From contig CM041776.1 of the NCBI GenBank assembly GCA_023374045.1, forward strand, positions 318,395,925 through 318,459,924: DNA of 64,000 bases. Reading direction: 5' to 3'. This DNA comes from Limonium bicolor (taxonomy: Eukaryota; Streptophyta; Magnoliopsida; Caryophyllales; Plumbaginaceae). How positions within the stretch are numbered: position 1 is the stretch's first letter; each line of letters starts with the position of its first letter. Below, piece by piece: positions 1 to 64,000 of this stretch. The position numbers and the translations under genes are program-made. The notes below the pieces were generated by a model. It ran no database searches, was not told the DNA's origin, and saw only the letters and a list, made by a program, of their open reading frames with translations.

Positions 1-79
1 AAATATAGCTTTTTAAGAGATTCGTTTTGCGCTTCCTACAGCTCCATTAAGAACTATATCTTGATTAACTATAATGCAG

Positions 80-3000
80 AGAAAATGAGCAGCTATCCAA
101 ATACGGAGACACTAAGTCTGCTAGGGGAATAATGCTTGCTGAACTGAAAAAGTTGATTGAGGCAAATCCTCTGTTCCGTGACAAGCTTCAGTTTCCTACA
201 CTGAAAAACTCCAGATTAAGGACATTAATTAATCAGAGGTCCGCTTATACATTTGGTTGGTTGTTCTTCCTCACAAGTTTTATTCTCTTGAAAATGTTCT
301 TAATTCCTTGTGTTTTGTCTGTAGTTTGAATTGGCAGCATCAGCTTTGCAAGAACCCACGTCCAAATCCAGATATTAAGACCCTTTTTGTTGACCATACT
401 TGTGGTCCTCCTAATGGAGCTCGTGCCCCTTCTCCTGTAACTAATCCACTGATTAGTGCTGCTATTCCCAAGCCTGGGGCATTTCCTCTTGGCGCTCATG
501 GGGTAATTAACAGAGTCCATTACATGCAGTTGATTTGAAGATCACACACCCCTGATTTCCCTTATGAATTATTGCAGCCATTTCAGCCTGCACCTGCAGC
601 TTTATCTACCTCTCTTGCTGGGTGGATGGCAAATCCTACTCCCGTACCTCATCCAGCAGCTTCCGCGGGACCTATGAGTCTGGGTGCCCCTAACAGTGCA
701 TGTATGTGCTGCTGCACCACTTTTTTTTTTAAGTAATGAACATGTATTTATACTTTTTTTTAGCTAAGTGCATTCTGGTACAGGAAGGTGTGTTCTATTT
801 TCCATTGGGTATTGTTGAATAATGACATATAAGTTGCAATTCTCTGAAAAGCAGTATCCTTCAGTGGTTTCTTTCCTTATTAATGTTCAGACTTCTTATC
901 CAATTGCACTTGCACTCATCAATTTCTTGTCACCTGTATGTGGGTTTGATACTTCGCAGCAGCTCTGTTGAAGCGTCCTAGGACTCCTCCTAATACTGCC
1001 GCCATTGATTACCAAACAGCTGATTCAGAACATGTTTTGAAAAGAACACGAGCTTTTGGAGTATCAGATGAAGTATGCATCTCTATGTTATTTATAGTTA
1101 ATAACTAGCTAGGACGTGTTACATTATTTATATCACCTTGCTCTAGGATTCCAGAGGAGTAACGTCAAGAGGCTGCTTGACAAACTGTGTCTTTGATTAT
1201 TATAGGAGATGAGTTTTCTGTTGATATGTAGATTTATGTCGACCAATTTTGTTTTTTCTCTATGGTAAAGCTGTAGATTCTGATACTGAGCATATGAAGC
1301 GGCTAAACTAGTATAAGATTCACTCAGTACAAGAAATGCTATATTTATCTGAAATATTTTATGCACTTTTGATTAACACATTTTTTTTGAGTCCCACATT
1401 TGTTTTTTGGTGTTTGATAACATGTGTGGTTGCTGAAGGATAATAGAACATGCAAAGCCGAAAGAAATTTAGTTTTGAATCATATGTTTCTGCTTTTGGT
1501 GGTCGCTAAGAAACTGTTGCTGTGCAACCTGCCTAATGGTTTATTTGGGTAATGCCTATTCAGGTCAACAATCTGCCAATCAATATTTTGCCTGTTTCGT
1601 ACAATACCCAAAACCATGGTCAAAGTTCATACTCTTCAGACGAGTTGCCAAAGAATGTTGTAATAAATCTGCCTCAGGGTTCTGCTGTCAAGAGTCTGGA
1701 TTTCCATCCTCTACAGCCAATTCTGCTGCTAGGTTAGTTTAGTCCAATGAAATGATAGTTGTTTTCTATTTAATGCCCTTGTGAATGGTTTATTTTATAT
1801 GACTCATTCATTGGGCTTGGATTCTTTTCTGGATTTTTAGTGGGCACAAACATTGGTGATATCATGGTTTGGGAGTTAGTTACCGGGAAAAAGGTGGCTT
1901 CTATCAAATTTAAGGTCTGGGATCTTGCTGCATGTACTATGCCTCTGCAGGTTTGTCCTACTGATTGCTTTAACTTATCCTTGGTTTTGGGTATACCTTG
2001 GCCAATCTTACATCTCCACTGAATTTCTCTAACAGGCATCTTTAGCCAGTGACTACACTGTGGCAGTTAACCGGGCGATGTGGAGTCCTGATGGTGCAAC
2101 TTTTGGTGCGTGCGTGTTCACAATTTGTGGCTTTTATTTTGGTCGATATGGTTATTTTCTGAATAGGCATATTTACTGATTTGTCTGTATGATATTTTCT
2201 TTTTCCAACTCAGGTGTTGCTTACTCCAAGCATCTAGTGCATCTTTACTCTTACAATGGCTCTGGTGATCTTAGAAACCACCTAGAGGTTTGTTATTGTT
2301 TTTGCGTTATTGCATTGTTCATGATCTGCTGATATTTTTTCAAGCTTAATTTAACGAACTCCAATCTACTATATTTTGCAGATTGAAGCTCATACTGGCA
2401 GTGTCAATGATCTTGCCTTTTCCTATCCAAACAAGCAACTAAGTGTTGTCACTTGTGGAGATGACAAGCTTATTAAAGTACTTACTGTGCTCTAGCTGAT
2501 CAAGTAGGAAGTTCATGAACTTATCGATTTTACGTGAAGATTTTTTTCTTATGATAGTGCTCTTATTTTCCAGGTATGGGATGCAGTCTCTGGTGTTAAG
2601 CAGTACACTTTTGAGGGTCATGAAGCACCAGTGCATTCTGTTTGCCCACATCACAAGGAGAACATTCAGGTATTAATCAAGAGTATGCCAATCCATCACA
2701 TCCTTTAGGGGGTATTGCTACTTGGCCTTTATTTAGTGGAGGAATATTGTTACACTAGTAAGACCATCTAATTACCTATTGTTAGGGCTTTGTGGTTGTT
2801 GGTTCTGTGAGATTATGATATGCATGGTGTGATTTAGTTGTTACTGTGTGTACAACATATAGGAGAGAGTAGTTTATCTTGAATATTGTCTTTTTTACTG
2901 TCTTCCAGTTCATTTTCTCAACTGCTACTGATGGGAAAATCAAGGCATGGCTCTACGATAATCAAGGTTCAAGAGTAGACTATGATGCTCCTGGTCATTC

Positions 3001-5952
3001 ATCTACCTCCATGGCTTACAGTGCGGATGGATCAAGGTCTATCTCATCTCTTTCTATATCTTTTATTTTCTCCCAGTAGTCTTTTGTATCCCTTTTCAGA
3101 TGTTTTGGGTTATGCATGCAGCTCAATGTTAATGCATCTGTTCGTTTTCTTCTTGCAGATTATTTTCGTGTGGCACCAACAAAGAAGGTGAGTCATTTCT
3201 CGTGGAATGGAATGAGAGTGAAGGCGCGATCAAGCGCTCATACCATGGCCTCGGAAAACAGTCTGTTGGAATTGTGCAATTCGATACTACAAGGAACAGA
3301 TTCCTGGCTGCCGGGGATGAGTTTTTGGTTAAGTTCTGGGATATGGATAGTCTCAATCCATTGACTACCATTGATGCAGAGGGTGGACTTCCGGTAATCT
3401 TTAGATAGGTCCATATTCCTTCGCTATAAAATTATGTTTCTGACCAAGACCTGCCTAACTTGCTTTGAGTCTTTGAATATTATTCAGGCTTCTCCTTGCA
3501 TTCGGTTTAACAAGGATGGTGTGCTGTTAGCTGTTTCCACAAGTGATAATGGCGTCAAAGTTTTAGCAAATGCAGATGGATTTAGGCTTTTGAGAAATGT
3601 GGAAAATCTTCCATTTGATCCTTCCAGAGTGGCTTCTGGTTCTGTTGTAAAAGTAGTTATTCCCTACCTGTTTTGCTACTTTACCCTTCTCTTTCTCTTT
3701 ATTAGTATTTGGGTCTATGCTTTACTTGGCTGATGTACATGTTTCCCTTGCAGCCTCCCCAGCTAGGAGCTTTCCCCCCTGCAAACACAGCTCTCCCTGC
3801 TACCATTGCTGACCGAACTGCTCTTGTGGCCGCTTCAATGGGGATGGTCTGTATCTAATATTGAGCTGTACCTAATTCCTTGGGCTGGGTTCTTTCTGCT
3901 CATGAGTGTTGAATGGCTGTCTTTTTTTGGAGTTGTTGCAGGCTGTTGATAACGGAAGCTCGATTGATGTAAAACCAAGGATTGATGAATCTTTTGACAA
4001 AGCAAAGGTTTGGAAACTTACTGTCATCAATGAGTCATCTCAGTGCCGTTTGCTCAGGCTTCCTGATACTGTATCAACAATGAAGGTAAGGGGCTATTTA
4101 CAGTGCAACCTTCTCTTATAGTTTTGCCTATACATCCCAGCTTTCCGTGTCTTTGCTTTCAAAGAACCTCTGCTCTTAGCTCCTTTGTATGTTATGTCTA
4201 CTCCTTTCAGGTTTCAAGGTTGATTTACACTAATACTGGTCTTGCGATTTTGGCATTAGCATCTAATGCTGTACATAAATTGTGGAAATGGCAGAGAAGT
4301 GATAGGAACTTGACTGGCAAGGTACTAATTAACTGTTCAAGGTTGCCTCTTCTAGGTGGTTATGAATTCATATTGATGATGCTTATTCTGGCAGGCTACT
4401 GCGAGTCTTATTCCTCAATTATGGCAGCCTCCAAGTGGAATCTTGATGACCAATGATTTAAGTGACAGAAATCCGGAAGAGGCTGTGTCATGTTTTGCAC
4501 TATCCAAAAATGATTCTTATGTCATGTCAGCTTCTGGGGGGAAAATCTCCTTGTTTAATATGATGACTTTCAAGGTATATTTCTTATACGTTCTGTGTCC
4601 TGGATTTATATATGCAAGGACAAAACGTCTGTAGTTTCTTTAATCAATGTGTAGTTTAATTGCAGAAAAGTGTCAATATTGTTTCAGAAAGGGGCTTGAA
4701 ACATGAAAAAAGAGTCGGAAAACTTGCTGGTCTCATATATTCTGTTTAATATTTTGGTTTTTAAAATATTGTTTTTAATCCTGACAGACCATGACAACTT
4801 TCATGCCACCTCCTCCTGCCGCCACATTTCTGGAATTCCATCCTCAAGATAACAATATCTTAGCTATAGGCATGGAAGATTCCTCTATACAAATCTACAA
4901 TGTTCGAGTTGATGAGGTTTGTGGGGGAAGATCTTGATTTTTGGTCACTTTTTCATACCAGTGAAACTCTGGACTATGGATTTAGTAATGACTTGTCTTC
5001 TGCAGGTCAAGTCTAAGTTGAAAGGACATCAAAAAAGAATTACAGGGCTGGCCTTTTCCAACACCTTGAATGTCCTTGTATCTTCAGGAGCTGATGCTCA
5101 GGTATCGACATTGGGTACAGTGGCAATTTTGATGGGATTAAAAAACTAAGTACGGGAGGAAAGAGGAGAAAATATTGACAACTGCTGGTTCTTTCTGCAG
5201 TTGTGTGTGTGGAGTATGGATGGCTGGGATAAAATAGCCTCTAAGTATTTGCAAATTCCTAGTGGCCGAACCGTGGCTCCTCTTGCTGAGACAAAGGTTC
5301 AATTCCATCAAGACCAAATACATTTGCTGGCTGTGCACGAAACTCAAATAGCCATATATGAAGCCCCAAAACTTGATTGCCTCAAGCAGGTAACCGAGTC
5401 TGAATGCATCAAGTCAATATTCATCGCAACAGTAATGCTTTTTCTCGTTCATATTTGAGTATCGAGTCATCAAATTATTCACATTATTCAGTGGGTTCCG
5501 CAAGAGAGAGGCCCCATCACGCACGCTACCTACACCTGTGATAGCCAGTCAATATATGTAAGCTTTGAAGACGGAAGTATCAGTGTTCTCACTGCTTCGA
5601 ATCTGAGATTGAGATGCAGAATTAACCCTTCTTCCTACTTGTCTCCGAACTCAAGGTGAGCAAGCGCTTTTTATATGCTGTTATACCTCTCCCTACCTGC
5701 TCTTTCAGCTAAATCTAAAAACACTACCATTTCTCCTGCTTCAACAGTATGAGGGTATTCCCTGTTGTAATAGCAGCTCACCCAACAGAACCTAACCAGT
5801 TTGCGCTTGGACTGACTGATGGTGGAGTTTTTGTGTTGGAGCCATTAGAATCAGAAGGCCAATGGGGAATGGCCCCTCCTGCTGAAAATGGTGCCGGGAC
5901 CAGCAAAGCTGCTAACACAGCTAATGCTGAACAACCTCAGAGTCAGAGATGA
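80..5952 (+). CDS. TPR3: TOPLESS-related transcriptional corepressor, TPR3-like (5'-partial, 22 exons in window)
   Basis: Nuclear Groucho/Tup1-type corepressor that binds EAR-motif repressors and recruits histone deacetylases (family knowledge). Exons read from GT-AG borders with consistent phase: 80-238, 325-502, 578-701, 960-1072, 1564-1732, 1841-1950, 2036-2105, 2214-2287, 2382-2477, 2574-2669, 2909-3036, 3159-3393, 3488-3652, 3754-3846, 3942-4085, 4211-4321, 4395-4574, 4788-4916, 5006-5101, 5201-5389, 5492-5655, 5748-5952. They encode about 1008 residues; the family has about 1130, so some 120 N-terminal residues (LisH, most of CTLH) lie left of the window. Visible are the end of the TOPLESS domain (ELKKLIEANPLFRDKLQFP), the Pro-rich linker, and the WD40 propellers (KVWDLAACTMPLQ, ALSKNDSYVMSASGGKISLF, SSGADAQLCVW). 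Linker wording such as LPKNV and KFWDMDS is nearer TPR3 than TPL/TPR1; the paralogue call is from memory. No frame break was seen. Confidence 0.95.
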
Positions 5953-7210
5953 TCTCTCTCACGCTCGCGCGCGCTCTAATCTTCATTGTTAAAATATGGG
6001 TCTGCAAATTTGTTCGTTGTGATCTTGTTCTTGGGATTGTTGCATAAGTTTCCAAGGGGAAATTAAGCTGGAAGCTTCTGGTGAAGCTCATTTTTTTGTT
6101 GTTTTAGGAGTTTAGGAGTAGTTGTTCTGTTAGGTCTGACTAGATATCTGCTTTCAGATTCTTAGTTTAGGGTTTAATAATTTTTTATTTTTTTTTCTGG
6201 AAATTGTAGTTTAGGTTTTGAAGCCCTGATGGTAGCATTAATGTAGGAATTTGGTAGCATAGAATTATTGTTCCCGTCCACCCCTCGCTAAATATGGCAA
6301 GTGTATTTAGTCCTTGTAACTTGGCGCTGTTTCTGCCTTTATATCTACATATTACAAAGAGGACACACCTGAGTTTCGTATCGTTTCGTTTGGTGGCCGT
6401 GATCCCGCCATGCGCTCGCTCGTTTGTCTTTTGTTTTGTTTTTGAGGTCAGTCGTTTATAGTCGACAATGGTTTGTAATTTTCCCGCACAAAAAGAGTGC
6501 AATAGTGGAAGTAGTAGTTACAGTAAGCTGTACCGGTACTGTTTTGTTTTTGAGGTCAGTGATAATGTATAAACTAGCTCAAACTTTGACAAAAAAAAAT
6601 GGGGTCTATATCTTATCGTAGAGGATACATCCATTGTAATGTCGCTCTCCCTAAGTCTTACGATCATCAGGATCCGTGCATCAGAAAGTTATTAGACTCC
6701 ATAAAATCGTTTAGTTAGTCCGCCCCCAAATCTCAGACTCCAATCTTAAATCTCTTGTCTTAAAATAACACTACTTTTCTTCCAAGGCAATCCGAAGAAG
6801 AGAAAAAAAAAAAAACAGAATAAATCAAATTGTTTTCTTAATTTAATTGATTATGTCTGTTGTTTTGTAGTTGTTTTATTCTGGTTGTTTTATATGTGAC
6901 AGTATGTTATTGAAGTAGAACATTGATCCACGCTGGTATCACCCTTTAATACTACATTTATACCATTAAATATGCCACATATATGCCAAGATCGAACAAC
7001 AACTAATCGTATGTAGACACTTGTTAGAATGTCACAAAAGGAAGGTGACTCTGCCCTAGAGTCTCCCTGCTGATTTAATTAAACATTTTTTATTACATGT
7101 TTCTTTTTTCAAAACACTATAAATAATTTTTCAAAAAAACTTAAAATTTAGAGTATGCACATAACAAATAAAGAAAATAATATATTTTCAAAAAAAATAA
7201 ATAAAGAAAA
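5953..7210. other. 3' UTR of the TPR gene, then intergenic DNA
   Basis: The first 300-400 bases after the stop are T-rich and are probably the 3' UTR; no clear poly(A) signal could be singled out. A roughly 20-bp direct repeat (TTTTGTTTTTGAGGTCAGT) occurs near 6434 and 6541. No gene was seen in the rest. Confidence 0.5.
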
Positions 7211-8440
7211 GGGAAATTTCACGATATACCCCCGAGGTTTGAGCGAATTTTACAAGATACCCCCGAGGTTTCATTTTTATTACAAGATACCCCCGAGGTT
7301 TTATTTTTTTTACAATATACCCCTGAGGTTTCATTTTCATTATGATATACCCCTGAAGTTTCAATTTTATTACAAGATGCCCCTCAGTCAGATTCCTCAT
7401 TTTCATAATTAACTTTTTTTTATCACAGAGTTATAGTTTGGGGGCTCGTAGTCAAAGATACCTTAACCTTGAGGTGGTTACCAATAATTATAATAAACAC
7501 AAGGGGGTTAACTGTAATATCCCAAATCCTCAAGGGGTTATGAGCAATTTACTCAATAAAATGCTCAAAAAAAATTAAAGTACATATAAAATTTGACATC
7601 AATATCAAAAAAATGAATATAATTAAATAAACAAAAAACAAAAAATTTAATAAATGGAAATGACTAAAAAATTAAAATTAAATTATTTTGAAAAATAAAC
7701 ATAACTTGTTAGGGAGTTACCTAGATATATGTTAAAAATCTAAAAATGTATAACAATAATATGAAGAATATTAAAAGCAACAGTTTCATATAATACATAG
7801 AAAAAATCATCATTTAAATTAGAAAATAAAGTATAAAAACCATAAAATATGATCATTCTCTTGTGATTATTAATATCAAATAATATATTTGTTAATAAAC
7901 TTATACTATAATTAATAAAATTATTTAATAATTTCTTGTATTTAATATAATTATTATAAAAAAATTTACGATTTTAAGTCACCACTATAATATTTTTTAA
8001 ATAATATAACAACATAAGTTTTCTAAATAGTTTTTTTTGTTTAGTCATTTCTATTTATTTTAAACTTTTTATGATTCTAATTTTATATACTTTTATTTAT
8101 GTTTTTTAAATTGAATTAAAATTTTAATTGATCTTTAATTTTTATGTGTATTTTGTTCATATTTTAAATTTTTTAAAAAATTGACCATAAACCCATGAGG
8201 TTATTACGGGGCATAGGGTGCGAGGGTAAATTAGGATATGAAAAATATAATTTATCAGAATCTGAACAGGGGCATCTCGTAAAAAAATTGAAATCTCAGG
8301 GGTATATCGTAATGAAAATGATACCTTAGGGGTATATCGTAAAAAAATTGAAACCTCAGGGGTATCTCATAATAAAAATGAAACCTCGGGGGTATCTCAT
8401 GAAATTCGCTCAAACCTCGGGGTATATCGTGAAATTTCCC
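7211..8440. mobile_element. MULE-like foldback element with long terminal inverted repeats
   Basis: The left end (GGGAAATTTCACGATATACC) is the reverse complement of the right end, and the inverted match continues inward through several ~30-bp subterminal units carrying the core ATACCCC-GAGGTTT. Flanks are taaagaaaa (7202-7210) and taaacaaaa (8441-8449), a 9-bp duplication with one mismatch, the length expected of Mutator-like elements. The interior is AT-rich and has no transposase, so it is non-autonomous. The AT-rich flank makes the TSD weaker evidence than the TIRs. Confidence 0.8.
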
Positions 8441-8497
8441 TAAACAAAATATAACTCAAAAGCAGCTTTTAACTTACTATGAACAAAATCGCAGAAA

Positions 8498-8584
8498 ATG
8501 GAAATTCTTCCGCCGCTGGCTTCATTTCGCTGCAGCTACACCAAAGCTGGAACTGATGGAGTATATGGAGAAAGGTGGAGATGA
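8498..8584 (+). promoter_or_regulatory. Possible 28-codon upstream ORF in the ARP6 5' region
   Basis: An ATG at 8498 opens 28 codons and stops at TGA 8584, 188 bases upstream of the ARP6 start. If the transcript begins further upstream, this is a uORF. The transcription start is not visible, so it may simply be promoter. The rest of 8441-8772 holds no other recognised feature. Confidence 0.3.
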
Positions 8585-8772
8585 TCATGCAGAAGACGAC
8601 GGGAGGATGAGAATAAAATTCCCCAAACCCTCCTCCGAAGCGCGGCACTCGGCTGAAGCAGTCGCTCGCTTATTTCGCTAACAAATTCGTCTCTCAAAGG
8701 GTGACAGGAAAGTCACCATTCTCATACTTGTGTATTCAGCTTCTTTTCAATCTTCAACTCATTAAGGGGGTA

Positions 8773-10784
8773 ATGTCCACCTCCAACGTTATCATCCTGG
8801 ATAATGGGGGCGGCTACATAAAAATCGGAGTCGCAGGCGAGCGTGACCCGACCTCCATTGTCCCCAACTGCGCCGCCCGTCCTCCTTCGTATTCTTCCGC
8901 CGCCAGCACCACTGCCACTCCCTCACCCATCTCCAGCCGGACTGCCTCTAAGAACCTCCTCTACGCCGACGAGGTCTCCGCCACCGATCCAGCATCTCTA
9001 AACCTACGCCGCCCCTACGACCGCGGCTACCTAATCAATCCGGAGCTTCAACGCGACATCTGGTCACACCTCTTCCGCTCCCTCCCCTCTACACCCTCAA
9101 CATCCTCCCTCCTCCTCACCCAACCCCCATTCGCTTTCTCCATCCCTTCCGTTCGCCGATCCATCTTCGAGCTCGTGTTTGAGGACTTCGCCTTCCGGTC
9201 ACTCTACGTTTCCGACTCCGCCTCCTTGGTGCACCTGTACGAAGCTAGCCGGAACCCTAATGGCATCGTATCCAGAGCTCAGTGTAGCCTTGTAGTCGAC
9301 TGCGGATTCTCGTTTATTCACTGTTCACCCGTGTTTCAGAACTTCACGCTCAATTATGCTGTCAAGAGGCTTGATTTGGGTGGGAAGGCGCTCACGAATT
9401 ACCTCAAGGAGTTGGTGTCGTATCGGGCGGTAAATGTGATGGATGAAACTATGATTATTGATGATGTTAAGGAGAAGCTCTGCTTTGTATCGCTTGATGT
9501 TGCTCGTGATTTGAAGATTGCTAGGTGGGTGGGTTCTTCTGTCAGAACTTTACTATTACTACCCTTGACAAGCTGCTACTGTGTTTATTTACAAATTGGT
9601 GTTGAAGATGCAAAATTTTTGAAATCGAACTTTAGTTCTGATGTAACACTTCAATACGCTTTTTTGGCTAATTACAATTTCAAACTGTTTATCAGGAAAT
9701 CTGGGCGAGACAATCTTTTCAGGTCCACTTATGTCCTTCCTGACGGTGTTACTCACACTCGAGGTTTTGTAAAAGACATGGATGACGCGAAGAGGTACCT
9801 TAGCCTTTACGACGAGGCTAAAACTAACGATCCTGAGAACTCAAAGGATGGTGAAGATGAAGTTGACAGGCCTGAAAAGCGAAGAAGAGCTGAACCGCCA
9901 AAGAATGTAACATGCCTGGCTTTTCGGTTTAATGTTTTTTTGACACTAAACCTCTATGTATTCTTATCAGAGTTGACATCTTTTTTGTATATAGGAGTTT
10001 AACCTAACAAACGAGCGCTTCCTTGTTCCAGAGATGATCTTTCATCCTGCGGATTTGGGTCAGTTCACATTTCTATCAATATTTTACTAGTGAGTTGAGA
10101 ATCTGATCTGCTGCAATGTTCAACAAGTTTATGAATATGCTCAAGTCTTTTGGGGGTGGATATTTAACAGGAATGAATGAGGCTGGACTAGCTGAGTGCA
10201 TAGTTCGATCTGTCAATTCTTGCAATTCCCTGTTACACCCACTTTTGTATGAGAGGTACCGAGCCATTTGACTGCCATGCTCTAGTTAGTTGCAAAATTG
10301 AGAAATCTTGTAGCTTTACTTATAGTTATTTTCGGTGCTTGTTACTTCAGCATCATATTGACCGGTGGAAGCACATTATTTCCTCGGTTTGCTGAAAGAC
10401 TGTAAGTTTCTTCTGGGTTTTTGGTTAGAAGTAATTGATGAGCATTTGGTCCAAGTTCTGTTTGTATATAAGAACTAATTTTGCTTTATTTGTTTTGATG
10501 CAGAAGAATGGAGCTCAGACCTCTTGTTCCTGATGATTACCGGGTGAAAATAACCACTCAAGAAGAGTAAGTAGCTGAGTTATGGTATATCCCTAAGAGA
10601 AGAACAATATGACCTCTTTATCTAAGACGATAACAATGAACTTGTCTTTTTTAGTCCTATGTTAGGGATTTGGCGAGGTGGATCACTCCTGGCCTCGAGT
10701 CCTGAATTTGAACCTATGTGTGTAACCAAAGCTGACTATGAAGAGCTTGGATCTGCTAGGTGTAGCAGAAGATTCTTCCTGTAA
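8773..10784 (+). CDS. ARP6: Actin-related protein 6 (ARP6), SWR1 complex subunit
   Basis: ARP6 is a nuclear actin-fold subunit of the SWR1 complex, which exchanges H2A for H2A.Z; in Arabidopsis it is SUF3/ESD1 and affects flowering time and temperature responses (established knowledge). Seven exons join in phase: 8773-9524, 9696-9906, 9995-10058, 10171-10255, 10351-10401, 10504-10566, 10655-10784, giving 451 residues (about 421 in Arabidopsis). Recognisable stretches are the N-terminal LDNGGGYIKIG nucleotide loop, RPYDRGYLINPELQRDIWSH, SLVVDCGFSF, KELVSYRAVNVMDET, STYVLPDGVTHT, IILTGGSTLFPRF and the C-terminal GSARCSRRFF. The ATG at 8773 is chosen because the protein there begins like other ARP6 proteins; the frame is open upstream to 8701 but has no earlier ATG. 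Extra length lies in Ser/Ala/Pro-rich sequence near residues 35-60 and in an acidic to basic insert before exon 3. Intron 1 is 171 bp and has no in-frame stop. Confidence 0.96.
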
Positions 10785-11883
10785 TCTTGAGCTCAAGAAA
10801 TGGGTAATAGTGGATCAAATTCTCAATTATTCTGCCTTTACTTCAAATGTGAACTGGTAAGGTTTACATGTATGGATTTCTCTTTCTTTTCATGAATGGA
10901 AAGAAAGAGAAGGAAAAGGTAAGGAAAGTACATCCTCTAGATGTTATTGCTTTCTGAATACTTCTTGAAGACCATGATCAGGGGTTCAGGTGATCTCCTG
11001 AGAAGCCAGAACATAATGTTTAGACATTGAAGAGAAGGGCCTCAAGAGATATTTCTGCTAGGATATACATGGTATTTTGGGACCAAGAAGATAACCAGTG
11101 GCTTGTGTTGCTGTTTGTTTGTCTCCAACCTGAACTCTTTTGGACCAGACTCTTCTAATGATGGAATCCCGAATAGGATACAATTGTAACCTAACCATGT
11201 AACTTGTCCCTGTGCCTGATTGCTCCCAACTTTTTGCTTCTGATTGGTATTCTTATTTTTGGGTGATATGAACTTTCTTGGTTGGATATGTGCTACTCTT
11301 GCTGTTATTAGCCAGCCTTCTCAGACAGGACAGTTGATCAGTGGACGTGTGATCCTGAGTTATATCAGAAAGCTGGACGCTGGTTATTATTATGGACGCT
11401 GTTTATTTTAATTATCCCATCTCAGTGTGTGCGTTGAGAACAGGCAACGAATTGTAATCTGGAACTGACTTAACATATTTGATTATAACTGAATGCGCCG
11501 GGGTCATTTGTCCTGTTTTATGAATCTTTTGTTTTTAAGGCCCAAAGGAGGCTCTCCTGCAGTTATTTATTGTTTTAAACTTCCTGAGGGCAAGCACAGC
11601 TGGTTATGCTAGGTTAAGAGCATCAACATCTAAGAATCTATCCGTTCTCAAGTGAATTAAAAAAAAATGACATGGAGAATTAGGTGGAAGAAAGAACATT
11701 GAGTTTCTCATGGTTTCTTGGAAAAGGAACCTGTAAGGTATTCTTACACATTCCAGTGCGACAATGCAAAAGTAAAACATGTGAGAAAATAATAAAAAAT
11801 TAAAATGTAAAACTTGGATATATAAATAATAAAATATAATGAAGTGACATATTACAATATTGGGAAGAATTAGGGAAGGTAAT
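10785..11883. other. ARP6 3' UTR and intergenic DNA
   Basis: Non-coding sequence follows the ARP6 stop and becomes more AT-rich after about 11650. No ORF of note, repeat or RNA gene was recognised. The 3' UTR end is not determined. Confidence 0.4.
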
Positions 11884-12745
11884 TAGAGATGTCCATGAAT
11901 CGGATTCGGATTGGGTGAAGTATCACCCGTATCTGTCAGCCGGATATATCATTCATCATATGTCCATCCGTCACCTGTTTATTCTTCATCTGTCCATCCG
12001 TCATCCGCGGGTGGATCGGGTGATAAACAATAACTTTTATAATAGTAATGAATATAAATTATTTTTGTATTGCTAAAGGTAAAATTTCTTTGTATTTTAA
12101 GTAACTTTACTCCAACGTAACTAAATATTCCACCAATATCAATAAAAAAATAAATATAATTTTGCGTTGTATGAGAGAGACAACAAAAATGGAATGTATT
12201 GTTTAGTTTTCTCAAAAAAAATCTATAAAATTTGTTTGGTTACTTGAAATAAAACAAGGTGTAACTTTAAACGGATGACGGGTCGGGTGATAAACGGATG
12301 ACGGATGACGGATGACGGGTCGGGTGATAAACAAGGTGACCTGATCCGATCCGTCACTCGATCATCCGTCACCCGTTTACCTAACTCGTCACTCGTATGT
12401 ATTATATTAAATAAAAAACATACTTATCCAATATTTGTTGAGATAGTTTGGAAATATTTTGGTTAATATTCTATGTTTTGAGTATGTTATTGACATTAGT
12501 TTATATGATATGTATTATTGAACAAATATGAATGATTTTTTTAAAAAATAAGCTTATATAAGGTGTTAAAGACTAAAAATGCTTGCTGAAAAAAAAGGGT
12601 GACGGGTGATGGGTGATGAAGCTGCGGGTGGCGGGTCGGGTGATGCGAGTGAAAAACGGGTGATGGGTCGGGTGTGTGAGTGAAAAACGGGTGATGGGTT
12701 GGGTGAAGCGTCTACTAACCCGAACTCAACCCGTTGCCATCCTTA
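11884..12745. mobile_element. Non-autonomous hAT-like element, GGGTGA-rich family, copy 1
   Basis: The left end TAGAGATGTCCATGAA and the inverted right end TAAGGATGGCAACGGG resemble hAT termini. Subterminal sequence is packed with GGGTGA/TCACCC motifs on both sides, and the core is AT-rich. The core (around 12380-12590) matches 18470-18660, so this and the element at 18291 are one family. No clean 8-bp TSD was found. No transposase. Confidence 0.6.
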
Positions 12746-13137
12746 GAAAGAACCCCTTCTAATTTCCTCCATTAAACATGCTCTAAGGTTACATTTTTAC
12801 ACCAACAAGGCTTAAGAACTCCCACAAAAACAATTGAAGAGAGTATGTGAGAAACATTAGAGGCGGCTGCCCCAACTAGGGTAGTTGAGTTGGTGGGAAA
12901 AAAAGGGTGACGGGTGATGAAGTTGTGGGTGACGGTTCAGGTGATGCGAGTGAAAAACGAGTGATGAGTTGGGTGAAGCGTCTACCAACCCGAACCCAAC
13001 CCGTTGTCATCCTTAGGAAGAACCCTTCCAAGTTCCTCCATTAAATATACTCTAAGGTTACATTTTTACACCAACAAGGCTTAAGAACTCCCACAAAAAC
13101 AATTGAAGAGAGTGAGAGAAACATTAGAGGCGGCTAA
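12589..13137. repeat. Tandem direct duplication of a hAT right end plus flank
   Basis: Bases 12589-12866 and 12898-13137 are two diverged direct copies. Each starts with an A-run plus GGGTGACGGGTGATG, runs through the hAT right end (CCGTTGYCATCCTTA), and continues into about 120 bp of flank ending in GAAACATTAGAGGCGGCT. The second copy lacks part of the GGGTGA-rich tract. Because flank is included, this is a later segmental duplication, not a second insertion. Confidence 0.75.
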
Positions 13138-14078
13138 TATAGGTTGTAAAAATGAAATATGTTAAAATGCACATAGTAAGAATCAATCCGCAAAGTGAGT
13201 TGTATATAGGTTGTATTAACCATTGTGCCATGATAATTATTCACGACATATATATAGACTACATGTATATATTGAATGTTTAATAATGTAATTTAAATGA
13301 TAATTTATGCCGATACTTGATCAAACAATGGATATACAAAAATTAATAAAATAGATATACATTTGACTATGACATATTAATATTATAAAACTAATTTAAT
13401 GTAATTAAAAAAGTAAAAATAATAAAAAATTAAGTGTATGTTTGACTTAAAATTATAAAATATACATATATATATCATTTAAAAATCTTTAAATTGTTAG
13501 AAATTATATAAAAATATAATATATTATATAAAGTTACTTATTTTTTAAAATCACATTAGTGTTACAAATACTAATATAATATATATCATTTTATGAAAAT
13601 TTAAACTTATAAATAATGTATTATATTTTTTGTAACTTTGTATAATATAATATTTTTATAAATTTAAATAGATGTATAATTTTGTATAATGTCAACTAAT
13701 TTAGATTGTTATAACTTTACTATTTTTCAAAATCATATTAATTTGTAAGTTTTTAAATTAAAAACATTAATATATATATTAAATATTATGTACGTTTTAT
13801 TATAATTTTTTATAACTTAACATTTTTATAAATTTATATATGTTTTTTTTTATTTTGTAAATTTTAACCAACACATCAACTAGTTTTTATTTTTTCTAAT
13901 TTTAATTTTTATTGTTTTATTAGTTTATGTGGATTTATAAATTAAAAGTATTATATAGTAAAATGTATAAAACTGTACTAAGCTGAAAATATATACACAT
14001 ACATATATTAAATTATTATTACTAGAAATTCATATCAATTTTGAAAATTTTAACCAAAATATGTAATAATTTAAATTA
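13138..14078. other. AT-rich intergenic DNA
   Basis: Strongly AT-rich sequence with many short TATA-type runs and no open frame or recognised repeat. Confidence 0.4.
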
Positions 14079-14617
14079 GGGAAAAATATATGTCCCACCC
14101 ATGTCGTTTGGTGAAATTTTACAATCCACCCATGTGGTTTTAAAAATTACTTTCCCCACCCATGTGGTTTCCACCGTTTTACATTCAACAACTTTTCTAA
14201 TTTTTGGTTAATATAAAAGATGCTTAAACGTTATCCGAAATTGATGAAATTTTACATAGACGAAGCTAAAGTGTTATATTTTGGTTTAGTGAGAAATCTA
14301 AAGTTTTTAAGCATAAATGTGACATGTGGGACCCAATGAACATGGTATATGTTTCATTGGGTCTCACGGGTCACATTTAAGCTTAAAAAACTTTGGATTT
14401 GACATAAGATCAAAATATATATTTCTTTAACATCATCCATGTAAAGTTTTATCAATTTTGGACAATGCTTAAGCATCTTTTGAATTGAACAAAAATTAGA
14501 AAAGTTGCTGGATGTAAAACGGGGGAAACCACATGGGTAAGGAAAATAATTTTTGAAACCACGTGGGTGTAGTGTGTAATTTCACCAAACGTCATGGGTG
14601 GAACATGTAATTTTCCC
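14079..14617. mobile_element. MULE-like MITE with perfect 9-bp target-site duplication
   Basis: A 539-bp near-palindrome: the left arm (GGGAAAAATATATGTCCCAC) is answered by the right arm (GTTCCACCCATGAC side on the reverse strand), and the inverted match extends about 200 bp per side. Flanks are TTTAAATTA at 14070-14078 and again at 14618-14626, a perfect 9-bp TSD. No coding capacity. Terminal GGGAAA and the 9-bp TSD link it to the elements at 7211 and 32231. Confidence 0.88.
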
Positions 14618-14944
14618 TTTAAATTATTATTACTTGTACTCTATTTTTTAATATTTTTAACATGTATGATACTTCAAGACTTAAAAATATTATAAGTATA
14701 AAAAATATACTATGTTAGGTATATCTTATATGATAAAATAAATTCTTGTGGTCGTATGTAGTCTAATTATTTTTCATGCATTTGATAATTTTTGCTTACT
14801 TATAGTTATTTTTCAAATTTCGATAGCTAAAAGGTAAGAAGTAAAATATATTAAATGTACTATAGTGAAAAAAACTATAAAATTAAAATATTTTAAAAGA
14901 ACTTAATTTATCTATTATGACCATAGTAATATAGGTTAGTATTT
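14618..14944. other. AT-rich intergenic DNA
   Basis: No gene or repeat recognised. Confidence 0.35.
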
Positions 14945-15341
14945 CGAATTATGTAGTAATCACGCGTTTATATTATAAGACAATAATAATTTTGCCACCA
15001 CTTAAAAATATTACCTACCACTTTTTATAATTTAGCACAGTATAAACTAAGATTTTATTAGCATTATTAGCGGGAGAAGTTTTGAAATTGAAGATAGTAG
15101 CGATTTAGTTACTTGTTAAAACATTTACTACCGTCACCCAAATAGTAGCACAGTAACAACCGTAATCAAGTGTCAGTAGCAATTTATAATTTCGCTTATC
15201 TACTTAGTCGTAGCAACTTTTAAGATAGTAGCAAGTTAGCTACTAGTTATAATATTTTTTGCTACCGTTGCTCCAATGGTAGCATAATAGCTAGCATGAT
15301 GCATGATTGAATTAGCACCAACCAGCAGCAGCAATTCCTTA

Positions 15342-16463
15342 AGAGTGTTCGTTTTTACAGTCAGTGTTTTGGATTCCGCAGTCATTATAAAAAATATACA
15401 GTTAGTTTTTTAGAATTTACAGTTATAACCATAATTAATTTTTTTTGGTCGGAAACTATAATTAATTTTTTAGTTCATACAGTCATCATAAATTATATCG
15501 GTTTATAAACTTTTTAATATTTTTAGTTAAAAATCCCTTTTTATACTTTCTAATATTTTTAGTTATTTTGGTCCGGTTTTTTTTTTGAACCAACTTTTTT
15601 TTCAATTTTTTCTATTTTGTATTACATTTAATTTTTAAAATATTATCATTTAAATATATATTCTTTATTATATTATTTAAAAATTATTTATGAAATGCAT
15701 AGTATAAAATAAAAATTGTAAATATAACAAATAATATTGATATGGAAAAATACATAATAGACGGTTAAAAGAACAAAACAATATATATATATATATATAG
15801 AGAAAAATATACAGATATTTTTTAAAATGTACCGTCACGTCAAATTGAACTTGTATCATACTTAGTTGTTTGTGGACTTAATTACCAAATGTTTTATGGA
15901 CACGGTGTGCGCGGACCAATCTATGCGGACATTAAAGCAATATGTTCGTTTTGAGTTTGAATTTTACGGATCAGTCCATGCGGAAATTAAAGTAATATGT
16001 CCCTTTTGAGTTTTAATTATTTTACAGACCAGTCCATGCGGACATTGAAGCAATATGTCCGTTTTGAGTTTCAATTCTACGGACCAGTCCATGCGGACCA
16101 ATATATGCAGACATAATGAGAGCGAGAGGAATTAGTATGACTAATTAGCATGGAGAATTAGTGTGACCAATACATGCGGACCAATTCAATGACCAAGAGA
16201 TCGGTAGTTTTAAATTTAATTTTTACAATTAGAGTGACATATTTTTATGGTATATATAATTTTAAAAAAATAAAAAAATTGAACGGACACGTGCAAAATG
16301 GGAAATGAGAGCGTATAGAGAGAGTGTCTGGGGTATATATATACTCGATTTTTTATGACTGTGAACTCTAGAATACTGACTATATGTTGGTGACTGTGAA
16401 TTTTAAAAATTTGACTGCATTTTTATTCAAGTGACTGCGAAAATTAGAAAATTGATTGCGAGA
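15342..16463. mobile_element. Nested non-autonomous insertion, probably hAT
   Basis: Flanked by ATTCCTTA at 15334-15341 and 16464-16471 (the next base also matches, so the TSD is 8 or 9 bp). The related repeat near 63965-63985 has the uninterrupted site. Terminal regions share an imperfect inverted CAGTCA/TGACTG-rich pattern. The interior is AT-rich with a tandem repeat at 15913-16116 and no transposase. The hAT assignment rests on TSD length. Confidence 0.65.
15913..16116. repeat. Tandem repeat, 55-58 bp unit, about 3.6 copies
   Basis: Units begin at 15913, 15968, 16026 and 16081 with GGACCAGTCCATGCGGACAT and contain GCAATATGTCCGTTTTGAGT. The fourth is truncated. It lies inside the nested insertion. 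Confidence 0.85.
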
Positions 16464-16871
16464 TTCCTTAATTTAGCTACTAATATTGGTCGCAAAAGTA
16501 TTTTTACTGAAAGAATCAATATGATATGATAGATAAAATAGCTACTATTGATGGTAGCAATTTATAAAGCGGTAGACATTTCACTACTGGTTATAAAATT
16601 TAGCTACAATTATTGCTCATGTAGCACAGTTTAAGATGACATGTCTTCAGAGACAACCTTGGGGGTAACTGTTCGCTCACCCTTATAATGTGACATCTTA
16701 TTGATCTATTAGGGCAATAAATGTTACCCTCATAGATCTAATATATTTTAGTGATCAACCACTTTCTTAATAATATTAGAAATCACTAGCAATTTTTTAA
16801 TTTAGATACCAATATGTGTAGTAGCAATTCATTTACATTCCTAGTTTCATTTATATAGCTGGTATAAAAGG

Positions 16872-17418
16872 TAGGGGTGTTCATGGAAAACCGGAACCGC
16901 CAAACCGGAACCGAAACCGGAAACCCGGTTAACCGAAGTCGTTTGCCGGTTTGGTTTCGGTTAACCAAACCGTTTAGTTTCCCGGTTTCGGTTCCGGTTC
17001 CGGCGGTTATTGATTTTGACGAATCCGGTTAACCAAAAAAATTGTTTAAGCATTTAATTTATAATTTTTTTAATTTTTTTGAGTATAAGTATAAAACTAT
17101 ATGGTTAATTATTAGATTTACCAAAAATAAATATACAATTATATAGTTAATGGTTAGAATTATACCAAAATCAATAAAAACTTATCAAAATCGGTGGTTA
17201 ACCGGTTCAATATCGCACCAAAACCGGAAAAACCCCACATTGTTACTAATTATAAGAAAAAACACATAAATCTACATCATTTCGGTTAACCGTTAAACCG
17301 GTAAAACCGCACCGAAACCGACAGTTAATCGGTCCCGGTTAACCGTTTCCAAATGAACCGGTTACAGTTATTAAATTCGACTAACAGATAATCCGGTTAA
17401 CCGATTATGAACATACTA
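16872..17418. mobile_element. Non-autonomous hAT MITE rich in GGTTAACCGG
   Basis: Ends TAGGGGTGTTCATGGAAAAC and, inverted, TAGTATGTTCATAATCGG. Flanks ATAAAAGG (16864-16871) and GTAAAAGG (17419-17426) agree at 7 of 8 bases, as expected for hAT. Subterminal regions repeat CCGGTTAACCG-type palindromes. No ORF. Confidence 0.8.
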
Positions 17419-18290
17419 GTAAAAGGTGCGGGCCTGTATTTCATATTCTACACAATTAAGTAGAATACGTTTTTTCTCTGTAAAGCACTTCTGCATCCGT
17501 ATCAAGTTTCTCAATGGATCGTTTCACCTAATACAACTTCTCCTTCTCGTTTTTTTTTATCTCATCTCCTCTTTCTGCTGAGTTCTACCATTTCTCACAG
17601 TGTTACCTCTCATAGGACTTATACTTCCACATTTCCTACCAATTAGTTGTTTGCTAGATGATTTAACATAGACAATTGCATCTTCCTAGAAAGAAGTGTT
17701 TGGATCATAGTAAGATTGCGATCTCACCAAATTAAACTAATCCTGAAAACAAATTTCATAATGGTTCTTACCCGTTCTAGTTGATCCTGATTCTGTTCGG
17801 TGATCTAAATTAATCTTGTACACTTGAATCAAAGATTTTGTGTAGCAATATTGGGTTGTAATATCTGTAATTTTTAGTATGTGGAAGTCTACCGTATTAA
17901 TTAACTTCAGTTTTATTGCAGTTCATAATCCACTTCTGCATGAGATTATAAAACACTTTATTTGTTTTTTTTTTTCTTTTAATGAAAGAGATGGACGACT
18001 TTTGGGTCAATCTTTCCATTTTTTTCAACAGTTAATTAATTTCATTTCAAAGGATAATTTTGTTTATTAAATTCTAATCGATAAAACTAGTTTGTACATA
18101 TTTTTTTCTCTTCCATCAATGAAAGAAATAAACAAAGATTGTGTTCAACTTAACCATTCCGTTACTTACGTTGGGTCAAGGATTAAACTATTGTGTCCAT
18201 ATGTCTGTTGTGTTGATTATTAATTTAATATCATAGTCAAATTCTTCTATTCGATTTTCCACAAGTTGAACAAGACATTAGGTTGGCGTG
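17419..18290. other. Intergenic DNA
   Basis: AT-rich, no recognised gene or repeat. Short open frames near 17879 have no similarity I recognise. Confidence 0.35.
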
Positions 18291-18749
18291 TAGGGGTGGG
18301 TGATGGGGTGCCGGTTTCACCTGACCACCTGACCCGTTAAAATGGGTGAAAAACTTGAAAAAAACAGGTGAAACACGGGTGATGGGTGAAATGGGTGTGG
18401 GTGACGGGTCAGGTTGGATGAACATTTTTCACCCGTTCACCTGACTCGTTCACCCGACCCGTCATCCCTATGTATTATTTTAAGTAAAACAATATATTTA
18501 TTCCATATTTTTTGAGATACTTTGGAAATATTTTGGTTAATACTCTATGTTTTGAGTATGTAATTAACATTAGTTGATGTGTTATGAGTGCATTATTTTG
18601 AAAAATTAAGCTTATATAAGGTGTTAAAAAATAAAAATACTTGCTGGAAAATTAAATAGAATGGGTGACGGGTCGGGCAAGTGGTGCGGTGGAAAACGGA
18701 TGATTGATCTGGTGGAGCGTCACCCAACCTGAACCCGTTGTCATCCCTA
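18291..18749. mobile_element. Non-autonomous hAT-like element, GGGTGA-rich family, copy 2
   Basis: Left end TAGGGGTGGGTGATGGGG, inverted right end TAGGGATGACAACGGG. The same AT-rich core as the copy at 11884 is present, including the shared block TTTGGAAATATTTTGGTTAA and AAGCTTATATAAGGTGTTAA. Only a 5-bp CGTGT is shared by the two flanks, so the TSD is unclear. No transposase. Confidence 0.7.
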
Positions 18750-19847
18750 CGTGTCATGTCACATTAACCAACCAACCAACCAACCAACCACTCATTACAT
18801 TTATATGCGGACATAACTAATACTTTCATTTGTGATGGAGAAATACTCAAATACTATATATACATACCCTACCGACACCCAATAACCCATATAAACTAGC
18901 AAAATTCAATAAAATAGCTCTAAGCTATATAAACTACTTAATAGCTATATAATTTTTCAATGTGGACTTACCATCTCAACAACATACACTACCGAATACC
19001 GATCTATAATTCGTGGGATATGTCCATCTGTCTGTCCGTACAAACGACAAGACCAACAACTCTGTTTACCTGCTTTCGAAAAAAAAAAAAACTCTGTTTA
19101 CCTAATTATCACAACTAATCTGCGTGATAGCTGCTCGCTCGATTGTTTCTGAATCATAAAATATGTTTGACATGTCTTCACTTGTCTTTTGATATATTTA
19201 AAAAGTGTCAAAGAAACTGGCAATAATTGGAAGATAATAATCATATGCATGTATCTTATATTATAATCGTTCGTCAATATCATATATATATATGTATGAT
19301 TATATAAACATGAATGATGGATGAAGGTACAGAGATAAGACGACTTAGATTATAAAAAAAGGCATCGATCTTCCTCGAAAGTGGTATCCACTTGTCCATC
19401 AATCTTTTTGAAAAGCACCTTTGTTGTTGTTTATGTTTGTTTGTTTGTTGTAGGGGGCAACGTCGAATCATGTCATGCTGGTGGAATTCGACACATGTTA
19501 ATGTACAACTACTTACGTTTGATGATTATTTTTGTTATGTTTCTGCTTTCATAATTTACTGGTTAATTAAGGCTAGCTAACCACCAAACATTTGTTCAAC
19601 AAATTTATAGTAGATGGTAGTAGTAATACTAATGTAGTACACTATCATCTTATTCAATATCACTTCATATACATACATTACATATGAATGTAAAATCACC
19701 TGTTTGTTTATTCTACATATAACATAACAAAATCCTCCAGTAATTAAGCAAAATAACACACGTACTGCAGGTTACAGGTACAAAAGAGAATTAATGAAAG
19801 AGAAAAAAAAAGAATCTCTAAAATAAACCACGACTATAATGAATTAA
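18750..19847. other. Intergenic DNA with an (AACC)n tract
   Basis: A short (AACC)n microsatellite lies at about 18766-18790. The rest is AT-rich with no recognised gene; the part nearest 19847 is the likely 3' UTR of the phytocyanin gene. Confidence 0.4.
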
Positions 19848-20608
19848 TTAACCCAAAAAAGCTCCAACAACGAGCATCATGAAGCCAGCAGCAGCAGCAG
19901 TAGTGGCGGTGACAATAGGAGCGGAGCTAGGAGTTGGTTCAGCGGCACTAGATGAAGGTGAATCAGTACCAGTACTGCCACTATCAGAGGATGGAGCAGG
20001 TGAACCTGTGGGAGATGAAGATGGAGTGGGAGATGAAGATGGAGTGGAAGATGAACCGGTAGTGGAGACAGCGAGCTTCTGTCCACCAGAACAATGACCA
20101 GGGATGGTACAGATGTAGTAATGGGAACCAGATGTAATGGTCATGCTTGCGGGTCCGGTGGACTTTGTGGAGATTGGGTTGGTTGCGGTACATGAATCGT
20201 AATCTGATTTTGACACTTCCGCCACCGTGTGAGTTCCCGTCGTGAATTTGAACTCTGTATGTATTCCGGCACCGGCGACATATATATCAGTATATTATTG
20301 ATAAGTAATAGCATCTAATAGTCAATTGATCTATGTGATCAAATCAAATCAAAATTATATACTTATTACTACAAATAGGACTAGTTACTAGAAGGAAGCT
20401 TACCGAGTACGTCGCCGACTTTAAAGGTCTGTTTGGCTGCCCAATTTGAGTAGAAAGATGGTGAGGTAGGTACAATCCAGCCAGTAGAGTCTCCCACGGT
20501 GTGAGTCGCGGCGGAAGCAACTCCAACCATCATCATCAGACCTAAACACGCAACAACAGCATAAACAACTGCTGATCTCCTCTCTGACTTTCCATTACAA
20601 CCGGCCAT
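19848..20608 (-). CDS. Phytocyanin (blue copper protein), stellacyanin-type ligands, probably GPI-anchored
   Basis: Two exons on the minus strand, 20608-20404 and 20254-19848 (intron GT-AG, phase 1), encode 203 residues. Order: signal peptide (about 1-34, hydrophobic VVYAVVACLGLMMMVGVASA), plastocyanin-like domain (about 35-133), Ser/Pro/Thr-rich arabinogalactan-like tail (about 134-180), and a hydrophobic C-terminus fitting a GPI signal. Type 1 copper ligands are in place at family spacing: His77 (GTHTV), Cys117, His122 and Gln127 (CTIPGHCSGGQ); Cys90 and Cys123 fit the conserved disulfide. Gln as axial ligand is the stellacyanin state; uclacyanins use Met. The protein would act at the plasma membrane or wall; its redox partner is unknown. 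The intron falls after GDVL, the usual phytocyanin position. Confidence 0.93.
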
Positions 20609-20749
20609 CTTCTGTTATGTGTTCTCGTTGGGTTGATTAGATCGCCCCGGTTCTTCACACACTCTCTCTTGATTTTACAAAATGAAGAGAAAGAGAGATA
20701 CGAAGATATATGGTTTGTAATTGTATTTAGTGCTCTGTCCTCTATTTGC

Positions 20750-20760
20750 TATATATAATA
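20750..20760 (-). promoter_or_regulatory. Candidate TATA box of the first phytocyanin gene
   Basis: Minus-strand TTATTATATATAGC lies about 140 bases upstream of the ATG at 20608. Position and composition fit a TATA box; no start site is demonstrated. Confidence 0.45.
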
Positions 20761-22749
20761 AAACCGTAGTATAGTAGTCGTACTATATAGAGAGAAAAGT
20801 AAAAAACAAATCAGGTAGGTTTTTTGGTGGAGACTTTGAAAGTAAAGTTCACACTGCGGATGACAGACACGTGGTGATTGTTAACCGATGGTAGGATAGG
20901 ATGTGTATACAAGAGACGTTGGATGAGTGGAGGCCGCAATCTTAGTCAGTCAGTCAGTCAAACGCGCCAAATATCTTAGAACGACTGTTTTGGGCCGCGG
21001 TGGGTGGGTCAGTGCCCAGTAGGAGGGACGAGTTATTGATGGGCTCATTTCAACTTAACGCGTAGAAGCGAATTTATACATAATAAAATACTACTTTTTA
21101 TCTTTACTCAATTCTCAACGTGTGATGTGTCGTATTTTGTTTGTTAACGAATAAAGTACAAAGCAAGCCCTCATAGTTAAGTCAGAGAAAACATAGTCAT
21201 GTAATTATTCAAACCCCAGTGGAGTTAGTTAAACTAAAACCTAAACAGACAAAACACCAAAAAGAAAAAAACAGCCTAAGATACCACCACCTATATGTTG
21301 ACCTTGGCGTTATACTAACCAATTTCTATTATTTGTTAATTTGTCTTAGTGGGGAATACGAACACAACAACCAAAAAAAAAGGTTAAGAAATGGAAATTT
21401 GTAATCAAAATGGGAAATTAAAATGCCGTGTTGATTTGGTTCGGTCAGTATGTTCGGCTGGGCTGCTTTCACCGACTCTCCCCTTTTTTACCAATCAAGA
21501 CTTTAGGTTCACCCTTTCTTTTTTAGAGATTGTTGACTTGTCAACTATCTTTCATTTTCTGCTGGAGTCTGGAGTCTTCTTCTCACGGGTTTTCTCCGTA
21601 CGAGTAGTATAATATAATATATGTACAGTGTAGAGGTTCGAGAAGAAATTATTAAGTTGCTAAAGTTTCTCCTACTTTTTTTTTGTGTGATGTCCTCACA
21701 TATCCCACTTTTTTGGGGGTGTATTGTTAGGGCAATTTTGTACGCAAATCTTGCATCATATCATTGGGCATTTGGGCTTTGAATCAAGGTACTCCCGAAT
21801 ATTTATTAAAAAAAAAGGCACTCCCGAATAGGTAGACAGACTATTGGGCTTCTAATTCACAAGGAGGGAAGATAATGTCCATCACCACAAAGGCAAAGTT
21901 TATAACCGCATCCACAATAGGATAGTGTTTGTTAACGTATTCTTAGGTGCCATGTAATCAAAATATATTATTTTATTATCTAAGCAACTCTATCAATTTG
22001 TTCACTCCTTCTATTATTCTCTCACTATTTCTTTTTCAATATTTTACCTATTAATTAAAATCAAAAGCATATTTCCAGTCGGCACAGTACTACAACCAAT
22101 CAAAATATTTTTCCGTACATTCCTTATTTAAGCAACGATGAAAAAGAAAGTGAGTGGATTCCACACAACTGTAGATTTTTTTATTTTTTTACTAACAATT
22201 TTGGGTGGAATCCACACCACTGTGGAAGCCGTTACCCCACCCGCTCTATCAGACTTAATTAACAGCCACGTACGACGTCATGATTACTAAAGAGTCATTC
22301 TAGTGTCCTAAGCCTCTCAGCTGTCCAATTCCTCCAACAAGCACTCACGGAAAGTATATTATTCCCACTACCGGATGATAGGGCAAAACTCTAACCGGCA
22401 CGCACCAGACAGAGATATTATTAAATGGGTACAATAGCGATAGGTATAAACATTATACAACTTTTACTTGGAGTCGATGAAGAACCAATTGTAACATTTT
22501 CTATATGTAAAGCTGAGTATGTTATTCCCACCTCATGCACTTATCAATCTATATAGTTGACAAGATTATCTAAAGCGTTAGTCAAGCATCTTTTTTTTAG
22601 CTACCTATATGTATGTTATAGCTCATTTTCAAAATACCCCTTCTTTTTTCTTGTAATGTACAGACGAGTAACCGAGAGTTATCTCCTATAAAATACTTCT
22701 ATCTAAATCTAATCAATTCAAGAAACAAAAATAAAATTTACAAGCTTAT
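20761..22749. other. Upstream region of phytocyanin and intergenic DNA
   Basis: Contains a short (CAGT)n tract near 20944-20960. No gene, RNA or repeat was recognised. Open frames at 21219-21612 have no recognisable content. Confidence 0.4.
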
Positions 22750-22794
22750 AGGACCTGATGGCTGCTGGGTCGCTGGGATGCTAATTTAGGGAAT

Positions 22795-25507
22795 TTGCTA
22801 AAGAATCACTTTAGTAATCTATTCAGTAGGAAGGACTGTTTCCCAATTATCCTTGAGGGTCATGATTTTATTACTCTTAGTAGTGAGGACAGGGCTGATC
22901 TTTGCAAACAAGTGACCTTAGCTGAAACCTGGGATGCTCTTAGAAGCATGCGAGCGTTTAGTGCTCCTGGAGTTGATGGACTCCCAGCTGATTTTTTCCA
23001 ATATTTTTGGTGTTTAGTTACTCCCAGTGTATTCAATTTTGTTAAAAATGCTTTTTCTGATCAATGCTTAGATCCAAAATTAAACGAGACTGTCATTACT
23101 GTGATCCCAAAGATTGATGTTCCCACAGAGGTTAACCATTTTTGGTCTATCTCTCTTTGTCAAGTTCAATACAAAATCATGGCTAAGGTGATAGTTAACA
23201 GATTAAAACCGTTCATGAATAGTTGGATTTCTGAAAACCAATCAAGTTTTGTTCCTGAAAGAAGTATTATGGACAATATTATCTTAGTCCAGGAAGCTAT
23301 TTATTGTACGGATCATTCTGATGCTAGAGATGGGTTCATAGCAATGAAATTGATTTAGCTAAAGCCTATGATTGCTTAGCTTGGGATTTTATAGCTGATA
23401 CTTTAAGTTGTCCGGGTATCCCTGAGGACCTTAGAAATCTAATTATCTTTTGTGTTACGACTATGTCCTTCCATATAGGCTGGAATGGGAATCTTTCTAA
23501 ATCTTTTAAAGCAGGTAGAGGTATTAGACAACGGGATCCTTTATCCCCATATATTTTTGTCTTATGCATGGAAAGATTCTCTCATCTCATCCAAAGGTAT
23601 GTAGACTCAAAAACCTGGATTCCTCCAACAATCGGTAGAAAGGGTAACACTTTATCCCATGTTTTCTTTGCTGATGACTTAGTCCTGTTTTGTAAAGCGA
23701 GTCCAAAACAAGCTCAAGTCATGCGGGGGTGTGTTGAAGAGTTTTGTAGGGCTTCTGGCCAGGTGGTTAGTTTTGAGAAATCTGTTGTTCTTCTTTCTAA
23801 AAACATTAGTTCAGAGAGGGCTAGTATTATTAGAGAAGAATCTGGTATGTCTATAACACGGAAATTTGGGAAATACTTAGGGGTTCATATCAGACAAGGC
23901 AGACGGTCTAACCAAGACCACAATCTGTTCATTTCCAAGGTTAAAGAGAGACTGGCTGGGTGGAAAAGAAATACCCTTTCTATGGCAGGTAGGGTATGTT
24001 TAGTTAAAAGAGTTGCTGCTTCAATTCCTATCCATACTATGCAATATCAAATACTCCCAAAAGGAGTATGTGACATAATCGATAAGTTATGCAGGGACTT
24101 CATTTGGGGCCATGAATCTGGTGAAAGGAAATTTCATGATATAGGTTGGGATACATTATGTATGCCAAAAGAAAAAGGTGGTTTAGGATTGCGTAAAATG
24201 TGGGAAACTAATAGGGCATGTTTTGGAAAAATTGTTTGGAACTTGGTTAGCAAACCCCCGCGTCTTTGCTAGCAAATTCTTTTAAGGAAATATAAGAATC
24301 TATACTCGAGAAGAGGCTCTTCTAACTGGAAAAACATTCTGAACTGTACCGATTTGATTGATCGGGGTGCTAGGTGGGCTATTGGTAATGGCAAAATGGT
24401 AAATTTTTGGCTTGATTATTGGTGTGTATATCCTAGTTTGGCTTCAGTTGCTACAGTTGATATTCCTTCTAATATGATTAATGATTATGTAGCTAATTAC
24501 TGGCGACAAGGTGAGGGATGAAACTGTGATTGTTTATCTAATTTTCTTTCCCCAAGCTGGTATGATAATCCGAGGAAGTTGAAAGTGACTCCTGATGGTG
24601 TTTCTGATTATTTGACATGGCATTTAGATGCTAGTGGTGATTATAGTGTTAAAAGTGCATACACTCTTTTAACGAACAAGGAAACTTCTTCTGTTTCTAA
24701 TGTTAGCCCCTCTGATATGTTTTCAAGAATTTGGAAACTTAAAACGCAGGAAAGGATAAAATTCTTTTTGTGGAGAGTTGGTCTGGGAAAGCTTATGACT
24801 AATGTCCGTCGGTCTCAGCTTGGATTTACTAATATAATTGCTTGTCATTTTTGTGGCTATGATGAAACTATCTTACATATTCTTCGAGATTGCCCGATTG
24901 CGAAAAAGATATGGGATAAGGTAGTTGCTGCAAAAGATAGACACAGATTTTATGGTGTTAATCTGACTGATTGGCTGCAACTATATACTGGCTCTCATAG
25001 TCAGTTTTTGATGCGTGATAAGATGAGGGCTGTTTTTGCTATTATTTGCCATATGCTTTGGAGCTGGAGGAATGCCAAAATATTTAAAGGGGATAATAGA
25101 ATGTTTCTTTCCTCAGTAGAGTGGTTCACGCGGTTTATTAGAATACAAGGGCGTGGACAGCAAAGAATTGTATGGATTCTATATGCAGCACTCGGAATTT
25201 GGCTTCAAATATGAACAGGGAAGTTATTTCCTGGACTCCACATGATTTTCCCTGGCTTAAATTTAATGTTGATGGATCTTTTAATCCATGTCTTGATAAT
25301 GCTGCTACAGCTGGCGCTTGTAGAGACCATGAAGGCCACTGGGTTCTTGGATTCATTGCTATTTTTGGAAGAGATAACGCTTTACACTCGGAGATCATGG
25401 CAGCCCTATACGCGATTCAACTTGTCAAACGAAGGAACCTGAATAGAGTGTACTTCTGCTCTGATTCTAAAGCCACTGTGGATCTAATGGAAAACTGTCC
25501 ATTTAAT
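22795..25507 (+). pseudogene. LINE ORF2 remnant: reverse transcriptase, zf-RVT and N-terminal half of RNase H
   Basis: Pieces in order: 22795-23358 (RT fingers and palm, AFSAPGVDGLPADFFQ, then QSSFVPERSI); 23460-24272 (GIRQRDPLSPYIF, catalytic FADDLVLF, then MAGRVCLVKRV); 24579-25214 (zf-RVT region, WKLKTQERIKFFLWR and CHFCG); 25172-25507 (RNase H start, KFNVDGSF and the SEIMA region). Breaks are a one-base loss near 23348 just before the AYD motif, stops at 24270 and 24518, and a frameshift near 25160. The reading breaks off in RNase H where the LTR element is inserted. No function expected. Confidence 0.88.
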
Positions 25508-28500
25508 CATCCTGTAGACACCAAAAATTCTCACCCCATAAAGCAAATTCCGAAATAATACGAAGGGTCGTTGCCTTTCTTTTTCAAAACATATTAGCGT
25601 GTGTGCTGAGACAAAACCATCATTTTATAATCTTTTTCAAAGCATTTCAGAAAAACACACAATTCTTCGAAAATGAATTTACATCGATAGTCCAGTTTCA
25701 AGGTCGTCCCTTTTTGTTTATTCACTTATTTTACTATCTTATTTTGTTTTGTTTATATTCTATTTATTTATTTTTATTATTTTATTCATCTATACACCTT
25801 TTCTTATATTTTATTTTATTCTACTATTAACATTGGTATTTTTATTATCATTTCAGTTCACTTCTATTTATACACTTATTTACATCTTACAAACCCAATC
25901 CACATTTGATTGAAGTCTTGTCTAACCCAATCCCTTAAACCCATTACAACCTCAAGCATTGGACCTGCAGGCCCACTCCACTCCAATCCACCTAGACCCA
26001 AACGAAACCCTAATCCGTCCTTTCAAAAAACCAGACGCCACCATCATCTTCTGAAGGTTCTGCTCATCTACTCAGAAGCAACTCCCTCTTCTTCTCCTGC
26101 GAAACCCAGCCGGACATACCCACATTCTTCTTCCTCTGTCAATATTTTTGCTTCATCCAACTCTCGTTATCTTCCATCTTCTTCAAAAAAAATTTTTGAA
26201 CCCTAATTAGGGAATTCTCCTCATCGACACCCACCCCTCATCTCCATCTCTTGTGAAAATCGATCCCCCTCACTCTCTTTGTTGTTCTTCGTTCTCAGAT
26301 GAAGCAGCCGCCAACGAAAATCCCACATTTCTACTGAACTCACAAACCAAGACTTTCTCCATTCTCTTCACATTGACCGGCGAACAAGGAGCAGATTTGC
26401 AGCTCTGCTCATTCTCTCTTTACTCTCGTAAATTTGCAACCCGGTTGGCGAACAAAGAGTGCACTTGCTCTGCGCCCCCTTCATTCTCTACCCCGACGGT
26501 AATGTGTAACCCCAACTGAGAATACATGCTCTGCCTTCCTCCTTTTTTCTCCCGGTGATATCACAAATCAACTGGAAATAAGGAGCATATACTCCACATC
26601 TCTTCATCCTTTCTCACCGATTATGTCCTTCGATCTGCGAACGGTGTCGGTGTTCGCTCATTGTCTATTTGGAAGGCTCCCATCCTGTGTTGCATTTTTC
26701 ATTGACGGTGGCCCCGTGTTGGGGTTCGTTCTTCCTCTATCCATCGCGGATATGCCACGGTGCTCTCTGGCCGGGGTTCGTGGTACATTTCTGGTAAGAC
26801 CGATTTGGTACTGTCTTCTTCTCTAGCTCTGTGTAAATAGAAGGTAACTTCGGAAGCTGATTTATCCTTGTCGTTAACTTGATTCATGCCCGAATCTGAA
26901 GAGATGCTACGAGCCTGCGATATTACCCTATTTTGATTGACTAATGTTTTTTAGGTTAACACCTCTGAGTTGTTGAATTGAGATCGAAATTCAGATGTCA
27001 GGTTGAATGAAGGATTTGACTGTATTCTCTCTTGTTGGTCTGATCTGTCGAGTGATACTATTTGGCTAACATGATTTTGACCATGATTATGTTGGGTTTG
27101 TCAAAACGAACAGACATAGTATAGCGGCTTAGACCCATTAACCCGTGCAAATTGAAAATCAGCCATTTGACCCTAGTGTCATCATCGAATTGTTGGTCCA
27201 GAACCTTGTGTGGATTGTTCTTCTATGTACAGGTGTTACGTCGGGGTGAAAAGACCCGAAAGGCTGCTCTGGTTACCTTAGGGTTCATTTAAATGAGCCC
27301 GTTTTCGTTACCGTCAATTTACATTTTATATTAATCTTCGACATTTAGGCTCACTTGCCCCCTCTCAGACCAAGTCGGCCTTTGGACTATTTTGTTGCTC
27401 GTGAGCTGGTTCATGTTATTTCATATGTGGTTGTTTATTCATAAACTGACGGAGGTATATGTGTATCGATCTGCATTAACTGAAGCTTACATATGCGAAT
27501 TTGGTTTGGGGTCGACCTTGGACTTTGAAACCTGACTATGCTGGTGGGTTTGGGACTCTGTGTTTATTGGTTGGGTTCAGAAATCCTTTCTTCGGCTTTT
27601 TACTTTGTTTATTATTTCTGGCTGTCCCTTGCGCATTGCATTGGTTTGGAAATAATGTTGCTTCTGACGTTACTAGCTTGGCCCTTTGCGCATGTTGGTT
27701 TGGAAATGGTTGTGTTCCTGCCATCATCAGCAGCCTTATTGTGCATTCATTTGCGATCGAAATTGTCTAACTTTTAACATGTTTGGCACCTTTAGTATGC
27801 GGGTTCGGGGTTTGATATGTTTCAGGCCTTACTATGACAACCCCCATTGTGTGGTTTGTTTAGTTTGGTTCACTTATTACTCTTTGGTTCCATGTTTTGA
27901 CTGAGGTACACATTCTTGATTGGGAGTGGGTCGTGCTTGGTTGATGGCCTCGCTCGTTTGATTTGGAGTTTGACCATGGGCTATGCTGATGCGTTTGGGC
28001 TTGAGGCTTCTTCATTGGGTTTGGAAATTCTATCTTTCAACTTTCACTATGATTCAATCGCTTTGATATTAAATTGTCCCTTGCGCATTGATATGGTTTG
28101 GAAAGTAAGTTGAAACTAGCATGTACTTGTCCTTTTGGGCTTAGATATAAACATGAATTGAGTGATAGTTGCCCTATACTATAATTGTACATAAATCACT
28201 CATTGGCTGGATGCTCCTCGTTAATTTTCCATCTTAGAGGGAAATGATATAAACCCTTCTAGGTATGATCCCACATGACTCACGACTTCACCTCTTTGAT
28301 ACTACACTTCGGTTTGAGTCATAATCTAAGACGATGAATTAATTTGAGTAGCAACCCCGATGCTTGACTTATCTTACAATCCTTAGCATTTGCTGGCAGC
28401 TTGAAACTCTTTTTTATGTTCTCGGTTGGGGTGTGGGAGATAATTAGATTGCCCCCTTTCCTCCCATTGAGAGGGGCCGTATGATCCCATTGCACACATC

Positions 28501-29375
28501 CCAACCCTCTTCCGTTCTTTGACTAATGCATTTTGCCTCTTTTGGTTGTGTTTTTGACATGTACATAATGCTCGTGAAACGGGAAACTACTCTAAGACTA
28601 AGGAACGGGATCTTGGCTTGGACTACCGGGGTCTCCGCTTCAAACACATGTAACGGTTGGTGCATTTCTTGCTGAACCTGTCAGCTCAAGTGAGGCGGCG
28701 TCGATGCGACCCCCCATAGCAGCTCTCTATTTAAGATTTTTATCTATGTTTGTATTAATCTGTAATTTTTTTATTGTTCTTACTTTCGATGGTAGTCTTA
28801 GGATTTATTCATTTCTGTAATTTAATTCATTCTCTGCATGTGAATAATTTTAGAATGTTATCTCTAGCTGGCTTTGGATTATGTTGTCCTAGCGCTTATC
28901 TTACCCCTTTCTACATATTGATTAGAGTTTGAAATTAATTTGAAATCTTGTAGGATTTTCGCTAGTGTTCAATCACCAAATTTTTGTACATAATGTTTAC
29001 ACTTCATTTTGCTTCTCCAATATTTGTACCCTATGTGAGATATTTGCTTTGTTATTTTGTGATTTATGCCCCTTGCTTGTTGCTTATTAATGTCATAAGC
29101 CTTAGTTACTATGTCCTTAGGTCCAAGCCATTAGGATAGAGGGCTCCCCCTAGTTTGATAGGTCATTGACCAATCTCGTGGCGGTGACACCCCTAAACCC
29201 TAAAACACACACCTAAAGTATGTATATAAATTAATATTCTCATTCCGGCTTTATGCCATTAGATTTTCCTGATTCGAAATCTCTCACTAACATTTCACCT
29301 TCTCATCCTCCATCCTCAAATTCAAAATTGTCTCTCATTTTCCATAATCATTTTGTAAACGTAAATCCCAATACC

Positions 29376-29505
29376 CAAAGCCCAATCTGTCCCAAAGCCC
29401 AATCCGGCCCAAAGACCAATCTGGTCCAAAGCCCAATCTGGCCCAAAGCCCAATCTGGCCCAAAGCCCAATCTGGCCCAATACCCAAATTTGGCCCAAGC
29501 CCACA
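29376..29505. repeat. 17-bp tandem repeat (GCCCAATCTGGCCCAAA), about 7 copies
   Basis: Imperfect head-to-tail copies of GCCCAATCTGGCCCAAA. Part of the 25513-31981 insertion. Confidence 0.85.
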
Positions 29506-29529
29506 CAAGTCAAACCAAGTCCACTAAAG

Positions 29530-29690
29530 TCAAACCTTGACCAAAAACGTTGACCTTGACCAAAAAGTGTTGACCTTGACCAAAAAGCATTGACCTTGAC
29601 CAAAAAGCGTTGCCTTGGCCAGAAACCGTTGACCTTGACCAGAAAGCGTTGACCTTGACCAAGAAACGTTGACCTTGACCCAACTTTGAC
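29530..29690. repeat. 20-22 bp tandem repeat (GTTGACCTTGACCAAAAAGC), about 7-8 copies
   Basis: Copies of GTTGACCTTGACCAAAAAGC with small variants follow directly on the 17-bp array. A looser CCGAACTCAA-C-CAATCCAAA repeat continues to about 29850. Confidence 0.8.
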
Positions 29691-30189
29691 CCAACCCGAA
29701 ACTCAACCTAGTTCAAGCCCGAAACTCAATCCAAACCGAACTCAACCTCAATCCAAACCGAACTCGACCCCAATCCAAACCGAACTCTAATTCAATTCAA
29801 ACCTATTTCATCCAGCTCAATTCAACTCAAACCCAAATACATTTCATCCAATCCACACTCAACTTGTAAATTCCTTTCAAAACCCAAAAACCAAAAAAAG
29901 GATTTCAAACAGAAACCATTTTGTGGAATTTTAAAGGAAAAACTCTTCTCACATCACAGAAAACTCTCTCAATTGCAGAAAGTTCTTCTCACATATACAG
30001 AAAGTTTTCTCTTACAACATTTCTCAAAATCAGTGTTTTCTTACCTAGAATTCCGAACAACTTCAAAAGTTTTCAAAACTAGTTTCCAACTCAAATAAAC
30101 GTTTTCGGGGAACAAGAAATGTCTGACCCCTTCAAAACATTTCCTTCATGGTTAGAACATCACTTGTTTCCCTTTCCAAAATAAAAATC

Positions 30190-30350
30190 CGAGGCGGGGC
30201 GCTGGGGACATAACCTCCCTTGTCGCAGTCTGGATCTCTTTAGGCGGGGCATTATTGTGACAAACCTCCCCTAATTGCAGCCTAGATTTTTACAAGGCGG
30301 GGTGCTAGGGAAGCAACGGCCTTCCTAGTGGCAGCCGGGATTTTAGAATC
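30190..30350. repeat. Tandem repeat, about 55 bp, three diverged copies
   Basis: Each copy begins AGGCGGGGCGCTGGGGA or a variant and ends in a GCAGYCTGGAT-like segment; starts near 30191, 30242 and 30295. Confidence 0.65.
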
Positions 30351-30879
30351 GTCTAACTCCCTTCCACTCGATTTCAATGTTTTCAGTTTTTAACGTTTTA
30401 AAACCCGGGAGTTAGAGACGTTATTAGGGTTTGACCGAGAACATCTCATTCATGGTGTTTCTCTCTAAATCCTATTTTTCGACATAAATTCATTGCCCCA
30501 TCTTTCAAGCCTTGACACTTACCATTAAGTAGGTGTCGTGTTCGAGGGGGTACATAGGGTAATCCCTCGGGATTATCCGCCCTTTTACAACAAAAAATGA
30601 TTTTTCGGTTTTAAAAACTTTAAGAGAGACAATTTTGACAATGATTCCTCCAAACAATTCAGTCCATCATCATCTCACTCTAAATTCGAAATACCCCAAG
30701 ACATCAACCCTTTCATAATCTCGAACCCGAAAAACCCGGGATCTCTTCCCACACTTTGAATTGCCTCACACATACCCAAATCATCTTTAAAACTCCAGGT
30801 TATTCCATACTCAAATCATCACTCAAACTCTAAATCACCTTAAACTCAAATCATCTCCAAAATTCCAATTTCCCCACAT

Positions 30880-31110
30880 TTGAATGTCTCATAGACCCGA
30901 GCGTCTCATAGACTTTGTTATCCCAATGATTCGAATGTCTCACAGACCCGAGCATCTCACAGACCCGAGCGTCTCACAGATCCGAGCGTCTCACAGACTT
31001 TGACATCTCAAGGTTTCAAAAATCTCACAGACCCGAGCATCTCATAGACTAAAATATCTCATTTCTCCCACCTTCTAAATATTCCAAACGTCTCATAGTC
31101 CCGAGCGTCT
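30880..31110. repeat. Short tandem repeat, GTCTCACAGACCCGAGC, about 8-10 copies
   Basis: Repeated GTCTCACAGACCCGAGC with variants CATCTCACAGACTTTG, tightly clustered and inside the 25513-31981 insertion. Confidence 0.75.
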
Positions 31111-31986
31111 AACAGACTAACCTCTCAAACCCAAAACTTCCCAAAACTTCCCGAAACTTCAAATATCTAAAAAATCTCCAAAAAAACCCAAAAATGCCAT
31201 GAACTACGTAAGGTCTGATCTCAACAGGGAGTTGAGTACGTAGGCAGCCCTTCTAGGGTGCGACCCCATTCCAAACAAAAAACCTTTTTCCCCTTCTAAG
31301 GTGACTCTCACATCTCTCAAAACGTTCAAACCTTCTTCGGCTCCCACAAACATTAACCATCAGGCTCCAAGTCTTGTCTATTCACTCAATCTCAGACTTT
31401 TCCTAAACCTTCATTCTATACTCATCCGAATTCACCGATTTTTCTTCTTGACGCTAGCTTGGCAAAAAAGCTCGCTTCATCTACTCTTCCTGTCCTAATC
31501 CAATCCTTTGGCTTTAATTGAATCTCTCTAATAAGGTTTTGAAAGAAGGCAATCCCAACAATTGGAGACCGAGATTTCCTCGGGCACCAATCCGAAGTCG
31601 TGGTCATTGCCACTTCTAAGGGGTGTAACCCAGTGCGAACCCACACATAATCTTTGGTATGACCAGATAAGTCCAATCCATATGCAAATCATAGAGTCAA
31701 TTAACGGTTCTTAGAACCCTTCGCCTCCATTCCTAGTTCCTTAGGTCAAACTAGGTGACGACTCTAGTCAATTCCGCGTGGAGCCCATCGAGAGCGGGTG
31801 TAGTGCTCACTAGCATTCCCCTTAAGCTTTCTGGGAAAGACGGACAATTTAGTAGGTATTTGAGGGCTGCCAGAATAACGGGTTTTCACCCTCCACACAA
31901 TGGCAATTTCTAGGATCTAGACTTCTTAGTTAGACCATATTTAGATAGACCCCCCCTCATACCGAAAAATCACCCTCCACACATCC

Positions 31987-32206
31987 CTGTAAACAGTTGA
32001 TTTTCGAATGCAGAATAGGTTTAGCATTGATTGATGAGGCCAGAGTGATTTATACACCAAGAACTAGCAATAAAGTGGCTGACAAGTTAGCTAAAGTAGG
32101 CCTAGGATGGAGCTACAGTTTTCATGAGCTGCATAGCTCTCCAGTCTGTATCCTTCCTCAAATTCTTGAGGAAAGCAACTCTTCTGTTTCTAATATGAAG
32201 GCCTAA
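31987..32206 (+). pseudogene. C-terminal half of the LINE RNase H domain
   Basis: Open from the LTR-element border to TAA at 32204-32206. Contains VIYTPRTSNKVADKLAK, the typical end of LINE RNase H. It is the continuation of the ORF2 fragment ending at 25507. Confidence 0.85.
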
Positions 32207-32230
32207 TGGCCCTGTTTTATGACAAAAAAA

Positions 32231-34037
32231 GGGAATTTCATGAAATGCTACTATATTTTTGTCTAATTCATGAAATGCCCAAAATAAAAAGAAAGTCACA
32301 AAATATCACTACATTTTTTAGGAGTCCATGAAATACCACTATGTCATTCACCAGAAGAGAAAAAGACAAAAATACACTTACTAGTTAACAAAGTACTTTT
32401 AAAGTTCATGATATGCCCCTTAAGTGTTAAAAAATTCACTAAAATTCATAAAAAAATCAAAGTAATATTAAAATATATATATAACTATAAAATATTTAAA
32501 ATATGATAAACAAATCTAAAAAACATATAATATATTAAAATATCATTAAATATTAAATAGTAAAAATTTCTTAGATTTTTTAAATTTTTTAGTACTATAA
32601 AAGAATATTGTGTTTTAATAACATGATCTATACCAATTTTCCTACTAATTTACACCTATTAAGTATCATAATTTATACCAATTAAATACCATATATTTTA
32701 CCATACAATTTTCAAATAATTTTTTTCTACCTATTAAAATCATTTATTCAAAATAAATTATATTATATTTTTTAATTAATTTTAATAAAATTAATTTAAA
32801 AAATTTATATTCTATTTTACTATTAAGTTTATGACATAATATTTGTTGGAAATAGAATAAAAATTCTAAACATATTCGATAAAAATATAAATAATTTATT
32901 CAAACTTAATCATTCCATAAAATTATCTTTAAAATAGAATATAAATTTAAAAAATAAAATTTCTAAAAAGTAGTTAAAAAATTGATTTTGAATAAATAAT
33001 TTAAATTGATAGCAAAAAATAATCTAAAAATGTAAGGTAAAGTTTATGGTATTTAATTGGTATAACTTGGTAGAAAAATTGGTATAAATTATGTGTTCAC
33101 AACATTTTTTTCTTTTTTATGGTACCGATTAATTTGAAAAAATATAAGAAATATTTTTTTCATTATATTATGAAATTTTAATATATTTTTATTTATTTTT
33201 AAAATTTTATAATATTTTAAATATTTATTATAGTTATCTATATTTATATATTATTTTGAATTTTTGTGAATTTTTAACACTTAGGGGCATATTGTGAACT
33301 TTAAAAATACTTAGTTAACTAGTAGAGGTATTTTTATCTTTTTTTCTTTCTAGTCAATGACATAGTGCCATTTCATGTTCTTTCACAAAAATATAGTGAC
33401 ATTTAGGTGTGGAAAAAAAGTAACAAAAACAAATATATATACGACCTGAAACACGACACGACATTAACATGTATAAGTATTTAATTTTATACACGAAACT
33501 AATTTCGTGTCATGTATCATATATACATGATTTATTAACGTGTCATGTACCATATCTAATTGTATACATATCGCGTATACACGAAATACCTGTGAATAAT
33601 TCATGTTGACATATAATTCGTGTACACATGTAATTCGTGCATAGACGAATAAATTTCGTGTTACTTATTTATTTCAATAATTCATGTAAATATATATATA
33701 TATAATGTTTGGGTATTTTGTTTATTTACGTGTTACTTATTTATTTTATTAATTCGTGTACACATGAGATCACTACAACATTGTGTTTCAATGGGGGCAG
33801 TTTGATAGATTTCGTTTTGTTTCCAGATTTTTGAATTTCGTATTCGTATATAGAATTCAATACACAAAATTCATGTCGTGTATCGTGTATCTTCATGTAA
33901 ATTTCGTGTCGTGTATTGTTTCTATCATTTTCACGATACGAAAATACGATTGTCAGGCCTAGTGATATTTTGTGACTTTTGTTTTATTTTGGGACATTTC
34001 ACGAATTAGGCAAAAATATAAATTTCATGAAATTTCC
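32231..34037. mobile_element. MULE-like foldback element inserted in the LINE A-tail
   Basis: Left end GGGAATTTCATGAAATGCTA, inverted right end GGAAATTTCATGAAATTTAT. Inverted similarity continues about 230 bp, including CTTAAGTGTTAAAAAATTCA opposite TTTTTAACACTTAGGGGCAT. Flanks are A-rich (ACAAAAAAA and AAAAAAAAA), consistent with a 9-bp TSD in an A-run but not diagnostic. The interior is AT-rich and the right arm is split by the hAT at 33404. Confidence 0.75.
33404..33961. mobile_element. Nested non-autonomous hAT MITE
   Basis: Ends TAGGTGTGGAAAA and, inverted, TAGGCCTGACAATCG. Flanks GTGACATT (33396-33403) and GTGATATT (33962-33969) match at 7 of 8. The uninterrupted version is visible in the opposite arm of the host foldback near 32300. 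The interior repeats TTCGTGT/ACACGAA motifs and has no ORF. Confidence 0.82.
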
Positions 34038-34059
34038 AAAAAAAAACACACACACACGA

Positions 34060-34325
34060 TGAGTTATATTTGTATGTTGAGCAAGTACATATGTATCATA
34101 AAGCTCACAAATAACCGATATGATATACTGTCGACCTTCAATTTATATTAAGTGATAGTATAAAACACTAGGCTCTAAGGAAATCTCAGCTGCGAGAACT
34201 TAGACCACCACAAGCGCATGAAAAGCTGAATAATTACACAACAGGAAAACCAAACTAATAGAGGTAATTATAGACTAGGACTCATCGATGAACCCTTATT
34301 TGCTGGAGGACAAGAGACGTGCTTA
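34060..34325 (-). pseudogene. Relic of the 3' end of a phytocyanin-like gene
   Basis: Shows blockwise similarity to the 3' end and 3' flank of the phytocyanin gene at 41179 (about 40975-41270): shared segments include AAGCTYACAAATAA, TGAAAAGMTGAWTAATTACACA and GAACCCTTATTTG. Only the last codons and downstream sequence survive, with no open frame. It looks like the tail of a lost tandem copy. Confidence 0.5.
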
Positions 34326-35092
34326 AATGCATGACAAAAAAAAAATGACCCCCCGACTATGTTTTAGAAAAAACATCCATCTTCATATTCATACTAGTAC
34401 CAAGGTTACATAGAACTCGATTACAATGTGTAACATTACCCATCCCCCAAAAACCACTAGCACTAACCAACTTAGTAAACACCTTAAGCCATTGGTAGTT
34501 TGGTAAATTGATCCATTAACCAACCAGACTAAACCGTGCCGCACTGATCAAAACCCCGTGTACTCCATCCACCCCTTTCACAACCCTCCTTCATTTTACA
34601 AATACTTTTACACCGAAGCTACATTAACAGTAGCATCCATTCGAATAAATAATTCTAGCAAATATTGTCATTAACAGATTCAGACACCCTTTAAAGAATT
34701 AGATGTTGGTATAAGCCCACCTTGCGACAGACCTGAACATTGAACCATATCTTTCCAGCAGTACCATCCAGATTGTGATTCACACATGATAGGTGAATTT
34801 CAGAATCCAGATCCTTCTCATCCAATTTCCCCCATTATCACCTTCCATAACATAGGGAGCACATCATCCCCTAGCCATAGCACCTAAACTAAACCTCATA
34901 CTTCAGCGACATCCATCCACACATAAGCAACCCACCTCCATCTACCTATCAACTTAACAACAAAACATCTTAACAAAAGAGGTAACTTATCCTAGGGGGA
35001 CTCCAGGATTGTGTTTGGATCACCACGGTGTTACCACAACCATAGTAATCCAATCCTTTTAGATTCATGGTGAAATTCGATCTTGGATATAA
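34326..35092 (-). pseudogene. Highly degraded retroelement relic, left part
   Basis: No intact frame. On the minus strand it appears to continue the reading that enters the Copia insertion from 40204, and a segment near 34700-34760 reads like the FNVQ part of a plant LINE ORF1 (DUF4283/CCHC type). Weak assignment; otherwise unassigned DNA. Confidence 0.3.
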
Positions 35093-35097
35093 TCCAA

Positions 35098-35343
35098 TAT
35101 TAAGCTGATATTAGTTTGTTAGAAGGCATTAATTAGTTTGTTAGCATTAATTAGTTTGTTAGTTGAGCTGTCACTTTGTTACAGCTTTATCCTCTTTGTA
35201 TAAATACCCTACGCTTTGTACTTATCACAAGTTAAGCAGTTCTAGCTCCATTGAGCTTACTGTTCTCTCAATACAGAGGAATATTCATCATTACTTCGTT
35301 TCTCTTTTCTGTCTCACAAATACTATCTACAAGAAATTCTACA
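35098..35343 (+). repeat. Copia 5' LTR
   Basis: Contains a TATA-like CTTTGTATAAATACCCT near 35198, so transcription would start in the LTR. Matches 39953-40199. Confidence 0.95.
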
Positions 35344-35356
35344 TGGTATCAGAGCT
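35344..35356 (+). promoter_or_regulatory. Copia primer-binding site (initiator Met tRNA)
   Basis: TGGTATCAGAGCT directly abuts the 5' LTR and is the standard plant tRNA-iMet complement. Confidence 0.93.
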
Positions 35357-35417
35357 ACGGCTTTGATTGGCATTCAATTTCTCGATTCTTCTTCCCTTCC
35401 TGTGAGGATCCTTTTCG

Positions 35418-36233
35418 ATGGCGACGCCTCCATCGGGACGCACACTGGAGGAGATTCTCGAGACGATGAATTCGAACAGATCTCACCAAGGGATAGTGGA
35501 TATGTCGGATACCTTATTCATCGCCACCTCCGATCATCCCGGCATGGTTATCGCAGAGAAATTCACCGGCACTGGATTCCAAATGTGGAAGAGGACAGTT
35601 CTGATTTCAATAATGACGAAGAACAAAGTTGGAATACTCGATGGAACTCTCGTCAAGGATACGGAGGATGAAAAGAAGGGAATCGCATGGACCAGATGTG
35701 ATAGTTTGGTGAAGTCCTGGCTTCTGAATGCTGTAGATAAGCAGATCGGAGAGAGCTTAGTCTACCTTCCCACCGCCTCTGAGATGTGGAAGAGCCTCCT
35801 ATCCAGATACGACAGTATTGACGGCACTAGAAGATTCAACCTAAAGCAAGAATTGGCCGCCTTGAAACAAGGTAAAGATTCTGTCAGCGTTTATTTCTCA
35901 AAATGGAAGAGAATCTGGGATGAACTTGGATCGGTAGTGTGCTATTCTCCCTGTAAGTGCTGTAAATGCGGAGAAACTGATAAGATGAAGAAAATGTTTG
36001 AGGAAGATAAACTACTGGACTTTCTTATGGGACTTAATGAAGATTTTATCAATGTTCGAGGAAATATGTTGATGATGAATCCTCTGCCAAGCCTAGAGAG
36101 TGGTTATGCTCTAATCCTATCTGAGGAAAGACAACGTGAGAGTAGCAAAAGTAAGAAAGAAGAAGGAAGTGAAGTTACTTTTGCTAACTCGGCGGGCGTT
36201 AATTACAAACCACAACAGAGGCTTGAATGGTAG
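35418..36233 (+). CDS. Copia gag, ended early by an in-frame UAG
   Basis: 271 residues from an ATG 62 bases after the PBS. The N-terminal region (HPGMVIAEKFTGTGFQMWKR, then KNKVGILDGT) is the Retrotran_gag_3 type found in plant Copia elements, followed by the UBN2-like gag domain. It forms the capsid of cytoplasmic virus-like particles (family knowledge). The frame stops at TAG 36231-36233, before the zinc knuckle, and reopens in the same frame, so gag lacks its nucleocapsid motif unless the codon is read through. Confidence 0.85.
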   Translation: MATPPSGRTLEEILETMNSNRSHQGIVDMSDTLFIATSDHPGMVIAEKFTGTGFQMWKRTVLISIMTKNKVGILDGTLVKDTEDEKKGIAWTRCDSLVKSWLLNAVDKQIGESLVYLPTASEMWKSLLSRYDSIDGTRRFNLKQELAALKQGKDSVSVYFSKWKRIWDELGSVVCYSPCKCCKCGETDKMKKMFEEDKLLDFLMGLNEDFINVRGNMLMMNPLPSLESGYALILSEERQRESSKSKKEEGSEVTFANSAGVNYKPQQRLEW

Positions 36234-39200
36234 AATGAACACAGATCTGCCAAGAATCCATGTTCTTTCTGTGGTAAGATGGGGCACAATATAGATTCTT
36301 GCTACAAGAAAAATGGATTTCCGAAGGGATGGAAATTTGGAAAGAATAAGAAAAATATTTCAAACAATGTCACTGCTGAAGAGATGAAACGTGCATATCC
36401 TATCCCAGGGTTGTCACAGGAACATCTCAACTCCCTCATTGGTTATCTGCAACAAGTTAATACTGGAAGGAAGGAAACTCCTGAAGAAAATCATTCCACT
36501 TACTGCAACTTTGCCGGTAAGCGTATTAATCATTCTATGCATTATTGTTTGGGAGTAGTCAATGAGATGTGTGATGAGAGATTTCCTGAAAATAATTGGA
36601 TATTGGATAGTGGAGCAACTGAACACCTTACTGGTGATAGAAGTTTGTTCAACAGTTTTACAGAGTCGGATAAATTTCTTACAGTCTACTTACCAGATGG
36701 AAGAGTTGAGCAAGTTGATACTGTAGGAAGTGCTCGATTAGGACAGGAAGTCTTTCTGCAAAATACTTTGCTGGTTCCCAGTTTCAAGTATAACCTGATT
36801 TCTGTGAACAGATTCACCATACAGATGAGATGTAGAATGATTTTTCTTGCTGATTGCTGTATCATGCAGGACCAAGTCTTGGATGATGAAGAAAGGATTG
36901 GATTTGTGAAAAGAGGGCTGTACATACTTGACAATGCAGCTCTGGTTAGGTTTCTTGAAAGGAGAAAGAAGAAACAGACCACTGCTTGTAATGTTTTGAT
37001 ACAGAATAAAGCTGTCTACTGGCATAATAGGCTTGGACACGTCCCTGTAGAAAAGCTTGTTAAGCTAGGGGTTATTAGACAGTCTGATATTCCTACAGTC
37101 TTTGCTTGTGATTCATGTTATAGAGCACGAGGTTGTAGACTTCCTTTTCAAAGTTCTAATAATGAATCTGTTGAATTTTTTGATCTGATTCATTTGGATA
37201 TTTGGGGCCCCTGTTCTGTTAAAAACCATGATCAGTCGTCTTATTTTCTTAGCATCGTGGAAGATAAAAGTAGAACATTGTGGGTTAAATTGTTAAGTAA
37301 AAAATCAGAAGCAACAGATCAAATCAAGGAATTTATCCTGATGATCGAGAATCAGTTTGGGAAGAGAGTCAAAGTAGTAAGGTCTGATAACGCTTATGAG
37401 TTGGGGTTATCTAAAGATGCTACTGCTTTCTTCAAAGGAAGAGGAATCATTCATCAGACTTCTTGTCCACACACACCTCAGCAAAACGGTGTGGTGGAAA
37501 GAAAACATAGGTATGTTCTTGAGACTGCTCGTGCTGTCTTCTTTCAGTCTTGCTTACCTATGAACTACTGGGGTGAAAGTATTCTGTTTGCTACTGCAAT
37601 TATCAACCGATTGCCAAGTTCTAAATTGAATGGTTTAACCCCTTATGAGGTGTTGTTCAAGGAGAAACCAAGTTATGATTCTTTAAAAACTTTCGGTTGC
37701 CTAGCATATGCTACTGTTACTCATCAAGGAAAAAGGAAGTTTGATCCGAGAGCTGATAAATGTGTCTACTTGGGACCAAGTTTTCACAGCAAAGGTCACA
37801 AGCTTTTACGCTTAAGGGATAAGAAGATTATAGTCAATAGAGATGTTAAATTTTTTGAGACTATATTCCCTTTTGCTCAGAATGTCAATGATTTGTGCCA
37901 GTCACATCAGACAGTTCAAGAATGTTTCTCTTCAGAACAGTTATATATTGATGATGATGATCAGGATTATATCAGTATGCAGACAGTTAATCCTACAGCT
38001 GATTTCTCTTCTCCAGTTCATACCATCAGCGACACAGATAACATTCCTGAATTTCCTGCTTCTTCTGTGGCTGATGATACTCAGTCTGATGATCGTATTG
38101 TTGATACAGACACAATTCCCCTCAGAAGATCCACACGATCTTGTCAACCTCCCAAACACCTTCAAGACTATTTCGTTGGTCTTTCTGAAGGTAACACCCT
38201 CTGCACAGATGATTCCTATTCACAAATTCTGTCTGCTAGATTGTCTAATAACATCAGTGATCGAGTAGTATTGAATGTTGATACCTTGACTGATGTTAAA
38301 CCGGTTGCAAACGGTAGCTGTATTTTTGGTTTGGGAGCACAGCTTGCTGATTATTCTCAGGTTGATCTTCATGAACCTACCACTTATTCTGAAGCATGCA
38401 AGAAAACTCATTGGCAGAAAGCCATGGAAGCAGAATTGTATGCTTTGGAAGCAAATCAAACTTGGGAGTTAACTACTTTACCCAAAGGAAAAAAGGCGGT
38501 TGGCTGTAAGTGGGTATACCGTGTTAAGTTGAAATCAGATGGCACTCTTGAGCGTTACAAAGCTCGATTGGTTGTGAAAGGATTCACACAAAAGGAAGGC
38601 ATTGACTATACAGAAACATTTTCTCCGGTGGTGAGAATGACAACCATTCGAACCCTTCTCTCTGTTGCAGTTAAGAAAAATTGGAGGATCGAACAACTGG
38701 ACGTGAACAATGCTTTCTTACACGGGTCTCTTGATGAGGAGATTTATATGAAGCTGCCCCCAGGTATTTCACACTCTGATCCCACTTTGGTTTGCAAACT
38801 GAAGCGATCCTTATATGGGTTAAAACAGGCTTCGCGCCAATGGTATTCTCGCTTAGCTACTTTCCTCAAACAGCAAGGATACTGCAACTCATATAATGAC
38901 TATTCTCTGTTCTTTAAATCTGATGCTGCTTCTGTGGTATTTGTGGGTGTTTATGTTGACGATCTGTTAGTCTGCGGCAACGATGACAAAGAAATAGAGT
39001 GTTTGAAACTGAATCTTGACAGAGAATTTAAGATCAAAAACTTGGGACAGCTGCATTATTTTCTGGGACTAGAGTTTCAGCGCACCAACTCAGGTCTCCT
39101 CATCACTCAGAAAAAGTATTCTTTTGATCTTATTCGAGAATTTGGTGTCGAACACACCAAAGCTGTTGTTAGTCCTCTCGAGGTTGGAGTCAAGCTTCTA

Positions 39201-39923
39201 CCTGATAGTGGCAGTCCTCTCTCAGATCCTGAACTCTACAGAAGGTTGGTGGGTAAATTGAATTACCTAACAAACACTCGCCCAGATTTAAGCTTTACGG
39301 TTCAACATTTGAGCCAATTTCTTCAGTCACCACATGATGCGCACTATGAGGCTGCTCTTCATACACTCAAATATGTTCGAGGAACTTTGGGCAATGGCCT
39401 TTTTCTCAGTAACAAACCCGTTTATGACCTAGTCGCGTTCTGCGATTCAGATTGGGCGGCCTGCCCATTGACTAGAAGATCGGTTAGTGGCTATTTCATC
39501 TTATTTGGTGGTTGCCCAGTTTCATGGAAATCTAAGAAACAAGTTTCAGTTTCTTTATCTTCAGCTGAAGCTGAATATAGGGCAATGCGAAATGTCACCA
39601 CCGAATTGGCCTGGTTAACCAGATTGTTGCATGATTTTGGGGTTACCGGCATAAACCCGATTCCTTTGAAGTGTGATAACAAATCGGCGGTTTACATTGC
39701 CAAAAACCCTATTATGCATGAGAGAACCAAACATGTTGAAATAGATTGCCATTATGTTAGAGACCAGATTCGCAATGGATTAATCTGTGTTGATTATATC
39801 CCAACACAACTTCAGCTGGCTGATATGTTCACGAAGAGCTTATATGGCAAGGATTACAGAAATCAGTTTTCTGAGATGGGTCTCTGTGATGATCTTCATT
39901 TGCCTCCTAATTCCAAGACTTGA
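36234..39923 (+). CDS. Copia zinc knuckle plus pol polyprotein (protease, integrase, RT, RNase H)
   Basis: Continues the gag frame after the UAG without another break to the stop at 39921-39923. In order: CCHC knuckle 36261-36302 (CSFCGKMGHNIDSC); aspartic protease DSGA at 36606-36617; GAG pre-integrase/HHCC zinc finger near 37020-37120; integrase core with LDIWGP, SDNAYE and the PQQNGVVERKHR stretch; reverse transcriptase with DVNNAFLHG and YVDD near 38952; RNase H with CDSDWA and SSAEAEYRAM; end ADMFTKSL. The order integrase before RT defines Copia. The first ATG after the UAG is at 36279, inside the knuckle, so independent initiation would give a damaged product. Confidence 0.92.
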   Translation, partial: NEHRSAKNPCSFCGKMGHNIDSCYKKNGFPKGWKFGKNKKNISNNVTAEEMKRAYPIPGLSQEHLNSLIGYLQQVNTGRKETPEENHSTYCNFAGKRINHSMHYCLGVVNEMCDERFPENNWILDSGATEHLTGDRSLFNSFTESDKFLTVYLPDGRVEQVDTVGSARLGQEVFLQNTLLVPSFKYNLISVNRFTIQMRCRMIFLADCCIMQDQVLDDEERIGFVKRGLYILDNAALVRFLERRKKKQTTACNVLIQNKAVYWHNRLGHVPVEKLVKLGVIRQSDIPTVFACDSCYRARGCRLPFQSSNNESVEFFDLIHLDIWGPCSVKNHDQSSYFLSIVEDKSRTLWVKLLSKKSEATDQIKEFILMIENQFGKRVKVVRSDNAYELGLSKDATAFFKGRGIIHQTSCPHTPQQNGVVERKHRYVLETARAVFFQSCLPMNYWGESILFATAIINRLPSSKLNGLTPYEVLFKEKPSYDSLKTFGCLAYATVTHQGKRKFDPRADKCVYLGPSFHSKGHKLLRLRDKKIIVNRDVKFFETIFPFAQNVNDLCQSHQTVQECFSSEQLYIDDDDQDYISMQTVNPTADFSSPVHTISDTDNIPEFPASSVADDTQSDDRIVDTDTIPLRRSTRSCQPPKHLQDYFVGLSEGNTLCTDDSYSQILSARLSNNISDRVVLNVDTLTDVKPVANGSCIFGLGAQLADYSQVDLHEPTTYSEACKKTHWQKAMEAELYALEANQTWELTTLPKGKKAVGCKWVYRVKLKSDGTLERYKARLVVKGFTQKEGIDYTETFSPVVRMTTIRTLLSVAVKKNWRIEQLDVNNAFLHGSLDEEIYMKLPPGISHSDPTLVCKLKRSLYGLKQASRQWYSRLATFLKQQGYCNSYNDYSLFFKSDAASVVFVGVYVDDLLVCGNDDKEIECLKLNLDREFKIKNLGQLHYFLGLEFQRTNSGLLITQKKYSFDLIREFGVEHTKAVVSPLEVGVKLLPDSGSPLSDPELYRRLVGKLNYLTNTRPDLSFTVQHLSQFLQSPHDAHYEAALHTLKYVRGTLGNGLFLSNKPVYDLVAFCDSDWAACPLTRRSVSGYFILFGGCPVSWKSKKQVSVSLSSAEAEYRAMRNVTTELAWLTRLLHDFGVTGINPIPLKCDNKSAVYIAKNPIMHERTKHVEIDCHYVRDQIRNGLICVDYIPTQLQLADMFTKSLYGKDYRNQFSEMGLCDDLHLPPNSKT

Positions 39924-39944
39924 GGTCTTTTCCCTCTACGTCTT

Positions 39945-39952
39945 GAGGGGGG
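39945..39952 (+). promoter_or_regulatory. Copia polypurine tract
   Basis: GAGGGGGG immediately before the 3' LTR; the plus-strand DNA primer site. Confidence 0.85.
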
Positions 39953-40199
39953 TATTAAGCTGATATTAGTTTGTTAGAAGGCATTAATTAGTTTGTTAGC
40001 ATTAATTAGTTTGTTAGCTGAGCTGTCACTTTGTTACAGCTTTATCCTCTTTGTATAAATACCCTACGCTTTGTACTTATCACAAGTTAAGCAGTTCTAG
40101 CTCCATTGAGCTTACTGTTCTCTCAATACAGAGGAATATTCATCGTTACTTCGTTTCCTCTTTTCTGTCTCACAAATACTATCTACAACAAATTCCACA
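39953..40199 (+). repeat. Copia 3' LTR
   Basis: Near-identical to 35098-35343, ending CCACA at the TCCAA duplication. Confidence 0.95.
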
Positions 40200-40204
40200 T
40201 CCAA

Positions 40205-40790
40205 GGGCACGTTAGGATTTCCCTTAACTTCATGCACTTCCACCACATCCTTACCATAAGTAACTACTATCCTTTGTACACCCATTATCAAGAGCTCATC
40301 CTCTGTTCCAACTTTTTTATTCACTGACGGCCCAAGGAAGGAGGAGTGCTACTTCCTCTTCTTTTTTCCGATTTCTTACAATTGCTTTTCCAGTGACATC
40401 TCCTTCCTTCCCCGCACTCCTCTAATTAGCCCAACAAGGACTGGCACGTCTAGCCTTAATCCAGGGTCCATACTGATAATCATTGTCCTTAACATTCTTC
40501 ACTTCTCTACACCCCCTTGAGTGATGTGCGTGAACCGTCCAAATACAGAATAGAAACCTAGGAGCTTCTCATAAGTGAGCCAAAACTTATAGGAATTCCC
40601 CGCCATACACACACTAAGGCACGATGTTAATGGCCCCATAACATCCACCAAAACCCTTATTCAAGAGATCACTTGACTTATTTGCCCCTTCCTCATTATA
40701 TTCTAAGAACTAGCCAATATTGTTACCAAGTCTATTCACTATTTCAGTCCTAAAGAACACATTCCTCATTATTGCTAGTTCTTAGTGTAA
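40205..40790 (-). pseudogene. Degraded LINE ORF1-like (DUF4283/CCHC-type) relic, right part
   Basis: On the minus strand, broken frames read like the DUF4283/zf-CCHC_4 proteins of plant LINEs: VRVLVDVMGPL followed by a WLTYEKL-type segment and then DNDYQYGPWIKA. Several frameshifts. The Copia element is inserted in it. Similarity is recalled, not searched. Confidence 0.45.
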
Positions 40791-40931
40791 ATTAACGGAT
40801 ATGTACCGAGTCAACAATTAATATTACAAGGAAAGAAGATCGAAAATCAAACGGTTTAATTAACAAGCTCGAAATCCATGAGAAAGATGAAGGATTAAGA
40901 AAAAAAGAAACATAGACCAAAGTCGTATATG

Positions 40932-40963
<32 letters not shown>

Positions 40964-41178
40964 GTGTGTGTACATCATATCAAAGCTTACAAATAAGAAC
41001 CCATATAATGAATTGGTCACGTAGTCAACTATATACGTTTGGCTTCAAATCAACCAGGTGTAGTGTATGTGTAGATGCACAAAAGCTAAAAAGTATTGAT
41101 AGTATGATCAAACGCTGATCTCGAAGAGAGCTTGCACGTACGATCGATCACACAGTGCGCGCGTGAAAAGATGATTAA
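40791..41178. other. 3' flank of the second phytocyanin gene, with an (AT)n microsatellite
   Basis: An (AT)n run lies at about 40938-40962. The sequence nearest 41178 is probably 3' UTR. Confidence 0.5.
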
Positions 41179-42341
41179 TTACACAGCAAGACTGATGAGT
41201 GCTAGCCAAACAGATAGAGTAGTATATAGATTAGTAGTCAAGGAGGAACCCTTATTTGGTGGTGGAGATTGGATCTCAGTGTTATCAGTTGGAGGGTTAG
41301 GTGGAGTAGATGTAATTGGTGTAGAGGGGTTCAGTGGTGGAGGTGGCGGAGAATAAGAGGCAGTTCCTGGTGGTGTGGGGCTAGCAGTGGGCTTAGACGG
41401 TGCTGGAGAGGGCGGTGGTGATGGGCCAGGACGGCCTGGTGATGCTGCTGGTGTTTGTGGAGGAGGCAAATGGGTGATCGGTGGTTGTGGAAAAATGGAA
41501 GCAGCTGGGGAAGGACTAGGACTAGGCGGCATGGAAGTTGGAGGCTTCGTAAGATCAGGTGGTGAGTTGGTAGGCGTACTGGGAGAAAGAATAGGGATTG
41601 GTGATGGTGAACTCGGGGGAAGAGGGGAAGAGGAGGAGATCGGTGGTGGTGGTTGTGGAGGATGTGACGAGCCAGGTGGAGGAGGATAGAGAGGTGATGT
41701 TACTGATGAAGGAGGAGGAGATAGTGGCGGCGGGGGTAATGAAGTGTCCTGGTGGTGGTGAGAATAGACGTGTATGGTTAGCTTTTGACCTCGTTCACAG
41801 TGATCTCCAACGGTATCGATGAAGAAATTGTCACCTTCCATGTTAAGAGGAACGATAGCCGTCGATCTATCACGGATGGATATTGGTGATGTCTTGTTGC
41901 ATGATTTGTAAGCATCCATACTGTTTAGTTGTGCAACGGTGTGCTCTCCATTGTTGAAGTGGAACACTATATATATATATATATATATTCCAAAAAGTAT
42001 TAAACTGATTGATTAATAAACTACGTACCATATATAGAATAAAGTTTGTGATTGTAGAGATGTTGTATTTGATTTAATCGATCCAAGCGTACGTATTAAT
42101 TTGCCTCACTATGTAGGATATGAACAATCACTAATAAAACACAACACTTACAGAGAATATCATGTAGGTAGAATGTGTGCTTAGAAGCCCAAAGATCGTA
42201 CGACGACGTTTTTGATGATGGCGGTACATCCCAACCCAAATTTCCACCGACTACAAACGTTTTCTTCGCGGTGACTGAGTGCATCAGTGAGGCTGCAGCT
42301 ATTACATAAGCCAACGAAGAAACGAGCTGGTGGAAAGCCAT
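41179..42341 (-). CDS. Phytocyanin-like (early nodulin-like) protein lacking the copper Cys, with long Pro-rich tail
   Basis: Two minus-strand exons, 42341-42152 and 41966-41179, give 325 residues. The ATG at 42341 is the first in frame. Order: signal peptide (about 1-25), plastocyanin-like domain (about 26-130), Pro/Ser-rich extensin/AGP-like region (about 140-300), hydrophobic C-terminus (LSVWLALISLAV) fitting a GPI signal. Aligned with the neighbour at 19848, His72 (GEHTV), His119 and Gln124 (GDHCERGQ) are kept, and the Cys86-Cys120 disulfide is kept, but the copper-ligand Cys is Asp114 (FFIDTVGDHC). Type 1 blue copper is therefore unlikely; this is the state of many early nodulin-like proteins. 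It probably sits at the plasma membrane/wall. The intron lies at the phytocyanin-typical position, and its acceptor is preceded by an (AT)n run instead of a pyrimidine tract. Confidence 0.9.
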
Positions 42342-42370
42342 CTTGAGTTTCAACTGATGACCAGACGGAT

Positions 42371-42380
42371 TATTATATAG
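42371..42380 (-). promoter_or_regulatory. Candidate TATA box of the second phytocyanin gene
   Basis: Minus-strand CTATATAATA about 30 bases upstream of the ATG at 42341, implying a very short leader if used. Confidence 0.45.
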
Positions 42381-42895
42381 GTACTACATAACAACCACGT
42401 CGTGATTGCTTGAATGCGATGTTCTCGTATATGTCACTTCTGCATTGGGGAGGAGTAGAGATGGCCTAGTTATCAGCCATATGTATGGATAGGATTATGT
42501 GCAAGAATTAATGTCAAATCAAACTACGGAATATGCTCAAATAAACTAATTTCTTTAATACGGTATTAACGTTCAATTGCGTACTTAAATTTTCCTTCTT
42601 TTACCTGACCTGACTTAACTGATCATCGCAAACTCTCAGATTGAGTGACCCGGGGTACAAATAAAATTAATCTGATTGATGGAGACGCACAGGTGGTGGC
42701 CTTCGCCCGGTCCGGTCTCCTTTCCAGATCAATTGGGATCAGCTTCGGCTTGTGTGATGGAGCTAGCTAGGAATCCATGGCGGAAACTAAGAGGGGAAAT
42801 GGCTTCGGATGGGAATCAGTGTGTAACTGCTAACCTTTAGTGGATAATTAATTATATGAGGTCTTATTATATGACAATATATAAGCCCCAATTTC
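42381..42895. other. Upstream region of the second phytocyanin gene
   Basis: Probable promoter sequence; nothing specific recognised. Confidence 0.35.
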
Positions 42896-43162
42896 TTAGC
42901 TACAACCATGTGTAGCTATACCTTGTAGCTATAGATAGTTAATACAGGTACATTCGGTAATGTTTGAAAACTGTACATTTGATCATTCAAAACTGTACGA
43001 TGTATATGTACCATGTATTAACTGAATGTGATATTTCTGAATTTGTACAAACATAATACATAACTTTATAAGCTGTACAACAAACTTATAAAAAATACAT
43101 TTACCTATAAAAACTGTACCATGAAAATTGTAGCAAAAATGGCTACATATGCTTGTAGCTAA
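42896..43162. mobile_element. Small MITE with TTAGCTACAA termini
   Basis: Ends TTAGCTACAACCATGTGTAG and, inverted, TTAGCTACAAGCATATGTAG: 24-bp inverted repeats with about four mismatches around 267 bp of AT-rich DNA. A TA is shared at both borders, so Tc1/mariner-like is possible, but the superfamily is open. Confidence 0.55.
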
Positions 43163-43425
43163 CACTCATTGATATAAGGAAGAACACCGAGACGAAGGCT
43201 TATTGGACACTCGTTCGTGCAATGCTTTCCATGAAAATGCACTATATTAATACTTTTTTTTTTATAGTTTAGCTATGACAGTTGTGGCAAAGACTTCAAG
43301 AAAAAGCATTGCCAAGTTAGAGGCACCAGGCTAACAAAAACAATACAAAATAGAACAATAATAAACAACGAGAGAAGAGTCAATCCATAGTAAACATGGA
43401 TCAAAGTGAGAGGGAGATTAGAACT

Positions 43426-44052
43426 CTAATTAGAGACTATCAGAGAGACTAGAAGTCGAGATCTCCGGGCGATTTTCTTTATTTTTCTTTTTTCTTCAAC
43501 CCTTGCACTTCTTCTCGGGCCTTCGAGAGATTTTGAAAGGTTCTCAATAGATAATAAGGGGTTCGGAATATGCACCTTTAGACGCTTACCAAAACCAAGA
43601 CAAGCAACTGCCTCTTTGTTGGCAATTTTATCGGTCGTGTCTTTCCCAATTAAGCTAGCACCGATATCATAATAAGTTCGCATAGAGTCAGGTATTTCAT
43701 GTGGCAATGGAATCATGGTGGGATGGTCTGATGTACTACTGCCCACATGGACTGTGTCAATCGCTTCAATAGGTTCAGAGTTGACTAATTCAATGTGAGA
43801 TTCCGACCCTATGACTGAGTGAGCTTCATGAGAAACATCACACACACCACCAGGAGCATCGTCAATGTTCTCATATGCAAGATGGGCAGATAGAGCAAGT
43901 TGGTCCTGTAGGGTCTGATCTGGAGAGCACGTCAGACAATTAAGTGAATCCACCTGAATATTGGGACCATCTTCAGGAAAACCGTATTCAAGCAGACGCA
44001 GAGTTCCAAGACAACGCAGTGCATCAGAGCTCTCACGATCTGTCTGAGAATC
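43426..44052 (-). pseudogene. C-terminal part of the broken RRM protein
   Basis: Open minus-strand frame entering from the LTR-element border and ending at 43426. The 175 residues from 43953 include an acidic middle and a basic end (GPRRSARVEEKRKIKKIARR). Separated from its N-terminal part (60671-61829) by the LTR element. Basic RRSAR-type tails occur in RRM-type plant LINE ORF1 proteins as I recall them. Confidence 0.6.
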
Positions 44053-44057
44053 GTTAG

Positions 44058-47000
44058 TGTAACACCCCCGAATAAAACATCCATAGATTTAATGAAGCGT
44101 CTGACAATATCATAAGTTAACTTGCAGCGGTATAAACTCCATCCGGGTGCTACAGACGCCAACCACCCACGTGGTTGACATGACCACTCTACTAACATCA
44201 AGTTACGGTCTGCATGACTGGAAACAGCTCTCACCAAAATTCATATACTATATAAGATACAATTCCAAATGTTGAGTGTCTACAACAAATTGCCAAATTA
44301 TAAACTGAAATTACATCTCGGGTACATTAAACATACGGCCACATCCTCAAACGTTATGCCCTGATGGACTACCCCCATGGTAGCCATCCCGCCTACGCTC
44401 CGTTATCGTTCGGCATAATACCTGTAAAAATTTGGGTTGGGAAGGACTCAGCAAACTACGCTGAGTATGAACGTGTGTAGCCCGCATGTTGCCGGGCCAC
44501 ACGACTACTTGGTCGAATATTATTAAGTCAATTTACATGCTATAGTAAAGCAGTAAAGCACACCACAATATATCATGATATCATACACACTTAAGGTAGC
44601 AAAACCTTAGTAACAAGCATCCAAGCATCACATATTGGCATCATAGCAACATCAAACACGCAACCAAGCACAACAAGCTGCTAGTATGGCACACAAACAA
44701 TTATGTAAGTCATCAAACACGTGCATAAGTATGTTTACCAATGATCCTCACTATGGGATCGTTCGAGCGTTGTGTGTTTTCATTACTTTTCTCTTGTTCC
44801 CATAATGTATATTTTCTTCCTCTTTCCTTGCACCAGGTTTGGGGGTACGGTTCAAATCCCGTGACCACATCTTGTAGGTATTAATCTTTTCCTTGTTTCT
44901 TTAAGGTTTATTTGTGAATTCTCTTATCACCACAAGTTGTCGAACGTCTTCTCCATAGCTAATCCTCCATTCCCGGCGTCGTGCGTCGAGGAAGCGGGGT
45001 CGTCTTTAGACTTCAGGATGTGCTCCACCAATAGGTATTTTACTTTTCATTAACATTATAAGTTCGACACCATAGTGGGTGTCATTAGAAGTCCTCTATA
45101 GTTTAAGAGGAGTCCTCTTCTTGTATAGTTGTTTCGTTTTGTTTGCGTAGTTAGTTGTGTTTCATCTCAAGTTCATGAACGAGAAGGGACTAAACTACTG
45201 TGTGCGCGCAAATAATATGCAACAATGATATAGCAATCATACAAGCAAGATAAGCAAGCAATCCAATTTCATGCTTTAATCTTATGGTCATTTTCACACA
45301 AGGCACACAGCAAACAAGCCGTGTAACACGGCAACATACGAACCACACATGTCCATACCTTTTTCGCTAGTTCGAGTCGTCTCACACTCGGAGTCCCGGT
45401 CGGAGCACGCTACGATCCTAGAGTTAATTAAAGCAATGTGTCAGCTCACTATTTTATGTGACGACACTTTATATCGTATGTTATTCCTTAGGTATGTTGT
45501 TACACGCTTAGCTTAGATTGACTCTTAGAATCCCGCATGCGTTAACCCTAGGCTTAACTTACTCCTAGGATATTTCATATCTTTATTTACATGTTAATCA
45601 AGCCCTTTTTCCTTAGTTAATGTCTTAGGGCGTTTTAAGAGGTAATTATGTAACAAGTTTGTGTAACATAGATATGTCTTATCTAATGTGTATTCCTTTC
45701 TTAGATAAATAGGTGAGTGATATTTTAACCCTTGTAACGATACTGTAAATCATAGTATACCCCTTAGAACCCATTTATACAGAAATCCAACCGTTTCAAA
45801 ATCTGAACTCATTCCCCATGTAACACCTTATCTAACTTCACTTTTAATGTATTCATTGATGTGTAATCTTCTCCACATCCTTGGCTATCCTAGTTATATT
45901 TATTTGTTGTTATTAGAATTCATTGGTACACTAATATCATGCCTACGGTACTCTCATGACCCAGTATACAGAAGCTATAATGTTATTGAAACTGAAACAG
46001 ACCCCAAGTATTTCCTCTTATTTTCTCCCTTCTTCCCCGATCAGTTAGAACCCCAACCTGTCCCAAACGTTTATATCTTTGTTCGAGAGTATCAACTTAG
46101 TTTTAGGTTGATCATCAGCCATAACCAGCCGCCCACACCTACTGTGACACTCTATACAGAAACCTCATCGAGGAAAACTACAAAATTGAAGTGAGCTGAA
46201 AACAGAAAGTACTCAGGTTGTCGCACCCTCCCACTGTTATTTTCTTTTTGAGGTGTGAGTTGATTTCTCCAGTACTCCCCATCTCATAGATACTTAGTTA
46301 AAAGTTAAATCTCCATATTACACTCCACCCACTCCAATGATCCTCACTTAATTCACTGCACCGAAACTAATCTCAATCTGTAACTGAGAACCCGATGTGC
46401 AACTTTCCATGATTGTTGGTTTCTGACCATTTCAAATTCTCTTCTGTTTAGTCACACTTTTGTCTTTCAAATCCCCAAGGTGCCTATCTGTTTAGTTGAG
46501 TGTGAAGCCACAGTTTAAACTCAAAACCACTCCAGCTACTCACTACTTACCCTCTGTACAGAACCAGAAAACCTGAGGTGAATTAAAGAAACTGTTAAAA
46601 CTGAAGTTTAATTCTGTTCTGGTTTATCTTTCTGTTTAGGATCTTATCTTGGTTTCCATTTCCTCAGCTATTTAGTTCCTTAGTTGAGTGGTTTTTGTGT
46701 GGTTTTATATCCCTAGACAGACCCAAAACTACTATAGGCATACTCAATAAGTTTTCTGTACAGAACTGAATACAACCTGTAACTTAAGACTGGACTGATA
46801 TTTCTCTTCTTCTTTTTTTTTTCGTTTCTGTTTCCAATCTGTTACTTGTTTCCTTTCTAGGTATCTGTATTTGGTTAGTGTTAACAAGTCTTTAAACTCG
46901 TGAGCAGACATGACTAACCAGGAAGATGTAGTTAGCCACTGAAACTGTGACAGAAACCCAAGATTAACTTTCAACCAGAAACCTGAACTGATTTCGACAA

Positions 47001-50000
47001 TCTGAAACAGAAACTGTTATGACTTCCTTTTCTTCTGTTATTGTTTCTCCTGTTATTTTACTTCTGTTCTCTAGTCCATCTCTTAGTTCCCTCAAATGTC
47101 TTAGTATTTTATTACGGTTCTAGTTCTAATACAACCTAAAGCAAGGCAGTTGTACCCACTGAAACAGACTAATACAGAACCTCCAGAAGCTCAGAAAACT
47201 GAAACTAACAAAACAAGGAATGAACTGCTTCAGTTCTTTTCTTCTTACTGTTTTCTTTTCTGTTTGTTCTCATGAGTTGATCATCCGTTTTTTTTTTCAT
47301 TGCTAGTTCAAGTAGTACAGGGTGTGCTAGGTTTGAGTTTCAACATACCCAAAATAGCCTAGTTAACAATCCTGGATAGCTTTTTACAGAAGCAGCACCT
47401 GAAACACTAAAACACTAAAACTGGTGTTTACCTCTATTGTATTTCTGTTCTTGTTTGCAGTTTGGTTTGCCATTCTTCCCAACTTATTTAGCTGTTTAGT
47501 TAGGACCTCTATGCAGTTTAACTCTCAGAATAGACCCTAAAGTGGCATGGACTACTACTAGACCCAACCCTGAAACTGAAGTTTAACACTGAAACTGAAA
47601 GAGGCAGAACCCATGGTCTGTTGTATTTCTTTTCGGTTACTTGTCTCTCTATCTTTCCCATGATGCTTAGACATTTACTTAAATGGGTTAGGATGATTTA
47701 GACCCAATAACTGCTCAAATACAACCTGCTACAGTTTTCTGTAACAGAAGCATACAGACCTAAGTCCTCGGTAGCAACTTTAAGTTGGAATGCAAAACTG
47801 ATATCTTCTTTCTTCTTCTGTTATTTTGCTTTGGTTACCTGATCTGTTCTTTGGGTTTTCCTCACGGCTTTAGTTACCTACTCGTGTGTCTTATTACAGT
47901 TCTAGTTCTATGACAACCCAAGACCCTAAGTGAAAACTACAGAAAACCATATTTACTGAAAACTGAATAACTGATGTCCTCTTCTGTTTCAGTTCTGGTT
48001 TTCTCACGCCCATGTTTTTTTTTTGTTTTCTTTCCTAGCTCTCCCCCCATTGATAGCTCACTTAGTTATAGGTTCTTTTAACATTTTAAACCCAAACAGT
48101 AGTAGTCACACCCCTGAGAAATTCATATACAGAAACCATATATCTTTAAGAAACTGAAACTAAAGCATTGTTTCTGTCATTGCTTCTTCTGTTCTTCTAA
48201 CCTGATTCTAGTTTCTTTTTGTTTCCCAATTAGCCTTAGCAGTATTACCTGATGTTAAGTCCCTTAATAATCATCACTACTCCACGGTACACCCTAGCCT
48301 GCTAGAATACAGACACAACAGATTATAAGATTCAGTAGATCCTCAGTTTGACAGGACCACTCAACATTAAGTTGTTTCGGTGTTCTCTTTTTTTTTTCTT
48401 TTCTCTCCGAGTCCCTTAGTTGTTTAACTAGTGAGTTTAGGGTGGTTTTATCCTCGAAAGCAACCCACAAGACACTGTCTATACTTGAGTAGTTTACGAC
48501 ACAGAAACTCCAAGTTTCAGAAACTGTAACAAGTTATCGGTTTGCCCTTGATAGATCGGTTATTTTTTTTTGTATTGCTGTATTAAATCTAAGGATGGCT
48601 CACCTCTTGTTTTAGCTGTCTCCCTTGGTTGCTTCCAGGCACAATGTGAAGCTCCCAGATCTTGGGTTATTTGACCGCAACTGAGACATTTACTCAGGTG
48701 TTAAAACTAGTGACAGAAACTGATTAATGCACAGATAGGTTTCCTTCTCTCTTTTCTTTTGTGCTCACCTTGGCTGATATTCACCAGGATGCTTTGGTTT
48801 TCTGGCAAGTCTCTGCACACCTTGTGAAGGTATTCCCAAGATGTTCATGCATGCACACAGAAGTAGGAAAGGAGGAGTCAAATACAGGGACTTTTTGGAC
48901 ACGACAAGACAGAAGGAATGGGGTGGGTAGTACTGGCATTAACAGACAAGGGGCTGATGCAACAGGTCGTTGAGAACCTGATTAGGAATTTACCTTGGCC
49001 CTTTTTTTTTGAAACAGAAGTGAGATGGTTCTTCCTGGAGAGCTTTGGCAAACTTGTTAGAGTCAGAGAGCTGGTTTACTTTGCTCCAGGAGCTCTTCCT
49101 AGACTGGTACAACCGAGATGGGCACTTGCGTGAGACAGACACCAGCTGAATTGGCTATCGGGAGACAATAAGGAATCAGGGAGGTCTCATGTTGGTATTA
49201 TCGGGTAAGGAAAAACCCATCAAAGAAAGATGAACAGAGTCCAGCAGTTGCTTACCTTGAGTGTTAAAATCAGAGAGGATGAGGGAGCTTCCTGCCCATG
49301 CAGAAACGTTGCACAGCAGGCGAGAGAAGGATAGTCTAGGGGTTATATGAAAATAGATAGCACATGGCATGAGGGACAGTGTGCAGGGGTTGTGAGAGTT
49401 TGAAACACACAGTCTAAGCGTGGGAGTTTGTAAAAGAAACGTGGATTCTGGTGTATAGTTTTTTTTTTGAAACTAACAGAGCTGTCTGCTTGTCTGTTGA
49501 CTGAATTGTGATGACGCTGGGAATTGGGAGTAGGGAATGAGAACAACTAGATAATGAAAGGGTAGTAGCAGACGGTCAGGTACAACAGGGACGTGCGAGA
49601 GGTCTGAGGCATTGGTCTTCTTGGTTCCCGAGGATGCAGGGGATCGATTGGGGTAATGGGAGTGTGCCAGTTACAAGAGGGTATGGGCTCATGAGAGGAA
49701 AGGAACTCCTGTCGCATGAGTGGAGATAAGCAAGTGACGGGTGGAAATCTGTTTGCTCGATCTTGCTGTAATGGAGAAGGAAGAGCCGGTGCAGTTACAG
49801 AGATGCGTGTGATTCACTTAGTCTCTCATTACTTTAGTCGATTGGGTACTAATTTTATTTCGTGTGAGTTAGTAGCTGAATTCGAGCACAGCTCACCCGG
49901 TTACAGCGTTTATAAGATATACGAGAGGTCTCGGGTTCAAACCTTAGTGGGAGCGTCCTTGCCCCTTTTTCTGTTTTTTTTTTGTAACTATATACCTACT

Positions 50001-50245
50001 TATTTATATATATGTAAGACTATATACTATATCGTTTTATATTTACTTGCTTATTGTTACAAGGTTATGCGACGTTATCATTTTATTACAACGTTACGAT
50101 ATCGTAACGTTACATATTTGTAGTTTTCGTATTCGTACATACACATGTATATACATATACTAGATTTAATTATTCGTACGTTATTTTATGTCCGTATTAT
50201 AAAACGTGTTATGATTTAATACGTTTAATATTTAGGGGTGTTTCA
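44058..50245 (-). repeat. 3' LTR of the giant element (left)
   Basis: 6188 bp. Contains the degenerate ~190-bp array (about 46230-48560). Short minus-strand frames such as that at 44237 recur in the other LTR and have no recognised domain. A B-box-like GGTTCAAA sequence is present near 44848 and near 49938. Confidence 0.92.
46230..48560. repeat. Degenerate tandem array, unit about 190 bp, about 11 copies (left LTR)
   Basis: Each unit alternates an A-rich ACAGAAACTGAAAC-like part, a T/C-rich TTCTTCTGTTTCTG-like part and a TTTAGTTGAG-like marker. Markers fall near 46494, 46681, 46873, 47080, 47273, 47497, 47665, 47868, 48062, 48235 and 48415, mean spacing about 192. The matching array in the right LTR is at about 56640-58985. 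Copies are too diverged for exact borders. Confidence 0.6.
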
Positions 50246-50258
50246 GCTTATCCCCCTT
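50246..50258 (-). promoter_or_regulatory. Polypurine tract of the giant element
   Basis: Minus-strand AAGGGGGATAAGC directly precedes the minus-strand LTR start TGAAACACCCC. Confidence 0.7.
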
Positions 50259-51835
50259 AAAAGAGGCTTCGTCCCGAAGTCTTACTTCTTTAACTTACAA
50301 TTTCCTCTCCTAGCAATCTTAGGGATCCAGTCCGTAACTATAATGCTCAGTGCTTCTAAGCACCATGCCACGTCAGTGGCTTCATACAAGTTTTCATAGT
50401 AGACCAAGAAGCTAGCAATGAGTATAACATGTTAAAGTGCCAGTCAAGACACACAATGTTCATTCATACAGAGCATACATATACGTACATAACATTTCCA
50501 CAGGTATACGAACACAGTTCACACACATAGCATCCAAAACATAGCACATCACACGAGCAACAACATAGCAAAACGAAACACGCCTACCCCCCCCCCCCTT
50601 AAAAATGGATTACGCCCACGTAATCCTTTTTGTACCATCCTAGAACCTTAGTTCAGGTTGTTTTAACTCTCATTGAGCATTCTAGTTTCTATGCATTGTA
50701 GCTTACAATATGCTCTCATCATAGGCCTTGATCATGTTAAGGGTTTTAGTCTTTGTATCCAAGAGGCTCTTATCAGTAGTCGTACTGATCTAGAAACGGA
50801 TTCGGGTTTAGCCTCTCTAGGTTTAAGGTATTGGCCGATAGGTCACTTGTTACTCAACTGGAAGATGTGTGATATGGCCCACCAGCTTCTGCTGCGCGAC
50901 TCTGATTACCTTCGGGTTTATCTTTCCCTTACTAAGTCTTTCAAGGTAGTGGATGGTTTAATTGTTTCCTCCGCCTAGTCTCTTGGCTAACATGGGGTAA
51001 TTTAATTCGTACACGGTCTCTGTGGATTGTATTTTGTCTACTCAGTTCCTTTGGAGACTGGGTATTCATGCTTTTGGTACGCTTTTTAAGTGTCTAGATT
51101 TTTTTGTTTCTGGCTGCCCCTTTTGGGTGTTAATGATTTAGTTCTTGTTATTTGAATGTTATCGACGTGTCACTGTTACCATGATTGGTTTAGGTTTTTA
51201 CTACCGCTCATACTTATTTTTAGTTTTTTACAACCCGGTTAGACGTCTTTCGTCTCTAAGTATCTTCATTTTCCAACCCAATTATGGCTTTGATCCTGTT
51301 GGTTGACTTCGATTGGTTTCAGTCAAAAGGTTACTAAATTATATATGTTAGAAGTTTCTGTGGTTGCATCCCCTAAATTTCGAATCATGTATCAATGTAT
51401 TCCACCCGTTTGTAATATCTACATCGATATCGCATCCTTCATATTTGTAGTTCGTGTGTCCACTTGTAGGAGGTCTCGGGAGTTATCCAACCCTTACGTG
51501 GTCAGCGTAAGTGTTGAACTATCCTTCCACCCCAATTTGTGCTCAGTATCACTTGACCTGACCAGGGTCAAGTTCAACCTCGCACGTCCAACAAACGATC
51601 ATTCAATTTAATCTTTCCAACTATGTATATATCTAAATGTATACATATATACTTTACCTCATTCTTGTATCCATAATATGTGTACTTATGTGTTATAAGT
51701 TCCAAGGTTGTATTTGAATTATACTACCATTTTGTCTTAAATACGCACATATGGTTGTTTCCATTAATTAAATGGTATATTGGTACATACATTCGTACCC
51801 TTCTGATATTATCATTCATTCCAAGATCATAGGGA

Positions 51836-52618
51836 GATGTAGTATGGATATAGGTGATCCATCCGCACCGTATTATAGATATGGATAGGTGATCCATCCG
51901 CACCGTATTCATAGATATAGTATGGATATTGGTGATCCATCCGCACCGTATTCATAGATATAGTATGGATATAGGTGATCCATCCGCACCGTATAGATAT
52001 AGATATATGGATATAGGTGATCCATCCGCACCGTATAGATATAGTATGGATATAGGTGATCCATCCGCACCGTATAGATAGTATGGATATAGGTGATCCA
52101 TCCGCACCGTATAGATATAGTATGGATATAGGTATCCCATCCGCACGTATAGATATAGTATGGATATAGGTGATCCATCCGCACCGTATAGATATAGTAT
52201 GGGATAGGTGATCCATCCGCACCGTATAGATATAGTATGGATATAGGTGATCCATCCGCACCGTATAGATATAGTATGGATATTGGTGATCCATCCGCAC
52301 CGTATAGATATAGTATGGATATTGGTGATCCATCCGCACCGTATAGATATAGTATGGATTGGTGATCCATCCGCACCGTATAGATATAGTATGGATATTG
52401 GTGATCCATCCGCACCGTATAGATATAGTATGGATATTGGTGATCCATCCGCACCGTATAGATATAGTATGGATATGGTGATCCATCCGCACCGTATAGA
52501 TATAGTATGGATATAGGTGATCCATCCGCACCGTATAGATATAGTATGGATATAGGTGATCCATCCGCACCGTATAGATATAGTATGGATATTGGTGATC
52601 CATCCGCACCGTATTCAT
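51836..52618. repeat. 39-bp minisatellite, about 20 copies
   Basis: Unit core GATCCATCCGCACCGTATAG followed by ATATAGTATGGATATAGGT. Most copies are near-identical; a few at the left have GTATTCATAG, and one near 52138 has lost bases. Because 39 is divisible by three, long repetitive open frames (up to 263 codons, minus strand) run through it; these are by-products and not a gene. Confidence 0.95.
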
Positions 52619-54454
52619 AGTCTCCCCATATGATTATGTTCTCTTAATCTTCTTGCCTTATGTTTAACCCCATGTGTCATGGTTGTTATACTGGATAGGA
52701 GAAATTAAGTTATACGATATTGTATAATTGAATTTAAATCATAAGGTTGGAAATTTCTTGGCTAAGTAATATTAATCTTGAAAAACATTTGAAGTAAGAA
52801 GATATAAATACTTCCACATATACAGTTGGTATTTAAAGTGGATATAATACGTGTATAGGTAAGACTATTCACATAAAACAAATGTGATAATAATGATTAA
52901 ATGAGCTTACAAAATAATGAGTATAGTGAATAAACTTTGAAAGTTTATTATGGTATTATACAAATGTTACATGATATCAAGATAGGAATCTCTATATAAA
53001 TTTGTATAACATATTACAAACTAGTGAGAATAATCGCCTTACATAAAATAATGAAATGTAACATCAAATAAAGGGAGTTTTATAAGATATATATATTGTA
53101 CGTGCATAAAGGCGTGACTAATATTTGTAGGAAAATACGTATAAAATATGGTTGAGGACCATACAATATTAAATGATGGGTGTTATAAGTGAATAGAGTT
53201 GATAAACTGTAAATTATACAATCAAGGGTAGCATATTGCAAAGTACATGAATTATATAATACATGTAACTATATTATATGATTAAATCAAAGAAAACAAC
53301 ATATATCAATATGTGCATATGTAAAACCCAGAAGATACGTATATGTAAGTGTATACAATATGGTTTTAATGTCGTGAAGTGATAGATGACACGTGTCATG
53401 ACATCGCTATCAATATATATATGCTGTAAATCATACAGTGTAAATTAAAGTATAGTTTATTTAAAATGAATAACGTGATATGTAATATATGGTACAATAC
53501 CAAATGGTGAAGTAATACTATCATATAACGTTGCATGTGTGATCATTTCCTTCATAACCATAGTTAATGCTATACACCTGATCCAAAGGGTTTATTTTTA
53601 TAACATTGAATTCCACAGTTACCCGTTGCATTGTTTGCGGGCGTTTTTTTTTTTTTTTAACAGTTTCCTCTTTCGGAACTTGTTCCTCCATGATCGGAGC
53701 TTAACTCTCTATGACACACAACTCCTTTTATTTGGTCTCCTTGAACAACATATTTGATAGATGTTTGAACATAGTGGCGGATTTATTGCCATTTTTTTTT
53801 ATCTGCTTGCCTTGTGTTGGGGTAGGGAATTTATTGAATTCCGTAATATTATACTTTAGTGCGTAAAATTTGTGCCATGCTTAATTAAGCATTATAGATT
53901 GTACCAATTTTATGGTGTAATTTTGTCTTGAACCATATCCTCTCATTACATGGTTTTACGAGGGGTTTTCTAAAATTAACTCCTAGTGTACGAGTTGAAA
54001 TTTATCTCATTCCCTCCTTTGCTTAAGTAATTGCTTATTTTAGCTTTATTTATTTCATGTATTTTAGGGTATTTTGGTCCTCTTTGCTTGTGTGGTTGGT
54101 CCTATCGACTGCTAAGCATGTCGACCCAAGTTGTCGCTAAAATTGGTCCCTCTACGGGTATTATCCCTTTTGGCAACGTCGATTGTGTAGTATGGTCTTT
54201 TCTCCTCGGGTTGATGTGTAACATTAAGTAGATGCCAGATCGGGTTTCCCCGAGTAAGAGGAGGCTTTCTACCTCTCCGGCGTTTTTCTATGATTTGAAA
54301 TGGACTCTTTGGACGTAGGGGTTGGGTGTGGGTGTCTGTTGGGTATCCAGTAATTACTGGGGAGAATCCTAGCTATCGCGCCTCACATACTAACCCTTAA
54401 CCCCGTTTCCCCGAATTCTGGTTTTCCTATGCTCGGTACCTCTCTCTGTTCCTC

Positions 54455-54478
54455 ATCAGAGCGCAACTACGCTCTGAT
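54455..54478. promoter_or_regulatory. Perfect 9-bp-stem hairpin overlapping the primer-binding site
   Basis: ATCAGAGCG, loop CAACTA, CGCTCTGAT. The right arm overlaps the PBS, so RNA folding here would pair with the primer site. Confidence 0.7.
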
Positions 54479-54482
54479 ACCA
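54471..54482 (-). promoter_or_regulatory. Primer-binding site of the giant element (initiator Met tRNA)
   Basis: Minus-strand TGGTATCAGAGC, five bases inside the LTR ending at 54488. It fixes element orientation as minus. Confidence 0.85.
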
Positions 54483-54487
54483 CTTTC

Positions 54488-57400
54488 TGTAACACCCCGA
54501 ATAAAACATCCATAGATTTAATGAAGCGTCTGACAATATCATAAGTTAACTTGCAGCGGTATAAACTCCATCCGGGTGCTACAGACGCCAACCACCCACG
54601 TGGTTGACATGACCACTCTACTAACATCAAGTTACGGTCTGCATGACTGGAAACAGCTCTCACCAAAATTCATATACTATATAAGATACAATTCCAAATG
54701 TTGAGTGTCTACAACAAATTGCCAAATTATAAACTGAAATTACATCTCGGGTACATTAAACATACGGCCACATCCTCAAACGTTATGCCCTGATGGACTA
54801 CCCCCATGGTAGCCATCCCGCCTACGCTCCGTTATCGTTCGGCATAATACCTGTAAAAATTTGGTTGGGAAGGACTCAGCAAACTACGCTGAGTATGAAC
54901 GTGTGTAGCCCGCATGTTGCCGGGCCACACGACTACTTGGTCGAATATTATTAAGTCAATTTACATGCTATAGTAAAGCAGTAAAGCACACCACAATATA
55001 TCATGATATCATACACACTTAAGGTAGCAAAACCTTAGTAACAAGCATCCAAGCATCACATATTGGCATCATAGCAACATCAACACGCAACCAAGCACAA
55101 CAAGCTGCTAGTATGGCACACAAACAATTATGTAAGTCATCAAACACGTGCATAAGTATGTTTACCAATGATCCTCACTATGGGATCGTTCGAGCGTTGT
55201 GTGTTTTCATTACTTTTCTCTTGTTCCCATAATGTATATTTTCTTCCTCTTTCCTTGCACCAGGTTTGGGGGTACGGTTCAAATCCCGTGACCACATCTT
55301 GTAGGTATTAATCTTTTCCTTGTTTCTTTAAGGTTTATTTGTGAATTCTCTTATCACCACAAGTTGTCGAACGTCTTCTCCATAGCTAATCCTCCATTCC
55401 CGGCGTCGTGCGTCGAGGAAGCGGGGTCGTCTTTAGACTTCAGGATGTGCTCCACCAATAGGTATTTTACTTTTCATTAACATTATAAGTTCGACACCAT
55501 AGTGGGTGTCATTAGAAGTCCTCTATAGTTTAAGAGGAGTCCTCTTCTTGTATTGTTGTTTCGTTTTGTTTGCGTAGTTAGTTGTGTTTCATCTCAAGTT
55601 CATGAACGAGAAGGGACTAAACTACTGTGTGCGCGCAAATAATATGCAACAATGATATAGCAATCATACAAGCAAGATAAGCAAGCAATCCAATTTCATG
55701 CTTTAATCTTATGGTCATTTTCACACAAGGCACACAGCAAACAAGCCGTGTAACACGGCAACATACGAACCACACATGTCCATACCTTTTCGCTAGTTCG
55801 AGTCGTCTCACACTCGGAGTCCCGGTCGGAGCACGCTACGATCCTAGAGTTAATTAAAGCAATGTGTCAGCTCACTATTTTATGTGACGACACTTTATAT
55901 CGTATGTTATTCCTTAGGTATGTTGTTACACGCTTAGCTTAGATTGACTCTTAGAATCCCGCATGCGTTAACCCTAGGCTTAACTTACTCCTAGGATATT
56001 TCATATCTTTATTTACATGTTAATCAAGCCCTTTTTCCTTAGTTAATGTCTTAGGGCGTTTTAAGAGGTAATTATGTAACAAGTTTGTGTAACATAGATA
56101 TGTCTTATCTAATGTGTATTCCTTTCTTAGATAAATAGGTGAGTGATATTTTAACCCTTGTAACGATACTGTAAATCATAGTATACCCCTTAGAACCCAT
56201 TTATACAGAAATCCAACCGTTTCAAAATCTGAACTCATTCCCCATGTAACACCTTATCTAACTTCACTTTTAATGTATTCATTGATGTGTAATCTTCTCC
56301 ACATCCTTGGCTATCCTAGTTATATTTATTTGTTGTTATTAGAATTCATTGGTCACTAATATCATGCCTACGGTACTCTCATGACCCAGTATACAGAAGC
56401 TATAATGTTATTGAAACTGAAACAGACCCCAAGTATTTCCTCTTATTTTCTCCCTTCTTCCCCGATCAGTTAGAACCCCAACCTGTCCCAAACGTTTATA
56501 TCTTTGTTCGAGAGTATCAACTTAGTTTTAGGTTGATCATCAGCCATAACCAGCCGCCCACACCTACTGTGACACTCTATACAGAAACCCTCATCGAGGA
56601 AAACTACAAAATTGAAGTGAGCTGAAAACAGAAAGTACTCAGGTTGTCGCACCCTCCCACTGTTATTTTCTTTTTTGAGGTGTGAGTTGATTTCTCCAGT
56701 ACTCCCCATCTCATAGATACTTAGTTAAAAGTTAAATCTCCATATTACACTCCACCCACTCCAATGATCCTCACTTAATTCACTGCACCGAAACTAATCT
56801 CAATCTGTAACTGAGAACCCGATGTGCAACTTTCCATGATTGTTGGTTTCTGACCATTTCAAATTCTCTTCTGTTTAGTCACACTTTTGTCTTTCAAATC
56901 CCCAAGGTGCCTATCTGTTTAGTTGAGTGTGAAGCCACAGTTTAAACTCAAAACCACTCCAGCTACTCACTACTTACCCTCTGTACAGAACCAGAAAACC
57001 TGAGGTGAATTAAAGAAACTGTTAAAACTGAAGTTTAATTCTGTTCTGGTTTATCTTTCTGTTTAGGATCTTATCTTGGTTTCCATTTCCTCAGCTATTT
57101 AGTTCCTTAGTTGAGTGGTTTTTGTGTGGTTTTATATCCCTAGACAGACCCAAAACTACTATAGGCATACTCAATAAGTTTTCTGTACAGAACTGAATAC
57201 AACCTGTAACTTAAGACTGGACTGATTTTCTCTTCTTCTTTTTTTTTTCGTTTCTGTTTCCAATCTGTTACTTGTTTCCTTTCTAGGTATCTGTATTTGG
57301 TTAGTGTTAACAAGTCTTTAAACTCGTGAGCAGACATGACTAACCAGGAAGATGTAGTTAGCCACTGAAACTGTGACAAACCCAAGATTAACTTTCAACC

Positions 57401-60400
57401 AGAAACCTGAACTGATTTCGACAATCTGAAACAGAAACTGTTATGACTTCCTTTTCTTCTGTTATTGTTTCTCCTGTTATTTTACTTCTGTTCTCTAGTC
57501 CATCTCTTAGTTCCCTCAAATGTCTTAGTATTTTATTACGGTTCTAGTTCTAATACAACCTAAAGCAAGGCAGTTGTACCCACTGAAACAGACTAATACA
57601 GAACCTCAGAAGCTCAGAAAACTGAAACTAACAAAACAAGGAATGAACTGCTTCAGTTCTTTTCTTCTTACTGTTTTCTTTTCTGTTTGTTCTCATGAGT
57701 TGATCATCCGTTTTTTTTTCATTGCTAGTTCAAGTAGTACAGGGTGTGCTAGGTTTGAGTTTCAACATACCCAAAATAGCCTAGTTTAACAATCCTGGAT
57801 AGCTTTTTTACAGAAGCAGCACCTGAAACACTAAAACACTAAAACTGGTGTTTACCTCTATTGTATTTCTGTTCTGTTTGCAGTTTGGTTTGCCATTCTT
57901 CCCAACTTATTTAGCTGTTTAGTTAGGACCTCTATGCAGTTTAACTCTCATAATAGACCCTAAAGTGGCATGGACTACTACTAGACCCAACCCTGAAACT
58001 GAAGTTTAACACTGAAACTGAAAGAGGCAGAACCCATGGTCTGTTGTATTTCTTTTCGGTTACTTGTCTCTCTATCTTTCCCATGATGCTTAGACATTTA
58101 CTTAAATGGGTTAGGATGATTTAGACCCCATAACTGCTCAAATACAACCTGCTACAGTTTTCTGTAACAGAAGCATACAGACCTAAGTCCTCGGTAGCAA
58201 CTTTAAGTTGGAATGCCAAACTGATATCTTCTTTCTTCTTCTTCTGTTATTTGCTTTGGTTACCTGATCTGTTCTTTGGGTTTTCCTCACGGCTTTAGTT
58301 ACCTACTCGTGTGTCTTATTACAGTTCTAGTTCTATGACAACCCAAGACCCTAAGTGAAAACTACAGAAAACCATATTTACTGAAAACTGAATAACTGAT
58401 GTCCTCTTCTATTTCAGTTCTGGTTTTCTCACGCCCATGTTTTTTTTTGTTTCTTTCCTAGCTCTCTAGCTCTCCCCCCCTTGATAGCTCACTTAGTTAT
58501 AGGTTCTTTTAACATTTTAAACCCAAACAGTAGTAGTCACACCCCTGAGAAATTCATATACAGAAACCATATATCTTTAAGAAACTGAAACTAAAGCATT
58601 GTTTCTGTCATTGCCTCTTCTGTTCTTCTAACCTGATTCTAGTTTCTCTTTGTTTCCCAATTAGCCTTAGCAGTATTACCTGATGTTAAGTCCCTTAATA
58701 ATCATCACTACTCCACGGTACACCCTAGCCTGCTAGAATACAGACACAACAGATTATAAGATTCAGTAGATCCTCAGTTTGACAGGACCACTCAACATTA
58801 AGTTGTTTCGGTGTTCTCTTTTTTTTTTTCTTTTCTCTCCGAGTCCCTTAGTTGTTTAACTAGTGAGTTTAGGGTGGTTTTATCCTCGAAAGCAACCCAC
58901 AAGACACTGTCTATACTTGAGTAGTTTACGACACAGAAACTCCAAGTTTCAGAAACTGTAACAAGTTATCGGTTTGCCCTTGATAGATCGGTTATTTTTT
59001 TTTGTATTGCTGTATTAAATCTAAGGATGGCTCACCTCTTGTTTTAGCTGTCTCCCTTGGTTGCTTCCAGGCACAATGTGAAGCTCCCAGATCTTGGGTT
59101 ATTTGACCGCAACTGAGACATTTACTCAGGTGTTAAAACTAGTGACAAAACTGATTAATGCACAGATAGGTTTCCTTCTCTCTTTTCTTTTGTGCTCACC
59201 TTGGCTGATATTCACCAGGATGCTTTGGTTTTCTGGCAAGTCTCTGCACACCTTGTGAAGGTATTCCCAAGATGTTCATGCATGCACACAGAAGTGAAAG
59301 GAGGAGTCAAATACAGGGACTTTTTGGACACGACAAGACAGAAGGAATGGGGTGGGTAGTACTGGCATTAACAGACAAGGGGCTGATGCAACAGGTCGTT
59401 GAGAACCTGATTAGGAATTTACCTTGGCCCTTTTTTTTTGAAACAGAAGTGAGATGGTTCTTCCTGGAGAGCTTTGGCAAACTTGTTAGAGTCAGAGAGC
59501 TGGTTTACTTTGCTCCAGGAGCTCTTCCTAGACTGGTACAACCGAGATGGGCACTTGCGTGAGACAACACCAGCTGAATTGGCTATCGGGAGACAATAAG
59601 GAATCAGGGAGGTCTCATGTTGGTATTATCGGGTAAGGAAAAACCCATCAAAGAAAGATGAACAGAGTCCAGCAGTTGCTTACCTTGAGTGTTAAAATCA
59701 GAGAGGATGAGGGAGCTTCCTGCCCATGCAGAAACGTTGCACAGCAGGCGAGAGAGGATAGTCTAGGGGTTATATGAAAATAGATAGCACATGGCATGAG
59801 GGACAGTGTGCAGGGTTGTGAGAGTTTGAAACACACAGTCTAAGCGTGGGAGTTTGTAAAAGAAACGTGGATTCTGGTGTATAGTTTTTTTTTGAAACTA
59901 ACAGAGCTGTCTGCTTGTCTGTTGACTGAATTGTGATGACGCTGGGAATTGGGAGTAGAGAATGAGAACAACTAGATAATGAAAGGGTAGTAGCAGACGG
60001 TCAGGTACAACAGGGACGTGCGAGAGGTCTGAGGCATTGGTCTTCTTGGTTCCCGAGGATGCAGGGGATCGATTGGGGAAATGGGAGTGTGCCAGTTACA
60101 AGAGGGTATGGGCTCATGAGAGGAAAGGAACTCCTGTCGCATGAGTGGAGATAAGCAAGTGACGGGTGGAAATCTGTTTGCTCGATCTTGCTGTAATGGA
60201 GAAGGAAGAGCCGGTGCAGTTACAGAGATGCGTGTGATTCACTTAGTCTCTCATTACTTTAGTCGATTGGGTACTAATTTTATTTCGTGTGAGTTAGTAG
60301 CTGAATTCGAGCACAGCTCACCCGGTTACAGCGTTTATAGATATACGAGAGGTCTCGGGTTCAAACCTAGTGGGAGCGTCCTTGCCCCTTTTTCTGTTTT

Positions 60401-60665
60401 TTTTTGTAACTATATACCTACTTATTCATATATATGTAAGACTATATACTATATCGTTTTATATTTACTTGCTTATTGTTACAAGGTTATGCGACGTTAT
60501 CATTTTATTACAACGTTACGATATCGTAACGTTACATATTTGTAGTTTTCGTATTCGTACATACACATGTATATACATATACTAGATTTAATTATTCGTA
60601 CGTTATTTTATGTCCGTATTATAAAACGTGTTATGATTTAATACGTTTAATTTAGGGGTGTTTCA
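54488..60665 (-). repeat. 5' LTR of the giant element (right)
   Basis: 6178 bp, colinear with 44058-50245 at an offset of about 10.42 kb. By eye it shows roughly a dozen substitutions but clearly more one- or two-base indels, often in homopolymers. The ~190-bp array recurs at about 56640-58985. Confidence 0.92.
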
Positions 60666-60670
60666 GTTAG

Positions 60671-61829
60671 TATCCTTATTGGTACAAACGACACTTCTGG
60701 ATGGGGAACTTGATCTTGAAATTCCCACCTCATCAACTATCTTGTTGCCCTGGCCTATCACATGCTCCATAGCCAGAGTTGGAGACAAGGAAGAAAAAAC
60801 TTGGAGATTGTTGATTTCACTAACACCCACAGTTGTAGGGATATTATTCGTAAGGACAGTGAAATTTTCATTAATCAAAGTGAATTGATTGGTTTCAATC
60901 CTAACAATCGCCTCGGAGTAGCCTAGAGCGCTTGCTTCTTTTGTCTCCCTTAATGGCAATCACTTTTCCTAGGTGTTGGGCAATGGAGATGATATTCTCT
61001 GTAGACCATGCCATCAATGGAATTCCGCTAGTCTAGTGTTCGGTTGGTCAGAGGGCTCCCAAGCCTTGATTTTCCAATGAGCTTTCTTCTCCAGGAGTTT
61101 AATACAGTCTTCAACGAATGCAGAACAACAACAACCTTATCACCAGAGAGGGGGATGATTTCATCCACATGCACCCATTTATGAAGCTTAATCTTAAGTT
61201 GTTCAGAACGGAGATGACTTCCAGATTGAAACATAATGCTTCTCTCCAGCTTAGAGACCATCATATTCGAAGCTTTTAGACAAATAGAGCATGTCATAAC
61301 CTGAGAATCATGAGCCACCAAAGGACTCTCAATCTCTTGAGCAATTTTTTGGTTGGAGAAACATTCTCTCTTTGAAGAGGAGGCAGACGAAGCAGTAGAA
61401 GTAGAGCATCGATTTTTTGGTTTCCAAGGGATGGCCTACTCAACAATAATCCTACGGCCTTCAATGGGTCGACCATGGGATAACTCATAGCTTTCTTTGC
61501 ATCTCTTTGGAAGTGGAACTCAACAAATGTAAAGTGTCGATTTAAATCGACTCTTTTCTTTCTTGCTATTTGAATATGACATATATCCCCGAAAGGATGA
61601 AAAAATTCCACAGCAGATTGATACTTACATTTTCACGAAGATTATCGACGAACAGTGTACTTTCAGGTGTTGGCGTAGGCAGACCCATTTTGAGAAAAGA
61701 GGAAGATTCACGGATAAGGAGAAATTCTGCTCCTAGATCAGTGGAGGTATCTTGCACATGCTGTTTCCACTTGGGTCGAAATGCAGCAGAGACACCATGT
61801 GATGCTTGTGGTTGTGCCATTCCTCTCAA
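60671..61829 (-). pseudogene. N-terminal part of the broken RRM protein (LINE ORF1-like)
   Basis: Minus-strand frames 61829-61566, 61611-61294, 61321-61028 and 60959-60671 follow each other with frameshifts. An RRM is visible across the first two: RNP2-like TLFVDNL and RNP1-like RHFTFVEF, with NVSINLLWNFF between. Such RRMs open the ORF1 of many plant LINEs; a host RRM gene is the alternative. Its C-terminal part lies at 43426-44052 beyond the giant LTR element. A further minus-strand open frame at 62284-62015 may be leader sequence. Confidence 0.6.
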
Positions 61830-62350
61830 ATTGGAGGCTATATTGTGGAGATTCCCGGTGGTGATGAAGATTCAGTAGAGAGCATCAAATTCAGATGCTG
61901 AGCACATCGGTGGACATGAGAAGAATGGTGGTGCAGATTTTTGGGAGAGTAGTGGCAATGGAGATTTGGAAAGAGCACAACAGATAGTATTTCGACGAAA
62001 GCAAAACAAGACCCTCATTCAGTCATTTTCACGAACAGTAAGTGTGCGGCGAGGATTGCTTGACGAAAAATGAAACCCACTAGCTTAGCTACACCCTCAA
62101 AATTCAGTGCAGATCCAGGTTCAGACAGATCAGTTGCGCGTAAATGAGTATTGGTTTGTTCAGGGACTTGGTTACCATAACTGCCGTTAGTGCCGGAGTC
62201 CTCTCTACTCTTACGTGCTGGTGGTACTTTCGCTTGGCAAGTCTCAGTTGAGCTCGATATGGCGGCGTCGTGGGAGACACCCATATTTTGTGAGTTTGCG
62301 TTTTAGCGTTATTCTACGTACGACCTCGGGTGAGCTTGAGTTGAGGACCA

Positions 62351-62430
62351 ACGGTGGCGTCGGAAATAAGGAGCAGAACGGCGGCGTCGGAAATAAGGAG
62401 CAGAACGACGGCGTCGGAAGTGAGAAGCAG
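62351..62430. repeat. 27-bp tandem repeat, three copies
   Basis: Unit GGCGTCGGAAATAAGGAGCA plus GAACGGC; the third copy is diverged. It sits at the 5' end of the retroposed element, next to its TSD. Confidence 0.85.
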
Positions 62431-62447
62431 CACACTATATTAATACT

Positions 62448-63430
62448 ATTGTTTTTAATTTAGGACATTTGTTCGGATATAATTATTATATATTAGTTAT
62501 TTAATAATAAGTAAATCTAATTAAAAATATTCACTTAATTAAGTAAACAATTTTAATTGTGACATAAAATGCAAGAGAAAATGTGTCAAATAATTAAATT
62601 ATTATCAAACCAATACTCAACATAAAAATAACCAATTTAACTAAAGAAAATACAAATTAAATCTATTCACTGAATAACCCGGTTATGCTACTTCTGGCCA
62701 AGGATGCAAACCGATAGTACTGAAGAGTTTCGTGTGAGGAAGTCAATATCATGCCAAGAGGATCATCCCACCTTCACCAAGGCCACTACTATTAGCTGTT
62801 CTCCTTTGCAAAGTGAGGATTCCATCCATATAAGAAGCAATACGTGAGAGATACAAGTATCTTTTGTACACTAGGTAAATTTACTTCTATGAGTCGGTGG
62901 TGTTTCTAAGAAATAATAACAGATAATGAGACTTTAGCAGCAAATAACTGACAAACATCCATGAAGAATGGAAAGTTGAGCTTAGATTTGCATTTATATA
63001 GCACATCCAAATGCTGTCATTTGCCTGGTAGAGAATGCACACGCATAGATATAGATCAGGCAGGACTAATATATAGAAGCATATGGATGCAAGAAAATGT
63101 AAATTGGCAGATCTATTGTCACTGGCCATGTGAAGGTACCACATGATATATATATATATATATATAGTTTGTGGTACTACGGGTTTTTTTTAGATAATTA
63201 TAGGCACAAGGCCCAAATTGTCACAAGGGCGGAAGTACAATGGTTCTCAAAGACCAAAAACACAAAGCAAAACATACATATCAAAATCTACAAACCATAC
63301 AAGCCAATGAGCGGTTTACAGCCTAGGAGCGGTGGTTCCTATAGAGATACTATGATAACTAATCATCGTTTCGAAGAGTTTGAGGAGGAAAACAATGATA
63401 CCAGTACCATAATGCAAGGTGTACTATATT
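62448..63430. other. Intergenic DNA
   Basis: AT-rich with a (TA)n run at about 63147-63166. No gene recognised. Confidence 0.4.
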
Positions 63431-64000
63431 CACTAGTAGAAAAATACCCTAATGGAGCGGTTGTTTGGTACCTATGGCAGCGGTTGAAAACCACATTAAG
63501 AATAATATTTTGATACCACATTTTGTTGTATTCTAGCATAATATCAACTAAAGTTTTTAGCATTATTAGTCAGTAGCAATTTCAAAATTGAATTATATAC
63601 ATATCACACATTCAAATTATAAGAGAATTATAATTTTGCTATCACTTAAAAATATTAGCTATCATTTTTTATAATTTAGCAAAATATTAGCCATAATCTC
63701 ATTAACATCATTAATCGGTAGCAATTTCATAATTAAAGATAGTAACAATTTTTATGCTTGCTAAAAATATTCGCTACCGACACCCAAACAGTAGCAGAAC
63801 GGCAACCGTGATGAGTGTTAGTAGCAATTTTATTAACTTAGCTTATCTATTTGGTAGTAGCAACTTTTAGTAGCAATTTAGCTACTAATTATAATATTTT
63901 TCGCTACTGCTGCTTTAATAGTGGCACAATAGCTACCATGATTGAATTAGCCACATCTTGCAGTAGCTATTCCGTAATTTAGCTACCAACATTGGTAGCT
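63431..64000. mobile_element. Start of a CACTA (En/Spm-like) element, cut by the window edge
   Basis: CACTAGTAGAAAAATACCCT is a typical CACTA terminus, followed by AGCGGTTGTT and GCAGCGGTT subterminal motifs, then TAGCTAC/GTAGCAATT-rich sequence shared with 14945-16850. The preceding ATT could be the 3-bp TSD, but the other end is outside the window. No coding part is visible. Confidence 0.75.

Follow-up and report, generated by a model that had tools for sequence, protein, structure and literature searches.

A recently inserted, coding-free LTR retrotransposon of Limonium bicolor with 6.2-kb LTRs and its probable chromovirus partner lineage

What moves an LTR retrotransposon that carries no genes of its own? 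The partner of such elements is often merely assumed. The question is raised by a 64,000-nucleotide stretch of Limonium bicolor DNA (hereafter the window), in which a minus-strand LTR retrotransposon of 16608 bp occupies positions 44058-60665 (Table 1). BLAST of the window against itself finds a direct repeat pair of 6.2 kb, 99.1% identical, and the two LTRs account for about three quarters of the element. TGGTATCAGAGC, which we take to be a PBS of the tRNA-iMet type, lies on the minus strand 5 nt from the right LTR on its interior side, and AAGGGGGA lies on the same strand immediately inside the left LTR. The element therefore reads from right to left. When the flanks are joined with the element and one copy of the TSD taken out, a 306-aa frame runs uninterrupted across the insertion site; the element disrupts this frame. 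The repeats of about 6.18 kb, the perfect GTTAG duplication, the PBS and the PPT named in the original prediction are thereby all confirmed, with the exact lengths given in Table 1.

Table 1. Positions of the element, its parts and its target site in the window
Feature	Position	Strand	Basis or remark
TSD GTTAG, left	44053..44057	.	flanks left LTR
3' LTR in sense (left), 6188 bp, TGAAACACCCC...GGGGTGTTACA	44058..50245	-	99.1% to other LTR
TATAAA, LTR plus-position 1722, putative promoter core	45774..45779	-	adjoins partial-match endpoint 1723-1731
PPT AAGGGGGATAAGC adjoining 3' LTR	50246..50258	-	sequence
Interior 3' end aligning with chromodomain-bearing relative L099	50246..50494	-	70.8%, 325 columns including LTR start
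Non-coding interior, 4242 bp	50246..54487	-	ORF and Pfam scan of 14 of 26 pieces
Second PPT-like run	50587..50600	-	sequence
39-bp tandem repeat, 20 copies	51835..52614	-	inside interior
Leader common to gag-bearing relatives	54376..54487	-	alignments to L049 and L106
PBS TGGTATCAGAGC, presumably tRNA-iMet type, within predicted hairpin	54471..54482	-	sequence, predicted fold
5' LTR in sense (right), 6178 bp	54488..60665	-	self-BLAST and exact ends
TSD GTTAG, right	60666..60670	.	flanks right LTR

The element had also been predicted to be non-autonomous and LARD-like, with no enzyme domain in its interior. We scanned 26 stop-to-stop ORF pieces with Pfam (from the interior, 14 of 26 pieces of at least 50 aa; from the right LTR, 12 of 24 of at least 60 aa) along with four flanking ORF pieces, and none yielded a retroelement domain. 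Both claims hold on the pieces scanned, and a hidden pol in the interior was rejected on the same 14 pieces. The three longest interior frames are nothing but the translated 39-bp tandem repeat. An LTR pair with TSD, PBS and PPT around an interior without gag or pol coding, on those 14 of 26 pieces, is the anatomy of a LARD. At its size the element does not belong with the TRIMs, for which extracts of PMC2533021 use a limit of about 4 kb.

Searching the genome (2.92 Gb), we found the multi-copy family that had been anticipated. The six near full-length LTR matches listed make up three elements including that of the window, and one further match is shortened. The two other full copies, A and B, are on C3. 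Copy A has the perfect TSD TATGG on both sides, and a solo LTR on C6 has its own TSD, GGCCC, on both sides. A chance origin is excluded because these additional full copies and the solo LTR occupy other places in the genome, between different flanks. The family is divided into subfamilies with a common interior: of the seven related loci compared, five span 93-100% of the interior but only 36-52% of the LTR, and at the other two, C3:126.4M and C5, interior coverage falls to 2% and 10%. LTRs range from 6.2 to 6.8 kb. LTR pairs spaced ~10.7 kb apart were considered as autonomous elements and rejected for the five loci fetched, all of which carry the same 4.2-kb interior. The interior is conserved among separate copies, again as in LARDs, and the window element is a young insertion, one of a coding-free multi-copy family.

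Next, we looked for coding relatives through the exact 27-mer at the LTR-PBS junction, which occurs 2942 times in the genome (reversed control, 0). We sampled 60 of 100 listed occurrences, every one of them within the first 85 Mb of C1. The window interior is matched at 16 of these sites, gag-like coding is present at 10 (9/40 in one sample and 1/20 in the other), and 34 match neither. Two nearly identical gag-bearing sites (L062 and L063) are probably one duplicated locus. Nine of the ten gag-bearing sites were followed, and Pfam identified protease in two (RVP_2, 3.5e-24 in L090 and 7.1e-9 in L093) and RT in one (RVT_1, 5.8e-19 in L092), besides gag itself (Retrotrans_gag, 4.6e-14 in L049 and 2.2e-9 in L062; Ty3_capsid, 1.3e-9 in L049). 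One protease-bearing element extends to an integrase with chromodomain (L099: Integrase_H2C2 6.4e-18, SH3_Tf2-1 1.4e-22, Chromo 7.4e-6). In this one element examined, the chromodomain ends the integrase after SH3_Tf2-1, as in chromoviruses, with 26.2 bits against a cut-off of 25.1. A PPT-like run follows 30 bp after the chromodomain frame, and the 3' end, compared in this copy only, aligns with that of the window element at 70.8% (E 4.5e-42).

The other shared parts are the LTR end and the leader. In five of the six gag-bearing relatives compared, 413-569 bp out of the final ~570 bp of the LTR can be aligned, with 71-73% identity within the aligned stretches, and four of these five also have the leader (84% over 115 columns in L049; 86.6% over 127 columns for junction and leader in L106). 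The common termini vary from copy to copy. The chromodomain copy has interrupted frames in the chromodomain region and is without most of the common leader (L101), and the RT-confirmed copy (the site of L092 and L104) has little in common beyond the junction. Among the copies followed, none was seen to combine leader, full pol and 3' end, and no intact helper came to light, which slightly lowers our confidence in the reading given below. No LTR end of the pol-bearing relative was found within 6.5 kb downstream. A further candidate partner, the element surrounding the C6 solo LTR (L013), was rejected: its gag-like pieces have no Pfam match, and a further search with one of them gave nothing useful from the PDB and no hit in the protein database. 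Two of these pieces match the L049 gag (41% over 59 aa and 51% over 39 aa).

As the original prediction had proposed, a pol-bearing relative points to the lineage. Because the junction relatives bear gag, protease or RT pieces, and one of them an integrase with chromodomain, together with common termini, the partner lineage is probably a Ty3/gypsy chromovirus. It is perhaps of the Tekay clade, to judge by its resemblance to features of Bongo3. Since LTR identity to these relatives is only 71-73%, the present helper may be a closer element outside the sample.

The reading we favour on these data (probability about 0.84) is that the window element is a LARD-type non-autonomous LTR retrotransposon that inserted recently. 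It would descend from a Ty3/gypsy chromovirus, perhaps one of the Tekay clade, and would depend on that lineage for mobilisation in trans. It keeps the LTR ends of that lineage, the tRNA-iMet-type PBS, the ~110-bp leader and the 3' end with PPT, and unrelated non-coding DNA takes the position of gag-pol. The LTR would drive transcription of the element RNA, the partner Gag would package this RNA via the leader, tRNA-iMet would prime reverse transcription and the partner integrase would insert the product. Sitting less easily with this reading is the clustering of substitutions between the two LTRs, 15 of the 20 falling inside 512 bp.

The ends would equally belong to the chromovirus lineage if the window element had inserted as an autonomous element and only later decayed, losing pol. 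Nonetheless, other copies with nearly identical LTRs have the same non-coding interior, and its presence in several young copies means that coding loss preceded transposition. With no pol remnant in the interior pieces scanned, we regard such decay as very improbable. Even less credit goes to the idea that the LTRs are an assembly duplication or a misplaced repeat. The LTRs are separated by 27 gaps, mostly of 1 bp, which look like long-read errors and would fit such an artefact. However, TSD, PBS and PPT are all in place, the joined site is the continuous frame described above, and the other copies and the solo LTR sit in other flanks.

Amplification mainly by DNA recombination (tandem arrays or segmental duplication) instead of retrotransposition is unlikely too, if less so. 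Among the listed junctions, 10 of 99 neighbour gaps are below 12 kb, all 10 same-strand, compared to 1.3 expected under uniform spacing; C5 carries a tandem LTR-interior array (LTR ~6.35 kb, interior ~675 bp); and C3 copies A and B have 559 bp of right flank in common at 95.5%, with unequal 5-mers flanking copy B. Against this, three insertions (the window copy, C3 copy A and the C6 solo LTR) are each flanked by a perfect 5-bp TSD of their own.

We also compared the window element with the subfamilies at C3:28.98M and C2:12.3M. At sites differing between these two, it agrees with C3 at 187 of 191 in the PBS-side interior and 308 of 336 on the R/U5 side, and with C2 at 127 of 148 in the PPT-side interior and 33 of 33 at the U3 end. 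By these counts at least two subfamilies contributed to the element, making it a mosaic, and a portion of the middle of the LTR has similarity to a third source. The mixed ancestry would be best accounted for if reverse transcription switched templates between RNAs of two subfamilies packaged together, one giving the R/U5 side along with the leader and the PBS-side interior, and the other the PPT-side interior and outer U3 end.

Of 25 partial LTR matches starting at position 1, nine end at 1723-1731 and the other 16 at 1357-1375 or 1746-1965. A tentative reading, which we think probably goes too far, is that of a modular parasite: a conserved cassette (TATA-like motif to LTR end, leader and 3' end) would be retained for exploiting the chromovirus machinery. 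Template switching would meanwhile replace the multi-kilobase U3 over and over, and the LTR, not the interior, would be the fastest-changing part. If so, the 6-kb LTR would be a series of shuffled U3 modules.

Termini, leader and 3' end tie this coding-free family to a chromovirus lineage of the same genome. Coding and non-coding relatives alike retain the LTR end, ~110 bp of leader and the ~250 bp preceding the 3' LTR; these stretches are candidates for the minimal cis-signal set, the predicted hairpin over the PBS among them. Long LTRs should be recombination targets, which would agree with the presence of a solo LTR and of tandem arrays in this family.

The window element fits the known LARD-like kind, with unusually long, patchwork LTRs. 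LARDs, reportedly described by Kalendar et al. in 2004 from barley Sukkula, have long LTRs, a conserved non-coding interior, PBS, PPT and many copies without gag or pol, and all of this is found in the window family. Its LTRs, at 6.2-6.8 kb, are longer than the ~4.4 kb of LARDs; its interior differs by the 39-bp array, and here the partner lineage is named. TR-GAG elements are another known class, with gag in the interior. The relative L049, with common termini, gag and an interior of only ~2.05 kb, resembles them, whereas the 14 of 26 interior pieces scanned from the window element gave no gag. General descriptions of LARDs appear in extracts of PMC8268840 and PMC7215508.

Extracts of PMC3605345 describe Bongo3 of beet, a Tekay chromovirus, with a tRNA-Met PBS, 5-bp TSD, LTRs of 2561 bp, a chromodomain and an extra PPT near the end of the gag-pol frame. 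The PBS type and TSD length agree with the window element, and the chromodomain and extra PPT with L099. Bongo3 is autonomous with shorter LTRs, whereas the window element is without coding. In the same extracts Bongo1, Bongo2 and other clades are without a second PPT, so this feature does not define Tekay. SbdRT-nis of Chrysanthemum (PMC8497461, in extract) is likewise non-autonomous, with a 3.9-kb non-coding interior, recent activity and ORF-bearing relatives with common LTRs, but it is of the Copia type with 775-bp LTRs; SbdRT was accordingly set aside as a match, being another, Copia-type family.

Finally, LTRs this long on a coding-free body had been called unusual. The observation stands, and plant LTRs above 3 kb are described as uncommon in extracts of PMC3485330. 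Nevertheless, an LTR far exceeding a near-empty interior is already published: Mtr77 of Medicago, abundant and non-autonomous, combines a 2191-bp LTR with roughly 200 bp of interior (extracts of PMC2533021, in which no partner is given). The window element shares with it non-autonomy and an LTR longer than the interior, but Mtr77 is much smaller, and the C5 array is nearer to Mtr77 in shape than the window element is.

The segment at window 44058-60665 is a single minus-strand LTR retrotransposon, so that the right LTR is the 5′ LTR.

Anatomy of the window element
Feature	Window position	Strand	Basis or placement
3′ LTR (left)	44058-50245	-	window self-comparison
5′ LTR (right)	54488-60665	-	window self-comparison
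Interior	50246-54487	-	between the LTRs
Target-site duplication GTTAG			both flanks of the element
PBS TGGTATCAGAGC			5 nt inward of the 5′ LTR
PPT AAGGGGGA			directly ahead of the 3′ LTR

Between the two LTRs there are 20 substitutions and 27 gaps, most of the gaps 1 bp long, which gives an insertion age of about 0.125 My at 1.3e-8 per site per year, a rate applied to Chrysanthemum in PMC8497461 and illustrative only here. Fifteen of the 20 substitutions lie within 512 bp (47706-48217), which may reflect patchy conversion or an assembly error. With the element and one TSD copy removed, a continuous 306-aa frame runs across the insertion site; close by, but distinct from this frame, another piece has a Pfam match to an RRM domain. 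Elsewhere in the window, 35098-40200 has the appearance of a separate Copia-type element (terminal repeats of ~248 bp, 98% alike; 1229-aa frame), and plus-strand frames at 22759-25214 resemble by eye a non-LTR (LINE) reverse transcriptase.

No retroelement domain was found by Pfam in the 14 interior stop-to-stop ORFs scanned (of 26 with at least 50 aa) or in the 12 scanned in the right LTR (of 24 with at least 60 aa). The longest interior frames are a translated 39-bp tandem repeat, whose Pfam matches fall under the cut-off.

An exact 27-mer spanning the LTR end and the PBS (the junction) occurs 2942 times in the genome, compared to 0 for the reversed control. We sampled 60 of 100 listed junction sites; at 20 of them the sequence read lay 900-1400 bp past the junction, and at the other 40 it lay 450-750 bp past it. 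The window interior was matched at 16 of the 60 and gag at 9 of the 40; a zinc-knuckle-like piece was matched at one of the 20 (L044), and 34 of the 60 match neither window interior nor gag. Read further, the L044 element (L049) carries gag (Retrotrans_gag 4.6e-14, Ty3_capsid 1.3e-9, Pfam) with one protein-database match, P0001, 65% identical; its interior is only ~2.05 kb and therefore too short for pol. For each of the nine gag-matching sites we fetched a piece 2.4-3.1 kb into the element. Two of these pieces have a protease, and one an RT, confirmed by Pfam; three more resemble the same protease by eye, one aligns to the knuckle part of L049, one has no clear signal and one is ambiguous. 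A 6336-bp interior at C1:32063379-32069714 carries Integrase_H2C2, SH3_Tf2-1 and a chromodomain at its far end, where frames are interrupted and the rve match is weak, under the cut-off; its 3′ end is 70.8% identical to the window element in alignment.

We then compared six gag-bearing relatives with the window element at the 5′ end. Five align over 413-569 bp with the final ~570 bp of that element's LTR, in stretches 71-73% identical, and four of these five (L102, L103, L105 and L106) also share the leader, ~110 bp at the PBS end of the interior. Past the leader, the relatives have gag and the window element has unrelated DNA. Protease is confirmed by Pfam in L102 (in its piece L093) and seen by eye in L103 and L105; no pol piece was seen in the sequence fetched for L106. 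The fifth LTR-sharing relative, the chromodomain element L101, lacks most of the leader, and the sixth, the RT-confirmed L104, has little in common with the window element past the junction. Taking these features together across separate copies, we name the partner lineage as a Ty3/gypsy chromovirus; leader, full pol and 3′ end were seen together in no single copy among the relatives followed. L099, the far end of the L101 element, resembles the beet Tekay element Bongo3 in having a second PPT by the frame end; according to PMC3605345 this is absent from Bongo1, Bongo2 and other clades, so that Tekay membership of the partner may be taken as a lead and not as a test.

Folding of 51-nt pieces over the PBS, in coding and non-coding relatives, predicts a stem in the window element (54457-54480, z -3.48), L102 (z -4.65), L049 (z -4.33) and the array member L026 (z -3.81), and a weaker one in L013 (z -2.07); the L010 piece (z 0.49) falls outside the stem region.

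The window element is also a mosaic, counting only sites where the related subfamilies C3:28.98M and C2:12.3M differ. Its PBS-side interior (187/191 sites) and the R/U5 side of its LTR (308/336) agree with C3:28.98M; its PPT-side interior (127/148) and U3 end (33/33) agree with C2:12.3M. In reverse transcription the 3′ end of the RNA supplies U3 and its 5′ end supplies R-U5, so this pattern is expected from one interior switch in a hybrid RNA. Two LTR-middle pieces are 96-97% like locus C3:126.4M, one being inverted there.

The element is one of a family. Its LTR was run against the host genome, which comprises 2.92 Gb in 2686 contigs. Among the best 40 of 14507 candidates, six near full-length matches represent three elements, the window's own included, alongside one shortened seventh match and many partial ones. 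Nine of the 25 partial matches starting at position 1, from five loci, stop at 1723-1731, adjoining a TATAAA at 1722; the other 16 stop at 1357-1375 or 1746-1965. As the LTR holds 11 TATA-like motifs, a tie between TATAAA and the stop points is suggestive only. TATGG flanks C3 copy A on either side, and the C6 match, which has GGCCC on either side, is an internally deleted solo LTR. Full copies A and B lie inverted at C3:24426591-24474727 and share the 559 bp of right flank retrieved (95.5%). Because of this and its unlike flanking 5-mers (TGTAG and TATGG), copy B is no clean independent insertion, and the pair is either an inverted duplication or an assembly feature.

In other subfamilies the LTR lengths are 6442, 6452 and 6770 bp, and two of the interiors came to 4231 and 4342 bp. 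Five of seven related loci cover 93-100% of the window interior and only 36-52% of the LTR; C3:126.4M covers 63% of the LTR and 2% of the interior, and a C5 locus 59% and 10%. At C5:209927120-209948200 (L026, L027, L028), a relative forms a tandem LTR-interior array with at least three interiors. Its unit joins a ~6.35-kb LTR to a ~675-bp interior, about nine to one, with little beyond leader and 3′ end. Same-strand clusters among the junctions listed on C1, spaced about 10.6, 9.3-9.7 and 7.9-8.0 kb, suggest that tandem arrays occur with several different unit lengths.

These comparisons show which parts the window element has kept and which it has lost. We propose that it would be transcribed from its LTR, its RNA packaged by chromovirus Gag via the leader, primed by tRNA-iMet and integrated by the chromovirus integrase; later LTR-LTR recombination could yield solo LTRs and tandem arrays.

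No published description of this family was found in the literature searched, with subscription papers mostly outside reach. The overall shape is already known from LARDs, reportedly described by Kalendar in 2004, and from Mtr77. In the literature, LTRs above 3 kb are termed uncommon, with lengths up to more than 5 kb recorded (PMC3485330), tandem arrays have already been reported for Cassandra (PMC7215508), and the LTRs of Mtr77 are about ten times its interior (PMC2533021).
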